This document shows, one piece after another, positions 1-50,498 of a stretch of 50,498 nt of DNA; positions within the stretch are counted from its first letter, which is position 1; the number at the start of each line of letters is the position of its first letter. The notes under the pieces were generated by a model. It was given only the letters and a program-made list of their open reading frames with translations, was not told where the DNA came from and made no database searches. A program made the position numbers and the translations under genes. Source of the stretch: a virus. Location: positions 1 to 50,498 of the IMG/VR virus record IMGVR_UViG_3300020442_000146. The stretch is one strand, 5' to 3'.

Positions 1-77
1 ATTCCATCGTTTTTAGTAAACTGTAAGGTTTTTTCTATCACGGCTATGCGTGATTGTAGCTTAATGATCTCCATCAT
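1..77. repeat. 77-bp exact direct repeat, copy 1 (window start)
   Basis: Bases 1-77 are identical to 36740-36816; the first mismatch is at base 78 (g here, a in the other copy). It lies at the 3' end of the small membrane/coiled-coil protein gene. An exact match of this length that begins at the sequence end looks like a shared k-mer node in an assembly graph. Confidence 0.85.
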
Positions 78-398
78 GTGAGCAGCCATACCGCCCAAAT
101 CTTCGTTGATCATGTCAACATCTTCCCAAAGCTCATCGTCAGCATCTTCCATGTCTTCATAGAACTCTGCAAGTATGTCGATTATTTCCTGTAAATCTTC
201 TTGGTTTTTCTGCACATCCCTAATTAAATTAGTTCTGTCAGTTGCATTATTTTCAATAGTAAGAACATTTACTTGCTCTGTTAAGCTTTCAATAACAGAC
301 GCTTGCTGAGAGGCGTACCATATACCACCGCCCACGGTACTGACTATCGCCACCACTGCACTTGCAGCGACAGCTATATTTACCTTGGGCAAGTCCAT
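1..398 (-). CDS. Membrane-anchored coiled-coil protein, lysis-cassette associated (copy 1, 3' end cut)
   Basis: The ATG at 398 begins MDLPKVNIAVAASAV. A transmembrane segment follows at about residues 8-28 (VAASAVVAIVSTVGGGIWY), then an acidic coiled-coil-like region with heptad hydrophobics to the C-terminus. Only the last base of the final Met codon and the stop are missing, as the copy at 36736-37137 shows. One N-terminal TM plus a periplasmic or cytoplasmic coiled coil, next to lysis genes in copy 2, fits a spanin-like or holin-accessory role. This is inference and no family was recognised. Confidence 0.75.
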   Translation of the reverse strand, partial: MDLPKVNIAVAASAVVAIVSTVGGGIWYASQQASVIESLTEQVNVLTIENNATDRTNLIRDVQKNQEDLQEIIDILAEFYEDMEDADDELWEDVDMINEDLGGMAAHMMEIIKLQSRIAVIEKTLQFTKNDG

Positions 399-399
399 G

Positions 400-702
400 C
401 TAGTAACTTCCTTCCCAAACTCTAAGCTTGTTAAACTCGTTACTCATTAACTTACGTTTTAACACATCTTTGACTGCTTGGGTATCCGTCCATTGTACGC
501 CAGCTTCTTTTAGCCACACGTTGAGCAATGCCATATCGACGTTGCCAACGTGCTTATAATCTGAACCAAAACCATTGCCAGTTACTTCTCTTGCCTGCTC
601 TGCATCTTTTAACATATGCGTTGCGTCAAAAGTATTCTTGATGATCATCTTGTCATCATCAAAGGTAACTGTCTCTTTGATTTTAGTAGAGTGACTAGGC
701 AT
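400..702 (-). CDS. Conserved phage protein, function unknown (copy 1)
   Basis: A 100-aa soluble protein. The upstream frame is open to 738, but the ATG at 702 (MPSHSTKIKE) is preferred because it overlaps the stop of the preceding gene by only a few bases and because copy 2 has the equivalent Met (37429). The C-terminal half (SDYKHVGNVDMALLNVWLKEAG) is nearly identical between copies, so the gene is under selection. It lies downstream of the capsid gene in the late operon. No domain recognised. Confidence 0.8.
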   Translation of the reverse strand: MPSHSTKIKETVTFDDDKMIIKNTFDATHMLKDAEQAREVTGNGFGSDYKHVGNVDMALLNVWLKEAGVQWTDTQAVKDVLKRKLMSNEFNKLRVWEGSY

Positions 703-955
703 CTTCCCAAGCCTCATTCTCTGGCGTGCTAGGATCATCCGCTTTTAAAGTGCCGTCTTTATTTCTTGCTCTCTTTTTTTTTGCGGTAGTTTTTTTAGCA
801 GGTTTTGGTTTAGTTTCTGCTTTTAATATTTCGAATGCAGATGGCTTCATAACCATAATCTTTTTAACTTCTGCATCTGGCAACTCAACCTCATCACCAT
901 TTCTAAAGATACCTTGAGATGTTGAGATGCTTCTATCTTTTACTAAAACTTTCAT
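695..955 (-). CDS. Small head-region protein with Lys-rich tail (copy 1)
   Basis: An 86-aa protein. The N-terminal half (MKVLVKDRSISTSQG, then GDEVELPDAEVKKIM) has the look of small phage head-completion proteins of the form lead peptide-GDEVDLP. The second half is Lys/Ala-rich (PKPAKKTTAKKKRARN) with an acidic end (ENEAWEDA). It follows the capsid gene after a hairpin and overlaps the next gene by 8 bp. A capsid-associated or head-tail joining role is inferred from position only. Confidence 0.8.
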   Translation of the reverse strand: MKVLVKDRSISTSQGIFRNGDEVELPDAEVKKIMVMKPSAFEILKAETKPKPAKKTTAKKKRARNKDGTLKADDPSTPENEAWEDA

Positions 956-972
956 TTTAATCTCCTGTTAAA

Positions 973-994
973 GTAGGGGCAAAACTGCCCCTAC
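973..994 (-). terminator. Hairpin downstream of the major capsid gene (copy 1)
   Basis: A perfect 9-bp stem (GTAGGGGCA / TGCCCCTAC) with a 4-nt loop, 11 bp after the capsid stop. On the minus strand the stem is followed by CTTTAACAGG, a weak U-run, so it could be a partial terminator or an mRNA-stabilising hairpin that raises capsid output. It is conserved exactly in copy 2 at 37692-37713. Confidence 0.6.
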
Positions 995-1005
995 CTACTA
1001 TCTTA

Positions 1006-1962
1006 TTATGAAGTTGTATTATCAGCAATAATACCGTTTGCTTTCTCATTTTTAGCGCAAAGTGTAAGCTCTGTTACGACTTGACGCTTGCTTGAGTCGC
1101 CAGTTTTGGCAAGTTCTACGTTCTTAGTTGGACGTAGTACAGCAACTTCCCACATATCATCTTGCATGATGAACACGTCACGAGAACGGTTCTCGCGGCT
1201 TGGTACGAACTCTACAGTTCCCCAAGGTGTAACATATACTGCAAGTGACTTGATGACACGCTCATCGCCGCCTTGTACGTTTGAACGCTGGTTGTTGTTA
1301 CCAGTAAACGCCAATGCTTTGTTCATCTGAAATGCAGATAGATACACTGTGTCTGGGTTTCCGCCATTCTCCCAAATTGACTGCATAACTGTGTCAAATT
1401 TAGTTTGTGAGAATGCTGTTGGAGTACCATCGTCTGTACGAGCGTCAGTACCATCACCAGTTGGATTTGCACCAGAGTTACCTGATTGGAAGTCTACGTT
1501 TGTAATCATCCAAGAAGGCGCACCAGCTAGTTCACGCGCAACACTGGCCGATCCTGTTACTTTTGCGTTATTGTCAAATAGCGCTTTTTCGATGTCTAAT
1601 TTTTGCTCTTTAGCAATCTTTAGCACCTGGTAAGCCATCTCACGTTGACGACCCGCTTTATCAAGACCTTCATCCGTATCTGGAACAGTCACAGCATTTT
1701 TGAAAATCTGTGTTCTGTTGTTTAGACGGCTTGTTGCAGTCATTGCGTTAGCAGTAGTCTCGTCACCTTCGATGTGAGCATTTGCTGCGCTTGAACGTAA
1801 CGCATCTGTTTGCCATTCTACCAAAGTGTTCCTTGCAGTAGTCTTGCGAGACTTTGTGTGGAAGGGTGTTTCTTCTGGCGAAACGTTTGTGATAATATCA
1901 GAAAGGTCCTCTCTGATCCCGACAGCATCATAACTGTCAAATGTGTTGGTTGGTTGTGCCAT
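1006..1962 (-). CDS. Major capsid protein, SU10/DUF5309 type (copy 1)
   Basis: A 318-aa shell protein. It opens MAQPTNTFDSYDAVGIREDLSDIITNVSPEETPF, a start typical of SU10-like (DUF5309) capsid proteins, which have the HK97 fold. Other family-like stretches are the central RTQIFKNAVTVPDTDEGLDKAG and the C-terminal VEFVPSRENRSRDVFIMQDD. A good Shine-Dalgarno (AAAGGAAAGAG) precedes the ATG. It sits directly downstream of the scaffold-like gene, the usual order. About 90% similar by eye to the copy at 37725-38681. Confidence 0.88.
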   Translation of the reverse strand: MAQPTNTFDSYDAVGIREDLSDIITNVSPEETPFHTKSRKTTARNTLVEWQTDALRSSAANAHIEGDETTANAMTATSRLNNRTQIFKNAVTVPDTDEGLDKAGRQREMAYQVLKIAKEQKLDIEKALFDNNAKVTGSASVARELAGAPSWMITNVDFQSGNSGANPTGDGTDARTDDGTPTAFSQTKFDTVMQSIWENGGNPDTVYLSAFQMNKALAFTGNNNQRSNVQGGDERVIKSLAVYVTPWGTVEFVPSRENRSRDVFIMQDDMWEVAVLRPTKNVELAKTGDSSKRQVVTELTLCAKNEKANGIIADNTTS

Positions 1963-1992
1963 ATCTCTTTCCTTTTCAACGGCTTACAAGGA

Positions 1993-2973
1993 TTATCCTT
2001 GTGGGTTCATAATTAAGTCGATTGCATCTTCAATACGACCACTCTTTTGCAACCTTTGTTGCTGCTTTCGGCGAGTAGAACCTACAGGATCGGCAACCTT
2101 CTTTGCGCCAGCCTTGACAACAGGTTTGGCTTTCTTGCTCTTAGCTTCTGCCTTTTTCCTGTTTGCCACAATACGTTTATACTTCATCGCATCATTAGCC
2201 ATCTCTATGTAGCGTGCATCTGCGGTTAGAGCGATTTCTTCATCACTAAACCCATACTCACGCCCAACGCCCATCAACGCATCCCAGTGAGCTTTGCTCT
2301 TGCTAGTGTCTGCGAGTTCAGGAATTTTAGCTTTGATTATCTCAGCTTGCTCTGCAAGATATACCCGATGTTCTTCATCGGCTTGCTTTTGCTGCTGTGC
2401 TTGCAATTGTTGCATTTGGTATTGCTGTTGTTGGTACTGTTGCAAATCGGCGTCGTACTTAGCTCTTTGCTCCATATAAGCTATAGGGTCACTCTCAGCC
2501 AAAGTGTGGTCTGGCATTTTGGGTGGTGCCGCAAAACCTTGCTGGGCTTGAGCGTACATTTGTGCGATCTGTTGTTCTCTCTGTGCTATTTCGGCCTGTT
2601 TCTCTTCCAGTTGCTTACGTGTCTGGGCGATCTCCTGAAACCGATTGTTAATTGCACCTTGGCCTGCCGCAGATTGCTTAAGCTGATCTAGTGTCCAATG
2701 CTCTTCTTTGCCGTCAATTTTTACGGGGATGAGATTGTTTTCCTCAGTAGCCTCTACTTCGTCCTCGGTCTCTATATCCACATCTTCGTAATCTTCTTCA
2801 GATGCTTCTAGTTCATCTAACGTATCGCCTTCATCAATTACCTCGTCATCAGTTTCTTCAACTTCTGGTTCAATAATTTCTTCAACTGCTTCTGTTAGAT
2901 TTTCTTCGCCTGTTTCTTCTTGCGCTGGCGCTATGAGTTTTTCTACTGCGCTGTGTAGGTCAGTCGCTTCCAC
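1993..2973 (-). CDS. Putative scaffolding protein (copy 1)
   Basis: A 326-aa protein with a very acidic first 100 residues, a Gln-rich coiled coil at about 125-220 (RKQLEEKQAEIAQREQQIAQ) and a basic Lys/Ala-rich C-terminal segment (KKAEAKSKKAKPVVKAGAKK) before RIEDAIDLIM. An acidic N-terminus, a helical middle and a basic capsid-binding tail, encoded between portal and capsid, is the usual layout of phage scaffolds. The basic tail is almost unchanged in copy 2 while the acidic part varies, consistent with selection on the capsid-binding end. No protease domain is visible. Confidence 0.75.
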   Translation of the reverse strand: MEATDLHSAVEKLIAPAQEETGEENLTEAVEEIIEPEVEETDDEVIDEGDTLDELEASEEDYEDVDIETEDEVEATEENNLIPVKIDGKEEHWTLDQLKQSAAGQGAINNRFQEIAQTRKQLEEKQAEIAQREQQIAQMYAQAQQGFAAPPKMPDHTLAESDPIAYMEQRAKYDADLQQYQQQQYQMQQLQAQQQKQADEEHRVYLAEQAEIIKAKIPELADTSKSKAHWDALMGVGREYGFSDEEIALTADARYIEMANDAMKYKRIVANRKKAEAKSKKAKPVVKAGAKKVADPVGSTRRKQQQRLQKSGRIEDAIDLIMNPQG

Positions 2974-2984
2974 GGTACTGCTCC

Positions 2985-3221
2985 TTATTGTTTACGATCT
3001 AAAAGTGTCTCTGCCATTATAGCGGCGTCAAGTTCCACTTCGATCTTGGTTAATGCACGCAATATTGCGTGCGCCTCTTCGCGTTGCTCAATGTCTTGAG
3101 CGCCGCTAGTCGTAAAAAGCCTGATTTGCTCATTACGAACATCCTGTATGAAATCGCTAAAAGCGGTATCACTTTTTAACCGCTTTGCGTCTTCTGCCTT
3201 TATTCTTGTTTCTACTGTCAA
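2985..3221 (-). CDS. Small conserved protein between scaffold and portal (copy 1)
   Basis: A 78-aa helical, charged protein (MTVETRIKAEDAKRLKSDTA ... AETLLDRKQ). Its start overlaps the portal stop by 4 bp, suggesting translational coupling. It is highly conserved in copy 2 (39709-39945). Its position suggests head assembly; no family recognised. Confidence 0.8.
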   Translation of the reverse strand: MTVETRIKAEDAKRLKSDTAFSDFIQDVRNEQIRLFTTSGAQDIEQREEAHAILRALTKIEVELDAAIMAETLLDRKQ

Positions 3222-5317
3222 ATGCCTGCCATTCTCATCATAGATTCATTGTGCATACGTTCTTTATCTTGCTCTGCTTTTATCTTAGCTAAATCAACAG
3301 CTTGCCCGTACTGACCTGCAAGCGTTGCTGCATCTACATATAGGTCTTGCGCCATCTGATCTCTAGCTAGGTCATCTTTCATCGCCATCTCATGCATTTT
3401 ACGCTGATTTTCCATCTGAGCCTTAGTCATATCAACCTGTGCTTTTGTCTGCGCTTTCATTGCTTCTGCCTGCACCATAGCTTGCGCTGGGTCAGATGGT
3501 TGCTGACCTGCTAATGCTGCTTGTTGCTGTTGCTGCATCTGCAAGAGTTGCATTTCTATCTCTGGCGTAATTGGTGCAAAGTAACGATCTGCGTTTCTAA
3601 TGCCGCTCGATGCTAATATGTCTGCAAGAGTATTGCGGATGTTTGTGAGCGACACTAAACCATTCATAGGGCCATATGTCTGATAGACCATAGTTTGTTG
3701 TTGTAGAGCTAACGACAGAGCGCCCATTTTGTCCTCTTCTCTGCCAGTGCCAAGACCTACGTTAATGCTAACGTCCATATCTATGTCAAACGCTTTTGGG
3801 TCAACAGGTTGGAAGCGCCCGTTCATACGCATCATTGCGCCGTTTTCCATGTTCTTTTGCAGTAATCTTAGCATTAAGCCAAACAAGTCTCTTGCGCCAT
3901 CTGCTAGGTTACGCACCATCACCTCTACTTGCCCTGCTGCGGCTTGCACAGTGGCCTGCACAGCAGCTTTAGTTGTAGACTGCATTGCATCAGGGTCTAG
4001 CCCCATAGACGCTCTGGTAACGCCTGTCTTGCCCTCTACAAGCTGATCTAGGTATGTAAGTGCGCTTAGTGTTTGCCCTGCGGTAAATGGCACAGCTAAA
4101 TCCTGTACTGCTCCAGGTTGCCTCATACGCACAATCGCGCCAATCTCATTATTTAGCACATCGTCTATGTTAACTGAGCCATCAACTATACCAACGCGAG
4201 GATTGTTTGTCATAGCTACGTTATCGAGTATGCCACGCAATATGCTTGTTGCTGCATCTTGATCATCAATCACAATGTCTGCAATGCTTCTGCCATAAAA
4301 AGTGTGCGGCTCTGGATCAACTTCAAATTTTGCAAAAGGTATTTCGTCTGCGAGTTCGTAATCTAGCAGTCTGTACTTTGTCCCGCCGCACAAGAACTTG
4401 TGTAACACAGCTACGCCTGTGCCGTCCACATCCATACGCATATATGCTTCTGTTACAGTAACCTGACGCATAGATGGGTCAGAGCTTGTTTCGTTAAAAT
4501 CATCTTCATAACCTTGTCGCTCAATACGTTCTGCCTCAGTCATCTCTGTGCCTGCGTCAAAGCTATCTAGGTCAAGCACTATCTCTGGATCAAAGCCCAT
4601 TGCAATCAAATCACCTGCACGCATTTCTGTGCGGTGAGCAATAACATGAGCATCTTCTAGCGTTCTACAGTTTCTATCTACAAAGAACTCTTCTGGCGGT
4701 ACGCTTTCTATACGAAGCCTGCCTGTTGTTTCTCTGCGCGATACTTTAGCAGAATGAACAGGCGTTTGCACCTCAACGCCTTGCTCATCCATGCTCATTT
4801 CCTGCTCTACTGTATGCTCAAGAACCGTTACGTCATCGTCCTGCACTAAAAACGTGTATTCATCATCGTCTAGATTAGTGTAAGTATATATCTCTGCGGT
4901 AGGCATTTCTTCCCAATATGCTTTTACTATGCCTTGCTTTTTAATTAACGCATCGTGAAAAGCATCGTTTAGCACTCTGTAGCCGTTGCTTCTCTGAAAC
5001 TCATAATGCACATAATCTGTGGCTTGCTCTGCCATATTCACATCTTCTGGGCCATGCGGCATAAACTCTACAGGCTTTGCAGTGCTTAGAAACACACGCA
5101 TCAATGATGGTTTAATCGCACGCACCGTATCTCGAACCTTAGTAGCGACTACTTTGCTTCGACCGTCCTCGTAGCCTATATCTACTTCGCCATCGTAGTA
5201 ACGCTGCGATCTAATGCGATCTTCTGATATTTCGCTTTCTACAAAGTCTACCGCATCGTCTATAGCGTTCTGAACAATAGTTTCTATCTCGCGTTCTGTT
5301 TTAGCTTTGAGTTCCAT
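3218..5317 (-). CDS. Portal protein, P22-like (copy 1)
   Basis: A 699-aa protein. Start chosen at MELKAKTEREIETIVQNAID, preceded by GGAG and matching the copy 2 start; the frame is open upstream to 5350. Hallmarks are an N-terminal region with RYYDGEVDIGYEDGRSKVVA, a central PEEFFVDRNCRTLEDA, the wing/stem region with DQDAATSILRGILDNVAMTN, and a Gln/Ala/Met-rich C-terminal coiled coil (about 590-690) like the P22 portal barrel. The portal is the dodecameric DNA channel and the docking site for terminase and adaptor. Confidence 0.88.
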   Translation of the reverse strand: MELKAKTEREIETIVQNAIDDAVDFVESEISEDRIRSQRYYDGEVDIGYEDGRSKVVATKVRDTVRAIKPSLMRVFLSTAKPVEFMPHGPEDVNMAEQATDYVHYEFQRSNGYRVLNDAFHDALIKKQGIVKAYWEEMPTAEIYTYTNLDDDEYTFLVQDDDVTVLEHTVEQEMSMDEQGVEVQTPVHSAKVSRRETTGRLRIESVPPEEFFVDRNCRTLEDAHVIAHRTEMRAGDLIAMGFDPEIVLDLDSFDAGTEMTEAERIERQGYEDDFNETSSDPSMRQVTVTEAYMRMDVDGTGVAVLHKFLCGGTKYRLLDYELADEIPFAKFEVDPEPHTFYGRSIADIVIDDQDAATSILRGILDNVAMTNNPRVGIVDGSVNIDDVLNNEIGAIVRMRQPGAVQDLAVPFTAGQTLSALTYLDQLVEGKTGVTRASMGLDPDAMQSTTKAAVQATVQAAAGQVEVMVRNLADGARDLFGLMLRLLQKNMENGAMMRMNGRFQPVDPKAFDIDMDVSINVGLGTGREEDKMGALSLALQQQTMVYQTYGPMNGLVSLTNIRNTLADILASSGIRNADRYFAPITPEIEMQLLQMQQQQQAALAGQQPSDPAQAMVQAEAMKAQTKAQVDMTKAQMENQRKMHEMAMKDDLARDQMAQDLYVDAATLAGQYGQAVDLAKIKAEQDKERMHNESMMRMAGI

Positions 5318-5318
5318 T

Positions 5319-6944
5319 CTATTGCTCCTGTCTAAAATCTTGTGCAGCACCTAGCGCTGGCGCTACTCTTGTAGGTCTAAATCTCATTGGGGCCTGACCT
5401 GTTGCAAGCAATCTATCCAAATCGCGTAATTGCATTTTTACCCCAGTGTCAGATGCAAATTTAGACACTAATCCAAGACCAGATATTGCTAAAGTTGTAG
5501 GCTCTATAAAAGCAGCAACACCTGCTATAGACCTTTGAAGACCATTTGTAGTTGGGGATAGCGTTCCTAATCTTTTTAAAACATCATCAGAAACAGTTCC
5601 GTCTAATATTGCGCTCATTGCGTCAAGCTCAGATTTATCAAAAAAGTTACGTTGCTTTTTGTTATTTAATATACGACCCACAGCCCTTCTATAACCAGCA
5701 ATAACATCTCCAGATGTTGTGGTTTTTGCTGTAACTTCTGCGCTGTCTAAAGCATCTCGTAAAAGTTCAGATTTTTTGTATCTTTTATTTGCAACTCTTG
5801 CAGCGTTTAAAAGCCTACTTCCTTGCAAATTTGTGTCTATTAAATCATCGATCTCATCAATAACTGATCTTAATCTTGGATCGTAAGCGTTTACACCAGA
5901 ACCCTTACCAACTCTATACACATTGTATATTTCAGTTCTTAGAGTGTCTAATTCTCTTAAAGTTGTTCCACTAGCAACATCATCAACCCTAGCAAGAGCT
6001 TGTGTAATGTGAGTATCAATCTGTGGATTATACTTAGTTAAGCCCTCTCCTCCAGCAAAAAGCTTTGCTCTGGAGTTTTCAGCTATTCCTACCATTTGAT
6101 CTGAGCTAAAAGAAACACCTGCGTCATCAGCAGCCTTATATCCCGCATTTTTAGCTGATCTTAAATTTTCACTTGAAGGCTTGATTATTGATGTTGCAAG
6201 GGCCGTGTCGAGAGTTCTGTTTCCTGTATTCATTTGTTTAGATAATATTCCAGGCCGTACATAAGCATCAATTGCACGAGCAGGCATATTAACAAATTTA
6301 GAAGCTGCTGCTGGACTTGCTAATGCCCCAATAAATCTAGCAGCGCCTTCTGCCTTTGTACCTTCAGCCACCTGCCCTGCTGCTTCACTGCCTAAACCAG
6401 CAACTGTTGCTGTTCCTAAGGCTTGTTTGGATAAACCAGCCGATTCTACTGCTTGCGCTGCTTTTTGCGCTCTTGTTAAATTAGCAGCCCTTGAGCCTAC
6501 TTTCGCCAACTTTCCTGCTGCGCCTAAAGTTCCGCCACCACCCACAAATTCTGCTGCTGTGCCTGCAAATTTTCCTGCTCTTGTTTGGGCTTCATAATCA
6601 TCAAGTGGGCTAAGACCTCTGAGAAACTCTCCTGTTTTTGTCTGAAACACAGGAATGTCTTCGCCAACATCATATCCTAAATATTGAAGTGCTTCCTGAC
6701 CACCTCTTGCTATGCCTCTCGCCGCCATAAAGGGCAGTTCTGCTGTTCCTATAGCGCCTCTAACAAGGCCACTTGTTAATGATCTACCAACATCTTCAAC
6801 TACGCCAATTTCTCTTTGTGTTTCCTCTTTCGGTGCAGCTTGAGTTACACCAAGACGCTCCTTAACAACACGCTGGATCACAGAGCGGTCTGTGCCATCA
6901 GGAAACTGTAAAATTGTGCCATCTGGAAGTTCAGCCTCAATCAT
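5319..6944 (-). CDS. Putative internal virion / DNA-ejection protein, 541 aa
   Basis: It starts IEAELPDGTILQFPDGTDRS, an N-terminal motif common in large phage virion proteins, then has long Gly/Ala-rich amphipathic or hydrophobic stretches (about 55-105 and 135-220) and a helical C-terminal domain. Encoded just upstream of the portal gene, where short-tailed phages keep ejection proteins. The position-equivalent gene in copy 2 (882 aa) is unrelated in most of its sequence, so this is a mosaic site. Ejection function is inferred from position and composition. The stop is 1 bp from the portal ATG. Confidence 0.7.
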   Translation of the reverse strand: MIEAELPDGTILQFPDGTDRSVIQRVVKERLGVTQAAPKEETQREIGVVEDVGRSLTSGLVRGAIGTAELPFMAARGIARGGQEALQYLGYDVGEDIPVFQTKTGEFLRGLSPLDDYEAQTRAGKFAGTAAEFVGGGGTLGAAGKLAKVGSRAANLTRAQKAAQAVESAGLSKQALGTATVAGLGSEAAGQVAEGTKAEGAARFIGALASPAAASKFVNMPARAIDAYVRPGILSKQMNTGNRTLDTALATSIIKPSSENLRSAKNAGYKAADDAGVSFSSDQMVGIAENSRAKLFAGGEGLTKYNPQIDTHITQALARVDDVASGTTLRELDTLRTEIYNVYRVGKGSGVNAYDPRLRSVIDEIDDLIDTNLQGSRLLNAARVANKRYKKSELLRDALDSAEVTAKTTTSGDVIAGYRRAVGRILNNKKQRNFFDKSELDAMSAILDGTVSDDVLKRLGTLSPTTNGLQRSIAGVAAFIEPTTLAISGLGLVSKFASDTGVKMQLRDLDRLLATGQAPMRFRPTRVAPALGAAQDFRQEQ

Positions 6945-8058
6945 TTATTTCTTCTCCTTGAGCATTGAACTTGATGCGGTTAGAGCTTTTTGGAGGGCTA
7001 ACTTCTAAATATCTCCCAACACCTATAAGTCTTGGACCACCTTCCTCAGTAAATGGATTTATGCCTAATGTCATTGCCTCAAGCTCTTCCTCTGTTGCAT
7101 TTCTGTAGGTGTTTGTTTCTGGATCGAGCAAGCCATTTTCAAAATAAGCCCTCATTAGCATAGCTGATCTAATATTTCTCTTAATAGCCTCTTCGCCTTG
7201 CAGAGCGTCAAAGTTGTATTTAATTTTACCTAATGCTCTACGTTCACTATCAGTAAGCTGCCCCAAACCAGAAGCACCAGAAGGACTTTGCGCCTTTAAT
7301 TGAGCTAATGTTTCAAATTGCATTTGAGCTTCCATAATAGCCAAATCTTCAGCAACATTTTTTTGCTGCTGACCAAAAACAGTGTCTCTTATCAACCCTG
7401 CAAGAACTCCTGTTTTGGGTATTAAGGTATCATCTTTATTTATGGCATCTATCACTCTTTTTCCAGCAGAGTAAAAAGATAAAGTAGAACCAATCTTTCC
7501 TTGCTTTGCCATCTCTTCTTGTTTTATTCTTTTTTGTTCATCAATATAATCTGGGCTTCCCTTCACTGGCGTCATTCTGTAAACATTTTGACCTTGATCA
7601 TTAGTTTCCTCTATAAGCTGATACCCAGCAGGAATTGTTCCAAATTCAGCGCTTCTTTTGTCTGATTTTTCCCAATCTTCAAAAGTGCCTTTATACCCTT
7701 GAGATACAGCCAAATTATACTCCTGAATAGATGTAGGAGTCTTTGCTGCCGTTAAACCAACTTTGTATTGCTCAAGCTCTTTCTGCCTGTTAAAAGAGCG
7801 CTCCTCACTCTGCAACTGCAATATCTGTGCATAAGCTTGCTGTCCAGTTAACGCGCCACTCTCAACCATGCTTGCAAGTTGGTTTGCCATGTCAGTGCCT
7901 AACCCACGCAAATACTCAACAGTTTTGTTTTTCGCTCGATTAGCAGTGCGCTGCTGCTGTATTGTTTGCAGCCTAGCGTCTAATCCAGGGTCTGGCCTTA
8001 ACCTCATTTGGTTAAAACCTGATGCTAATGCTCCTGCTACGTCACGAAAATCTACCAT
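6937..8058 (-). CDS. Putative internal virion protein, 373 aa
   Basis: The N-terminal ~90 residues (MVDFRDVAGALASGFNQMRL ... QQQRTANRAKNKTVEYLRG) are shared with the 480-aa protein of copy 2. The remainder differs, with a Gln-rich coiled coil near 85-110 and a globular C-terminal half. It overlaps the next gene by 8 bp. The conserved N-terminus is probably an assembly or portal-docking part and the variable remainder an ejected part. That is inference; no enzymatic motif was seen. Confidence 0.7.
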   Translation of the reverse strand: MVDFRDVAGALASGFNQMRLRPDPGLDARLQTIQQQRTANRAKNKTVEYLRGLGTDMANQLASMVESGALTGQQAYAQILQLQSEERSFNRQKELEQYKVGLTAAKTPTSIQEYNLAVSQGYKGTFEDWEKSDKRSAEFGTIPAGYQLIEETNDQGQNVYRMTPVKGSPDYIDEQKRIKQEEMAKQGKIGSTLSFYSAGKRVIDAINKDDTLIPKTGVLAGLIRDTVFGQQQKNVAEDLAIMEAQMQFETLAQLKAQSPSGASGLGQLTDSERRALGKIKYNFDALQGEEAIKRNIRSAMLMRAYFENGLLDPETNTYRNATEEELEAMTLGINPFTEEGGPRLIGVGRYLEVSPPKSSNRIKFNAQGEEIND

Positions 8059-8068
8059 CTTATTACCC

Positions 8069-8701
8069 TTACATACCTGCGTAAGTTTGTGCGCCCAAAG
8101 TTAAGTAATCAAACAATCCAGGCTGATATGTTTGGCTTGTGCCTTGAGTGCCTTGCGTTAATCCTGCTCCGCCAAACATAGCCGCTAAACCTTGCTGCGG
8201 TGCGCCTGTGTAACCTGAGTACTGCCTTCTCGCCGCATCAATTAAACTCTGCATTGCCGCTTGCTGCATAGCGCCTTGTCTCATTTGTTGCTGCTGTATG
8301 GCCTGACCATAACCAAATGCTTGCTGACCTGCACCCTGCAAGCCTTGTGCAGCTTGTAACGCTGTTTGCATAGCTTGACCGTAACCTTGCTGTCTCATAC
8401 GCGCAGCTTGGTCTGCCATTTGCTGTGTATAGCCTTTCGCCATCTCAGCCTCTGCAATACCATGCCTAGAGCCGCCAAACGCACCTGCCGCTTCAGCTTG
8501 TGCGCCCAACACGTTCTGAGCCTTCAAAGCTTGCTGCCCAACATCACGCAAAGTTTGCTGAACAACCTGACTTTCATATGGGTTCATCAAGTTAGCAGCA
8601 GCAGCACCTGGATCTGCGTATGTTCGCATTGCGCCTTGCTGCGCCTGCGCTGCGGCTTGATATGGATTTGTTGTCATTGCTGGATTTGCTGCGCCTGCCA
8701 T
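8069..8701 (-). CDS. Ala/Gln-rich virion protein (copy 1)
   Basis: A 210-aa protein with 40-50% Ala/Gln/Gly, mostly predicted helical. The conserved core NPYESQVVQQTLRDVG plus AFGGSRHGIAEAEMAK is also found in the 225-aa copy 2 protein. Such Ala/Gln-rich proteins encoded between fibre/tail genes and portal usually belong to the ejectosome. The function is inferred from context. Confidence 0.7.
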   Translation of the reverse strand: MAGAANPAMTTNPYQAAAQAQQGAMRTYADPGAAAANLMNPYESQVVQQTLRDVGQQALKAQNVLGAQAEAAGAFGGSRHGIAEAEMAKGYTQQMADQAARMRQQGYGQAMQTALQAAQGLQGAGQQAFGYGQAIQQQQMRQGAMQQAAMQSLIDAARRQYSGYTGAPQQGLAAMFGGAGLTQGTQGTSQTYQPGLFDYLTLGAQTYAGM

Positions 8702-8702
8702 G

Positions 8703-9149
8703 TTACTTACCTCTTCTTCCGCCTTGCATTTCTAATGCAACTGGCTGTCTGGCTGCTGATCTTGCTCCAGCGCGTCCAGTCATTGGATCTACTGTAAAGC
8801 TTTCTAAGTATTGCGCTTGCCCTGGTCTTTGCGCGGCAAGCTCCCCTCTAGCTTGCTCAAAGGTAGGTGCAGCAGCATAACCTCTCACCCCACCTTCATA
8901 CGTTTCAGCTTGCGGCATGTATTGCGCTCTGCCTGTTGTTGGCATACCAAAAGCTTCAGCCATAACGTCAGTTCCTCTAAACGCAGCCTCTTGCTGCGGA
9001 GAAAATGCTGCAACATCAGGGCCATAATATGGAACATAACCCATGCCAGATACATCTCTTGCTAATCCAATACCTTGCTGTACAGCCGTTTCTGCAAATC
9101 TTGGCATTGTTTTTTCTGTATTTTGACGACCGCCTTTACCACCGCTCAT
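8703..9149 (-). CDS. Virion-associated protein with Lys/Gly-rich start (copy 1)
   Basis: A 148-aa protein. The start at MSGGKGGRQNTEK is chosen because GGAG lies 7-10 bases before it and the gene then follows the upstream stop by 1 bp; the open frame extends to 9194. The shared core GYVPYYGPDVAAFSPQQEAA matches copy 2 (46835-47329). Its neighbours on both sides are virion proteins, so a structural or ejection role is likely. Confidence 0.7.
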   Translation of the reverse strand: MSGGKGGRQNTEKTMPRFAETAVQQGIGLARDVSGMGYVPYYGPDVAAFSPQQEAAFRGTDVMAEAFGMPTTGRAQYMPQAETYEGGVRGYAAAPTFEQARGELAAQRPGQAQYLESFTVDPMTGRAGARSAARQPVALEMQGGRRGK

Positions 9150-9150
9150 C

Positions 9151-9525
9151 TTATATCTCCTTTTGATATGAGGCGTGTAGCGGTTCCCAACCATGCGCCT
9201 TCAAGGGTTTCTTCCATCCAAAACGACCTGTAATCGTTAATGCTTCACATCCATAGCTTTTAGCCCAATCAGTAACATCGTTATGCATATCTAACAACTG
9301 ATCTAGCTCACCACCGCCTAAAAACACGTTTAGCACCTTTTTTCTTGGATATACCACAATTTCAGTAACAATGCACCCCCTTGGACTAGGCCACAATTGC
9401 ATACGCCCATCTATAATACCTTCTGCTATATCCTCAAAAACATGCGTACCGCCACAATACTCTAAAGCCGCCTCTATCCAAGGGCGGCAACGTTCTAGCT
9501 CATTTACTTGCGTATCTTTAGGCAT
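9151..9525 (-). CDS. Conserved phage protein, GNAT-like appearance (copy 1)
   Basis: A 124-aa protein. The pattern RGCIVTEIVVYPRKKVLNVFLGGGELDQLL followed by GCEALTITGRFGWKKPLKAHGW resembles the GNAT-like fold of short phage proteins found among tail genes, but I see no clear acetyl-CoA loop. It is nearly invariant between the two copies, so it is one of the best conserved genes of the module. The molecular role is unknown. Confidence 0.7.
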   Translation of the reverse strand: MPKDTQVNELERCRPWIEAALEYCGGTHVFEDIAEGIIDGRMQLWPSPRGCIVTEIVVYPRKKVLNVFLGGGELDQLLDMHNDVTDWAKSYGCEALTITGRFGWKKPLKAHGWEPLHASYQKEI

Positions 9526-10177
9526 GTATCCTCGTTATAGCTAATGTTGATGCAGGGGAAGCAGGGCTAAACGCTGTTGCTGCTGTCGCATTTAAACTAC
9601 CGCTCGTACTATCTACAGCCCATTTCATCTCAATATAATCATTCGCAGCAAGCTCAAGTAAAAACGATCTTGATGCTGTCATAATACCACCGTTGTTATG
9701 AATAGTTTTTATTACAGTCATATTAGCTATATTTGTGCCGTTCTTAGCGGGCCAAAAATAAAACTTAACGTCACTTGCGGTGCTTGAAGTTATTTCTGCG
9801 GTAAAGCTAAGTAGATATTCACCTTTTTCTTCAAACACAATACGCTCTGGATTTGTGCCATCACGATCTATTTTATACTTATTTGTCGGCGCATCATAAG
9901 TAATAGAATAAGCTGTATCTGCTGATGCAGCCGTTTGGCTTGCTGTTCTCATAAGCTTAACGTGACCGCCTTCCATGACAATCTGCCTAAACTCATTATC
10001 ATAACTTACGACAGGCCACTCATTTACGTCATCCCAAAGAATAACGCCATTTTCACTTGGATTATCTTGAGATGTTTTAAAGTATAACTTGCCTAAATTT
10101 CTTTGCAGATATGCGTTTAACTGCCTACCCCACTGAGCAAGGTCAGGGCCAATAGTAGGTAAAATAGGAACCGACAT
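9518..10177 (-). CDS. Putative tail-tip/fibre protein with variable C-terminus, 219 aa
   Basis: Residues 1-70 (MSVPILPTIGPDLAQWGRQL ... LGKLYFKTSQDNPSENGVIL) are shared with the 116-aa gene of copy 2. Residues ~75-219 are a beta-rich domain unrelated to that copy (SFTAEITSSTASDVKFYFWP), resembling C1q-like trimer heads in composition. A constant N-terminus plus an exchangeable tip is typical of receptor-binding proteins. It shares one base with the next gene. Confidence 0.65.
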   Translation of the reverse strand: MSVPILPTIGPDLAQWGRQLNAYLQRNLGKLYFKTSQDNPSENGVILWDDVNEWPVVSYDNEFRQIVMEGGHVKLMRTASQTAASADTAYSITYDAPTNKYKIDRDGTNPERIVFEEKGEYLLSFTAEITSSTASDVKFYFWPAKNGTNIANMTVIKTIHNNGGIMTASRSFLLELAANDYIEMKWAVDSTSGSLNATAATAFSPASPASTLAITRIHA

Positions 10178-12066
10178 TATCTAGTTCCCCCTGCAACAGT
10201 TTCTAACCTCATAACGCCCACACGCCAATCGGCAAGCTTTGCACCCTCTACCTTCATGCGTATCTGCCTACCGCTAAATCTAGCGTCCGTAGGATTATTA
10301 GGCGCAAATGGGCCATGCGTTGTTTCTGTATCGTTTGGATGAAAACGTGTTTTGAACGTCATATTCACATCGCCCTGCGTTTTTTCGTCAGGAATAACAG
10401 ATGTAACCTTGGCTATGTTTTCGCCAGTGCCGATAGATATTGGCCCAGTTTCTGCAAAAACAGAGCCGCTATCTACGTTTAAACCAACCTCATGCTCTTT
10501 TATGTTTGCATGTGTTGTATCCCAATCAGCCATGAATGGGTATCTAAATACGCCCCTCGGAACACCTGATGTTCTTGATAACTCGCCAATCATCCAATGA
10601 TTTTCGTTGTAATCATAAGCAACGTAACGATCTATTTCTGAACTGCTCGATGATGGGTAAAACCACCAAACCTCGCCATATTGCGGTATGCCCATCGCCC
10701 ATATTTTAGATTGCTGCGCTACGTTTATATCATCAAAAATATAATCATGCACATCACACTTAATAGGCTGCACTGTGTTACCATTGAATAGAAAAAAGTT
10801 TTCCTGCCCAATAAAAAATACACCGCTATCTGTATCTACAGCCGCACGACTTGTTACAACGCCGCATGACGCGCCAACACGCTCAAAGCCATATACATAG
10901 GGCGGTCCTGTATATCGAGCTGTGTGAGCGTCTGTATCTGTTAGTATTAACGTCTGGCCTCTCGTTCTTATAGCTTGCATGATCTGCCCAGATGTTTGTA
11001 GCTCTATGTCTCCTGCTTCATTTGTTGCGGCAGCAGTCCATGTATTTCTGTCTTCTCGGTCACACCAAGCGATCTTACGTCCGTTGCCGCCAGACCCTAA
11101 CGCAAAAATAAAACGCTCTTCTGTCACGATTAAGCCAAGATTATTTGTTGGCGCGTTTGTAATTGGCGTTGCTACCACAGCTAATTTTAAAGATGTGTCT
11201 GTCACATTTACATTAGGCTCTGCACCTGACGCTGGGTAAATTTGTATCGTAACGCCCGTATCGTCTGTATCAAATCTATAAAAACTATTGCCAACTGGCA
11301 AAGTTTCATCAAGCAAAACAGTTGTTGTCGTTGTGCCAACAACCTTAACTTTTAATGAAGGTATCGTATCTGGGTCTGCGTCATTGTCTGGGTCAACAAC
11401 TGAGATAGTAAAATGATACTTAGCGCCGCTCGTTAAACCAGTAATTGCTTGCTCTAGATTAGCAGCCGTTGTGCCTGTCCACTCTGCTTGACCAGAGTTA
11501 ATAGCCCAACCAGTGCCTAGCGTCCAACCTGTGCCTACAGTAAAGCTATTGTTTGTGATTAGCTCAGAGCCGCTAACAATATCTAAACCCCACTCAACAA
11601 GCCTACCATCATCATAATGACAGCCAACCAATATCTCGCCAAAATTATCTAATGTCCAATACGTTGCAGGATCAGGTATCGCGTTTGATAATTGCTGTAT
11701 AGGTGTTCCCCAGAAGCCAGTGCCAAAAGTGCCTTTACCGTAACCTGATGAAACTGCCGCATCCACCCTGCCTGTTGCCAAACTTGCAGGAGTTATATCG
11801 TACACATTTCCCCCGCCTGTCATTGCGATTAATGCTTCGTGAGAACCGCCAGACAACCATGTGCTTTGGTTAAGAGCTTCCCAAGTGTGCATACCCCTAA
11901 TCGGCTGCGTGGTAAAATCTTGCTTGCGATCACGCCAACCACCAATAGGTCTAAGCGAACCATCAAGCCATCTTACTAGGCTTCCCTCGCGCCACCTACC
12001 AGATTGCTCATAGTCCGTACCTATTCTGTAAAATCCTGATGGTATATCTAGAGGTACTAAAGCCAT
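10177..12066 (-). CDS. Conserved tail structural protein with inserted beta-sandwich (copy 1)
   Basis: A 629-aa protein. The N-terminus (MALVPLDIPSGFYRIGTDYE) and the later WALKS-free core (EERFIFALGSGGNGRKIAWC, VRTRGQTLILTD) look like a beta-propeller-like phage tail protein of short-tailed phages. Residues ~165-298 (ELITNNSFTVGTGWTLGTGW ...) look like an inserted carbohydrate-binding-type beta-sandwich. Same length and strongly conserved in copy 2, so it is a core part of the tail. Exact position (stopper, hub or knob) is uncertain. Confidence 0.72.
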   Translation of the reverse strand: MALVPLDIPSGFYRIGTDYEQSGRWREGSLVRWLDGSLRPIGGWRDRKQDFTTQPIRGMHTWEALNQSTWLSGGSHEALIAMTGGGNVYDITPASLATGRVDAAVSSGYGKGTFGTGFWGTPIQQLSNAIPDPATYWTLDNFGEILVGCHYDDGRLVEWGLDIVSGSELITNNSFTVGTGWTLGTGWAINSGQAEWTGTTAANLEQAITGLTSGAKYHFTISVVDPDNDADPDTIPSLKVKVVGTTTTTVLLDETLPVGNSFYRFDTDDTGVTIQIYPASGAEPNVNVTDTSLKLAVVATPITNAPTNNLGLIVTEERFIFALGSGGNGRKIAWCDREDRNTWTAAATNEAGDIELQTSGQIMQAIRTRGQTLILTDTDAHTARYTGPPYVYGFERVGASCGVVTSRAAVDTDSGVFFIGQENFFLFNGNTVQPIKCDVHDYIFDDINVAQQSKIWAMGIPQYGEVWWFYPSSSSSEIDRYVAYDYNENHWMIGELSRTSGVPRGVFRYPFMADWDTTHANIKEHEVGLNVDSGSVFAETGPISIGTGENIAKVTSVIPDEKTQGDVNMTFKTRFHPNDTETTHGPFAPNNPTDARFSGRQIRMKVEGAKLADWRVGVMRLETVAGGTR

Positions 12067-12068
12067 TT

Positions 12069-12725
12069 TTATGTCTTCATAATGTAAGCCAAAGCATAGT
12101 ATGGCGGTCTGTTTTCGTGAGAGCTACCACTACCAGTGGAGCCAGTTGTTTTACTAAGAGATCCATTTGGGTTGTAAGTATTTGAGTTATAGTCAATATC
12201 AATACCAGCAGATGGAAAAGCACTCTGTAAAACATAACTATCTGTATAGCTGTGTGTGTGAGATGGTATCTGACTGGTTGTCAATGTTACGCTATCTGCA
12301 CCGCCAGTGTCGCCAACATTATAAGTTCCTGAACTATCGGCGTCTGCATGTACAACAAATTTAGCTGTTAAGTTAGGTGTTCCATTTGTACCATCACATA
12401 AAGCCCAACCAGTAGGTATTGTTGCGACTGTACCGCTCCATAAAATTATACCGCCAACAGGAAATAATAATGATGAGGACGTTTGACCTGCTAAGAGGTT
12501 TATTTCTGTTGCCGTTGCTGTAACGCCATCCATAATGTTTAGCTCAGCCGCCGTTGATGTAACCGCAGCGCCGCCAATCTTCCAAGAGCCAGCCGTTAGA
12601 TCTGGCTCTATTGTGCCGCTCGTTCCGTTTACAGCGTCCGTTATTGTATCTAAAGCCGTGTTGAGCGTTGTACCCCAAGTATTCTCGCTCGATCCCACGA
12701 CTGGCTTGGTAACTGAGATTGCCAT
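12069..12725 (-). CDS. Tail collar-domain protein (copy 1)
   Basis: A 218-aa protein. Residues ~1-90 are an Ala/Thr-rich fibre shaft (AAELNIMDGVTATATEINLL, a common fibre repeat). Residues ~92-218 are a phage tail collar domain: GGIILWSGTVATIPTGWALC, DGTNGTPNL, one HTH pattern (PSHTHSY) and the terminal HENRPPYYALAYIMKT. In this fold the His pairs can bind metal in a trimer. Copy 2 has several more GGAHTHT blocks. Confidence 0.85.
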   Translation of the reverse strand: MAISVTKPVVGSSENTWGTTLNTALDTITDAVNGTSGTIEPDLTAGSWKIGGAAVTSTAAELNIMDGVTATATEINLLAGQTSSSLLFPVGGIILWSGTVATIPTGWALCDGTNGTPNLTAKFVVHADADSSGTYNVGDTGGADSVTLTTSQIPSHTHSYTDSYVLQSAFPSAGIDIDYNSNTYNPNGSLSKTTGSTGSGSSHENRPPYYALAYIMKT

Positions 12726-12763
12726 CTTATAATCCTCGTTGTTTATGCCAACTTAGCATTTTT

Positions 12764-12979
12764 CTAATCGTCCGTCCATGTTCCAGTAGCCGCCGCATCG
12801 TCTACCCATATACCTGTCGCAACGCTGTCATCTGTCCATGTGTTAGATACCGCCGCATCGTCACTCCATATGTGATCACCTTCGCAATACCCAAAAAGCC
12901 AGTAACGCCTACCGCCAAACACAACACCTGCGCCAGACGCCGTTCCATCTTTCTCAACATATGGCTCAATAACACTCAT
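12764..12979 (-). CDS. Small repeat protein with W-x-DD units
   Basis: A 71-aa protein. The C-terminal half is four degenerate units of about ten residues: IWSDDAAVSN, TWTDDSVATG, IWVDDAAATG, TWTDD. A beta-like repeat with Trp and paired Asp could bind metal or sugar at a fibre, but this is conjecture. The start overlaps the preceding gene's stop by 4 bp (ATGA), placing it in the tail operon. Confidence 0.65.
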   Translation of the reverse strand: MSVIEPYVEKDGTASGAGVVFGGRRYWLFGYCEGDHIWSDDAAVSNTWTDDSVATGIWVDDAAATGTWTDD

Positions 12980-13146
12980 TCAGCCTCCGCTATGGTGTTG
13001 CCATCTGCAACCCATTCAAGGATAGCGGCGTAATGGCGGTTTTTTAGGTCTAAAGGAACATTAACTTCAGTTTCATCAATAGTAACTTTAATTGCAATAT
13101 TTTTATTATCTAAATCTTTAAGATATTGTGCATTTCTAATATTCAT
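12976..13146 (-). CDS. Small tail-operon protein, 56 aa
   Basis: MNIRNAQYLKDLDNKNIAIK ... ending EWVADGNTIAEAE. It fills the gap between the 304-aa fibre gene (1 bp away) and the 71-aa gene (ATGA overlap). The form (short N-terminal strand, then LEWVADGNTI) resembles small phage proteins found beside fibres, sometimes annotated as assembly chaperones. Coding is supported by packing and by the lack of internal stops; function unknown. Confidence 0.7.
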   Translation of the reverse strand: MNIRNAQYLKDLDNKNIAIKVTIDETEVNVPLDLKNRHYAAILEWVADGNTIAEAE

Positions 13147-13147
13147 T

Positions 13148-14062
13148 TTACAATTCCGCTTCTGCTGTAAATACTGTATTAGTGTCTGAGTAAAATGATG
13201 AACTAGCGTGTTGAAAAGTAATATCTCTGGGGTTTGAGTTATAAAATGTTGGCTGCACGTTTTGCCAAGAACTACTTGTAACCGTTGGTGCAGCTCTCAT
13301 TTCAGGGTCTAGCAAAATAGTAAGCCAATGCCCATTATTACCACTATATTTTGGCGGCATATGAGCAACAGCAGAAGAGTCAGAACCTATAAAATTTCTA
13401 AAATACCTTTGACACCTAGCCAACTCATCCCCAAAGCTCCTACGCTCAAAGTCAGTAGCTTTGTTGCCTGCTTCTAGCTGAACTCCTGTTATATTTAAGT
13501 CGTAAGCAGTTGTGCCAGTATTAGAGTATTGACCAATGTTAAACTTAACAAAACTACCATCATTAATAGTTTTTCCATCTATTGATGGAATTGTTATTTG
13601 CGCCGTATATCTAACCCAACTACTGGTCAGACTAGCCGTTATTAAGACAGGGGTTATGTCAACATCAGACGAACCACTAGTGCCAAAGTCTTGCGTTCCC
13701 CAAATATACAGACCACCTGTCGGTGCAGTACCTTTTGCATAAAAAGAAATAGTAACCGTTCCTGCAGGAACAGATGTTACATCTTCTATTGGCTGTCGAA
13801 TGCTTGTAAAATCACTTGATGTAGAAACATTGAGCCTAGCGTACTTTTGTAAACCCCCTGTTTCGCTTGGGTTGCTATTGGTTTCTTGGCTAAAAGTTGT
13901 TGAGCCACCTGACTGATTTACATACCAACGATCTAAAGAAACGTAACCGCTTGAAGTGCTAGAAGTGCCACGTTGAGCTACTTCCATAGACCCATTAATT
14001 ATAAGGTTAGATGCGCCACCGCCCTGGCCTGCGCTGTCTGCTATGTCTCTGGCTCTAGACAT
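13148..14062 (-). CDS. Tail fibre/spike protein with carbohydrate-binding-like domain
   Basis: A 304-aa protein. It starts MSRARDIADS, a motif common at the N-terminus of phage fibres, then NLIINGSMEVAQRGTSSTSS, the usual opening of a sugar-binding beta-sandwich in tail spikes, with LDRWYVNQSGGSTTF. The C-terminal part (FGDELARCQRYFRNF) is also typical of these spikes. Likely a host-recognition protein; there is no copy in the second module, which the window leaves before this gene. Confidence 0.75.
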   Translation of the reverse strand: MSRARDIADSAGQGGGASNLIINGSMEVAQRGTSSTSSGYVSLDRWYVNQSGGSTTFSQETNSNPSETGGLQKYARLNVSTSSDFTSIRQPIEDVTSVPAGTVTISFYAKGTAPTGGLYIWGTQDFGTSGSSDVDITPVLITASLTSSWVRYTAQITIPSIDGKTINDGSFVKFNIGQYSNTGTTAYDLNITGVQLEAGNKATDFERRSFGDELARCQRYFRNFIGSDSSAVAHMPPKYSGNNGHWLTILLDPEMRAAPTVTSSSWQNVQPTFYNSNPRDITFQHASSSFYSDTNTVFTAEAEL

Positions 14063-14063
14063 A

Positions 14064-14414
14064 TTACTCTCCTAAGAGTGTAGCCAAATCCAACGCTTTG
14101 AGTGCATCAGCATCTGCTGCATTAGCAATCTTAGCATCTGCTGTAATGTCTCGCAGTGTTTTCTTCTGAGCAGCTATTGCATCTGCACCTGAGCCAGCTT
14201 CAAGAGCTTTCATATAGTCAACATCTAAAGCCTCAAGTCTTGGCGCACGTTCTGCTCTAAGATTATCCTTGTGAATATCTCTAGCCTTAGCCATGTCTAT
14301 TTCAACGACATCACCGTTGAATGTCCAAGCACCTCGAAAGGTTCTATCGCTAGGTACTGTTAAAGAAGATGCATCTCTGACATCTCCATTTATATTGATG
14401 TAAGTTTTAGTCAT
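14064..14414 (-). CDS. Tail-region protein, possible fibre chaperone
   Basis: A 116-aa protein. The start MTKTYININGDVRDAS at 14414 is chosen because GGAG precedes it and it gives an ATGA overlap with the upstream stop; the frame stays open to 14429. The N-terminal part (RTFRGAWTFNGDVVEIDMAK) is a known small motif near phage fibre genes, where the residues after RTFR-W-W/F are followed by an Ala/Lys-rich helical region. Possibly an assembly chaperone; not proven. Confidence 0.7.
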   Translation of the reverse strand: MTKTYININGDVRDASSLTVPSDRTFRGAWTFNGDVVEIDMAKARDIHKDNLRAERAPRLEALDVDYMKALEAGSGADAIAAQKKTLRDITADAKIANAADADALKALDLATLLGE

Positions 14415-14824
14415 TGTGCAATTCTCCATGCATTTCTAAATGAGCGATCCGTAGGGATCAGTTCAACAGGTACAATCTTCATGATTGTTCTGTTACCTTT
14501 ATAGTCTCGCCATACTGACGGATCTATATCCTTTTGAATTAAGTATTCTATTGCTTCTTCTTCTGTCATAGCATCGACAGGTGCAGCGTATGGGTGTTCC
14601 TTTGGCTGTCCATCAGGAACTAAACGGTCACGCTGGTAGGTTTCTATAGGTGGCAGTATTCCACCCTCTAACGCACAAGCCATCCAGTTAGGATCTGGGC
14701 ATAGAACCTTGGCTGGTTCGTCTGGTGTGTCAGGGTCTTCGAACAGCACACGATACTTAGACTGTACAGGTTTTAGTCTTGTCTTAGCTTCTGCTAATCT
14801 ATCCCATAAATGTCCGTGGGTCAT
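14411..14824 (-). CDS. Conserved phage tail-region protein, 137 aa
   Basis: MTHGHLWDRLAEAKTRLKPV ... RSFRNAWRIAQ. The C-terminal PTDRSFRNAWR echoes the SDRTFRGAWTF of the next gene, and the region 55-100 contains DAMTEEEAIEYLIQKD. It is linked to both neighbours by 4-bp overlaps. This arrangement next to fibres suggests a role in fibre assembly, but no domain was identified. Confidence 0.7.
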   Translation of the reverse strand: MTHGHLWDRLAEAKTRLKPVQSKYRVLFEDPDTPDEPAKVLCPDPNWMACALEGGILPPIETYQRDRLVPDGQPKEHPYAAPVDAMTEEEAIEYLIQKDIDPSVWRDYKGNRTIMKIVPVELIPTDRSFRNAWRIAQ

Positions 14825-15198
14825 GCTAAGTCTCCAAATATTGCACTACAAGCTCTAAAGATAACATTAGTAGTATATGAAGAAGAATTTGTACTTCTCA
14901 TTCTTACAACAGTAGAAGTAGATCCATGATGTGAAGTTATTCTACTATAAAAAGTGCTTAAATTACCACCAGCTTCGCCAGAGGTAATATAATTAGCATC
15001 GCTCATAGCACTTGTTAGTGTGTAAGATACATCGCCATTTCCATTATCTACTTCGCTTGCTACATTAAAAGACTTTGCAACAGAGAAAGAGCCACTTTCT
15101 GTATAATTAAATAAAGCCTTTGCAGACCCATTGGTAATATAAGTAGTCGCTACAGTTGTTGTGCCATCGTTGAGGTTGGAGACATTAATTGTACTCAT
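14821..15198 (-). CDS. Tail fibre paralogue 5 of a tandem family
   Basis: A 125-aa protein with the family pattern: N-terminal MSTINVSNLNDGTTTVATTY, middle KALFNYTESGSFSVAKSFNV then S-(I/V)-D-G-GDVSYTLTSAMSDANY, C-terminal IFGDLA. It is most diverged at the KAWVNFN site, where it reads KALFNY. Each paralogue is a short beta-rich fibre-like unit; together with the neighbours it probably provides alternative tip subunits. The 4-bp overlap on each side makes a single translational unit. Confidence 0.72.
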   Translation of the reverse strand: MSTINVSNLNDGTTTVATTYITNGSAKALFNYTESGSFSVAKSFNVASEVDNGNGDVSYTLTSAMSDANYITSGEAGGNLSTFYSRITSHHGSTSTVVRMRSTNSSSYTTNVIFRACSAIFGDLA

Positions 15199-15599
15199 GC
15201 TAGGTCTCCGTGAATTAAATGCGAAATATAAGGCCCATCGGATGCGGAATTTGCACTATTAGACACCTGACTCCTAACTGTTGTTGTTGATGGATTAACA
15301 CCGTGAGGAATAGTTAAATTACTATCAAAATTAGCAATGCCACCATGATTACATGCACCACTAGAGGCAAAGTTTGCGTTACCCATAGCATTTGTAAATG
15401 TTTGCGTTGTGTCACCCGTTGCATTATCTGTTAAACTAGCAGTATTAAAACTGTCATGAATAGATGTTGAGGTGTTTGTATTAAAGTTTACCCACGCTTT
15501 AGAATGTCCTTGGTTTATATTAGCAAACGTAGAAGTCGTACCAGCACCATCAGTGAGATTAGTAGCTGTCAGATTGGTGACTGTTAGAGTACTGCTCAT
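15195..15599 (-). CDS. Tail fibre paralogue 4 of a tandem family
   Basis: A 134-aa protein. MSSTLTVTNLTATNLTDGAG, then KAWVNFNTNTSTSIHDSFN, DNATGDTTQTFTNAMGNANF and the C-terminal HGDLA. The KAWVNFN-x(9)-DSFN pattern is widespread in fibres of marine phages. It ends GACCTAGCATGA, overlapping the next ATG. Confidence 0.75.
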   Translation of the reverse strand: MSSTLTVTNLTATNLTDGAGTTSTFANINQGHSKAWVNFNTNTSTSIHDSFNTASLTDNATGDTTQTFTNAMGNANFASSGACNHGGIANFDSNLTIPHGVNPSTTTVRSQVSNSANSASDGPYISHLIHGDLA

Positions 15600-15988
15600 G
15601 CTAAGTCTCCATGAACTGCAAGGTTATAAAGGCCAGCCGACTCAATACCACCAGTGTAATAACTTGTGGTGCTAAGGTAATCATATTTTAAATTAACTTC
15701 TGTGGTTGTTTTACTATGAACACCCATAATTCTGCTTCTAGCTGCCGTGTTGTGTAAGTTAGTAGTTTGCAAACCTACAGTTGTTGTATAATTAGCTGAT
15801 GACATAGCAGAAGTAAGGTTTACACCTTGCTCACCTGTTCCATCATCATCAATACTAGATACACCAAAGCTGTCAGATATGCTTGCTGAAGTAGCTGGCG
15901 CATGCAACCAAGCAGCAGCAACCCCTGACACTGGACGACTAGCTGTCTCACCTGTAGCTTGGATGTTGGTGACCGTTATAGTACTCAT
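15596..15988 (-). CDS. Tail fibre paralogue 3 of a tandem family
   Basis: A 130-aa protein. MSTITVTNIQATGETASRPV, then AAWLHAPATSASISDSFGVS, DDDGTGEQGVNLTSAMSSAN and the C-terminal VHGDLA. The central domain aligns with the adjacent paralogues while the 30-40 residues before the C-terminus vary most, where a ligand-binding loop would be expected. Overlaps both neighbours by 4 bp. Confidence 0.75.
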   Translation of the reverse strand: MSTITVTNIQATGETASRPVSGVAAAWLHAPATSASISDSFGVSSIDDDGTGEQGVNLTSAMSSANYTTTVGLQTTNLHNTAARSRIMGVHSKTTTEVNLKYDYLSTTSYYTGGIESAGLYNLAVHGDLA

Positions 15989-16362
15989 GCTAAGTCTCCG
16001 TGAACAGTGCCTACATAATGATAAGGATCTACCAGTGTGCCACCACTTTCAAAAAAAGAAAATCTAACCTGAGATGCAGTTGAGCCAGTATAAAAGAAAA
16101 CTTGAGCAGCATTATTATTAACAGAATTTTGTTTTGCACTTATTGCGCTATAATTTACATCTGACATAGATGAACTTAAATTAAGTGTTCCGTATCCTGT
16201 ACCAAGATCTACTGTGCTAGAAATATTAAAGCTACCAGCTAAAACATGAGATCCCGTATTTGTTTGTACAGCAGCCCAAGCCTTAGCAGCACTCTGCTTA
16301 GTCAAAGCAATAGGGCCGCTACCTGTCTCGTCACTAATTGTTGTTGCTCGTATCTCAGACAA
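15985..16362 (-). CDS. Tail fibre paralogue 2 of a tandem family
   Basis: A 125-aa protein. MSEIRATTISDETGSGPIAL, then KAWAAVQTNTGSHVLAGSFN, VDLGTGYGTLNLSSSMSDVN and a C-terminal TVHGDLA. The start sits in the conserved junction cattgtc, which differs from the other junctions because the upstream gene is the 152-aa shaft-type protein. Confidence 0.75.
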   Translation of the reverse strand: MSEIRATTISDETGSGPIALTKQSAAKAWAAVQTNTGSHVLAGSFNISSTVDLGTGYGTLNLSSSMSDVNYSAISAKQNSVNNNAAQVFFYTGSTASQVRFSFFESGGTLVDPYHYVGTVHGDLA

Positions 16363-16813
16363 TGCTCAAGTTCCCTCCTGTTGTGACAGTAAGAGTAACA
16401 CCACTAGCTACAGTCAAAGGACCACTAGCTAATGCATTCTCAGTAGCGTCTATGGTTACATCAGTGTTTAGCTCTTGCTCATGCACCCTGAATATATCAG
16501 CACCACCAGAACCAAATGTGCCTCTGTCACCTTTGAACTTGCCACCACCCATGCTCGAAGCAGTGTCATCAGCAGTAAAAGCTATAACGTGAAGAAGATC
16601 TCCAACAGCAGCACCAGTAGTCAAAACAACCTCACTACCATTTGTAGCTGTGTAGTCAGTGCTATCTATTAGCTTGACACCATTTAGAAACACATCAATG
16701 AAACCTACAGTATAACCAGCAGTACCAAACGTTGTTTGAGAAGCAGTTGCTGTAAACGTCTGCCTAATCTGGGTAGCTTGAGGTGCTGGAACTGTACCTA
16801 TATATCCTGCCAT
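16355..16813 (-). CDS. Fibre protein with shaft and trimer-type C-terminus, 152 aa
   Basis: The N-terminus (MAGYIGTVPAPQATQIRQTF TATASQ...) is a frequent tail-fibre start; residues ~25-75 contain the VDVFLNGVKL-like GFIDVFLNGVKLIDSTDYTA domain found in many phage fibres. The C-terminal ~40 residues form a Thr/Val-rich beta strand array (GPLTVASGVTLTVTTGGNLS). The 70-aa protein at 17946 shares both ends, so the two are likely relatives, one with the middle domain removed. Confidence 0.72.
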   Translation of the reverse strand: MAGYIGTVPAPQATQIRQTFTATASQTTFGTAGYTVGFIDVFLNGVKLIDSTDYTATNGSEVVLTTGAAVGDLLHVIAFTADDTASSMGGGKFKGDRGTFGSGGADIFRVHEQELNTDVTIDATENALASGPLTVASGVTLTVTTGGNLSIV

Positions 16814-17211
16814 TACGCTAGGTCTCCGTTAACTTGTATCATAACAAGGTCACTATCTAGAAAAGAACCATTATAGGAACTATGAGCTATATAAGCTACG
16901 TTTAAATCATGACCTCCTTGCCAATTATTGTTAAAAGAATTCATAGCCGAACCATTCATAGCAGTATGATAAAACGAACAGGCATAATCGTCATTAACCA
17001 TGTTGTTTGTAAAATTACTTCTATATTGACCTGTGCTAATATCAGTTAAACTAGAAACATTAAAACTGTCTCGTGTAGCAATTGTCCCAGTCCCATTAAA
17101 GTTAACCCAAGACTTTGTAGAACCACTAAGCATATCAGGAAGTTTATTAGCTGCTAAACTCGTAGACCCAGCTTTGTTTTGTATCTCATCAACTTTTATT
17201 ATGGAGGTCAT
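16813..17211 (-). CDS. Tail fibre paralogue 1 of a tandem family
   Basis: A 132-aa protein. The start MTSIIKVDEIQNKAGSTSLA at 17211 is used because it overlaps the preceding stop as ATGA; the frame also has an ATG at 17217. Family pattern: KSWVNFNGTGTIATRDSFNV, LTDISTGQYRSNFTNNMVND and the C-terminal NGDLA. Separated from the other paralogues by the 152-aa gene. Confidence 0.75.
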   Translation of the reverse strand: MTSIIKVDEIQNKAGSTSLAANKLPDMLSGSTKSWVNFNGTGTIATRDSFNVSSLTDISTGQYRSNFTNNMVNDDYACSFYHTAMNGSAMNSFNNNWQGGHDLNVAYIAHSSYNGSFLDSDLVMIQVNGDLA

Positions 17212-17438
17212 GACCACTCCTCTGTAGGTGCATCAGGCCAAGTTGGGTTATCTGGGTTATTTTTTCTAATAGTTCTTATGCTTGCTCTATAGGTAGCAAA
17301 AGCTGCTACACAATCAGATGTTAATCCACTGTCTGATAATTGTGTCCAATCTGTTGCAACCAGAATAGCCTCTGCTGTTGACTCGTTAAAAACAGAACCA
17401 GATGGATTTGTTATAGATATGTTCTTATAATTTGCCAT
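17208..17438 (-). CDS. Small tail-region protein ending PTEEWS, 76 aa
   Basis: MANYKNISITNPSGSVFNES ... PDAPTEEWS. The C-terminal pattern RxxI-x(5)-NPDNPTWPDAPTEEW is shared by small phage proteins beside fibres that are often called tail-fibre assembly or chaperone proteins. Overlaps the next gene as ATGA. Function inferred from form and location only. Confidence 0.68.
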   Translation of the reverse strand: MANYKNISITNPSGSVFNESTAEAILVATDWTQLSDSGLTSDCVAAFATYRASIRTIRKNNPDNPTWPDAPTEEWS

Positions 17439-17439
17439 A

Positions 17440-17949
17440 TTAACCCACTAAATAACCTGAAAATGTGAGATAAAGATCAGTTGCATCGCTGTAAACATAT
17501 TGACCGCCTACATCGAGTCTAACCACATCATTAGCAGCTAAAGAAACCATGTTTGAAAATGATACATTAGGGTAACTAGCTGAGCTTACAGACAACACAT
17601 ATGTCCTTGCAAGATCTGTACTTGTAGTCTCATTAATAAGAGTAACATATATAGACGCATTAGCAGCTATAACGGTTGCAGCAGAATTAACGCCAAAACC
17701 AACAAAATTAAATTGATATAAACCAGCAATAGGAGCTGTAAATTTACCTGTTGATGTGTTGTAGTGGTTGCCTACATTACTTCTAGTCCCATTAAAAACA
17801 AGAGTACCAGTGAGAGCTTCTACTGTAGAACTATCTCTATATGCGCTAAAAGCTGGCCTAGCTGGAGTAGCTACAACACCATTAGTATCAATGGTCATAG
17901 CTGAAGTTCCAGCTTGATTGCTAATGTTATCTACAAATACAGTACTCAT
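17440..17949 (-). CDS. Tail fibre protein with C1q/TNF-like domain
   Basis: A 169-aa protein. Residues 1-30 form a fibre connector (MSTVFVDNISNQAGTSAMTI); residues ~33-169 look like a C1q-type trimer head: RPAFSAYRDS, F-x-N-x-GNHYNTSTGKFTAPIAGLYQFNF, then VSLAANDVVRLDVGG and the final TFSGYLV. C1q heads at the end of phage fibres bind host surface ligands. Good match to the family pattern. Confidence 0.8.
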   Translation of the reverse strand: MSTVFVDNISNQAGTSAMTIDTNGVVATPARPAFSAYRDSSTVEALTGTLVFNGTRSNVGNHYNTSTGKFTAPIAGLYQFNFVGFGVNSAATVIAANASIYVTLINETTSTDLARTYVLSVSSASYPNVSFSNMVSLAANDVVRLDVGGQYVYSDATDLYLTFSGYLVG

Positions 17950-18158
17950 AGTATAGTCAAAGTCCCTGTGACTGTTACGTTAGCGTTTATTGTTACTGGT
18001 CCAATCACTGCTGCGTTTCTGCCTGACAACACAGTTACATCTTCGTCAATTGAGTCATCGTTGCTCAGCACCCCATCATATGTAACGTCACCTGTTACTG
18101 TAATGCTGTCAGTGTTTGACACTGAGGTAACTGCTCGACTACCAATGTATCCAGCCAT
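17946..18158 (-). CDS. Short fibre shaft protein, 70 aa
   Basis: MAGYIGSRAVTSVSNTDSIT VTGDVTYDGV... with a Val/Thr/Asn beta-strand repeat to the end (GPVTINANVTVTGTLTIL). It has the same ends as the 152-aa protein but lacks its middle domain. 4-bp overlap with the C1q gene, 1-bp overlap upstream. Confidence 0.7.
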   Translation of the reverse strand: MAGYIGSRAVTSVSNTDSITVTGDVTYDGVLSNDDSIDEDVTVLSGRNAAVIGPVTINANVTVTGTLTIL

Positions 18159-18466
18159 TACGTTTGCTCCAATACGCTAACTAGTACGTCAACGCTTTCA
18201 TCAACGTCACTTTCAATTGTAATAGTGTTACCTTGTTGTAATATTACTTTTCCGTCAAGGACTGACAAGGCCGAACCACTTGGAATAACTGCATCTTTAA
18301 TCATGTGAACATAAGCGGCCTTGACAGAAGCTTTTACTTGAGCGGTATGCACATTGGCTAAGTTACATCCAATCACCACTGAAGTTGTACCCTCTGGCAC
18401 AGTGTAAACAGTTTCCTCAGACTTACCGACTGAAGACGCTGTGTAGTTTTTAAATGTATTAGCCAT
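18158..18466 (-). CDS. Conserved phage structural protein, 102 aa
   Basis: MANTFKNYTASSVGKSEETV ... VYTVPEGTTSVVIGCNLANV, IPSGSALSVLDGKVILQQG, ESDVDESVDVLVSVLEQ. This order of strands matches a small beta-sandwich protein common in marine phage tail operons. Its function is not established. Its neighbours are fibres. Confidence 0.72.
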   Translation of the reverse strand: MANTFKNYTASSVGKSEETVYTVPEGTTSVVIGCNLANVHTAQVKASVKAAYVHMIKDAVIPSGSALSVLDGKVILQQGNTITIESDVDESVDVLVSVLEQT

Positions 18467-18483
18467 ATGCGCTTACCTCTTAC

Positions 18484-18933
18484 TTAGATGTCATCTAACA
18501 ACGCACAAACAATGCATTCAACAGTCGAAGCTGATGAAATAGCATGAATGTCTGCCACAGTTGCATTTGGTAAACGAGCAGCAAAACTCTCGTTCGGCCC
18601 TAACACAATTGCGTCGCCAGTTGTAGATGTCACCGTTCCACCATCAAAAGCAACGTAAATAGAGCCACTGTTTCCGTCTACATTTTTAATAAAAAGAAAC
18701 TTAACTGTATCGGTAGTCGCTACGGCTGTGGGAGCCGTCGAACTGTCTACTGCGGTGTAATCAACAAACGAGCCTGCAATAAGGTCAGAGCTTGTGTTGT
18801 TGACTGAAGATAACTTGTAGTACCACTTATCGTTTGCATCTTCAGGTGTAACAGTCATAGTCGCTGAGAATGTTTTTGCAATCTCATCTGGAAGGACTGT
18901 AACTTCCATTGTAGCTTTCGCTGCGTCAGCCAT
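18484..18933 (-). CDS. Beta-rich virion protein, 149 aa
   Basis: MADAAKATMEVTVLPDEIAK then TFSATMTVTPEDANDKWYYK, YVAFDGGTVTSTTGDAIVLG and ALLDDI at the end. It alternates strands and turns as in small capsid-decoration or tail-fibre accessory domains. A Shine-Dalgarno (AAGGAG) precedes the ATG. Virion location is inferred from the surrounding operon. Confidence 0.68.
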   Translation of the reverse strand: MADAAKATMEVTVLPDEIAKTFSATMTVTPEDANDKWYYKLSSVNNTSSDLIAGSFVDYTAVDSSTAPTAVATTDTVKFLFIKNVDGNSGSIYVAFDGGTVTSTTGDAIVLGPNESFAARLPNATVADIHAISSASTVECIVCALLDDI

Positions 18934-18950
18934 GATTTTCTCCTTTTCGT

Positions 18951-19709
18951 TTAACCCAAGGCTATAGCAAAGGCCAATGCCTCTCCTGCCCTATCGACAT
19001 CGAGGTTGACCCTAGTTTGTTCTGCATCTGTCACGCTTAACGCTCCAGTTACAGTTACATCACCAACAGAATTAATACCGCCACCTGACGTTATCGCACC
19101 TGTTGACGTTATAGCCCCACCAGAGATGGAACCATTTACTGTTACGCTATCAGAGGTAATACCCCCAGTAACCGTAACATCTGCACTAGACGTAAGCCCA
19201 GCACAGGAAATCGCGCCGCTTGCCGTAATCAAACCAGTTACAACAGAGCTAGACGTTATTTGATTTGTAATCGCAAGACTGTCAGCAGCAAGCTCGCCAG
19301 AAACCGTCAAGCTCGCTGTCGTAAAACCACCAGTAACAGTTAAGTCACCATTAACAGTAACGCCATCTGTCGTTGTTTCTAACTTCTTGCTATTGTTAAA
19401 GAATAACTCAACTGCGCCATTCTCATCCATTGTAATAAACGTAGGACTAGACGCATCAACAGCGCCCAACGTAATATTATCGCCGCGAATGTATAACTCG
19501 CCAGTGTTGTTTAATATATATGCGTCGCTTGCCGTAGAGTTGTGATAAATCTGTAAGTCACTATCGTCGCCAAAATTAACAATGGCATCATCGTCAACAG
19601 TGCCGCCAGTCTTGCCAATCTTGTCGTTGTTTAGATTGTCAAAATTAGCGTCAACTTCATCATGTGTAAGCGGAGCGCCCTTGACTGCACGTTTTACAAT
19701 AGTTGCCAT
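18951..19709 (-). CDS. Tail fibre protein with repetitive beta shaft, 252 aa
   Basis: The N-terminus (MATIVKRAVKGAPLTHDEVD ANFDNLN) is a well-known fibre attachment motif in marine phages; then a beta domain with DSDLQIYHNSTASDAYI and a C-terminal series of short SLTVSGELAADS-like repeats (residues ~125-235, Val/Thr/Ser/Gly). The shaft repeats suggest a trimeric beta-helix. It is encoded immediately after the adaptor, as expected of the main fibre. Confidence 0.8.
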   Translation of the reverse strand: MATIVKRAVKGAPLTHDEVDANFDNLNNDKIGKTGGTVDDDAIVNFGDDSDLQIYHNSTASDAYILNNTGELYIRGDNITLGAVDASSPTFITMDENGAVELFFNNSKKLETTTDGVTVNGDLTVTGGFTTASLTVSGELAADSLAITNQITSSSVVTGLITASGAISCAGLTSSADVTVTGGITSDSVTVNGSISGGAITSTGAITSGGGINSVGDVTVTGALSVTDAEQTRVNLDVDRAGEALAFAIALG

Positions 19710-20329
19710 TAGTACGCCCTCACCCTCATGCGCCGACCAGTACCGCCAAACTTAGCTTGGTCACTTTCACGATTTATACCATCAATTGAAGATTGATACA
19801 ACGCAGCCCATGTTGTTGTGCGATTATCTTCCTGCAAATAAGGCGCAGAATGAACAAGTGACCCATATAAATAAACATCAGGAAAATTAGTAAGAATAGC
19901 ATTGGTTGTCTGTGACGCGCTCAAAGACGGTATCTTTGCATAATAATTTAACTCTATGCCGTAACTACCATCTGGCGTTGGGTATATTTCTATCTCACCC
20001 TGCGTAATAGAATAAAAACTAGGCTTGCCAGATGTATCCAGGTTATCCCTGCGGCGCTGCTGCATCTCAAACTGAGAAATAAGCTCAATTGGCCTATAGT
20101 CACCTGTCTCAATATGCGCCCTAATTGGCTCAAGAAAATCAGTCGGTAAAGCATTATATTGAGAACTAATCGTAGCAGACGCCCTGTTCTCCATGCGCCA
20201 ATGCCTAACCTTACGGTTCATGTCAGTTTCAGCCATCTTAATAAAATCAGGTATAACTGAGGTTAAGTCACTGCGATTTAAAAAATCCGCAACACTAGCT
20301 TTTAGTTCGTCATAAGTTGATAACGCCAT
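19709..20329 (-). CDS. Head-tail adaptor protein, SU10/P22 gp4-like
   Basis: A 206-aa protein. It starts MALSTYDELKASVADFLNRS DLTSVIPDFIKMAETDMNRK, the characteristic helical start of short-tailed-phage adaptors, followed by LPTDFLEPIRAHIE and a C-terminal YGSLVHSAPYLQEDNR. It binds below the portal and connects the tail machine. Encoded next to the main fibre and the small basic proteins; it shares a base with the fibre start. Confidence 0.8.
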   Translation of the reverse strand: MALSTYDELKASVADFLNRSDLTSVIPDFIKMAETDMNRKVRHWRMENRASATISSQYNALPTDFLEPIRAHIETGDYRPIELISQFEMQQRRRDNLDTSGKPSFYSITQGEIEIYPTPDGSYGIELNYYAKIPSLSASQTTNAILTNFPDVYLYGSLVHSAPYLQEDNRTTTWAALYQSSIDGINRESDQAKFGGTGRRMRVRAY

Positions 20330-20596
20330 CTAACAATTCCATCTTCTACGCGCAGCCTTACCACGCTCACCTGTCCAGCCTCTAGACCTAGCGCAAAAAG
20401 ACTTCTTACGAGCCTTCTCTTTTGCAGTTAAATTTTTCTTTTTCGTTACAGCCGTTTTAAGCTTTGATCCAGGGTTAGCACGCCTATGCGCCGCTACACC
20501 CTTTGCAGTCATACCAGCGCCCTCTTTTACAGAGCGGTAATTACGACCCTTGCCTTTGGTCGTCTTCCGTATAGCTTTCTCAGGCTTTCGTGGCAT
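20330..20596 (-). CDS. Very basic small protein, 88 aa
   Basis: Over a third Lys/Arg (KPEKAIRKTTKGKGRNYR; AVTKKKNLTAKEKARKKSFC; TGERGKAARRRWNC), with two Cys. Similar Lys/Arg-rich proteins (DUF6321-like pattern, FCARSRGW) are common in marine phages. A nucleic-acid-binding or packaged-DNA role is plausible, though not shown. Adjoins the 281-aa gene by 1 bp. Confidence 0.75.
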   Translation of the reverse strand: MPRKPEKAIRKTTKGKGRNYRSVKEGAGMTAKGVAAHRRANPGSKLKTAVTKKKNLTAKEKARKKSFCARSRGWTGERGKAARRRWNC

Positions 20597-21441
20597 TAGG
20601 GGCGAAAACCTTTATACATAGGCCCATCAAGTGTTGTTGGCGGCAATAAGTAATTATATACTTGATTCATTGCTGACGGTCCTAACCTAGCCTCATTTGC
20701 GTTAGGCCCATACATAGCTGGATCAAGCAAAGCAATTCTCTCAGAATATAAACGTAAGAGGGGGGCCATGTCCTCTTCAGTTCCGCCAGCTTGCCTAACA
20801 GCGTCTATGCGCCTCTGAAGATCAGCTAACGCCATATCTTGGGTTGTAACTCCAGATGGATCAGCAGGCATAGAGCCAGCAGGCTGCTGACCAAAACTCA
20901 TACTTGGCATTGACCCTGCTGGCTGTTGACCAAACTGCATACTATTATCAGATCTAGCCATAGGCATATCATAAGTTGGCCCAGCAAATGGGTTTGGAGT
21001 GTTATTAAAAGGCACGCCACTAACCTCATCTGGCATAACTGGTGGCGTATTGTTAAATGGAACACCACTCACTTCATCTGGCATGGTTTGCGTTGGCCTA
21101 ATTCTTGGCCTCACTGGGCCACCAGCCACTGCTTGCTGAATAGGGGATGTTGTAGGCCCACCAAAAGCACGCTCACGCTGAGAGCCATACGGACTAATAC
21201 CAATGTTATTCAATATCTGGCTAAGAGGTCCACCAGCAAACTCATCACCACGACCATCACGGTCTCCACCGTCAATCATATCTATAAAGGCAGGAACGTA
21301 ACGCCTGTTTGCCTCATCGAAATACCCAAACTTACCATCAGCATTGGCCTTCTTACGATCAGCAGCAGACGTATTTTCAAACTTACGGCTACCCTTGTCC
21401 TTGCCCATACCCTTCTTTTTAATCTCTTTAGGTTCAGCCAT
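20596..21441 (-). CDS. Pro/Met/Gln-rich virion-region protein with internal duplications, 281 aa
   Basis: A basic N-terminus (KKKGMGKDKGSRKFENT), then a disordered middle with two exact duplications: MPDEVSGVPFNNTP twice (residues ~120-155) and FGQQPAGSMP twice (~171-195), and a helical C-terminus (TQDMALADLQRRIDAVRQAG). Disorder with repeats suggests a linker or tether in the virion. Located between the basic mini-proteins and the adaptor. No family recognised. Confidence 0.68.
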   Translation of the reverse strand: MAEPKEIKKKGMGKDKGSRKFENTSAADRKKANADGKFGYFDEANRRYVPAFIDMIDGGDRDGRGDEFAGGPLSQILNNIGISPYGSQRERAFGGPTTSPIQQAVAGGPVRPRIRPTQTMPDEVSGVPFNNTPPVMPDEVSGVPFNNTPNPFAGPTYDMPMARSDNSMQFGQQPAGSMPSMSFGQQPAGSMPADPSGVTTQDMALADLQRRIDAVRQAGGTEEDMAPLLRLYSERIALLDPAMYGPNANEARLGPSAMNQVYNYLLPPTTLDGPMYKGFRP

Positions 21442-21560
21442 TACTTCTTACCCTTCTTTTTTCTGCTCAATTTTCTTAAATCTGCACCTGTGATCTTCTT
21501 ACGTGGCGGAGCTACGGCTGCAAGCTTTTTTTGCTTTGGGCTATATTTTTTATACGGCAT
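21441..21560 (-). CDS. Small Lys-rich protein, 39 aa
   Basis: MPYKKYSPKQKKLAAVAPPR ... then SRKKKGKK. The stop and the next ATG share TAATG, giving a one-base overlap. The form M-P-Y-K-K-(Y/F)-x-KQ-KKLA-AVAPPR-x-KIT is seen in small proteins of many marine phages. Function unknown; charged nucleic-acid binding is conceivable. Confidence 0.72.
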   Translation of the reverse strand: MPYKKYSPKQKKLAAVAPPRKKITGADLRKLSRKKKGKK

Positions 21561-21790
21561 TACTTTTTACCCCTCTTACTCTTCGTTTTCCAACTTATCC
21601 TAGCTGGACCTGTCTTACGTTTAGCCGCCCTCTTAGCAGAGGCGGAACTTGCCTTACTTTTAGGACGGCAAGCAGGGTAAGGTCTACCTTTATCTTTCTT
21701 GCCGCTCCTACCGCACTTTTTGCCAGTTTTAACATCGCGCCAATCTTCCTTAAACCACTTGGTCAAACCACCTTTTGGCTTTCTAGCCAT
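21560..21790 (-). CDS. DUF5872-like basic protein, 76 aa
   Basis: MARKPKGGLTKWFKEDWRDV KTGKKCGRSGKKDKG, then RPYPACRP. The pattern GL-KWF-EDW-DV...KKCGR...YPACRP matches DUF5872 proteins of marine phages as I recall them; the two Cys (CGR, ACRP) may bind a metal. Stop and next start share TAATG. Confidence 0.75.
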   Translation of the reverse strand: MARKPKGGLTKWFKEDWRDVKTGKKCGRSGKKDKGRPYPACRPKSKASSASAKRAAKRKTGPARISWKTKSKRGKK

Positions 21791-21951
21791 TAGTACCTAC
21801 CACCGCGCTTCTTATATTCTCTCACCAACCATGCATTCGCATACGCAGAAGGATAAACCTTAAACTTACGCTTTGCCGCAGCCTTTACCCTAGCGTAAAG
21901 AGCAGGGTTTTTTGGCGTTGGGCTAGACGATTTTTTAGCTTTTTTTGCCAT
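21790..21951 (-). CDS. Small basic protein, 53 aa
   Basis: MAKKAKKSSSPTPKNPALYA RVKAAAKRKFKVYPSAYANA W.. ends KKRGGRY. The ARVKAAAKRKFKVYPSAYAN segment is a conserved motif of small proteins of marine phages. Chained by TAATG overlaps to neighbours on both sides. Confidence 0.75.
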   Translation of the reverse strand: MAKKAKKSSSPTPKNPALYARVKAAAKRKFKVYPSAYANAWLVREYKKRGGRY

Positions 21952-22046
21952 TATTTACCAAACTTTTTAGCTAAACACTGACCTGCTCTTTTGCACCCCT
22001 CTTTTGTGGGGCAACCAGGGCATGGTTTAAACTTGTTTCCATGCAT
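21951..22046 (-). CDS. Mini zinc-binding-type protein, 31 aa
   Basis: MHGNKFKPCPGCPTKEGCKR AGQCLAKKFGK. Four Cys as C-x2-C-x5-C-x5-C in a Lys-rich peptide, which could bind one metal. The start is fixed by the TAATG junction with the upstream gene. Too short for standard gene callers. Confidence 0.6.
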   Translation of the reverse strand: MHGNKFKPCPGCPTKEGCKRAGQCLAKKFGK

Positions 22047-22084
22047 TACTTTTTCCTTCCGCCTTTTTTCTTTCCATAGCCCAT
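22046..22084 (-). CDS. Micro-ORF MGYGKKKGGRKK (12 aa)
   Basis: The ATG at 22084 has a strong Shine-Dalgarno (AAAGGAGATAGTC) and its TAA overlaps the next start as TAATG. It may encode a Gly/Lys peptide or act chiefly as a leader that loads ribosomes for the chain of small genes. Both fit; the RBS is clear. Confidence 0.45.
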   Translation of the reverse strand: MGYGKKKGGRKK

Positions 22085-22115
22085 GACTATCTCCTTTTTT
22101 ATGCAACGTAACACA

Positions 22116-23522
22116 TTATGCGATCCCACGCAAATTGCGTTTTATCTCCCCTCGCCAACTATTAAACGCACCAGATAACGCCGTTGCAGCGTCACTCGCC
22201 ATCGTCAAACACAAAGCATCCGCTAAATCAGGCGACTGCAAACCACGCTTACGCATCTCATCCTTACTCTCAGCCTTCATCTTGCCTGACGATGTAAAAC
22301 TATACCTAATACCCGTTAACTCAGCCAGCAACTGATCATCTTTCGGTAACTTACACGCACGATCCTCAAACCAAGCTTTCGTCTTAAACCACAACTCACT
22401 CCGCAAATTTAAATATGTGCCACCCATACTAGGCGCTTCTGCAACGTTTACGCCGCGCACTGGCAAGCCTAACTCGCGCAACCTATCAACCACACCAGAA
22501 CCTATACCAATGCTATCCACAAGTATCTCTCTGGGCTGCTTAGACGGCGCTAAAGCCTCATATTCAGCCACAACCCTACCCACAGTCTGCATCAAGTCCA
22601 ACCCAGACCAAGACCTAATCTCAGTCACAACAGAACCTTGACGCTTACACAGCGCCGTTTTGTCATTACCAAACCGACTAACGTCCAAACCCCACACACT
22701 TGGCAGGTCTTCATCACCCTTAATATCACGATGTATTGCAGTCTCTACTAAATGAAACGGTATAATCGTGTCATCATCTGCTTGAGGAAACTCGCCTAAC
22801 ACTCTGATCCTAAACGCATTACTGTCTTCGCCATAGCGCAACTTCATCTCTTCAACAAACTCGTCACTCACCAAAGGACTATCCACACATGACCAACGCC
22901 TTGTCCACCAGCTACCAGCCATGCGCGTTTGACTCTCAAAAAACGTGCCACTAGACCTAGTGGGGTTACTCAACATAATCGTGGTCGCATTATGACCAGA
23001 CATAGAACCAGCAGCAGCCTCAAACACCTGCTCTGGCACACCAGATGCCTCATCAACAATCAACATAACATGCTCAGAGTGTACACCAGCTAACGCCTCT
23101 GGTGTCTCTGCACGACTTGTCCTAGCAGAAATAAACATCTCACTCGGCGCAGCAGTATGCTCAACACGGTCAGACTTCACGTTTAACACCTCGTGAAACG
23201 CTTTAGGCAACTCATTGATCCACCGCTTCATCTCAGCAAACAATGCATCAAACAACTGGCTAGACGTAGGGGCAGTCACCACAACCTTATTCGGATAATG
23301 CATCAAAAAATACCACAACATAGCCCAAGACGCCGCCGTAGACTTACCCGTACCATGCCCAGAACGAATGCTAATCTTACGCTCACCAGACGCTATGGCT
23401 TCCAAAAACTCAGCCTGGTAATCCAAAGGCTCAACACCTAACACCTCACGCACAAACAATGTAGGCTTCCTAGCGTAACGCTGGGTAAACTCTATCATCG
23501 TGTTCTGCGATAAATCATTCAT
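22116..23522 (-). CDS. terL: Terminase large subunit
   Basis: A 468-aa packaging motor. Start at MNDLSQNTMIEF (23522), with AAGG 9 bases upstream. N-terminal ATPase: Walker A SGHGTGKS (about residues 54-61), Walker B VMLIVDEA (about 152-159; D157, E158), coupling motif SNPTRSSG. C-terminal RNase H-fold nuclease: GLDVSRFGNDKTAL (D280, D287) and ILVDSIGIGSGV. Pairs with the small subunit gene, which it overlaps by 8 bp. Confidence 0.92.
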   Translation of the reverse strand: MNDLSQNTMIEFTQRYARKPTLFVREVLGVEPLDYQAEFLEAIASGERKISIRSGHGTGKSTAASWAMLWYFLMHYPNKVVVTAPTSSQLFDALFAEMKRWINELPKAFHEVLNVKSDRVEHTAAPSEMFISARTSRAETPEALAGVHSEHVMLIVDEASGVPEQVFEAAAGSMSGHNATTIMLSNPTRSSGTFFESQTRMAGSWWTRRWSCVDSPLVSDEFVEEMKLRYGEDSNAFRIRVLGEFPQADDDTIIPFHLVETAIHRDIKGDEDLPSVWGLDVSRFGNDKTALCKRQGSVVTEIRSWSGLDLMQTVGRVVAEYEALAPSKQPREILVDSIGIGSGVVDRLRELGLPVRGVNVAEAPSMGGTYLNLRSELWFKTKAWFEDRACKLPKDDQLLAELTGIRYSFTSSGKMKAESKDEMRKRGLQSPDLADALCLTMASDAATALSGAFNSWRGEIKRNLRGIA

Positions 23523-24003
23523 GCTCAACAACCTTCATCTTGCGCAAAGCATCTAAATGCAAATCACCAATGTTAATATTAATCTGCTGCTGGTTGCGCC
23601 CACCATACTTCTCAGGGTTCCAATTAGACGCCGCTAAATTGTGCTGACCAACCTTTTGCTTGAGTAAACCCAAGTCAACCTGACTAACGTTAGCCTCACT
23701 AATGTCACGATCCCCATTCAAGGCTTCCATAATCTCGCGCTGCCTGCGCTCACTAACCTCAGAGATAACCTCAAAGCCAGCCTCAAAATGAGCATCAGCC
23801 GCCGCACGCCTAGCCTCGTCTATCGCAGCCGTTAACTCAGGATCACGCAAAATCATATTACGCAAAGAGCCAGCATGAACATCCAAATCTTTCGCTAAAC
23901 TAGAAATAGAGTTACCTTCTAACACCCACTCACGAAGATACTCACCGCCACCCCTGCGCTTAATCTCAGCAAGCGTTCTTTTTACCATCGGCCTACCAGC
24001 CAT
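23515..24003 (-). CDS. terS: Terminase small subunit
   Basis: A 162-aa protein. Start chosen at MAGRPMVKRTLAEIKRRGGG with GAGGTG 5 bases upstream, though an in-frame ATG lies 12 bases earlier. Residues ~5-65 form a helix-turn-helix-like DNA-recognition domain (GNSISSLAKDLDVHAGSLRN), followed by a coiled coil. Binds the packaging site and delivers DNA to TerL. It heads the late operon. Confidence 0.82.
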   Translation of the reverse strand: MAGRPMVKRTLAEIKRRGGGEYLREWVLEGNSISSLAKDLDVHAGSLRNMILRDPELTAAIDEARRAAADAHFEAGFEVISEVSERRQREIMEALNGDRDISEANVSQVDLGLLKQKVGQHNLAASNWNPEKYGGRNQQQININIGDLHLDALRKMKVVEHE

Positions 24004-24024
24004 ACTGCACCTCATTTTTGCAGG

Positions 24025-24052
24025 ATTTTAGCATGATAGTTTGCAAAAGCAA
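24025..24052 (-). promoter_or_regulatory. Candidate late promoter upstream of terminase
   Basis: On the minus strand TTGCTT, 16 bp, TAAAAT (24047-24052 and 24025-24030), ending about 20 bp before the terS ATG. The -35 element is weak, so a phage-activated promoter is possible. Confidence 0.35.
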
Positions 24053-24375
24053 TACGGGGGGTGGGGTGGGGTTGCTGGGAGGTAAAATTTGTCTGCAATG
24101 GGAAAATACTTCGAAATTAGAACGCAACCCCTACCAAACACTGTAACACAAAATTTTATGTGTGGGAATGTATAATAATAATAGGGGTAGGCAGGGGGTC
24201 AGACGGGGGGGTCAAAGCAAAAAACAAGCCAAAAACGGTGGAGCTATGCATATTCCGATAATAAATATTATGTTAATTAATTTAGCGCTATCTTGCTAAG
24301 TGTTTGATATTGTTTAACTAATTTGGATTTTGTAAAATTATGCTGCGCTGCAAATACTATGCACTGAGCGAATAC

Positions 24376-24389
24376 CACAACATGTTGTG
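24376..24389. promoter_or_regulatory. Perfect palindrome, possible operator
   Basis: CACAACATGTTGTG is exactly self-complementary over 14 bp, in a spacer between divergent operons, flanked by TGCAAA/TTTGCA inverted repeats. It is the size and symmetry of a dimeric repressor site. No repressor was identified in the window apart from the ribbon-helix-helix candidate at 30944-31111. Confidence 0.5.
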
Positions 24390-24512
24390 TTTGCAAACGC
24401 AGCAAAAAGCTTGACTTTTGCGCCGCAATGCAGCACGCGCACGCACGCACGCGACCGATTCATTTAATGTCTGATTTGTTCGTTTTTCTTTTTATTTATC
24501 TCTAAATATTTC

Positions 24513-24522
24513 TTTACAATAT
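24513..24522 (+). promoter_or_regulatory. TTTACAATAT motif upstream of early gene
   Basis: The same ten-base motif (one variable base) occurs upstream of three plus-strand transcription units: here, at 26057 and at 31133. It sits 61 bp before the ATG at 24574, which has the AACGAGGA leader. It could be a -35-like element or a transcription-factor site. A clear -10 at 17 bp is not seen here, though TATATT follows at 12 bp. Confidence 0.4.
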
Positions 24523-24573
24523 CTTTGTAATATATTAGAGTGATTCGTATAAAGACAAACAAACGAGGACAAA

Positions 24574-24792
24574 ATGAAATATAAATCTGGTCAATTAACA
24601 AATGGTAAGTATGCCGTATTCGCTGGCTCTAAGTATTTTACAGACACAATTACAGACACCAAAGACAAGGCAGATAAGCTTGCAATTGTTGAATCTTTAC
24701 TTTGGCATCAACGACAAATGGACAAGCTTAAATTAGTAGCTGACAAATCAGGACACTTTAAAGGCGAAAATATAGATGACTGGCTTGCCTGA
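24574..24792 (+). CDS. Small early protein, 72 aa
   Basis: MKYKSGQLTNGKYAVFAGSK YFTDTITDTKDKADKLAIVE. First gene of the plus-strand early operon, with the leader AACGAGGACAAAATG. It looks like a small alpha/beta DUF of phage early regions: strands with KYAV-x-AGSKYF then a helix. Function unknown. Confidence 0.72.
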   Translation: MKYKSGQLTNGKYAVFAGSKYFTDTITDTKDKADKLAIVESLLWHQRQMDKLKLVADKSGHFKGENIDDWLA

Positions 24793-24803
24793 TGTATCGC
24801 TTA

Positions 24804-24823
24804 GAAGCGCGGCAACGCGCTTC
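24804..24823 (+). other. GCAA-tetraloop RNA hairpin after early gene
   Basis: A perfect 8-bp stem GAAGCGCG/CGCGCTTC with a GCAA loop, 12 bases after the stop of the first early gene. GNRA loops are unusually stable. There is no U-run, so it more likely protects the mRNA 3' end or separates the genes than terminates transcription. Confidence 0.55.
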
Positions 24824-24874
24824 CTTGCCATGCATCAAAGCATGAACAACCAAAACAAACGAGGATTAGACAAA

Positions 24875-25336
24875 ATGACAAACTTATTACAAATAGCACA
24901 CGAAATAAAAAACACATGTGAAGCAAGTGACCCTGTAGAAATACGGGAAGCTGTAACGATGATTGCACCCTGCAAAATGTCGCAAGGTGATGATGATGTG
25001 AGAGTGACACTTGACGGTTGCGAATGGCGTTTTATTCGAGAGGATGCGATTGACAGCATCATGCAAGATGAACTGGCTAGTGATGAATATATTCTAGGCT
25101 GTTTTACTGACTGGTTTTTAGCTGACGTTTTAGACATTGATATTGATGTTATTCAGGCAATGCAAAAAGCTGAGGCTTTCGAGGCACTAGGTAAGCTTGT
25201 AATAAGCAATGGTAAACTTGAAGAACTGCAAGAAAAGTATGTAAGCACTGACGGTTACGGTCATCATTTTGGACATTATGACGGTTACGAGTACGAGCTT
25301 AAGAGTCAGCCTTATTACGCTTTTAAGTTGGGTTGA
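24875..25336 (+). CDS. Early protein of unknown function, 153 aa
   Basis: MTNLLQIAHEIKNTCEASDP ... WRFIREDAIDSIMQDELASD. The ATG at 24875 is chosen because it carries the recurrent leader AACGAGGATTAGACAAAATG; the frame is open upstream but without a ribosome site. Contains an acidic helical region and the C-terminal SQPYYAFKLG. No family recognised. Confidence 0.72.
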   Translation: MTNLLQIAHEIKNTCEASDPVEIREAVTMIAPCKMSQGDDDVRVTLDGCEWRFIREDAIDSIMQDELASDEYILGCFTDWFLADVLDIDIDVIQAMQKAEAFEALGKLVISNGKLEELQEKYVSTDGYGHHFGHYDGYEYELKSQPYYAFKLG

Positions 25337-25341
25337 TAGCT

Positions 25342-25545
25342 ATGGACTACACAACAGATAAATTTGAAGTGGATTACTGGCAAGGCGTGTTAGTGTTCAC
25401 TAACAAAGAGACAACAGAAACTAGGGTTTTAAAGCTTTATAAGAACAACAGACTTGCAACCCTAAACGAGTTTAAAAGCGGTATTAAATCGCATGGTTTA
25501 GAAAGAGCTTGTGAAACGTTCTTTAAAATAGCCGCAACACAATAG
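25342..25545 (+). CDS. Small early protein, 67 aa
   Basis: MDYTTDKFEVDYWQGVLVFT ... ending FFKIAATQ. Start at 25342, 5 bases after the preceding stop, so probably translationally coupled; TTG at 25333 is another possible start. Alternating charge, strand-rich start and helical end. Function unknown. Confidence 0.65.
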   Translation: MDYTTDKFEVDYWQGVLVFTNKETTETRVLKLYKNNRLATLNEFKSGIKSHGLERACETFFKIAATQ

Positions 25546-25556
25546 GAGTTTAGACA

Positions 25557-25898
25557 ATGAAAGACCTTGTTCGAATACCGCAACGCTTCAGCATTGATTG
25601 TGCAGAGTGTGATTGTGAAACACCAGAACCAGTGAAGACAACGAAAACGCATTACTGGATAAGCACAGAACGCAACGAGCAAATGAACGAATTAATAAGT
25701 AGGGCGTTGTTTTACGCCAATTCGTCAATGTTTGATAATTACTACATAGGGCTTTGTAATTCAGCAAAAGCAACACTCAAAGCACTACACAAAGCAAATG
25801 TTTTAAATGATCAAGAAATAGCCATGTGCCGTCGTGAGTTTAGCTATCCACCATATGACATGAGCAACGCAAAAGACCGCGCCGCATTAGGAACATAG
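25557..25898 (+). CDS. Early protein, 113 aa
   Basis: MKDLVRIPQRFSIDCAECDC E... with three closely spaced Cys (DCAECDCETP), then a helical part (NSMFDNYYIGLCNSAKATLK). A ribosome site AGGAG lies 11 bp upstream. The Cys cluster suggests a metal site but the usual four-ligand spacing is missing. Function unknown. Confidence 0.7.
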   Translation: MKDLVRIPQRFSIDCAECDCETPEPVKTTKTHYWISTERNEQMNELISRALFYANSSMFDNYYIGLCNSAKATLKALHKANVLNDQEIAMCRREFSYPPYDMSNAKDRAALGT

Positions 25899-25903
25899 AC
25901 AAA

Positions 25904-26038
25904 ATGAAACATTATCTAAAAGAGTTAAAGCATGAGCGCTGGACAATAGTAGCTTTTTTACTGGCCGTAGCTCTTATCTTATACGCGCCAACACTAAGTA
26001 AATACTTTGCAGAATTTATGCTTAACATATTGTATTGA
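25904..26038 (+). CDS. Small single-pass membrane protein, 44 aa
   Basis: MKHYLKELKHERWTIVAFLL AVALILYAP... A positively charged N-terminus and one TM helix (about 14-33). It overlaps the start of the inverted repeat at 26033. Such early phage micro-membrane proteins often alter host membrane or transport functions; the role here is unknown. Confidence 0.6.
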   Translation: MKHYLKELKHERWTIVAFLLAVALILYAPTLSKYFAEFMLNILY

Positions 26039-26066
26039 TATTATGTCAATAATATGTTTACAATAT
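26033..26066 (+). promoter_or_regulatory. Inverted repeat plus TTTACAATAT motif
   Basis: TATTGA, 7 bp, TCAATA (26033-26051) followed by TTTACAATAT (26057-26066), 31-65 bp before the ATG at 26098. The pairing of an inverted repeat and the motif resembles the 31133 region (TTGACAATAT ... TGTCAA). Candidate regulator site for a second early promoter. Confidence 0.45.
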
Positions 26067-26097
26067 TACATAACGAATCAAACGAGGATTAGACAAA

Positions 26098-26361
26098 ATG
26101 AGAATTAAACTAGATCAATGGGAATTAATGAAAGCTTTAGAAGGATACTTTAGCGAGAAGAATATTAATTTTGACTTAACCAACACTTATACAGAAATGC
26201 ACGCCCAAGTTACTGAAGACATAAGGCAGCACAAAAAACATAAGAACGGTAAAGTTGTGAAAAACCAATACGGCTATCCAGAATGGGAAACAGTAGGACA
26301 AGAAACAAAGTCTGTTCACATTAAAGAATATGACGAAATAGAGATTTTTGTGGAGTGCTAG
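26098..26361 (+). CDS. Early protein, 87 aa
   Basis: MRIKLDQWELMKALEGYFSE KNINFDL..., with repeated charged segments and a C-terminal EYDEIEIFVEC. Leader AACGAGGATTAGACAAAATG directly upstream. Helical start, strand-rich end. No family recognised. Confidence 0.7.
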   Translation: MRIKLDQWELMKALEGYFSEKNINFDLTNTYTEMHAQVTEDIRQHKKHKNGKVVKNQYGYPEWETVGQETKSVHIKEYDEIEIFVEC

Positions 26362-26363
26362 TT

Positions 26364-26504
26364 ATGACTAAGCAAGAACTAATTTCAATCATTCACGACG
26401 CCTTGAGAAAGACCGATGTAGATTGCGAACGGCTAACCGACTTTGAGCAAGATACAGATGAAATCGTAATGCGCTTTTTTCACGTCGATGAAGAAGAAGA
26501 ATAA
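26364..26504 (+). CDS. Small acidic early protein, 46 aa
   Basis: MTKQELISIIHDALRKTDVD ... FFHVDEEEE. The ATG is 2 bases after the preceding stop and the gene ends 30 bases before a strong terminator, so it is the last gene of this early unit. Acidic C-terminus. Function unknown. Confidence 0.65.
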   Translation: MTKQELISIIHDALRKTDVDCERLTDFEQDTDEIVMRFFHVDEEEE

Positions 26505-26534
26505 AATTTCCTCGTAGCTGTAAAGCTAACAACT

Positions 26535-26562
26535 AAGCCCGATTAATCGTCGGGCTTTTTTT
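26535..26562 (+). terminator. Rho-independent terminator of the early operon
   Basis: AAGCCCGA - TTAATCG - TCGGGCTT then a run of T (26556-26562). Strong 8-bp stem with a U-run on the plus strand, just after the 46-aa gene. It also covers the 3' end of the convergent 74-aa gene. Confidence 0.85.
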
Positions 26563-26767
26563 CTGCGCCGCTACCGTAGACTCTACGTAACAAACTCAAA
26601 GCTTCATAGCTTACGTGTAATAAATCTTTAGGCGGTATAGTTCCTAGGTGTTTGCCATCTAACCACAAGCGCAAGCCATCGCTATAAACGCTCCACCTTA
26701 TTTCGCTTGTTTTTTTAATATCTCTGCTTTTCTCCACAGTATCGCCTTTTTTTGTTCTTCGCTCCAT
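26543..26767 (-). CDS. Small protein, 74 aa
   Basis: MERRTKKGDTVEKSRDIKKT SEIRWSVYSDGLRLWLDGKH ... ends EKKPDD. The segment WSVYSDGLRLWLDGKHLGTI is well structured (two strands, then a helix), so the gene is likely real. The first 23 codons overlap the preceding gene by 70 bp; the true start may be further in, at GTG 26737 or a later weak codon. Convergent with the early operon and read through the terminator hairpin. Confidence 0.55.
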   Translation of the reverse strand: MERRTKKGDTVEKSRDIKKTSEIRWSVYSDGLRLWLDGKHLGTIPPKDLLHVSYEALSLLRRVYGSGAEKKPDD

Positions 26768-26955
26768 TTGGGTAAATCAACCTGAAGGACTGAGCGACGA
26801 TTGGCAAAGCCGCGCAATTCTTCGAGATCATCAATTGAGTTTAATTTGTCGGCAAACATTAGTAACGGTTTTATTTGGCTATCACCATGAGGATAAGCTT
26901 TTGCTTTGCCCTCATTTATTTTTGTCTGCAAACTCTTAGGAAATTCTTTTTTCAT
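26698..26955 (-). CDS. Small helical protein, start uncertain (85 aa from ATG 26955)
   Basis: MKKEFPKSLQTKINEGKAKA ... VDLPKWSEEQKKAILWRKAE. The frame is open to 27033, but the extra N-terminus (MNININDYYYTKHPRFS) is low complexity and spans an inverted repeat, so the ATG at 26955 is preferred. It could be a small regulator near the replication genes. Helical, Lys-rich; no HTH recognised. Confidence 0.5.
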   Translation of the reverse strand: MKKEFPKSLQTKINEGKAKAYPHGDSQIKPLLMFADKLNSIDDLEELRGFANRRSVLQVDLPKWSEEQKKAILWRKAEILKKQAK

Positions 26956-26980
26956 TTTTTCGCTAATATTTATACTACTA

Positions 26981-27005
26981 ATACTAAACCTAGGGTGTTT
27001 AGTAT
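26981..27005 (-). promoter_or_regulatory. 9-bp-arm inverted repeat in an AT-rich leader
   Basis: ATACTAAAC - CTAGGGT - GTTTAGTAT, arms perfect, extended imperfectly by TACTACTA / TAGTAGTA on each side. On the minus strand a TATAAT sits just upstream (near 27043). If transcription starts there, the repeat would form a leader hairpin for the 85-aa gene or an operator. Confidence 0.55.
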
Positions 27006-27112
27006 AGTAGTAGTCATTAATATTTATATTCATTATTACTACTATTATATACTAAAACTACTTTTTTTATACCGTAACCCTTTGTTTTTATTACATTTGC
27101 ATTTTAGTATGT

Positions 27113-29002
27113 CTAAAACGCTTCCTTTGCTCTGCCGTCTTTATCAGTAAACCAGATTTTACCCTCATTTATGGCAATATGACCGCCGCCTAGCAGCCCA
27201 TCCACAGCCTGCTTATATGTTTGTGAAGGATTAGCCACGCCAGCCAACTTACCTTTAAAGTGATCTTTGATTGTTTCTTCATCTATGCACCAATACTTGC
27301 CGCCTGAAGGCCACCCTGCGCCGCTTGGGTTTGGCTTACCTATGTCTTCGCCGCGCAACTGGTAGAACACCTCTTTAAACAGCTTTTGATTTTTGCCAGT
27401 TATGCGAGACTTGATGTTTTCTTCCATTTCTTCTGGTGTCGCTTCACGAATAACGCATGTTGTAACCTGATCGCCGTCTGCGTCTTCTCCAAGCTCAATC
27501 ACTTGCAGAATAAAATTTATTTCTGCGCCTGTTTCTATGTCACGTTGTTTTGTGGCTCTTGCGGTTCTAATGCGCGTTTCATCGTCGAATGAAAGCTCAA
27601 TTTCAGTATCGCAGGCGGCGCGTAAAGAGCTTGCTCCACGAGCGCCGCGAGATGTGTCTTTGCCTGAGTGGTGAACAAGCATAATGTGAATACCTGTTTT
27701 TTCTCTAATTAGGTCTAATCCTGCAATTAGTTTTGACATTGCTGAGTTGTCATTTTCGTCCATGTTACCCAGAGCCGTAGCCCTGGATAGTGTGTCAATC
27801 ACCATCATAGACACTTGCCCACGTTTTTTACTGATTTCTTTGATGATAGCTTCGACTTTTGCAATGTCTTCTTCAGCATCATATAGATTGATTGGGCTTG
27901 GTCTGACCGCTAGATCAACGTCTGTATAATCTGGATATTTTTCTCGCAGTGCTACTAGTCTATTTTGAAACGCTGCGCCGCCTTCAGTAGCGAGATATAG
28001 CACGCTACCTTTGTTGATTCTATTGCCCATCCATTCCCTGCCTGCGGCTATGTGATAAGCTAAACTCATGCAGAAAAAAGATTTACCTACGTTAGATGGC
28101 CCAAACACCACGCTAATTGAGTTTTCTGCAAGCCAACCTTTAGCAATGTATTTGTTATCTAATTGCGGCTTGGCTTGATCTGGAAAGATAACTTCGTCTA
28201 ATAGATTGCGCGGCTTGAGTGCTTTACGAGTAAACTCGATGCCACGAGCAAGCCAGACATCATTCCAGTCATAGCCTTCTGTGTCTGGCAGTATGCTTTC
28301 AACGCCATGATCTGTAAAAGCTTTTTGACATGCTGCCCTGCCTGCTTCGTCGTTATCGCCTGCAATAATGAGTGTGACTTCTGGTTTAACTTCTTTTATT
28401 TCTTGAATAACGTTTGTGATATTGCTTGCGTTGAGTGCGTGAATAACGGGTTTACCTGTTGCTTCTGTGCATACGCAAGCATTTGCCCAACCTTCAGTTA
28501 TGTAGGCAAAGTCTTTAATTGGCCCATTTACGACTGAAAAACAGCCTTTGTATTGCAGACCAAAATTGAATTTTTTCCCGCCGTCTTCATCAATAAACTG
28601 GCTGCCTTGCCTTTTGCCTGTTTTGTCTATGATGGGTATGACTAAATCACCTTCATCTATTTCTGCGTTATGTTGTTTGATTTTTTTTCGCGTTAGATAT
28701 GGGTGAAGCTCTTCCTGTTCTGGAAAGTGTACCACTGTTGTTGCCTCTGTTTTGTCTGGGTAAATTTTCATATCTCTAAGTATTTCTATTATTCTTTTCC
28801 AATCACCGCATTTTCTGCAATTAACCTTAAGTAACCCTTGGTACTCACTAATCCAAAACCGATCAACACCGCCGCAGTTTGGGCAAGCTCCTTTATGCTC
28901 GTTGCCATGTCGTTTTAAATTAAGTGAGCTTATGACTTGCGGCGCGTACTCACTATATATGGGGTCTGGATACTTGCCTTTATCAATACTTTGCGTTACC
29001 AT
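27113..29002 (-). CDS. Primase-helicase (replicative)
   Basis: A 629-aa protein. Zinc-ribbon primase end: C40PNC43 and C62RKC65. TOPRIM-like region: ITEGWANA (E170) and IIAGDNDEAGR (D216, D218). C-terminal RecA-type (RepA/AAA_25) helicase: Walker A GPSNVGKS (301-308), Walker B MMVIDTLS (D403) and LVHHSGKD near 450. The fusion makes primers and unwinds DNA, as in T7 gp4-like or plasmid RepA-like systems. It acts with the neighbouring SSB and nucleases. Confidence 0.88.
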   Translation of the reverse strand: MVTQSIDKGKYPDPIYSEYAPQVISSLNLKRHGNEHKGACPNCGGVDRFWISEYQGLLKVNCRKCGDWKRIIEILRDMKIYPDKTEATTVVHFPEQEELHPYLTRKKIKQHNAEIDEGDLVIPIIDKTGKRQGSQFIDEDGGKKFNFGLQYKGCFSVVNGPIKDFAYITEGWANACVCTEATGKPVIHALNASNITNVIQEIKEVKPEVTLIIAGDNDEAGRAACQKAFTDHGVESILPDTEGYDWNDVWLARGIEFTRKALKPRNLLDEVIFPDQAKPQLDNKYIAKGWLAENSISVVFGPSNVGKSFFCMSLAYHIAAGREWMGNRINKGSVLYLATEGGAAFQNRLVALREKYPDYTDVDLAVRPSPINLYDAEEDIAKVEAIIKEISKKRGQVSMMVIDTLSRATALGNMDENDNSAMSKLIAGLDLIREKTGIHIMLVHHSGKDTSRGARGASSLRAACDTEIELSFDDETRIRTARATKQRDIETGAEINFILQVIELGEDADGDQVTTCVIREATPEEMEENIKSRITGKNQKLFKEVFYQLRGEDIGKPNPSGAGWPSGGKYWCIDEETIKDHFKGKLAGVANPSQTYKQAVDGLLGGGHIAINEGKIWFTDKDGRAKEAF

Positions 29003-29052
29003 TGGTTCAGTATTCCTTTGTTTGAATATGTTATGTTTTGTCTAATTAAGAC

Positions 29053-29082
29053 TGCCCCAGATTTAGGTCTGGGGCATTTTTT
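29053..29082 (+). terminator. Strong hairpin with U-run on the plus strand, between minus-strand genes
   Basis: TGCCCCAGA - TTTAGG - TCTGGGGCA then six T. The U-run is on the plus strand although both neighbours are read on the minus strand. It could block antisense readthrough, or act on the minus strand as a stabilising hairpin between the SSB and helicase genes. Clear structure; role uncertain. Confidence 0.7.
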
Positions 29083-29085
29083 AGG

Positions 29086-29718
29086 TTAAAACGGTATCTC
29101 ATCATCAAAGAAATCATTATTTGATTCGGACTTTGCAGGTGCAGCATCTTGTTTTGCAGGTGCAGCATCAGCAGCTTTATATCCGTCTGTGCTTTCAAAT
29201 GGATCATTCTCTACACGATCTGCAAGTTCTTTGACTTGAACACCTTTGAGGCGCAGTCCAACGCCAGACACAGCGCCTGTATTATATGCAAACAGTTGAC
29301 CCCAAACATTAACCTTACTGCCTGTTGTAAGCTCAAAGTCTTCAGGTAATTTATTGCTGTCTGCATCTTTCTGTACAGGTGGCCTTGTTTTTTCGCCTGA
29401 GTACGCACCTTTTAGCTTTGCTTTACCTTGCGGCACACCGTCTATTTCTTTGTATGGTGTGTAGGTTGGTTCTGGCTTCCATTTGCGTTTTGTGTCAGCC
29501 TTTGCAGCTTCTTTGTAAACTTCTTTAATTTTATCAAGAAACTCTTGAGCGTCTTGATTGCTCATTTCGAAGTCTAGCGTGTAAGCTGCGCCGTCATCTA
29601 ATGGGCTACATGGCGTGGTTTTGTTTTCCATTGTGTCAAACTTGTAAGTTTGATTTAGTCTTGGATATTTTGCCGTAACGTTTTCAAATACGACTTGATT
29701 TGTATTAAGCATTTTCAT
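29086..29718 (-). CDS. Putative single-stranded DNA-binding protein
   Basis: A 210-aa protein. Starts MKMLNTNQVVFENVTAKYPR, a DUF2815/T7 gp2.5-like beginning, and has an OB-fold-like core (GSKVNVWGQLFAYNTGAVSG VGLRL). The C-terminus ends NDFFDDEIPF, the acidic tail with aromatic tip typical of SSBs that recruit partners. Placed between the helicase and a RecE-like nuclease, as expected. Shine-Dalgarno AGGAG upstream. Confidence 0.75.
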   Translation of the reverse strand: MKMLNTNQVVFENVTAKYPRLNQTYKFDTMENKTTPCSPLDDGAAYTLDFEMSNQDAQEFLDKIKEVYKEAAKADTKRKWKPEPTYTPYKEIDGVPQGKAKLKGAYSGEKTRPPVQKDADSNKLPEDFELTTGSKVNVWGQLFAYNTGAVSGVGLRLKGVQVKELADRVENDPFESTDGYKAADAAPAKQDAAPAKSESNNDFFDDEIPF

Positions 29719-29738
29719 TTTTATACTCCTTTGTCTAA

Positions 29739-30569
29739 TTAAAATGCTGCATCTTCCATGTCATCTTCTAGCCATGCAGGAAGATGTACTTGGTTGATTT
29801 CGGGCCAACCTGTAGAAAAGTCTTGCGACGCTTCGGCGTGCTTCATCTTTTCTAAAGTTTGGATCATTCTTTTTTCTGCGTGCTTTATGTATATTTCTGA
29901 CAGCACATGAACGCCAACTGCATATGGCGGCGTTTTTTCTATTGCGACTAGGTACATCTCTGAGCATGGCAGGGAAGCACAGCGCATGGTATGTAAGTAG
30001 AACGCAATTTGCAAATCATAATTATACTTGCGTAGCTCTCGCTGAAAGCCATTAGGCGAAGCATCATGCGTTGTTTTGATGTCAAGTATTTCGCCTTTGC
30101 CTTTGTCACTCTCTGGTATAATAAGCCCATCTGGTCTGCACTTAATAAGCATTCCTGTCTTTTTGCAGCGCGTAAATATACTAGCTTCTGATATAAAATT
30201 TTTGTTGCTGATTTTGCTGCGTAAAAACTCTGAGTTAAACAGTGCGCTTTCTGCTATTTCCAAAGCTGTGTCATAGTCGCGCTCTGTTAATAATATTTTG
30301 CCTTGCTGCTCTGCTTGCTGCTTAGCTTCTTTCCACTTATTGCCGCGCCTGTCTGATGGACCACGCACAACGGCTTGCTTTTCGTATTCTAGGATAAGCG
30401 AATGCACAGCTTTACCCATTTCCAGGGTTGGGCTTTCTTTATATTCTTGGCCTACCCAGTGAAGCAGGGATTTGCCATAAACTGTTTTAACATCACTGCT
30501 TGATATGTGCGGATGCTTTTTCTTATCGTGATACTCGTAGTCGGGCATCTCGTAATCAATGTTTGTCAT
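29739..30569 (-). CDS. RecE/DUF3799-like exonuclease (PD-(D/E)XK)
   Basis: A 276-aa protein. ATG 30569 chosen since it has AGGGAA upstream and overlaps the preceding stop by 14 bp; the ORF opens at 30629. Motifs: HISSSDVK and KAVHSLILE near the start; CRPDGLI and EILDIKTT (D-ExK-like catalytic set); QIAFYLH. Digests double-stranded ends to give single strands for annealing. Together with the SSB it forms a recombination pair; a separate annealase was not seen. Confidence 0.8.
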   Translation of the reverse strand: MTNIDYEMPDYEYHDKKKHPHISSSDVKTVYGKSLLHWVGQEYKESPTLEMGKAVHSLILEYEKQAVVRGPSDRRGNKWKEAKQQAEQQGKILLTERDYDTALEIAESALFNSEFLRSKISNKNFISEASIFTRCKKTGMLIKCRPDGLIIPESDKGKGEILDIKTTHDASPNGFQRELRKYNYDLQIAFYLHTMRCASLPCSEMYLVAIEKTPPYAVGVHVLSEIYIKHAEKRMIQTLEKMKHAEASQDFSTGWPEINQVHLPAWLEDDMEDAAF

Positions 30570-30960
30570 TCCAGTGTTCCCTTGCAACATAGACGAAGCC
30601 TTCCCAGTCCATCCTAATTTTTTCATCATGTAAAGCGCCGTCTTTCATTAAATGCTCCAGACGCATAACCACTGTTATGGGTTGCCTGTCGTACTTATAG
30701 ATAAGCACTGGCTCTTTACTTGCTGCGTTTGCAGCTTTCTCTACTTGATCCCACCAAGCTTTTTGATAGGTGTGACCTTTGCCTGCATAGCGTTTGCATT
30801 CGATAACATAAGGCCAACTTTCGTCGCTAACCAATATGTCTCCATGATCTGCTGCACGATACTGCTCTATATCGCGTTTTGCTTTTATGCCTAGATCAAG
30901 TTCCAATGCTCTACAAATATCTCGCTCGAAGCCTGCCCCTTTGTTACGACTGTTGACCAT
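30556..30960 (-). CDS. PD-(D/E)XK endonuclease, resolvase-like
   Basis: A 134-aa protein. MVNSRNKGAGFERDICRALE, then HGDILV (D41) and YVIECKRY (E54, K56): the E...D...ExK set of Hjc/VRR-NUC-type nucleases, with E12. Start assigned at the Met before VNSRNKG, which is typical. Longer starts (30975, 30996) would overlap the ribbon-helix-helix gene more. It may resolve junctions or cut branched DNA in recombination. Confidence 0.8.
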   Translation of the reverse strand: MVNSRNKGAGFERDICRALELDLGIKAKRDIEQYRAADHGDILVSDESWPYVIECKRYAGKGHTYQKAWWDQVEKAANAASKEPVLIYKYDRQPITVVMRLEHLMKDGALHDEKIRMDWEGFVYVAREHWNDKH

Positions 30961-31111
30961 CAACACGTTCGCCATGTTCTTGCAGATGTAAAACAATCGC
31001 GTCTTCTATTGCTTTTGATTTGCTCAGTCGATTCGCCTTTGCAAAATCTTTAATCGCCTCGTTAACATCATCTCGCAGATGTATCAGAACGGGCTTTATT
31101 TCATTACTCAT
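30944..31111 (-). CDS. Ribbon-helix-helix protein, 55 aa
   Basis: MSNEIKPVLIHLRDDVNEAI KDFAKANRLSKSKAIEDAIV LHLQEHGERV...: a single strand (KPVLIHL) then two helices, the CopG/Arc arrangement. RHH dimers bind short inverted repeats. The start has GGAGAACAAA upstream and lies in the divergent 31111-31190 region. A plausible regulator of both flanking operons. Confidence 0.75.
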   Translation of the reverse strand: MSNEIKPVLIHLRDDVNEAIKDFAKANRLSKSKAIEDAIVLHLQEHGERVDGQQS

Positions 31112-31132
31112 TTTGTTCTCCGTAAAAATAGT

Positions 31133-31172
31133 TTGACAATATCTAGCTAATATAATATCAATATCGTGTCAA
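31133..31172 (+). promoter_or_regulatory. Promoter-like and operator-like region upstream of the RAMP-like operon
   Basis: TTGACA (31133-31138), 17 bp later TATCAA (31156-31161); the same TTGACA pairs with TGTCAA (31167-31172) as a spaced inverted repeat, and TTGACAATAT repeats the motif at 24513 and 26057. It lies between divergent genes, the left one encoding the ribbon-helix-helix protein, so it is a good candidate for its operator. Confidence 0.55.
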
Positions 31173-31189
31173 TAGCAATGGGAGTTATT

Positions 31190-31372
31190 ATGACAAAACT
31201 AGAAAAATACTCAAAGGCGTATTATTGCGCCGCTTCGAATGCGGAGGCGCTTCGTGCTTTTGCAGAAACTTTTGGATCGAAAAACCCTGCACTTCTACAT
31301 GTTGTGGAGGATGTTTGTAGATCAATAGACTTAATGGACAAATACATAATGGAGAATAGAAATGGCTATTAA
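31190..31372 (+). CDS. Small protein, 60 aa, first gene of the RAMP-like operon
   Basis: MTKLEKYSKAYYCAASNAEA LRAFAETFGSKNPALLHVVE .... ATG 31190 with GGGAG 5 bp upstream; a GTG at 31166 is in frame but without a ribosome site. Helical. The stop lies 11 bp inside the next gene, so the two are coupled. Function unknown; the tight coupling links it to the RAMP-like protein. Confidence 0.65.
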   Translation: MTKLEKYSKAYYCAASNAEALRAFAETFGSKNPALLHVVEDVCRSIDLMDKYIMENRNGY

Positions 31373-32144
31373 AAAAGCACCATCATCAACTACACTAGAA
31401 ATTCAACCACTCAAGCAAGGTCGCGTTAAATTACGCATGATGGGTACAACCCCATTGTATTTTAACAGCATGAGCAGCAAAGCCATGCGTGACTTGTTGG
31501 TTGGTGCAGGCAAGAAGACGGCTGCACAAAAGAAAGAAATTAAGCACAATCCAGAACAAGAGTTTCGTGAGAGTGTTTATAAAAAACAGCATGGCGAGAC
31601 ATTGCTATGCTTTCCTGCACCTGGAGTAAAAGGTGCAATGGCAACAGCGGCATTAGAGACAGACGGTATTACCAAGTCTAGTGTGCAACGTCTTATCTTT
31701 TTGCCAGAAACACATATTCAGATTTGGGGTAAGCCTCAGTTAAAGATTGATGTTGTTAGGTCTGCTGACATGAACAAGACGCCAGACATGCGTACAAGAG
31801 CATACTTGCCGCGCTGGTGTGCAGAGGTAGATATAGCCTTTGTGCAGCCCACGTTGTCTGTGTATTCTATTGCGTCACTGTTAACCAATGCAGGATCAGT
31901 GGTCGGCATAGGTGACTTTAGACAAGAGAAGGGTCGTGGCTCATTTGGTTGTTTTCATGTTTTGACAGAAGACAGTATGGGCGACTACCAAGAGGATTGG
32001 GATAGTCTGATGCTTGAAGCTCGTGATGTCCAACAAGAGGCATTAGACAATCCTGAGTACGCTGATCCAGACACAGAAAGTCTAATGCAGTTTATGCAGG
32101 AAGAGCGTGCAAGGCGTGACATTACACTTGTTGCGGCAGAATAA
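31362..32144 (+). CDS. Candidate RAMP/Cas7-like protein, 260 aa
   Basis: MAIKKAPSSTTLEIQPLKQG RVKLRMMGTTPLYFNSMSSK. Three features suggest the ferredoxin-like RAMP fold of Cas7/Csm3-type proteins: a strand-loop LRMMGTTPLYFNS near the start, FPAPGVKGAMATAAL (the form of the family's IPGSSLKGALR), and a Gly-rich loop GIGDFRQEKGRGSFGCFHV near the C-terminus. No Cas1/Cas2/Cas6/Cas10 is nearby. A 390-bp repeat array starts just downstream. Alternative: an unrelated phage beta protein. Homology search is needed for the fold. Confidence 0.5.
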   Translation: MAIKKAPSSTTLEIQPLKQGRVKLRMMGTTPLYFNSMSSKAMRDLLVGAGKKTAAQKKEIKHNPEQEFRESVYKKQHGETLLCFPAPGVKGAMATAALETDGITKSSVQRLIFLPETHIQIWGKPQLKIDVVRSADMNKTPDMRTRAYLPRWCAEVDIAFVQPTLSVYSIASLLTNAGSVVGIGDFRQEKGRGSFGCFHVLTEDSMGDYQEDWDSLMLEARDVQQEALDNPEYADPDTESLMQFMQEERARRDITLVAAE

Positions 32145-32145
32145 A

Positions 32146-32169
32146 GAGTGGGGCAGCAATGCCCCATTC
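32146..32169 (+). other. GCAA-tetraloop hairpin at the head of the array
   Basis: GAGTGGGGCA - GCAA - TGCCCCATTC, ten pairs with one G-U, starting 1 base after the stop of the RAMP-like gene. No U-run follows. It may stabilise or process the transcript and mark the array start. A second GCAA hairpin occurs at 24804. Confidence 0.7.
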
Positions 32170-32184
32170 ATTTGGTCAAGGTTA

Positions 32185-32572
32185 GTCGGTCGAGGCGGGG
32201 ATCGCAAGTTCTGTTAAGTTCGGGTACGGACGGGCGTGTTATGGCGGTCGAGTCATGTTAAGTTCGGGTCTGTTTAGTTGCGTTCGGTTAAGGCGGTCAA
32301 GTCGGGGCGGGGTGATGTACGGTACGGCGTGTTACGTTAAGTCGGGTTCAGGCGGTCGAGTTTAGGTTGGTTGAGGTTTAGCGAGTTGTGGCCTGATAAG
32401 GCGGTCCCGTTCGGGTTTGTTCTGGTACGCTTGGTTAGGTTTGGTCAGATCTGGCGGTTTAGGTGCGGTCGGTCTCGTTACGGCTTTGTGTGGTCCGTTA
32501 CGTTTTGGCTGGGCGCGGCAAGGCGGTCGACACAAGTCAAGTCAGGGTTAGATGAGGCACGTTAAGGCGGTC
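32185..32572 (+). repeat. G/T-rich array of short degenerate repeats, core GGCGGTC
   Basis: Eight copies of the core: 32185 (GTCGGTC), 32243, 32292, 32351, 32400, 32453 (GGCGGTT), 32522, 32566. Spacing is 58, 49, 59, 49, 53, 69, 44. Around the core the consensus is near TTAAGGCGGTCGAGT. Spacers of 37-62 bases differ but share motifs (TGTTAAGTTCGGGT occurs twice). Two sampled 60-base lines hold 74% G+T on this strand. It is between the RAMP-like gene and a conserved-looking gene. Not a standard CRISPR: the repeat is short, degenerate and not palindromic. Confidence 0.75.
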
Positions 32573-32592
32573 AAATTAAAAGGAGTAAAATT

Positions 32593-33090
32593 ATGGCTGG
32601 ATTTAAAAAGAAAGATAGACAGAGAATAATAGATGAATACTTAGCGGCAACGGGTAAAAACATGTTTCACCCTGCCGAGTTTGTAGACTGGTTAAAAGAC
32701 AAGCCAGAGCATGAAGCGTATGATTTATTTTATTCTATGAACGATGAAGACGCAGCTAGGCAATGGCGTGTGCAGATGGCAAGGCAAATGGCAAGCGGTT
32801 TGCGTATTGTTGTGAATCATTCTGATCCAGATCAAAAGACTGTTAACATAACGGTACGAGAGTATCCTGCATTTGTTAGTCCTGCGAAAGATCGTAGGCA
32901 GGGCGGTGGTTATCATGCTTTTGATCCAGATGATGAAATATTGCAGCAAGAGTTGCGTAGACAAGCTGCGGTAGGATTGGCATCATGGCTAAACCGATAC
33001 CGTGGTTGCGCTGAAAATATTGGCTTGGATATGCAGCCAATTGAAAGTATTGCAGAGGTCTTACGAGGTGTAGAAGAAGACGCCGCTTAA
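32593..33090 (+). CDS. Conserved phage protein downstream of the array, 165 aa
   Basis: MAGFKKKDRQRIIDEYLAAT GKNMFHPAEFVDWLKDKPEH EAYDLF... with an N-terminal helical (HTH-like) segment, then WRVQMARQMASGLRIVVN, a strand-rich middle and a Gln/Arg-rich end. AAAAGGAG lies 9-13 bases before the ATG, immediately after the last core repeat. From memory such proteins accompany comparable genes in other phages. Possibly the partner of the RAMP-like protein; the function is unknown. Confidence 0.72.
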   Translation: MAGFKKKDRQRIIDEYLAATGKNMFHPAEFVDWLKDKPEHEAYDLFYSMNDEDAARQWRVQMARQMASGLRIVVNHSDPDQKTVNITVREYPAFVSPAKDRRQGGGYHAFDPDDEILQQELRRQAAVGLASWLNRYRGCAENIGLDMQPIESIAEVLRGVEEDAA

Positions 33091-33104
33091 ATAGGTATTA
33101 TGTA

Positions 33105-33308
33105 ATGAAGTGCAAAACGTGTAATAATAAAAAATATATTGAGGTAGAAGTAACGTATCCAGTGTCGTTCTTACCAGGTGTTGGTTACGTTTCTAAGGAA
33201 AGACAACCATGTAAGGAGTGTAGTAATGGCAGAGATTACTCCAGCAGATCAAGCAATGCTGAAGCACCTACGTCAGATGGTGGATCGATTGCAGGACGAA
33301 GAGTTTAG
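33105..33308 (+). CDS. Small zinc-ribbon-like protein, 67 aa
   Basis: MKCKTCNNKKYIEVEVTYPV ... ERQPCKECSNGRDYS...: CKTC and CKEC pairs (C-x2-C ... C-x2-C), a DnaJ-like zinc ribbon. The C-terminal 28 residues overlap the next gene by 83 bp in another frame, so its last part may be non-functional or read-through. Small metal-binding early protein. Confidence 0.6.
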   Translation: MKCKTCNNKKYIEVEVTYPVSFLPGVGYVSKERQPCKECSNGRDYSSRSSNAEAPTSDGGSIAGRRV

Positions 33309-33408
33309 ACTAGACGCGCATCCAAACGTAAAACAGGATTTATTTAGAGCGCGACAAGAGCTTAAACAGTTTACGTCTGATCTAAGACAAAAAGGTGTAA
33401 ACATATGA
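33226..33408 (+). CDS. Small early helical protein, 60 aa
   Basis: MAEITPADQAMLKHLRQMVD RLQDEEFRLDAHPNVKQDLF. ATG 33226 with AAGGAG upstream. Mostly helical, charged. The frame is open to 33178. It ends as ATGA with the next gene. Function unknown. Confidence 0.65.
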   Translation: MAEITPADQAMLKHLRQMVDRLQDEEFRLDAHPNVKQDLFRARQELKQFTSDLRQKGVNI

Positions 33409-33650
33409 GTACGCACACGCTTAAGGCAAAGCGTAGGCATCCAGACGTTATGCGTCAGCATATACAGGTTGGACATATAACCTTTGAGTTTTGCAGAAAA
33501 AACAAAACCTTTGCTTTGATTGCAGGTGATGCAGAGCAAGCAAAAGATAGACGCCCGTTGTTCACAGGCTTTATAGAGCAGGGCATGGACGTAGAGCTAA
33601 GACGGCTTGCGTCTGTTTTTAAACAAATATTGGAGCAAGATAATGACTGA
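33405..33650 (+). CDS. Early protein, 81 aa
   Basis: MSTHTLKAKRRHPDVMRQHI QVGHITFEFCRKNKTFALIA ... GFIEQGMDVELRRLASVF. Alternating strand-rich and helical parts; overlaps the preceding gene as ATGA. No domain recognised. Confidence 0.65.
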   Translation: MSTHTLKAKRRHPDVMRQHIQVGHITFEFCRKNKTFALIAGDAEQAKDRRPLFTGFIEQGMDVELRRLASVFKQILEQDND

Positions 33651-33804
33651 AGAAGAGATAGCGAAAATCTGGAAAGACATGGTTAAAGATGAGAAAGACA
33701 AACATCGCAAAGCTTTGCATGGTTCTGCAAAAAGTATCACTCAGGAAAATAAGTTTAAGTTGTTGAAAAACAATAGAAAAAGAAATCGTGAGGAAGCTCA
33801 GTAA
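33643..33804 (+). CDS. Small Lys-rich early protein, 53 aa
   Basis: MTEEEIAKIWKDMVKDEKDK HRKALHGSAKSIT.... The ATG overlaps the preceding stop by 8 bp with GGAGCAAGATA upstream; the frame is also open to 33607. Amphipathic helices. Function unknown. Confidence 0.6.
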   Translation: MTEEEIAKIWKDMVKDEKDKHRKALHGSAKSITQENKFKLLKNNRKRNREEAQ

Positions 33805-33887
33805 CAAAAACTTATTATGAGAGCAGGAAAAGTATAACGCTAAAGGCTTCCTCTGCAAACATAATAACATATTAGAAAGTACAGGCA

Positions 33888-34553
33888 ATGTTGTTTTTAA
33901 ATAAAATTAAACCAATTTTGTTAGATGTATATATGCCTGAAGAGCTTGAGGGGTATGATTTTGTTTGCAAAACAGGCAACGATAAAAAGCCTTTTATGAA
34001 ACCAAATAAAAATAAATTTGGTGACATATCGTCTTGCTTTGGATTAGTCGAAATGCAGAAGCGTTCGCTAACTATAAAAGCATGGCAACAGATAGACGTT
34101 ATACAAGACGATAATCAAATTAAGTTTGAGCCTGCTAACGATCAATACTTTGGTAGCGAATTGCACACGCATCAGACGTGTGGTTTTGCAGAAAAAGAAA
34201 ACATCGAGGTTATTAAGATAGCGCCGCCCATAGCTATAACGTGTAATGAAAGTATGAACTTTTTATATACAGCAAGTCCTTTTGCGTATCATCCGCTTAA
34301 CATTATTAGTGGCATTAATAATTTAAAGTATAACTGCCAGACAAATGTTTTTATTTATTTTGAAAAAGGCAAAAAACTTAATTACACAATAAAACCTTTG
34401 TCACCGCTCATGCACATAGTTCCACTGAGCAACAGACCTATAAAGCTAAACTATATTTATGATTGGCAAAAAACTGTGAAAATGTTGAGCGTTAAAAAAT
34501 ATCAAATGTTTAAGAAAAACAAAATGTATAGAAGAATGAAACTGTTAGGATAG
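33888..34553 (+). CDS. Uncharacterised protein of a marine phage family, 221 aa
   Basis: MLFLNKIKPILLDVYMPEEL EGYDFVCKTGNDKKPFMKPN. A segment with FEPANDQYFGSELHTHQT then YHPLNIISGINNLKYNCQTN VFIYFEKG and the C-terminal HIVPLSNRPIKLNYIYD resembles uncharacterised proteins of cyanophages and other marine phages, as I recall them. Residues HTHQTCG might bind metal. No function known. AT-richer than its neighbours. Confidence 0.62.
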   Translation: MLFLNKIKPILLDVYMPEELEGYDFVCKTGNDKKPFMKPNKNKFGDISSCFGLVEMQKRSLTIKAWQQIDVIQDDNQIKFEPANDQYFGSELHTHQTCGFAEKENIEVIKIAPPIAITCNESMNFLYTASPFAYHPLNIISGINNLKYNCQTNVFIYFEKGKKLNYTIKPLSPLMHIVPLSNRPIKLNYIYDWQKTVKMLSVKKYQMFKKNKMYRRMKLLG

Positions 34554-34557
34554 TAAC

Positions 34558-34761
34558 ATGGATTATTATACCCTATTAACCATATTCTACACAGTCGCTG
34601 AACATGAGGTACATTTAAGAATTTGGTTTACAAGTGAAGACGATTGTTGGCGTGTATTATTAGAGAGCGGATTGTACGAAGAAGTAAAAGCAACATCAGG
34701 TCATTGTGACGTAAGCGAGGTCGTGTCACGAATAGTTAAACCAAAACTTAGGCCGTGGTAA
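34558..34761 (+). CDS. Small protein, 67 aa, convergent with the endolysin
   Basis: MDYYTLLTIFYTVAEHEVHL RIWFTSEDDCWRVLLESGLY. The last gene of the early block. Its end overlaps the endolysin end (opposite strand) by 14 bp, so the two transcripts can interfere. Function unknown. Confidence 0.6.
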   Translation: MDYYTLLTIFYTVAEHEVHLRIWFTSEDDCWRVLLESGLYEEVKATSGHCDVSEVVSRIVKPKLRPW

Positions 34762-35377
34762 GCCACTCGTAAATCTTTTTAGTTTGTTCTATACGATCCT
34801 TTAGACCATGCGTGCCGCCATTTACACGCTTGGTCACAGCTTTAATCGTATCATCATCAATGCCTTTATCACATATAGTAAACAGCTTGTTAGACCTGAA
34901 GAACCACAAAGCCGACTCAAAGGCATACTCAGTTTCAACAAAGCTTGGATGCTGCATAACTTCTGGTAAGCGCATATCACTGCTAAATGATCTATAGTTA
35001 GATCGTCCTGTTAGCTGGATAAAACCTTTTCCTGCAAACTTAAAACCATCGCCAGACGCTTCATCACCATTACCCATACGATCACTATAAACATTGTTTG
35101 CTAGTGCCTCTGGGTTTTTAGTGTATGGCTGTGCAGCTTCTACAGATTTAAATCGGCTAGGCCACACAGCCATCAGTCGTTCAGGGGTGCTATAATACAA
35201 ACCCTCTTTGGTGCGCTTGAAGCCACCACTTTCATGGTGAGCTTGCCCTAGCAAGTGCGCCCCTCTTTTATCTGATAGTTCGTAATGCTTTGCAATAGCT
35301 CTAGCTGTGTTAGGGCCAAATGATCCGTCAGCCGTTACACCACATCGAGCTTGTAATATCTTTAATGCGTCACTCAT
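34748..35377 (-). CDS. Endolysin, glycoside hydrolase 19 family
   Basis: A 209-aa protein. Residues 1-32 look like a peptidoglycan-binding-type element (LQARCGVTADGSFGPNTARA); the rest is GH19 (chitinase-like lysozyme): GQAHHESGGFKRTKEGLYYS with E49, GNGDEASGDGFKFAGKGFIQ LTGRSNY and the WFFRSNKL region. Cleaves peptidoglycan at the end of infection. No signal peptide, so it needs the adjacent holin for release; both are in the late lysis operon. Confidence 0.88.
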   Translation of the reverse strand: MSDALKILQARCGVTADGSFGPNTARAIAKHYELSDKRGAHLLGQAHHESGGFKRTKEGLYYSTPERLMAVWPSRFKSVEAAQPYTKNPEALANNVYSDRMGNGDEASGDGFKFAGKGFIQLTGRSNYRSFSSDMRLPEVMQHPSFVETEYAFESALWFFRSNKLFTICDKGIDDDTIKAVTKRVNGGTHGLKDRIEQTKKIYEWLTTA

Positions 35378-35760
35378 TACTTTCTCCTTACAAACTGCTT
35401 ATAGCCCTTCACACCGAAAGATGCTGATATTGCTATACCCAAGCTGTAAAAATACCAGTCTGGCGCTTTGTGAAGCTGCTCAAAACCTCTATCTACAATA
35501 CCCTCTGCCCCTGGTACAAAGGCTAAGATTAATGGAATACTTAGCACAATTACGAAAAATTCGTCCTTCCAAGATGACCCACTATTCTCTGCCATAATGC
35601 GTTCCCAGTCAGCAACGCTTGTCTTTTCTGATAGCAGTATCTTTGCCTTTGCTTCAGCTTCAGTCAGCTTCAGTTTAGCTTCTGCTGCTTGTTTTGTAGT
35701 TTTTGCATCTAGCCAGCTACTTGCTAAACCTGCGACTGGCCCAAGAATTTGCCCTATCAT
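35377..35760 (-). CDS. Holin, GTA-type three-helix family
   Basis: A 127-aa protein. A hydrophobic N-terminus (MIGQILGPVAGLASSWL), a charged coiled coil (~20-60), then TM segments at about 68-85 (FFVIVLSIPLILAFVPG) and 102-116 (YFYSLGIAISASFGV). This is the three-segment form of GTA_holin_3TM proteins. It adjoins the endolysin by one base and permeabilises the inner membrane. Overlaps the next small gene as ATGA. Confidence 0.8.
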   Translation of the reverse strand: MIGQILGPVAGLASSWLDAKTTKQAAEAKLKLTEAEAKAKILLSEKTSVADWERIMAENSGSSWKDEFFVIVLSIPLILAFVPGAEGIVDRGFEQLHKAPDWYFYSLGIAISASFGVKGYKQFVRRK

Positions 35761-35876
35761 TTCTTTTTCCCTAAAACTTTTTTAAGCTTCTTTGCTTGGC
35801 TAGCGTGAGCTTTAGACGCTTTATTCAAGCTTTTTATAACCTTTTTAACTGTTCTTGTTTTTGCTTTACCTATCAT
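35757..35876 (-). CDS. Small basic lysis-region protein, 39 aa
   Basis: MIGKAKTRTVKKVIKSLNKA SKAHASQAKKLKKVLGKKK. Almost half Lys/Arg, amphipathic. 4-bp overlaps on both sides (ATGA) place it firmly in the lysis operon. Perhaps a cationic membrane-active partner of the holin. That is conjecture. Confidence 0.6.
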   Translation of the reverse strand: MIGKAKTRTVKKVIKSLNKASKAHASQAKKLKKVLGKKK

Positions 35877-36178
35877 TGCCCTTTACCCATGTTTGTAAAT
35901 CCATAGTAAGCAGCAACAATAGCTGCAATACTTACATAGTATATGTTGCTCATGCTGCTTAACATTTCTGATGCTCTAGGTAGCTCCATCCACTCTGTAA
36001 AGACTACGCCAAACGGAAACAAAAGCATACCTGTTAAGCTGAACCATGCCATTCTGCGCTGTGCATCCCTCTTCGCATCAGCATCAATCATGATTCTCCG
36101 ACGATCTTCAAGCATGATGGCACGCTCATCTGGATCAATTTTGCCGTTATCATTAAGATCATACTTAGCTTTTGGCAT
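35873..36178 (-). CDS. EF-hand-like membrane protein in the lysis operon, 101 aa
   Basis: A 101-aa protein. Residues 4-18 (KYDLNDNGKIDPDERA) match the 12-residue EF-hand loop D-x-N-x-G-x-I-x-x-x-E; then charged LEDRRRRMID and two TM segments (~45-63 and ~80-96). Such EF-hand/TM proteins accompany phage holins. Ca2+ sensing or anchoring of the lysis complex is a hypothesis. AAGGAG upstream of the ATG. Confidence 0.72.
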   Translation of the reverse strand: MPKAKYDLNDNGKIDPDERAIMLEDRRRIMIDADAKRDAQRRMAWFSLTGMLLFPFGVVFTEWMELPRASEMLSSMSNIYYVSIAAIVAAYYGFTNMGKGQ

Positions 36179-36281
36179 TTAAAAAACTCCTTGCAACTTT
36201 TAGGTCACTTGTCTGTATAACAACCTTACCATTTTCTGCATATACGACAAACCTATTTCTCTTAACTTCAACAAGCCTCAC
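36165..36281 (-). CDS. Small protein with GTG start, 38 aa
   Basis: (V)RLVEVKRNRFVVYAENGKV ... ending SFLNAKS. Start GTG overlaps the preceding TGA (GTGA) and the end overlaps the next ATG region. It resembles a beta-hairpin of the FVVYAENGKVVIQTSD type. A ribosome site is weak, so expression would rely on coupling. Moderate confidence. Confidence 0.45.
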   Translation of the reverse strand: MRLVEVKRNRFVVYAENGKVVIQTSDLKVARSFLNAKS

Positions 36282-36733
36282 CTAAACCAATCTCTAATAT
36301 CAATCCACTGCATGTAATGCAAATAAGTAGCAGAGCCTACAGCAGCAAACGTGAGAAGCACAACTATTCCGACTATGGTAATCATCATCTCTTGCCGTTC
36401 TATAGCCTCACGCCTCGCCTGAGCCTCTGCCTCGCGCTTTTCTTGCAAAACTTCCCTGCGTATCTTTAGAAGCTCTAACCATTTTGATCTGCCATAAGTT
36501 TGCGTAATCCATTCCTGAAGTTCACGCTCTGCTTCTGCATTGGCTCTAAGTTTAGCCCACCGATCCATTGCTGTAGCGTTTACGCTTTTTTCGGATACAC
36601 CTTTTTTTTGTAATTGTTTTTTAGCAGCATCAGTTGCGTCAAAGAAGTTGCCAATTTCTTTACTTAGGCCAGCAATGGTTTTGCCTGCCGCCATTCCTGT
36701 TTTGATGCCAGCGAGAATTGTTATTGGGTCCAT
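36278..36733 (-). CDS. Helical protein with C-terminal membrane segment, 151 aa
   Basis: MDPITILAGIKTGMAAGKTI then a charged helical middle (RWAKLRANAEAERELQEWIT ... RREVLQEKREAEAQARREAI) and a C-terminal TM (MITIVGIVVLLTFAAVGSAT). Tail-anchored protein in the lysis or late-gene cluster. Possible role in holin or spanin function. No family recognised. Confidence 0.72.
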   Translation of the reverse strand: MDPITILAGIKTGMAAGKTIAGLSKEIGNFFDATDAAKKQLQKKGVSEKSVNATAMDRWAKLRANAEAERELQEWITQTYGRSKWLELLKIRREVLQEKREAEAQARREAIERQEMMITIVGIVVLLTFAAVGSATYLHYMQWIDIRDWFR

Positions 36734-36735
36734 CG

Positions 36736-37137
36736 CTACATTCCATCGTTTTTAGTAAACTGTAAGGTTTTTTCTATCACGGCTATGCGTGATTGTAGCT
36801 TAATGATCTCCATCATATGAGCAGCCATGCCGCCCAAATCTTCGTTGATCATCTCAACATCTTCCCAAAGCTCATCGTCAGCCTCTTCCATATCGTCATA
36901 GAACTCTGCAAGAATGTCTATTATTTCTTGTAAATCCTCTTGGTTTTTCTGCACATCCCTAATTAAATTAGTTCTGTCAGTTGCATTATTCTCAATAGTA
37001 AGAACATTTACCTGCTCTGTTAGGCTTTCAATAACAGAAGCTTGCTGAGAGGCATACCATATGCCACCGCCCACGGTACTGACTATCGCCACTACTGCAC
37101 TTGCAGCAACAGCTATATTTACCTTGGGCAAGTCCAC
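36736..37137 (-). CDS. Membrane-anchored coiled-coil protein (copy 2)
   Basis: A 133-aa complete copy of the gene cut at the window start. One TM near residues 8-28 and an acidic coiled coil after it. The start here is GTG (ATG in copy 1). Ends 2 bases before the 151-aa gene. It spans the 36740-36816 junction without disruption. Spanin-like role inferred. Confidence 0.75.
   Translation of the reverse strand: MDLPKVNIAVAASAVVAIVSTVGGGIWYASQQASVIESLTEQVNVLTIENNATDRTNLIRDVQKNQEDLQEIIDILAEFYDDMEEADDELWEDVEMINEDLGGMAAHMMEIIKLQSRIAVIEKTLQFTKNDGM
36740..36816. repeat. 77-bp exact direct repeat, copy 2 (internal)
   Basis: This is the partner of bases 1-77. To its left is the lysis cassette and to its right the diverged second copy of the head and tail genes. 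Confidence 0.85.
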
Positions 37138-37138
37138 G

Positions 37139-37429
37139 CTAGTAACTACCTTCCCAAACCCTTAGTTTAGCAAACTCATTACTCATAAGTTTTCTTTTTA
37201 GCACTTCTTTAACTGCACCTGTATCTGACCAGCTAACGCCAGCCTCTTTTAGCCACACGCCAAGTAATGCCATATCGACATTACCAACGTGCTTATAATC
37301 AGAACCAAAGCTATTATCAGAATGTTGCCTTGCGTGTTCAACATCCTTCAGCATTTCGTTAGCGTCATGCGTTTTCTTGATGATTAATTTATCATCTTCA
37401 AACTTATATGACTCGCTAATCTTAGCCAT
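37139..37429 (-). CDS. Conserved phage protein (copy 2)
   Basis: A 96-aa protein beginning MAKISESYKFEDDKLIIKKT. Very similar to the gene at 400-702 from the middle to the end (GSDYKHVGNVDMALLGVWLK). The extra N-terminal residues of copy 1 (SHSTK) are absent. The frame is open upstream to 37465. Function unknown. Confidence 0.78.
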   Translation of the reverse strand: MAKISESYKFEDDKLIIKKTHDANEMLKDVEHARQHSDNSFGSDYKHVGNVDMALLGVWLKEAGVSWSDTGAVKEVLKRKLMSNEFAKLRVWEGSY

Positions 37430-37673
37430 CTTCCCAAGCCTCATTCTCTGGTGTGCTAGGATCATCAGCTTTTAGTGTGCCATCATCGTTTCTAGCACGC
37501 TTCTTTTTTGCTGTTTTCTTTGCAGGCTTTGGGTCTGCTTTTAATATTTCAAAAGCTGTGGGCTTTAACACCATAATCTTTTTTACTTCAGCTTCAGGCA
37601 AATCAACTTCATCACCGCCCTTAACGATACCTTTAGATGTTGAGATGCTTCTATCTTTTACTAATACCTTCAT
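37422..37673 (-). CDS. Small head-region protein with Lys-rich tail (copy 2)
   Basis: An 83-aa protein. MKVLVKDRSISTSKGIVKGG DEVDLPEAEVKKIMVLKP, then an acidic end (ENEAWEDG). The Lys-rich linker is three residues shorter than in copy 1. Overlaps the next gene by 8 bp, as in copy 1. Confidence 0.78.
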   Translation of the reverse strand: MKVLVKDRSISTSKGIVKGGDEVDLPEAEVKKIMVLKPTAFEILKADPKPAKKTAKKKRARNDDGTLKADDPSTPENEAWEDG

Positions 37674-37691
37674 TTCTTTCTCCTTTTAACA

Positions 37692-37713
37692 GTAGGGGCA
37701 AAACTGCCCCTAC
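37692..37713 (-). terminator. Hairpin downstream of the major capsid gene (copy 2)
   Basis: Same 9-bp stem and loop as at 973-994, 11 bases after the capsid stop. On the minus strand it is followed by TGTTAAAAGG. Conservation between diverged copies supports function. Confidence 0.6.
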
Positions 37714-37724
37714 CTAATATCTTA

Positions 37725-38681
37725 TTATGAAGTTGTGTTATCAGCAATGATGCCGTTTGCAGCTTCATTTTTAGCGCAAAGTGTAAGCTCAGTAACGATT
37801 TGTCTCTGAGTGTTATCACCAGTTTTTGCAAGCTCAGTGTTTTTAGTTGGACGTAGTGTCGCAACTTCCCACTTATCATCTTGCATGATGAAAACGTCAC
37901 GGCTTCTGTTCTCGCGGCTAGGCATGAACTCAATGGTTCCCCACGGAGTTGTGTACACTGCCAAGCTTTTGATAACACGCTCGTCAGATGCTTGCACTTG
38001 TGAACGCTGGTTGTTGTTACCAGTAAAGCCGAGTGCCACGTTCATTTGAAACGCAGACAGATACACAGTGTCAGGCTCCCCACCGTTCTCCCAAATTGAT
38101 TGCATAACTGTGTCAAATTTGGTTTGTGAAAACGCTGTTGGAGTACCATCGTCTGTTCGAGCGTCAGTGCCGTCACCAGTTGGATTTGCACCAGAGTTAC
38201 CTGATTGAAAATCAACATTTGTTTTAATCCAAGACGGTGCGCCTGCCAACTCTCTAGCAGTCGATGCGTTACCAGCCACTTTTGCATTATTGTCAAATAG
38301 CGCTTTCTCTATATCGAGTTTTTGCTCTTTGGCAATTTTTACAATTTGGTAGGCCATCTCACGCTGTCTTCCAGCCTTGTTAAGACCTTCGTCAGTGTCA
38401 GATACGATTACCGCATTTTTGAAGATTTGTGTTCGGTTGTTAAGACGAACAGTTGCAACAGCCGCTTGAGCAGTAGTTGCGTCACCTTCAATATGTGCGT
38501 TTGCAGCACTGTTACGAAGTGTATCAGTCTGCCATTCTACCAATGTATTATTGGCTGTTGTTTTACCACACTTAGAAAAAAATGGTGTGGCCTCTGGAGT
38601 AATATTAGTAATAATATCGCTCAAGTCTTCTCTGATACCTACCTGATCATAGCTATCAAAGGTATTTGCTGGTTGTGCCAT
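37725..38681 (-). CDS. Major capsid protein, SU10/DUF5309 type (copy 2)
   Basis: A 318-aa protein, the same length as copy 1. Differences cluster in surface-like residues (PEATPFFSKCGKTTANNTLV vs PEETPFHTKSRKTTARNTLV) and the loop at 215-225, while the core and the C-terminus (NRSRDVFIMQDDKWEVATLR) are the same. Functionally equivalent capsid of a related strain. Confidence 0.88.
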   Translation of the reverse strand: MAQPANTFDSYDQVGIREDLSDIITNITPEATPFFSKCGKTTANNTLVEWQTDTLRNSAANAHIEGDATTAQAAVATVRLNNRTQIFKNAVIVSDTDEGLNKAGRQREMAYQIVKIAKEQKLDIEKALFDNNAKVAGNASTARELAGAPSWIKTNVDFQSGNSGANPTGDGTDARTDDGTPTAFSQTKFDTVMQSIWENGGEPDTVYLSAFQMNVALGFTGNNNQRSQVQASDERVIKSLAVYTTPWGTIEFMPSRENRSRDVFIMQDDKWEVATLRPTKNTELAKTGDNTQRQIVTELTLCAKNEAANGIIADNTTS

Positions 38682-38720
38682 TATCTTGTCCTTTCAACGG
38701 CTTATAGCATTTTGTTAATG

Positions 38721-39698
38721 CTAAGTTTTCATAATTAAGTCGATTGCATCTTCCATTCGACCTGTCTTTTGCAATTTTTGAAATTGCTTACGCTTTAGTG
38801 AGCCTTCTGGATCAGCTACTTTCTTAGCACCAGCTTTTACAACAGGTTTGGCTTTCTTGCTTTTAGCTTCTGCCTTTTTGCGATTTGCAACAATACGTCT
38901 AAACTTCATAGCATCGTTAGCCATTTGGATATAACGTGCATCGGCGGTGGCTGCGATCTCTTCATCACTAAAGCCATATTCTTTGGCGCTATTCATAAGT
39001 GACTGCCAGTGAGCTTGACTCTTTTCTGGATCAGCCAGTTCAGGAATTTTACCTCTGATTATTTCGCCTTGTTCTCTAACAAAAGCTTGGTGCTGCTCAT
39101 CAGCTTGCTGCTGTTGTTGTTGTTGTAGTTGTTGCATTTGCACTTGCTGCTGCTGGTAACTCTGCATATCAGCATCATATTTTGCCCTTTGCTCCATATA
39201 AGCAATGGGGTCACTCTCTGCCAGAGTATGATCTGGTAACTGAGGTTGTGACATAAAACCTTGCTGCTGTGCCTGATTGTACATCTGAGTTATCATTTGC
39301 TCACGTTGAGAGATTTCAGCAGCTTTTTGCTCAACTTGTTTTCGAGCTTCTGCCACTTCTTGAAACCTCTTGTTTATTGCGCTTTGACCTGAATAACTTT
39401 GCTTTAACTGGTCTATTGTTACCGTTTCTTCCTTGCCGTCAGACTTGACAGTGTAATACTCTGGCTCGACAGTTTCTTCTTCAATGTCAGTTGCTTCAAT
39501 ATCAGTATCTAATAATTCTTCATCAGATACCTCTAGCTCATCAAGCTCATCAGTTTCCTCAACTGCTTCCACTTCAACCTCTTCGACCTCTGGAGCTACA
39601 GTTGTTTCTTCCTCAACTTGATTAGTTTCGCCTGTTTGTTCTTGCGCTGGCGCTATGATTTGTTCAATCGCGCTTTCTATACTGTCAGTCGTTTGCAC
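38721..39698 (-). CDS. Putative scaffolding protein (copy 2)
   Basis: A 325-aa protein. The acidic first ~95 residues have diverged from copy 1; the Gln-rich coiled coil and the basic tail (NRKKAEAKSKKAKPVVKAGAKK) are conserved. Ends RMEDAIDLIMKT. Scaffold role as in copy 1. Confidence 0.75.
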   Translation of the reverse strand: MQTTDSIESAIEQIIAPAQEQTGETNQVEEETTVAPEVEEVEVEAVEETDELDELEVSDEELLDTDIEATDIEEETVEPEYYTVKSDGKEETVTIDQLKQSYSGQSAINKRFQEVAEARKQVEQKAAEISQREQMITQMYNQAQQQGFMSQPQLPDHTLAESDPIAYMEQRAKYDADMQSYQQQQVQMQQLQQQQQQQADEQHQAFVREQGEIIRGKIPELADPEKSQAHWQSLMNSAKEYGFSDEEIAATADARYIQMANDAMKFRRIVANRKKAEAKSKKAKPVVKAGAKKVADPEGSLKRKQFQKLQKTGRMEDAIDLIMKT

Positions 39699-39708
39699 GG
39701 TACTGCTC

Positions 39709-39945
39709 CTATTGTTTACGATCTAATAATGTCTCTGCCGCAATAGCGGCGTCAAGCTGCACTTCGATCTTGTTTAATGCACGCAAAATAGCGTGCGCCT
39801 CTTCACGTTGCTCAACGTCTTGAACACCGCTAGTCGTAAAAAGCCTAATTTGCTCATTACGAACATCCTCAACAAACTGCTTAAAAGCAGTATCGTTTTT
39901 TAACCTTTTGGCATCTTCTGCCTGTATTCTTATTTCTGTTGTCAT
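39709..39945 (-). CDS. Small conserved protein between scaffold and portal (copy 2)
   Basis: A 78-aa protein, MTTEIRIQAEDAKRLKNDTA ... ETLLDRKQ. About 85% identical to copy 1 by eye. Overlaps the portal stop by 4 bp. Function unknown. Confidence 0.8.
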   Translation of the reverse strand: MTTEIRIQAEDAKRLKNDTAFKQFVEDVRNEQIRLFTTSGVQDVEQREEAHAILRALNKIEVQLDAAIAAETLLDRKQ

Positions 39946-42044
39946 AAGCCTGCTGCTTTAGCGGTCATATCGTTTATTTGCCGCTCTCTTTCTTGCTCTG
40001 CTTTAATTCTAGCTACATCAACCGTTGAGCCATATTGACCTAACGTCCTAGCTGCATCAACATATAAATTTTGTGCCATTTGATCTCTTTTTAGATCATC
40101 CTCCATAGCCATCTCTTCACGCTTTCTAGCATCATCCATCTGCGCTTTTTGCATATCAACTTGCGCTTTAGTTTGAGCCTTCATTGCTTCAGCCTGCACC
40201 ATCATTGACGCTGGGTCTTGCCCCTGACCCTGCTGAGCTAACATAGCTTGTTGCTGTTGCTGCATCTGCAAGAGTTGCATTTCTATCTCTGGTGTAATTG
40301 GTGCAAAGTAACGATCTGCGTTTCTAATACCGCTAGAGGCTAATATATCTGCAAGAGTGTTACGAATGTTTGTAAGAGATACTAAACCATTCATAGGGCC
40401 ATATGTTTGATAAACCATAGTTTGTTGTTGTAGAGCCATAGCTAAAGCATTTGTCTTCTCTTCCTCTCTACCAGTGCCAAGCCCTACATTAATGCTAATA
40501 TCCATATCTATGTCAAAAGCTTTTGGATCAACAGGCTGGAAGCGTCCATTCATACGCATCATAGCTCCGTCTTCCATATTCTTTTGCAGCAATCTTAGCA
40601 TTAAGCCAAACAAGTCTCTTGCACCGTCAGCTAAGTTTCGCACCATCACTTCTACCTGACCTGCTGCGGCCTGCACAGTAGCCTGTACAGCAGCTTTAGT
40701 TGTAGACTGCATAGCATCAGGGTCTAGCCCCATAGAGGCCTTAGTTACGCCTGTCTTGCCTTCTACAAGCTGATCTAGGTACGTTAATGCGCTTAGTGTC
40801 TGTCCAGCAGTAAATGGCACAGCTAAATCTTGCACTGCGCCAGCCTGACGCATACGAACAATAGCACCTATTTCGTTGTTTAGAACATCATCTATATTTA
40901 CTGCACCATCAACTATACCAACTCTAGGATTGTTAGTCATAGCTACGTTATCTAGTATGCCTCTTAAAATAGAGGTTGCTGCGTCCTGATCATCTAAAAC
41001 TAAATCGGCAATACTTCTGCCATAGAATGTGTGGGGTTCAGGGTCTACTTCAAATTTTGCAAAAGGTAATTCGTCTGCTAACTCATAATCTAGCAGCTTG
41101 TACTTCGTTCCACCGCATAGAAACCTATGCAACACAGCAACCCCTGTTCCGTCTATGTCCATCCTCATGTAAGCCTCAGTCACAGTAACTTGCTTCATAG
41201 ATGGATCAGAGCTTGTTTCACTAAAGTTATCTTCATAGCCTTGACGCTCATAACGCTCTGCTTCAGTCATTTCTGAACCTGCATCAAAGCTATCCAACTT
41301 TAAAACATCATCAGGATCATATCCCATAGATATAAGGTCACTAGCTCTCATCTCTGACCTATGAACAACAACATGGGCGTCTTCTAATGTCCTACAGTTT
41401 CTATCTACAAAAAACTCCTCTGGCGGTACGCTTTCTATTTTTAAGCAACCAGCATATGCCTTTCTAGAAACCTTTGCAGAATGAACAGGCGTTTTCATTT
41501 CAGCGCCATCTTCATCTATACTCATCTCCTGCTCGACAGTATGCTCTAAAACAGTTACATCATCGTCCTGCACTAAAAATGTGTACTCATCATCGGATAG
41601 ATTCGTGTAAGTATAAATCTCTGCTTCTGGCATTTCTTCCCAATAAGCTTTGACTATACCCTGTTTTTTAATTAGCGCATCGTGAAATGCATCGTTCAAC
41701 ACCCTATAACCATTGCTACGCTGAAACTCATAATGAACGTAATCAGTCGCCTGCTCTGCCATTGCCACATCTTCAGGGCCATGCGGCATAAACTCAACTG
41801 GTCTTGCAGTGCTTAGAAACACACGCATCAATGAAGGTTTAATAGCGCGAACCGTATCCCTAACTTTAGTAGCAACTACTTTACTGCGCCCATCTTCATA
41901 GCCTATATCTACCTCGCCATCATAATAGCGCTGAGCAACTATTCTATCTTCAGATATTTCACTCTCAACAAAATCTACTGCATCATCTATAGCGTTCTGA
42001 ACAATAGTTTCTATTTCGCGTTCTGTTTTAGCTTTTAGTTCCAT
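39942..42044 (-). CDS. Portal protein, P22-like (copy 2)
   Basis: A 700-aa protein. Nearly identical through the body; differences in the wing (EEMKTPVHSAKVSRKAYAGC vs VEVQTPVHSAKVSRRETTGR) and in the C-terminal barrel. The start MELKAKTERE also supports the start chosen in copy 1. Confidence 0.88.
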   Translation of the reverse strand: MELKAKTEREIETIVQNAIDDAVDFVESEISEDRIVAQRYYDGEVDIGYEDGRSKVVATKVRDTVRAIKPSLMRVFLSTARPVEFMPHGPEDVAMAEQATDYVHYEFQRSNGYRVLNDAFHDALIKKQGIVKAYWEEMPEAEIYTYTNLSDDEYTFLVQDDDVTVLEHTVEQEMSIDEDGAEMKTPVHSAKVSRKAYAGCLKIESVPPEEFFVDRNCRTLEDAHVVVHRSEMRASDLISMGYDPDDVLKLDSFDAGSEMTEAERYERQGYEDNFSETSSDPSMKQVTVTEAYMRMDIDGTGVAVLHRFLCGGTKYKLLDYELADELPFAKFEVDPEPHTFYGRSIADLVLDDQDAATSILRGILDNVAMTNNPRVGIVDGAVNIDDVLNNEIGAIVRMRQAGAVQDLAVPFTAGQTLSALTYLDQLVEGKTGVTKASMGLDPDAMQSTTKAAVQATVQAAAGQVEVMVRNLADGARDLFGLMLRLLQKNMEDGAMMRMNGRFQPVDPKAFDIDMDISINVGLGTGREEEKTNALAMALQQQTMVYQTYGPMNGLVSLTNIRNTLADILASSGIRNADRYFAPITPEIEMQLLQMQQQQQAMLAQQGQGQDPASMMVQAEAMKAQTKAQVDMQKAQMDDARKREEMAMEDDLKRDQMAQNLYVDAARTLGQYGSTVDVARIKAEQERERQINDMTAKAAGL

Positions 42045-44693
42045 CTATTGCTCCTGTAGTGTTGCCGAAGCTCCAACCAAGTAAGGCGCTATGCTTCTTT
42101 CTATTCTTGCAAAGTTTTTAGGGTTTTTAACATCTAAAAGTAAACTTTTAAATAACTCTTCATCCTCGACCGCACGCATCATTAGTTGTTCAGCTTTATT
42201 TGTTGTTAATCTGCTTAATAAAGCTTTCATTCTTTCTGAAAGAATTTGAGCAGTTTGCAAGCTTCCTCCTGCACTTCCACCACCCATAGCGCCACCTTGT
42301 CGCGCTGCATATATTCTACCGACAATTTCTACAAGTTTGTTTGTTGGGAATGGACTAATTGCGCCTTTTGTAGAACGCCCCACTCTTGCTAAATCTAATT
42401 TTTTTACTTCTTTTGTAATTAAATTTAATCTATTTAGTTCTGCACTTGTATAAACCTGATTAGCTACAGACTTAAATGTTTCATCATTAAGTTGGCTTTC
42501 TAATCTAGTTCCCCTTACTTGTGACGCAGGCAAATCTACATTAGCTGCAACTTGTGGTGTATCTATAGAATTGTTTAAAACTCTTTGAGACAATGCGGAT
42601 TTTATTCCATTTAAAGCCTGACCTGTCGTATCTTTCTTTGCAGTCCTAACTAGGTTAGCCATCTCTATTTGCGGATTTTGAGAATTAAAAATGTTATCTA
42701 AAGCTTGTCTTGTATTTGATTGAGAAAATCTTGCTAAAGTACCAGCTTCTACATTTGCTACCAAGTTTTGCCCTGTTTGAGTAATATCTTCTATTTTTTG
42801 CTTAGTATTTAAAGCGTTCTCTACATCTGTTTTTATAGAAGCAAACTCTGGAGAGTCTAAAACTCTATTATATTTTTGTAAAAAATTATCAGCTTTGCTT
42901 TGATTAAATTTACCATTAGGAAAAACATCTTTATCAAACCTTACTCTTAAAAAGTTTGTTATAGCTCCTATACCTTCATCTCTACCAGCTTCAGAAACTT
43001 CATCGCCAGACAGAGCAGCTTTAAAATCTTTAGTTGATAATAAATTCTCTACATCACTACTTTTAGTTAAGGATTTCTCCAAAGTAAGCTCATCTCTTAC
43101 ATTCGGATCACCTGTTGCTTTTTTAGCAAGCAAACTTCCCACAGTTCCACGAGAAAATTTATCGTGATATATTCTAGTAAAGTCTCTAGCTTCAGCTATT
43201 GCCCTTCCAACATCAGTGGCTAAATCAACATTATTTAAATCTTCTAAAATGTCATTAGCTATTTCATTAGCCAATCTAGCCATATTGCTGTTTGGGGTTG
43301 CGCCAGATGAAGCATCTCTAGACCTTGATCTAAGTTTAGAATATAAATCAAGTAAATCTTTAACTTTTATATCTTTGTTCTTTTTCGCATATTTTTTACG
43401 AAATTGATTAATTTCTGGCGGCATATCTGCTTTAGAAAATTCACCTAAATTTTTCTTTTGAGTAATAACAGCCTGATTAGTTAACGGTGAGCTTATTGTT
43501 TGATTTTTTGGAATACGATTCCACAGTCTATTTCTTTCTACTCTTGCAGCATTTTTAGCTCTTAAAAGCTCTGCGCTTAGTATAACGCTAGACTGCATAT
43601 CATCTGCACCCTCATCTGCTATTTTAGTCGTTGCAGATTGTTGTGCAGCCTTTACATATTGATTAACCCTGTCAGTAAATGCTTTTACTCTTTGCGCCAT
43701 AAAAGCTTGAGTGTCTTGCACATTTCCTTCAGGAGTAAATTCTTTTCTAGCAATTTCATCTGACTCTGCCCTTCTAGCTTCAATTCTTTCTCTTACTAGA
43801 GGGTCTCTTTCCATCGCTTCACGCTCAACCCTTGCAAAATATTCTTCACCTGTTTTTTGCATTGGAGTTAAGTTTAATGGGCTTTCTCCCATTCTGTTCT
43901 CAGCTATGTTTATGGCTGCTTGCCTACCCCCTGCGCCACGCACAAGCTCATCTGAAACAAGTCTTTCTGCACCTGCTTCAGTAAACGGCGCAAGAGCTTT
44001 TTTTGTTCCTTGATACGCATTTGCAATAGGTCTAGCCACATATGCAGCAGGTGGTAAATTTAAAGCAAGATCACCTACTTGCTTTGCCTGATCTACTACA
44101 ATCCTTCCCCCTGCTGGTAATACACCAGTAGCCATACCGCCTGTAAGAGCAGCAATATCTTGAACAGGTTTGCTATAACCTCTGTCAGCAGCCTCACCTT
44201 GAGCAACCCTACCGCCTCCACCAGCTAAAAGCTCTGCTAAAAATCCACTTTTAGTTGCCATCGTGGGATAAATTGTATCAGCAATAGCTCCTGTTATACC
44301 TTGTGCGCCCCTTAAAGCCTTTACACCAGCCGTAAATGGTAAAGCATATGATGCAGCCTCACCTATACCCTTGCCAGTTCTTTCACCAAGATTTTGAGCT
44401 TCGCCTTCTGCGACACTTATATTTGACATATCCATAAGGTTTTTAAGACCAGTTTCAGCCGAACCCGTGTATTGGTCAAATGGATTTATCAAATCCACCA
44501 TGCCACCTATATTCTCTGCAATCTCTTTATTAATTTGCCCCATAATATTACGAAAAGTAGATTTTTTAGGCTCAGCGCTTTCCTGACTATTTGCTAATCT
44601 ATTAGCAATTACAGCTAATTTTGCAGCGTCCTCTTTTCTTCCAGCCGCTTCTGCGTTTCTAAGAGCTTCTAGTGTTTGTTCTAATTGAGACAT
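42045..44693 (-). CDS. Putative internal virion / DNA-ejection protein, 882 aa
   Basis: It replaces the 541-aa gene of copy 1. MSQLEQTLEALRNAEAAGRK EDAAKLAVIANRL at the N-terminus, then hydrophobic Gly/Ala-rich parts (about 90-240: KGIGEAASYALPFTAGVKAL) and a long helical coiled-coil body. End QEQ as in copy 1, and the last base is next to the portal ATG. Long helical proteins with hydrophobic patches at this locus are expected to be ejected into the cell. Function inferred. Confidence 0.7.
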   Translation of the reverse strand: MSQLEQTLEALRNAEAAGRKEDAAKLAVIANRLANSQESAEPKKSTFRNIMGQINKEIAENIGGMVDLINPFDQYTGSAETGLKNLMDMSNISVAEGEAQNLGERTGKGIGEAASYALPFTAGVKALRGAQGITGAIADTIYPTMATKSGFLAELLAGGGGRVAQGEAADRGYSKPVQDIAALTGGMATGVLPAGGRIVVDQAKQVGDLALNLPPAAYVARPIANAYQGTKKALAPFTEAGAERLVSDELVRGAGGRQAAINIAENRMGESPLNLTPMQKTGEEYFARVEREAMERDPLVRERIEARRAESDEIARKEFTPEGNVQDTQAFMAQRVKAFTDRVNQYVKAAQQSATTKIADEGADDMQSSVILSAELLRAKNAARVERNRLWNRIPKNQTISSPLTNQAVITQKKNLGEFSKADMPPEINQFRKKYAKKNKDIKVKDLLDLYSKLRSRSRDASSGATPNSNMARLANEIANDILEDLNNVDLATDVGRAIAEARDFTRIYHDKFSRGTVGSLLAKKATGDPNVRDELTLEKSLTKSSDVENLLSTKDFKAALSGDEVSEAGRDEGIGAITNFLRVRFDKDVFPNGKFNQSKADNFLQKYNRVLDSPEFASIKTDVENALNTKQKIEDITQTGQNLVANVEAGTLARFSQSNTRQALDNIFNSQNPQIEMANLVRTAKKDTTGQALNGIKSALSQRVLNNSIDTPQVAANVDLPASQVRGTRLESQLNDETFKSVANQVYTSAELNRLNLITKEVKKLDLARVGRSTKGAISPFPTNKLVEIVGRIYAARQGGAMGGGSAGGSLQTAQILSERMKALLSRLTTNKAEQLMMRAVEDEELFKSLLLDVKNPKNFARIERSIAPYLVGASATLQEQ

Positions 44694-44704
44694 ATTAATA
44701 AACC

Positions 44705-46147
44705 TTAATCGGCTGTTGGAACAAATTGCGGTGTAGTTACGTTAAGCTTTTGCTCATTAGGCAAATTTCTATTAATTAAATTTATTTCATCTGAAGAAAG
44801 ATTTGGCGCTGATTGTATTGTTGCCCTACCCTGCAAAGATTTAAGAAGAGATTTGTAATCTTCTAAATATCGTTTTACTTTAGGTAACTCTTCTGTTGCT
44901 AAACTAATTGATTCAGGTTTTACTCTTGTTTTTCCACTAACAATGTTTTGGTAATGCATCACAGTATCCTCTAAAGCTTTAACCATAAGCTTTGATTTTT
45001 CTATGGCATCAGCAACACCAGTTCTAGTTGAGCTAGGATCAATAGTGTAGTTATCTAAAACCATTTGTCTGGTAAAGTTTGAAGGCCTTCCTTCAACTTC
45101 AACAGTAGCAGCAAGAACAGTATCAGCTTGTAGCTTTCTTAAAGCTGCATTTGCTTCACCAGCTTCATCAAAAATAAATTGTCCTGAAATAGCGTCTGAT
45201 ATTTTATTAACAATATTTTTACCAAAACCAGTAAGTCCTAACGCTTCTGTAGCATCCTTGCCAGCAAATGATCCATCTGACCCATCACCTGCTTTATCGC
45301 TTTGTATATTTAATTTTTCTTCTAAATCCTCAATATTGGCTGGTTTAAATTCAGTTCTTTCATTAGTAGCTATATTATATTTTTCAGCTATACCTGTAAC
45401 TGGATTAGGTACTATTTTAATTACACCATCAACTATACCTACGGCGTCAGCCCTAGATAAATTAAAATTCTTTTCTATTCTAGCAATTTCAGCTTCTTTT
45501 GCGCTTGGAGTAAGCGCAGCTTTTGCAGCATCTCTTTCCATACCGTATTGGTTTGAAAGACCTAAAAGTTTTTTCTTAAAATTAAAATTATAATCAGCTA
45601 AAAATGTTGCTTCCTCTAAACTTAATTGACTTTTGATTTTAGCAAGGTCTATTCCTAATGAATTTTGCAACTCCATTAACTTTACTCTATTGTCAAAATC
45701 AGCGCCTCTACTTAATTCCTGCCTTTGTCTTAATAATTCTTCCTGTTGCAGCATTTTTTTCAATTCAAATTGTTGATTTGCAAGATTTTGACTTGATGTA
45801 AAATCTCTTCCTGCGTCAGCTAATTGCATTTGCCTTTGAAACGCTAAATCAGCCGCAGAAGAAGCTCTAGCCGCAGCCCTTTGCTCACTTTCTATGTCAA
45901 ACATTAATTTGTAAGCATCAGCGCCTTTTAATTGACCTGTACCAACCATAGCAGCAAGCCTATTACCCATAGGCGTACCTAAACCTTTTAAATATTCAAC
46001 AGTTTTATTTTTTGCTCTGTTAGCTGTGCGCTGCTGCTGTATTGTTTGCAGCGCTTGATTAAGACCTCTATCAGGTTCAAATCTTAATGTATTAAATGCT
46101 CTTGCTGCTGCGCCTGCAAAGTCTCTAAAATCATAATCTTTAACCAT
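44705..46147 (-). CDS. Putative internal virion protein, 480 aa
   Basis: N-terminal ~95 residues are shared with the 373-aa copy 1 protein (RDFAGAAARAFNTLRFEPDR, QQQRTANRAKNKTVEYLKGL). The rest is longer, with a coiled coil at ~115-200 and a C-terminal domain unlike that of copy 1. It is probably an ejection or core protein with an exchanged C-terminus. Confidence 0.7.
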   Translation of the reverse strand: MVKDYDFRDFAGAAARAFNTLRFEPDRGLNQALQTIQQQRTANRAKNKTVEYLKGLGTPMGNRLAAMVGTGQLKGADAYKLMFDIESEQRAAARASSAADLAFQRQMQLADAGRDFTSSQNLANQQFELKKMLQQEELLRQRQELSRGADFDNRVKLMELQNSLGIDLAKIKSQLSLEEATFLADYNFNFKKKLLGLSNQYGMERDAAKAALTPSAKEAEIARIEKNFNLSRADAVGIVDGVIKIVPNPVTGIAEKYNIATNERTEFKPANIEDLEEKLNIQSDKAGDGSDGSFAGKDATEALGLTGFGKNIVNKISDAISGQFIFDEAGEANAALRKLQADTVLAATVEVEGRPSNFTRQMVLDNYTIDPSSTRTGVADAIEKSKLMVKALEDTVMHYQNIVSGKTRVKPESISLATEELPKVKRYLEDYKSLLKSLQGRATIQSAPNLSSDEINLINRNLPNEQKLNVTTPQFVPTAD

Positions 46148-46155
46148 GTTTCACC

Positions 46156-46833
46156 TTAAAATGATGGCATACCAGTTGCAGCAGAAGCGGCTGCTGTTAA
46201 ATAATCCATAATACCTAATTGTCTTGTTTGTGTTTGCGTTGTTGGTACTGGTGACGCACCTAATGCAGCTAAAGGTAACTGTAGCTTATTCATTGGTGCG
46301 TTGGCATAGTTGTTGTATTGATTTCTAGCAGAATCAATTAGAGCTTGCATGGCTTGCTGCTGCATTTGCCCTTGACGCATTTGTTGATCACCTAAAGCTT
46401 GACCATAGTTAAAAGATTGTGCGCCCATCCCTGCTAACTGCCCAGCCGCACCTAACTGCCTGCCTAAATCTGCCTGAGATGCGCTTAATGCAGTATTAAA
46501 ACCTTGCTGTCTCATTCTGTTTGCTTGATCAAACATTTGCTGAGTGTAGTTTTTTGCCATCTCAGCTTCAGCTATTCCGTGCCTAGAGCCACCAAACGCA
46601 TTTGCCGCAGTTGCTTGTGCGCCTAGCATATTTTGTGCATTTAATGCCTGACTACCTACATCCCTAAGTGTTTGCTGAACAACTTGGTTTTCATATGGGT
46701 TTTGGTAATTTGCCATTCCTTGCGCAGCAGTTTCATTTAAACCTTGCGCCGTTCTTCCCATAGCACCCATTTGCGCCTGAGATGCTTGATTGTATGGATT
46801 TGCCGTCATTGCTGGGTTTGCTGCGCCTGCCAT
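46156..46833 (-). CDS. Ala/Gln-rich virion protein (copy 2)
   Basis: A 225-aa protein. MAGAANPAMTANPYNQASQA ... NPYENQVVQQTLRDVGSQAL NAQNMLGAQA ... AFGGSRHGIAEAEMAKNYTQ. Core shared with 8069-8701; the C-terminal ~50 residues differ. Probably an ejectosome component. Confidence 0.7.
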   Translation of the reverse strand: MAGAANPAMTANPYNQASQAQMGAMGRTAQGLNETAAQGMANYQNPYENQVVQQTLRDVGSQALNAQNMLGAQATAANAFGGSRHGIAEAEMAKNYTQQMFDQANRMRQQGFNTALSASQADLGRQLGAAGQLAGMGAQSFNYGQALGDQQMRQGQMQQQAMQALIDSARNQYNNYANAPMNKLQLPLAALGASPVPTTQTQTRQLGIMDYLTAAASAATGMPSF

Positions 46834-46834
46834 G

Positions 46835-47329
46835 TTACTTACCCCTTGCCATTGTGCTTCTTGATATAGGTTGCACCCCTATAGGTGAATTATTTGTATA
46901 GCCTGTTGGCGTAAAACTTTCTGCACTTCCCATTGGGGCAGCATTACTGCCTGCTTGACCTGTTTGTGGATTCATAAAAAATGTATCCATATATTGACTT
47001 TGCGCTGGTCTAAGTTGAGCTAAATTTTCTACAGATTGCTCATAAGTTGGCGCAGATGAGTACCCCATAACGCCGCCAGCAAACTCTGTTGCTTCAGGCA
47101 TATATTGACCAGCGCCGCTTTCCATTCCAAAAGCTGTGGCTGCATTTTGCGTGTTTTGAAACGCTGCATCCTGCATTGGCGTAAAAGCAGCTACATCAGG
47201 TCCGTAATAAGGTGTGTAACCTATATTAGATATTTTATCTGCAAGAGCTAAATTAGATTTAGCAGCATCCTCAATGTATGCTGGTATTTCTGTTTTTGTG
47301 GTTTTACCACCACCCTTATTACCGCTCAT
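46835..47329 (-). CDS. Virion-associated protein (copy 2)
   Basis: A 164-aa protein. MSGNKGGGKTTKTEIPAYIE ... GYTPYYGPDVAAFTPMQDAA. The start is chosen as in copy 1 because of the GGAG before MSGNKGG; the frame is open to 47374. The C-terminal third differs from copy 1. Structural role inferred. Confidence 0.7.
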   Translation of the reverse strand: MSGNKGGGKTTKTEIPAYIEDAAKSNLALADKISNIGYTPYYGPDVAAFTPMQDAAFQNTQNAATAFGMESGAGQYMPEATEFAGGVMGYSSAPTYEQSVENLAQLRPAQSQYMDTFFMNPQTGQAGSNAAPMGSAESFTPTGYTNNSPIGVQPISRSTMARGK

Positions 47330-47330
47330 C

Positions 47331-47705
47331 CTATATCTCCTTTTGAAATGAGGCGTGTAATGGTTTCCAGCCATGCGCCTTTAAAGGTTTCTTCCATCCA
47401 AAACGACCTGTAATCGTCAACGCCTCACACCCATAATGCTTTGCCCAACTTGTAACATCACTGTGCATATCTAACAACTGATCTAGCTCACCACCGCCTA
47501 AAAACACGTTTAGCACCTTTTTTCTAGGATATATCACAATTTCAGTAACAATGCACCCCCTTGGACTAGGCCATAATTGCATATTACCCTCAACAATACC
47601 TTTTGCCACATCCTTAAAATTATGCGTACCACCTGAATACTCTAAAGCCGCCTCAATCCAAGGGCGGCATCTTTCCAGTTCGTTAACTTGCGTATCTTTA
47701 GGCAT
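47331..47705 (-). CDS. Conserved phage protein, GNAT-like appearance (copy 2)
   Basis: A 124-aa protein, almost identical to copy 1 (MPKDTQVNELERCRPWIEAA; RGCIVTEIVIYPRKKVLNVF LGGGELDQLLDMH). High conservation across the diverged copies suggests a core role. The molecular role is unknown. Confidence 0.7.
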   Translation of the reverse strand: MPKDTQVNELERCRPWIEAALEYSGGTHNFKDVAKGIVEGNMQLWPSPRGCIVTEIVIYPRKKVLNVFLGGGELDQLLDMHSDVTSWAKHYGCEALTITGRFGWKKPLKAHGWKPLHASFQKEI

Positions 47706-48056
47706 TTACCATGTAGCTAGTGCTACCCTCTTCCAAATTGCACTACTTCCATCATAATCGGCAACACAAATATAAATATAATTTGTATCCCAAGCTATCA
47801 TTCCAGTTACATCGCCTACACTACCAGTGTTTGCACTAGGAGTAGGTTGTTTTGTTGCAAGCTGTCGAAAAGCATTATCGCTAGAAACAACTGCATATTT
47901 TTTAGTTTCATCCCACAATATAACGCCATTTTCTGATGGGTTATCGTCTGCGGATTTAAAATATAATTTACCTAAATTACGCTGCAAATAGTTAGTAAGT
48001 TGCCTACCCCATTGCGATAGGTCTTGGCTTATAACTGGCAAAATAGGAGCAGGCAT
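47706..48056 (-). CDS. Putative tail-tip/fibre protein, short version, 116 aa
   Basis: Residues 1-68 match the 219-aa copy 1 gene (LGKLYFKSADDNPSENGVIL). The C-terminal part is a different and short strand-rich module, GDVTGMIAWDTNYIYICVAD YDGSSAIWKRVALATW, a module common in phage fibres. So an exchanged tip on a constant base. Shares its first base with the 629-aa gene stop. Confidence 0.68.
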   Translation of the reverse strand: MPAPILPVISQDLSQWGRQLTNYLQRNLGKLYFKSADDNPSENGVILWDETKKYAVVSSDNAFRQLATKQPTPSANTGSVGDVTGMIAWDTNYIYICVADYDGSSAIWKRVALATW

Positions 48057-49945
48057 TAACGTGTACCCCCTATTGTAGCCTCAAGTCGCATAATACCTAC
48101 ACGCCAATCAGCAGGCCGCACACCTGTTACCCTCATGCGAACTTGCCTGCCACTAAACCTAGCATCTGTTGGGTTAGCAGGCGTAAATGGGCCATGTGAT
48201 GTTTCTGTATCGTTAGGATGATACCTTGTTTTGAAGGTCATGCTTACATCACCTTGTGTAACCTCATCAGGTATAACTGACGTAACGTACATAATGTTTT
48301 CACCAGTACCAGCCGATACTGGCCCTGTTTCTGCAAAGATTGCACCGTTATCTACGTTATAGCCAACCTCATGCTCTTTTATATTAGCGTGTGTCGTATC
48401 CCAATCAGCCATCATAGGATACCTAAACACGCCACGTTGAACGCCAGACGTTCTTGATAGCTCACCAATCATCCAATGATTTTCATTGTAATCATAGGCA
48501 ACATAACGGTCTATTTCTATGCTGTTAGATGATGGGTAAAACCACCACACTTCGCCATATTGCGGTATGCCCATCGCCCATATTTTGGTTTGCTGAGAAG
48601 TATTAATATCACCAAAGATATAATCATGAACATCGCATTTTATGGTTTGCACTGTGTTACCATTGAACAAAAAGAAGTTTTCTTGCCCAATAAAAAACAC
48701 ACCTCGATCTGTGTCTACCGCTCCACGGCTCGTCACAGTGCCGCAGGAAGTGCCAACTCGCTCGAAGCCATAAACGTAGGGTGGCCCTTGATAACGCGCT
48801 GTGTGGGCGTCTACGTCAGTCAGAATAAGCGTTTGGCCTCTAGTTCTAACCGCTTGCATAATCTGCCCTGCGGTTTGTAACTCTATATCGCCTGCCTCGT
48901 TTGTTGCCGCAGGCGTCCATTGGTTTCGATCTTCTCTGTCACACCAAGATATTTTACGGCTATTACCACCAGAACCTAATGCAAAGATAAAACGCTCTTC
49001 AGTCACAACTAACCCAAGATTAGATAGTGGTGCATTTGTTATGGGTGTAGCTACTACAGCTAATTTAAGAGATGTTTCTGTAACGTTAACATTTTGCTCT
49101 GCATTAGTCGCAGGATAAATTTGTATTGTGACGCCAGTATCGTCTGTGTCAAATCTAAAAAAGCTATTACCAATAGGCAATGTCTTATCAAGTAAAACAG
49201 TCGTTGTTGTCGTGCCGATAATCTTAACTTTTAGTGACGGTATGGTTGTGGCGTCTGCATCTGCGTCAGGGTCAGTTACATTTATAGTAAAGTGATATTT
49301 CTTACCGCTTGTTAAGCCTGTTATAGCTTGCTCTAAGTTTGCAGCCGTTGTGCCTGTCCATTTAGCCTCACCGCCACTTATAGCCCAACCAGTGCCTAGC
49401 GTCCAATCTGTGCCTACGCTAAAGCTGTTGTTTGTTATTAGCTCTGAGCCGCTAACAATATTTAAATCCCACTCGACAAGTCTACCGTCATCATAATGGC
49501 AACCAACCATTAATTCGCCAAAGTTGTCTAATTGCCAAAATGTGGCAGGCTCTGGAATAGCGTTGGAAAGTTGCTGTCTTGGTGTACCCCAAAAACCTAC
49601 ACCATAAGCACCTTTACCAAATCCTGCGCTTACAGCCGCATCTATACGTCCAGTTGCTAAGTTATCTGGCGTAATGTCATAGCACAATCCACCGCCTGTC
49701 ATTGCAACTAATGAATTATGTGAACCGCCTGCTAACCATGTGCTTTGGTTAAGAGCTTCCCAAGCGTGCATACCTCTTATTGGCTGCAATGCAAAATCTT
49801 CTTTTCTGTTTTGCCAACCACCAATCGGACGCAATGAACCGTCTAGCCATCTAACTAAGCTACCCTCACGCCATCTGCCAGATTGCTCGTAGTCTGTTCC
49901 TATTCGGTAAAATCCAGATGGTATATCTAAAGGTACTAAAGTCAT
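48056..49945 (-). CDS. Conserved tail structural protein with inserted beta-sandwich (copy 2)
   Basis: A 629-aa protein, same length and most residues as copy 1. Differences are spread throughout and include the insert (~165-298) where GKKYHFTINVTDPDADADAT replaces GAKYHFTISVVDPDNDADPD. Core tail component. Start MTLVPLDIPSGFYRIG. Confidence 0.72.
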   Translation of the reverse strand: MTLVPLDIPSGFYRIGTDYEQSGRWREGSLVRWLDGSLRPIGGWQNRKEDFALQPIRGMHAWEALNQSTWLAGGSHNSLVAMTGGGLCYDITPDNLATGRIDAAVSAGFGKGAYGVGFWGTPRQQLSNAIPEPATFWQLDNFGELMVGCHYDDGRLVEWDLNIVSGSELITNNSFSVGTDWTLGTGWAISGGEAKWTGTTAANLEQAITGLTSGKKYHFTINVTDPDADADATTIPSLKVKIIGTTTTTVLLDKTLPIGNSFFRFDTDDTGVTIQIYPATNAEQNVNVTETSLKLAVVATPITNAPLSNLGLVVTEERFIFALGSGGNSRKISWCDREDRNQWTPAATNEAGDIELQTAGQIMQAVRTRGQTLILTDVDAHTARYQGPPYVYGFERVGTSCGTVTSRGAVDTDRGVFFIGQENFFLFNGNTVQTIKCDVHDYIFGDINTSQQTKIWAMGIPQYGEVWWFYPSSNSIEIDRYVAYDYNENHWMIGELSRTSGVQRGVFRYPMMADWDTTHANIKEHEVGYNVDNGAIFAETGPVSAGTGENIMYVTSVIPDEVTQGDVSMTFKTRYHPNDTETSHGPFTPANPTDARFSGRQVRMRVTGVRPADWRVGIMRLEATIGGTR

Positions 49946-49947
49946 GT

Positions 49948-50498
49948 TTACGTTTTCATAATATAAGCAAGTGCATAATAAGGTGGTCTGTTTTCGTGTG
50001 CGCCACCGCCGCCTGCGTTATCGACAGACAATGTGTGAGTATGTGCGCCGCCACTAGCAATGGTTACAGTGTGAGAGTGTGACCCTGCCGAAGATGTAGT
50101 GCCAGTTTGTGAGCCATTTGGATTATAAGTATTTGAATTGTAATCAATATCTATTCCCGGAACGAGAGCGCTTTGCAGGACATAACTATCAGTATAAGTA
50201 TGCGTGTGCGCTCCTGCACTGTTTGTCGTTCCAGTGTGCGTGTGTGCGCCGCCGCTTGCCGCCGTACCTGTGTGGCTGTGAGCAGGCAGTTCGCTAGTTG
50301 CTAGTGTCACATCATTTGCACCGCCTGTCGCACCTACTGCATACGTTCCGCTACTGTCTGAGTCGGCGTGAACAATAAATTTACCTGTTAAGTTAGGTGT
50401 GCCGTTTGTGCCATCGCATAATGCCCACCCTGTCGGTATCGTTGCAATCGTACCAGACCACATAATAATGCCCCCAGTAGGCATTGCCTTGTTAATAG
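49948..50498 (-). CDS. Tail collar-domain protein (copy 2, 5' end cut)
   Basis: The frame continues past the internal Met at 50484 to the window edge (INKAMPTGGIIMWSG), so the N-terminus is missing. The collar domain has five HTH-type units: GHSHTGTAASGGAHTHTG, AGAHTHTY, AGSHSHTV and SGGAHTHTL, then HENRPPYYALAYIMKT. Copy 1 has one such unit, so this strain has a longer metal-site ladder at the tip. Confidence 0.82.
   Translation of the reverse strand, partial: INKAMPTGGIIMWSGTIATIPTGWALCDGTNGTPNLTGKFIVHADSDSSGTYAVGATGGANDVTLATSELPAHSHTGTAASGGAHTHTGTTNSAGAHTHTYTDSYVLQSALVPGIDIDYNSNTYNPNGSQTGTTSSAGSHSHTVTIASGGAHTHTLSVDNAGGGGAHENRPPYYALAYIMKT

Follow-up and report, generated by a model that had tools for sequence, protein, structure and literature searches.

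A TAATG-linked chain of small, mostly basic protein genes between the terminase and head-tail adaptor genes of a marine phage, and its modules in related and unrelated phages

The window analysed here is the whole 50,498-nucleotide stretch of the viral record IMGVR_UViG_3300020442_000146, and all features of the locus described below lie on its minus strand. The gene of an Sf6-like terminase small subunit (terS, 23515..24015; PHROG 1482, E 1.6e-7; PF20901, E 3e-6) forms the upstream neighbourhood of the large subunit gene terL (22116..23522, 468 aa; PHROG 2, E 6e-45; PF03237), which is followed by a chain of seven ORFs. A ribosome-binding site, AAGGAG (22091..22096), stands 6 bases 5' of the first start codon and is present in most of the TerL relatives. 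The chain encodes, in order of transcription, a Gly/Lys-rich leader protein of 12 aa (22046..22084), a 31-aa protein with four cysteines arranged as CxxC...C...C (21951..22046), a 53-aa protein (21790..21951), a 76-aa protein (21560..21790), a Lys-rich 39-aa protein (21441..21560), a non-basic 281-aa protein (20596..21441) and an 88-aa protein (20330..20596). The 281-aa product is highly variable in length, its counterparts spanning 213-351 aa in most relatives. The TAG stop of the 88-aa ORF directly abuts the ATG of the downstream gene, a SU10-type head-tail adaptor (19709..20329; PF24175, E 9e-38), and the cassette is therefore found in a head context, flanked by the TerL and adaptor genes. 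The preliminary description had given the same order of seven ORFs after terL and a strong ribosome-binding site at 22096, and both were found as described; it had most of the ORFs joined by TAATG overlaps, and in fact all six internal junctions are TAATG. The record itself is repetitive: positions 1-5331 resemble 36740-42057 and positions 10029-12128 resemble 47908-50007, at a spacing of about 37 kb and with 78-79% identity, and the portal gene and a virion structural gene are each present twice. The record amounts to about 1.37 genome lengths and is probably chimeric, combining two related phages. The seven-ORF chain is present once in the window despite these repeats.

When ATG ORFs of at least 12 aa linked by TAATG were counted, the longest chain on the minus strand comprised 7 ORFs, starting from 22084, and the longest on the other strand 2, while no chain exceeded 3 in 60 first-order Markov shuffles. 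TerL was then used in one scan of viral contigs, which yielded 80 loci, and the place flanking terL was filled by the same kind of chain in most of them. A terL tree was built with 63 loci out of the 80 TerL loci and the window; those left out were cut by contig ends, had no adaptor start, had fewer than three ORFs or had an incomplete terL. The junction count took in 67 distinct loci, in which TAATG was found at 206/300 junctions and TGATG at 2/300. Among 128 distinct joints, 72 read AARAARTAATG, and in 118 the second base behind the ATG was C; Lys codons usually stand before the joint, and Ala or Pro after it. The first clustering of small ORFs had merged the low-complexity ones into one group (c0), and later counts were made by text patterns and HMMs.

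The reading frames of the chain are conserved. The pN/pS ratio was 0.19 for leaders of 12-24 aa (13 distinct sequences), 0.24 for the 31-aa family including fusions (26 sequences), 0.14 for the 53-aa family (10 sequences), 0.07 for the 76-aa family (10), 0.12 for the 39-aa family (33 sequences), 0.11 for the 88-aa family (27) and 0.41 for the 281-aa family (27 sequences), as compared to 0.12 for TerL (25 sequences). Most changes within the families fall on third codon positions, 65% of them among the 13 distinct leaders. As assigned by text patterns, the leader-type sequence and the 31-aa-type Cys protein form a single ORF in 22 of the 63 loci and two ORFs in 8, with the leader alone in 28, the Cys protein alone in 3 and neither in 2. 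Conservation of the frames in relatives, which had been proposed as a check, was thus found in the low pN/pS values across the chain. The reading frames are under purifying selection, the 12-aa one included, and we therefore regard the ORFs of the chain, as far as substitution patterns can tell, as real micro-protein genes. The 12-aa ORF had been described as either a micro-protein or a ribosome-loading leader; its conserved sequence and its in-frame fusion to the Cys protein speak for the former, and a mere ribosome-loading leader is unlikely because a leader that forms the N-terminus of a fused protein is protein-coding sequence. No Pfam or PHROG matches were found for the 31-, 39- and 281-aa products. 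A conserved 63-aa non-basic ORF, starting MFTAFVLLCAQNYCFA, lies within the chain of many relatives (L054-L081, e.g. L080:2397-2588); it begins 4 bases past the previous stop and resembles a secreted or membrane protein, and gene 70 of HMO-2011 resembles it by eye.

Six of the seven products, and not five as counted before, are rich in Lys and Arg, with K+R contents of 26-50%, and the basic composition noted earlier is borne out; the exception is the 281-aa product, with 11% and a net charge of -2. For comparison, K+R across the window's 58 ORFs of 100 aa or more has a median of 10.7% and a maximum of 19.8%. Small size and high K+R, the marks of protamine-like proteins, are found together in the same six products.

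Two neighbouring products of the chain are the halves of one known family. The 53-aa product aligned with positions 1-39 of the 116 positions of PF19197 (DUF5872) at 37.5 bits, above the curated cutoff of 27.5, and the 76-aa product aligned with positions 51-95 at 25.8 bits (E 1.7e-5), which is 1.7 bits under this cutoff; the homologues of the 76-aa product in C72C1 and CRP-7 likewise fall just under it. Outside the window, 104 DUF5872 C-halves were found, and the N-half lies directly upstream on the same strand in 101 of them (336 sequences). The three others comprise two at a contig edge and one in the roseophage CRP-7, whose upstream gene is divergent in sequence and resembles the 53-aa module by eye. 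No single ORF with both halves was found in the phage loci scanned, and together with the adjacency in 101/104 cases this indicates that DUF5872 is used as a two-gene unit by these phages. Pfam models DUF5872 as one protein of 116 positions, whereas the window and the scanned phage loci encode its first and second halves in two adjacent genes. The 88-aa product matched PF19846 (DUF6321) at 46.5 bits, above the curated cutoff of 28.5, and the C-terminal domain of PHROG 10346 (E 5.6e-21). DUF6321 is a free-standing small protein in the window, whereas in the four T4-like cyanophages that were read it forms the C-terminus of proteins 443-529 aa long. Both families are listed as being of unknown function; in the accessible text of open-licence papers, DUF5872 is named by one paper, in a table only, and no naming of DUF6321 was found. 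Solved structures gave no match to the three alignments up to E 1. The AlphaFold2 models were weak, with a mean pLDDT of 64.6 and a pTM of 0.37 for the 88-aa product (helices 31-40, 58-71 and 77-86) and a mean pLDDT of 54.8 and a pTM of 0.35 for the 76-aa product. The interpretation in the preliminary description is in part borne out; absent from it were the identity of two ORFs as the halves of one family and the modular nature of the chain.

The content of the chain changes between close relatives. The nearest relative of the window, L002, has a terL 97% identical, and a basic ORF of 51-58 aa, unrelated to the DUF5872 pair, replaces the pair in it; the similarity between the two breaks at TAATG joints on both sides, as in a clean swap. 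On the tree of 63 terL genes, the DUF5872 pair changed state at least 7 times, the 58-60-aa ORF at least 8 times, and the 51-58-aa ORF and the type of the C-terminal protein at least 11 times each. Whole ORFs are exchanged among the relatives at TAATG joints. The pair was present in 12 loci, the 51-58-aa ORF in 43 and neither in 8, and both were found together in none of the 63; the ORF is thus present in 0/12 loci with the pair and in 43/51 without it (Fisher p 5e-8). This exclusion is weaker than the Fisher p suggests because the loci are related: a kinship-aware comparison gave 6 independent pairs, of which none went in the same direction and about 5 in the opposite one (sign test p 0.06). 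At the DNA level, no collinear relative turned up among isolate phages.

The modules are also present far from this group of loci. The 88-aa product matched 50 isolate-phage records and a C-terminal variant 45, and the DUF6321 domain of ORF137 of the cyanophage S-CREM2 matched 460, mostly of cyanophages. The DUF5872 halves are rarer in isolate phages, with 5 records for the 76-aa product and 1 for the 53-aa product. Among 67 loci that have a DUF5872 C-half but show no terL of close similarity within the stretch fetched, 54 also contain a DUF6321 module in that stretch. Phages of cyanobacteria, pelagibacters and roseobacters all contain such modules, and in several unrelated phages their neighbours are terminase, portal, adaptor or scaffold genes. 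In P12053L, S-CBS2 and HTVC028P they occupy other places of the genome, and Ma-LMM01, a Microcystis phage, encodes DUF6321 among its replication genes. Cellular homologues of the 76-aa product were considered and rejected: genome contigs scanned with its alignment gave only 2 loci, both on MAG contigs and both with the same small modules adjoining, namely DUF6321, both DUF5872 halves and an adaptor gene in L337, and both halves followed by a module of the 58-60-aa type in L338. The L337 contig, from a Porticoccaceae MAG, also has an ORF resembling an HNH endonuclease by eye (L337:3513-3818) between its DUF6321 and DUF5872 genes.

In some cyanophages, the modules are parts of long proteins. Closely behind terS, Syn9 encodes gp114 (443 aa) and S-P4 the "structural protein, T4 GC0119" (529 aa); each of these proteins contains a module of the 53-aa type and ends in DUF6321. 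They thus combine in one chain two modules of the window, where these are separate micro-proteins linked by TAATG. A profile built from 118 sequences of the 53-aa family, the cyanophage members excluded, recovered the cyanophage protein with E 1.6e-8 and gave 50 matches below 1e-3 among 61,794 ORFs, and the profile-profile comparison of the family with the cyanophage module reached 97% (E 2.8e-11). The alignment of the family contains intermediate forms, in which PSAY is invariant, and the 53-aa module and DUF6321 occur together in 40 ORFs. A 213-aa ORF of L247 joins a module of the 51-58-aa type to DUF6321. Part of a 689-aa cyanophage ORF (L330:160-2226) resembles the basic module of 51-58 aa (E 4.5e-4), and because of this the module may occur as a domain as well. 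The WF...KPKC stretch of the cyanophage proteins was tried as a relative of the 76-aa product and rejected, being alike by eye only, with no HMM match below 1e-3 and 7% in the profile comparison.

The direct link to the virion comes from S-CREM2 ORF137 only, a homologue of the 88-aa domain. This protein of 490 aa is encoded between terS and terL, ends in DUF6321 and shares only this C-terminal domain with the window; it is listed among the virion proteins of CsCl-purified particles, with 4 unique peptides that cover 4.1% of its sequence (PMC10665884). The earlier suggestion that the small proteins could sit in the virion gains indirect support from this one cyanophage protein, through the domain that it shares with the 88-aa product. 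S-SZBM1_190 was considered as a second virion-proven relative and rejected; it is a cyanophage virion protein encoded between the terminase genes and carries none of the modules tested. The S-P4 record labels its T4 GC0119 protein as structural, whereas Sullivan et al. described T4-GC119, in the passage concerned, as a hypothetical protein of a mobile cassette (PMC3037559).

The job of these tiny proteins probably concerns the virus particle and its DNA. We see about an even chance that the chain forms a late cassette, coupled in translation, whose basic accessory proteins are interchangeable and work with the DNA as it enters the head or once it is inside. The one strong ribosome-binding site would load ribosomes at the 12-aa ORF, and the TAATG joints would hand them along the chain, so as to give late translation by coupling. 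The basic modules are short and interchangeable, and among relatives whole modules have been gained, lost, split or fused at the joints. Their basic surface may contact nucleic acid, the accessory proteins would probably bind DNA inside the head or on the way there, and at least the DUF6321 part, to judge from the cyanophage homologue, probably stays in the virion. The modules may neutralise DNA charge, help packaging or enter the cell with the DNA. DNA condensation by the cassette proteins, which had also been suggested, is possible. Eukaryotic DNA viruses have small, strongly basic core proteins, among them protamine-like proteins and the DNA-binding virion proteins of chlorella viruses, which have been discussed for a possible neutralisation of DNA charge (PMC6163548; PMC3281028). 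The basic products of the cassette resemble these proteins in composition. Condensation as their main role is opposed by the chlorella virus paper, according to which evidence is lacking for any large contribution of basic proteins to the neutralisation of phage dsDNA, and the dense packing of phage DNA leaves little room for them (PMC3281028).

A wider and more doubtful proposal, which we put forward tentatively, is that of a system of beads, in which TAATG would serve both as translational coupler and as a shared sequence for recombination of micro-genes, and the modules, kept by marine phages as separate micro-proteins or fused into one multi-module virion protein, would be shuffled and would tune the holding of DNA in the head or its delivery from it. 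The role of TAATG in recombination is a proposal only, because Lys-rich C-termini and Ala or Pro as second residues explain part of the consensus.

The internal proteins of T4 are small and basic, are encoded at a variable locus, and travel inside the head to enter the cell along with the DNA. The cassette products resemble them in being small and basic and in their variable locus, and by this analogy they could be ejected proteins for host takeover or anti-restriction, whose gene set changes fast because each counters a host system. The module content differs between very close relatives, alternatives share one slot, and one homologue is virion-associated, all of which would suit such proteins; injected factors of this kind would fit the rapid swapping as well. 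Purifying selection fits them less well: it is strong on each module, where an arms race would be expected to leave a diversifying pattern. It also counts against them that phages of three host groups, the cyanobacteria, pelagibacters and roseobacters, share these modules, and we regard this explanation as unlikely. It is decidedly unlikely that the products are packaging cofactors that work in the cell with the terminase or portal and are not kept in the virion; the modules adjoin the terminase in the window and in several unrelated phages, but they are also placed away from it in others, and S-CREM2 ORF137 was detected in virions. Proteins that are small, basic and contain Cys are frequently RNA-binding, and the Ma-LMM01 homologue lies among replication genes, so late intracellular regulators that bind RNA or ribosomes and stand in a structural operon by chance were considered too; with a homologue detected in virions and no match to a regulatory family found in Pfam or PHROG, they have only a slim chance. 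Chance frames, or a 12-aa leader whose product is irrelevant, as the shortness of 12 codons and the strong ribosome-binding site might suggest, can be dismissed as scarcely credible in view of the conserved frame of the leaders with its low pN/pS and third-position changes, their in-frame fusion to the Cys protein in relatives and a chain length far above that of the shuffles.

DUF5872 and DUF6321, two widespread viral domains, can now be assigned genomic neighbours, a relation to each other as partners and a place of action that can be tested. One group of phages has these modules as tandem micro-genes and another has them as domains of one protein, and this makes gene splitting, fusion and swapping directly traceable. 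No description of this TAATG-linked cassette was found in the accessible text of open-licence papers. The protein content of very common marine phages is undercounted, because the annotation of isolate genomes misses some such ORFs or places a gene in a different frame. Among homologues of the small modules, the annotated frame is a different one at CRP-2 gp69 (L161 2323-2511) and P60 gp45 (L167 7001-7162), and SIO1 encodes one that carries no annotation (L173 6001-6213).

Follow-up and report, generated by a model that had tools for sequence, protein, structure and literature searches.

Introduction

Terminal repeats of metagenomic contigs cluster at lengths of 55, 77 and 99 bp, a pattern ascribed to assembler k-mers on circular templates, and large duplicated regions in such contigs have been ascribed to assemblers that concatenate genome copies (CheckV; PMC8116208). 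Strain branches and mosaic unitigs have been described in phage assembly graphs (Phables; PMC10563150). In this study, the window was the entire IMG/VR record IMGVR_UViG_3300020442_000146 (50498 bases, classed as linear), which comes without further flanks and in which a viral head/tail gene module appears twice. We conclude, at a probability of about 0.94, that this apparent duplication is an ordinary assembly artefact, in which the circle of one phage strain (A) was followed by a fork into the structural module of a second strain (B).

Results

Two diverged copies of a head/tail module

Self-BLAST placed 36740-50498 collinear with, and on the same strand as, 1 to ~12.5 kb, in blocks of 73–90% DNA identity, the longest of which has E=0 (Table 1). 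These matches bear out the initial annotation, which had described a second, diverged head/tail module of the same strand and order beginning at 36740, a coordinate that proved exact. The duplicated region makes up more than 20% of the contig. Both copies show the order of a P22-like short-tailed head module, with PHROG matches to portal, head scaffolding and major head proteins and weak matches to DNA ejection proteins.

Table 1 Features of the 50498-base window and self-BLAST blocks between its two module copies.
Feature	Coordinates	Strand	Evidence or remark
One complete unit, putative strain A (~36.7 kb closed): lysis end, head, ejection, tail, terminase, early/replication, endolysin	1..36739		gene set; closure backed by G010
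Exact 77-base word, branch word at contig start	1..77		= 36740-36816; first mismatch base 78
Spanin-like gene, copy A, cut just before stop by contig start	3..398	-	counterpart 36736-37137
Major head protein, copy A	1006..1962	-	phrog_1328 E=9e-84
Head scaffolding protein, copy A	1993..2973	-	phrog_3927
Portal protein, copy A	3218..5350	-	phrog_1216 E=6e-143
Large internal protein, copy A	5319..6944	-	25% aa identity to copy B counterpart
Ejection-protein-like, copy A	8069..8701	-	phrog_4287 E=3e-5
629-aa virion structural protein, copy A	10177..12066	-	phrog_3287
Tail collar fibre-like protein, copy A	12069..12725	-	phrog_1800
Terminase large subunit, single copy	22116..23531	-	phrog_2
Primase-helicase, single copy	27113..29002	-	one occurrence in the contig
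Endolysin, single copy	34748..35377	-	phrog_181
Partial second module, putative strain B, collinear with 1 to ~12.5 kb	36740..50498		self-BLAST; ended by contig end
Second occurrence of 77-base word, putative fork point	36740..36816		= bases 1-77
Major head protein, copy B	37725..38681	-	phrog_1328
Head scaffolding protein, copy B	38721..39698	-	phrog_3927
Portal protein, copy B	39942..42044	-	phrog_1216
Large internal protein, copy B (882 aa)	42045..44693	-	25% aa identity to copy A counterpart
Ejection-protein-like, copy B	46156..46833	-	phrog_4287
629-aa virion structural protein, copy B	48056..49945	-	phrog_3287
Self-BLAST block	1-2544 vs 36740-39266	same strand	79.6%
Self-BLAST block	2905-5331 vs 39627-42057	same strand	81.8%
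Self-BLAST block	7910-7972 vs 45990-46052	same strand	90%
Self-BLAST block	8383-8715 vs 46500-46847	same strand	73%
Self-BLAST block	9111-9525 vs 47293-47705	same strand	86.6%
Self-BLAST block	10029-12119 vs 47908-49998	same strand	78.0%
Self-BLAST block	12294-12425 vs 50314-50445	same strand	77.8%

The spanin-like proteins of the two copies are 97% identical in amino acid sequence (the one encoded at 36736-37137 weakly matches an Rz-like spanin, phrog_739, at E=6e-5), followed by the portal proteins at 89% (237 codons with synonymous-only changes against 80 replaced), the major head proteins at 86% (116 against 44), the 629-aa virion proteins at 84% and the scaffolds at 69%. Several internal-protein genes are swapped or strongly diverged: one pair of large internal proteins shares 25% identity (541 aa in copy A, 882 aa in copy B) and a second pair 32% (373 versus 480 aa). 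The earlier description of many synonymous changes combined with whole-gene swaps is therefore accurate for these genes. The internal protein at 5319-6944, used as a query, returned mostly short N-terminal matches in less related phages.

Open frames are kept in both copies and, because synonymous changes outnumber replacements in the conserved genes, both appear to derive from working genes. Such copies, each looking as if selected for function, are what would be expected if the head/tail module had truly been duplicated inside a single phage genome of at least 50 kb; the same synonymous-rich pattern is, however, also expected from two separate phages, and the relatives described below weigh against a duplication.

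Up to about base 400 the copies are 95% identical; there, at a gene boundary, identity drops abruptly to ~77%. With copies just ~77–80% identical beyond base 400, a simple terminal repeat is ruled out, as the initial annotation had held. Located at 396-402 versus 37137-37140, the drop looks like a recombination boundary that separates the lysis module from the head module.

An exact 77-base word and the closure of one unit

Bases 1-77 recur exactly at 36740-36816, forming the longest exact repeat of the contig and its only repeated 77-mer, while the remaining exact runs within the first 397 bases are 2–53 long. At the local divergence of 5–6%, a run of at least 77 has a probability of ~0.012, before demanding that it start at base 1 and have the length of a standard k. 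The contig thus carries the mark of a k-mer overrun, in which the contig opens with an exact word that is repeated after one unit, and divergence sets in immediately behind it. An exact search of other IMG/VR contigs did not find the word. The initial annotation mentions neither this exact word nor the step in identity near base 400.

The stretch from the first to the second occurrence of the word encodes one full phage gene set. Its replication genes comprise a primase-helicase, a single-strand annealing protein, a RecE-like exonuclease and a RusA-like resolvase; these genes, the terminase and the endolysin each occur once in the contig, and no second terminase was found in its 50498 bases. 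The terminase large subunit has 61% identity to the environmental phage record MW202879, and a megablast of 1-25000 against annotated phages gave no match. A C1q-domain protein (PF00386, E=4e-15) is encoded at 17440-17949 amid the tail-region genes and possibly provides a receptor-binding or virion-surface domain.

When the unit is closed from 36739 to 1, the spanin-like gene truncated at base 3 regains its stop. The closed junction also aligns without a break to a related contig, IMGVR_UViG_3300037961_000180 (G010/L017), over 2373 bases at 93.5% identity, whereas the deposited junction from 36739 to 36740 aligns clearly worse (84.7%).

Two related prophages in tandem in one host chromosome would place the copies on the same strand and in the same order, and would also yield a repeated 77-mer at the contig start. 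We nevertheless rejected this arrangement as very improbable: the contig has no recognised integrase, tRNA or host gene, either within the units or between them; the two copies meet where a lysis gene ends, inside the late operon, and not at an attachment site; and the relatives examined are all single-copy virus contigs. The counterpoint is a general one, in that any true tandem of A followed by B would likewise repeat a 77-mer and could start a contig there. Such a tandem would need a coincidence of single-copy relatives, closure of A, the lack of another terminase and a contig that begins precisely on the word.

Relatives carry one module and show similar overruns

The major head protein retrieved 193 relatives, of which 80 were kept and 27 records (14–39 kb) were examined for module count. 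No contig among the 80 is longer than 38944 bases, and the head module is single in 27 of 27. The two ends of the longest relative (G001, 38944 bases) adjoin each other in the terminase region, so that this contig is a nearly complete permuted circle with one head module. Single-copy relatives, which the initial annotation had proposed to seek, comprise these records and a circular Octadecabacter phage of 39,241 bp. In length, to which the initial annotation had appealed, the 36739 bp unit compares with ~35–39 kb in relatives.

The two copies have different closest relatives. G010 carries 26827-33889 (94.8%) and 1-5342 (96.5%) in circular order and is the contig closest to copy A, while copy B is closest to other relatives, among them L003 (~91%), L153 (91.6%), G008 and G019. 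For a genuine duplication in one genome, the split in relatives between copies (A with G010, B with L003 and L153) would be hard to explain, as would relatives that reach only 39 kb with one copy each; the start of the contig on an exact 77-base word would be a coincidence. We regard that reading as scarcely credible, and hold an equally low expectation that a phage genome exceeding 50 kb really exists here, with two diverged head/tail modules that could build alternative or mixed capsids.

Overruns are also present elsewhere in this group. In G020 (IMGVR_UViG_3300025083_000103, 36542 bases), an exact 119-base start word recurs at 35134 and then diverges, the whole overrun being 89% identical over 461 bases (L095 1-461 versus the end of L096, record 35134-35594), and the ends of G008 overlap by 184 bases at 94% identity. 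Together, these overlaps indicate that overrun into strain variants is recurrent among long contigs of these phages. The largest default word of SPAdes is 77 bases, and 119 is one of the word lengths of MEGAHIT.

In two relatives, L019 and L023, an A-like head module (90–91%) is joined to a B-like tail-side protein region (89–94%), as seen by comparison with window positions 400-5330, 37140-42057, 10029-12130 and 47908-50100. These mosaics imply that head and tail modules are exchanged in these phages. They also lend some plausibility to a molecule in which two strains were physically joined, as concatemer or recombinant, during a mixed infection and which was sequenced as such; concatemers are also expected intermediates in the replication of P22-like phages whose genomes are circularly permuted. 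Yet a recombinant of this kind, being rare, is unlikely to dominate the assembly of a metagenome, and it would not put the contig start on an exact word of k length; we consider such an origin most improbable.

Discussion

Assembly through a unit-length genome into a related strain, which the initial annotation had already preferred, is the reading on which the 77-base word, the single-copy relatives, the closure supplied by G010 and the overrun in G020 converge. The contig is almost certainly a chimera that arose in a de Bruijn assembly, for which the length of the word suggests k=77. Strain A would be a short-tailed phage whose ~36.7 kb genome, circular or circularly permuted, was assembled once round from 1 to 36739; on its return to the 77-base word, the path would have taken the other exit and run on into the head/tail module of strain B, a relative present in the same sample. 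The two would be separate genomes whose sequences immediately upstream of the fork, in the lysis region, are nearly identical. Judged from their sequences, A and B are likely mosaic relatives with a common lysis region and a differing structural module, a combination from which a fork of the assembly graph at exactly this place would be expected. The 12.7–36.7 kb stretch may be wholly of A or common to A and B.

The relevance of this assignment is chiefly one of database hygiene, as the record would combine a single circular genome (~36.7 kb) with 13.8 kb from a second strain, and 36739 is best taken as its last base. Diverged overruns escape completeness tests based on exact end repeats, and a search for the first k bases of a contig within itself finds them. 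A true tandem would mean that one phage has two sets of capsid genes, an idea that finds no support in this analysis.

Comparison with known systems

Over-length contigs of the type described with CheckV (PMC8116208) share with this record a length beyond one genome unit, a repeated word of exact k-mer length (77 being among those named) and a large duplication. They differ in that the overrun here appears to come from a diverged strain (~80% identity), such that checks of k-mer frequency aimed at identical repeats would scarcely register it, and a test for end repeats fails. Among cultured phages, Octadecabacter Antarctic DB virus 2 (MW805364), with a circular genome, has the same late-gene order (terminase, tail, portal, major capsid, lysozyme) and a capsid protein 62% identical to that of copy B, but has a single head module and early genes that are annotated differently. 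The environmental contig G010 matches unit A across head and replication regions (94.8–96.5%) with its lysis-to-head junction closed, and differs in its length of 33.4 kb, its one head module and its diverged tail genes.
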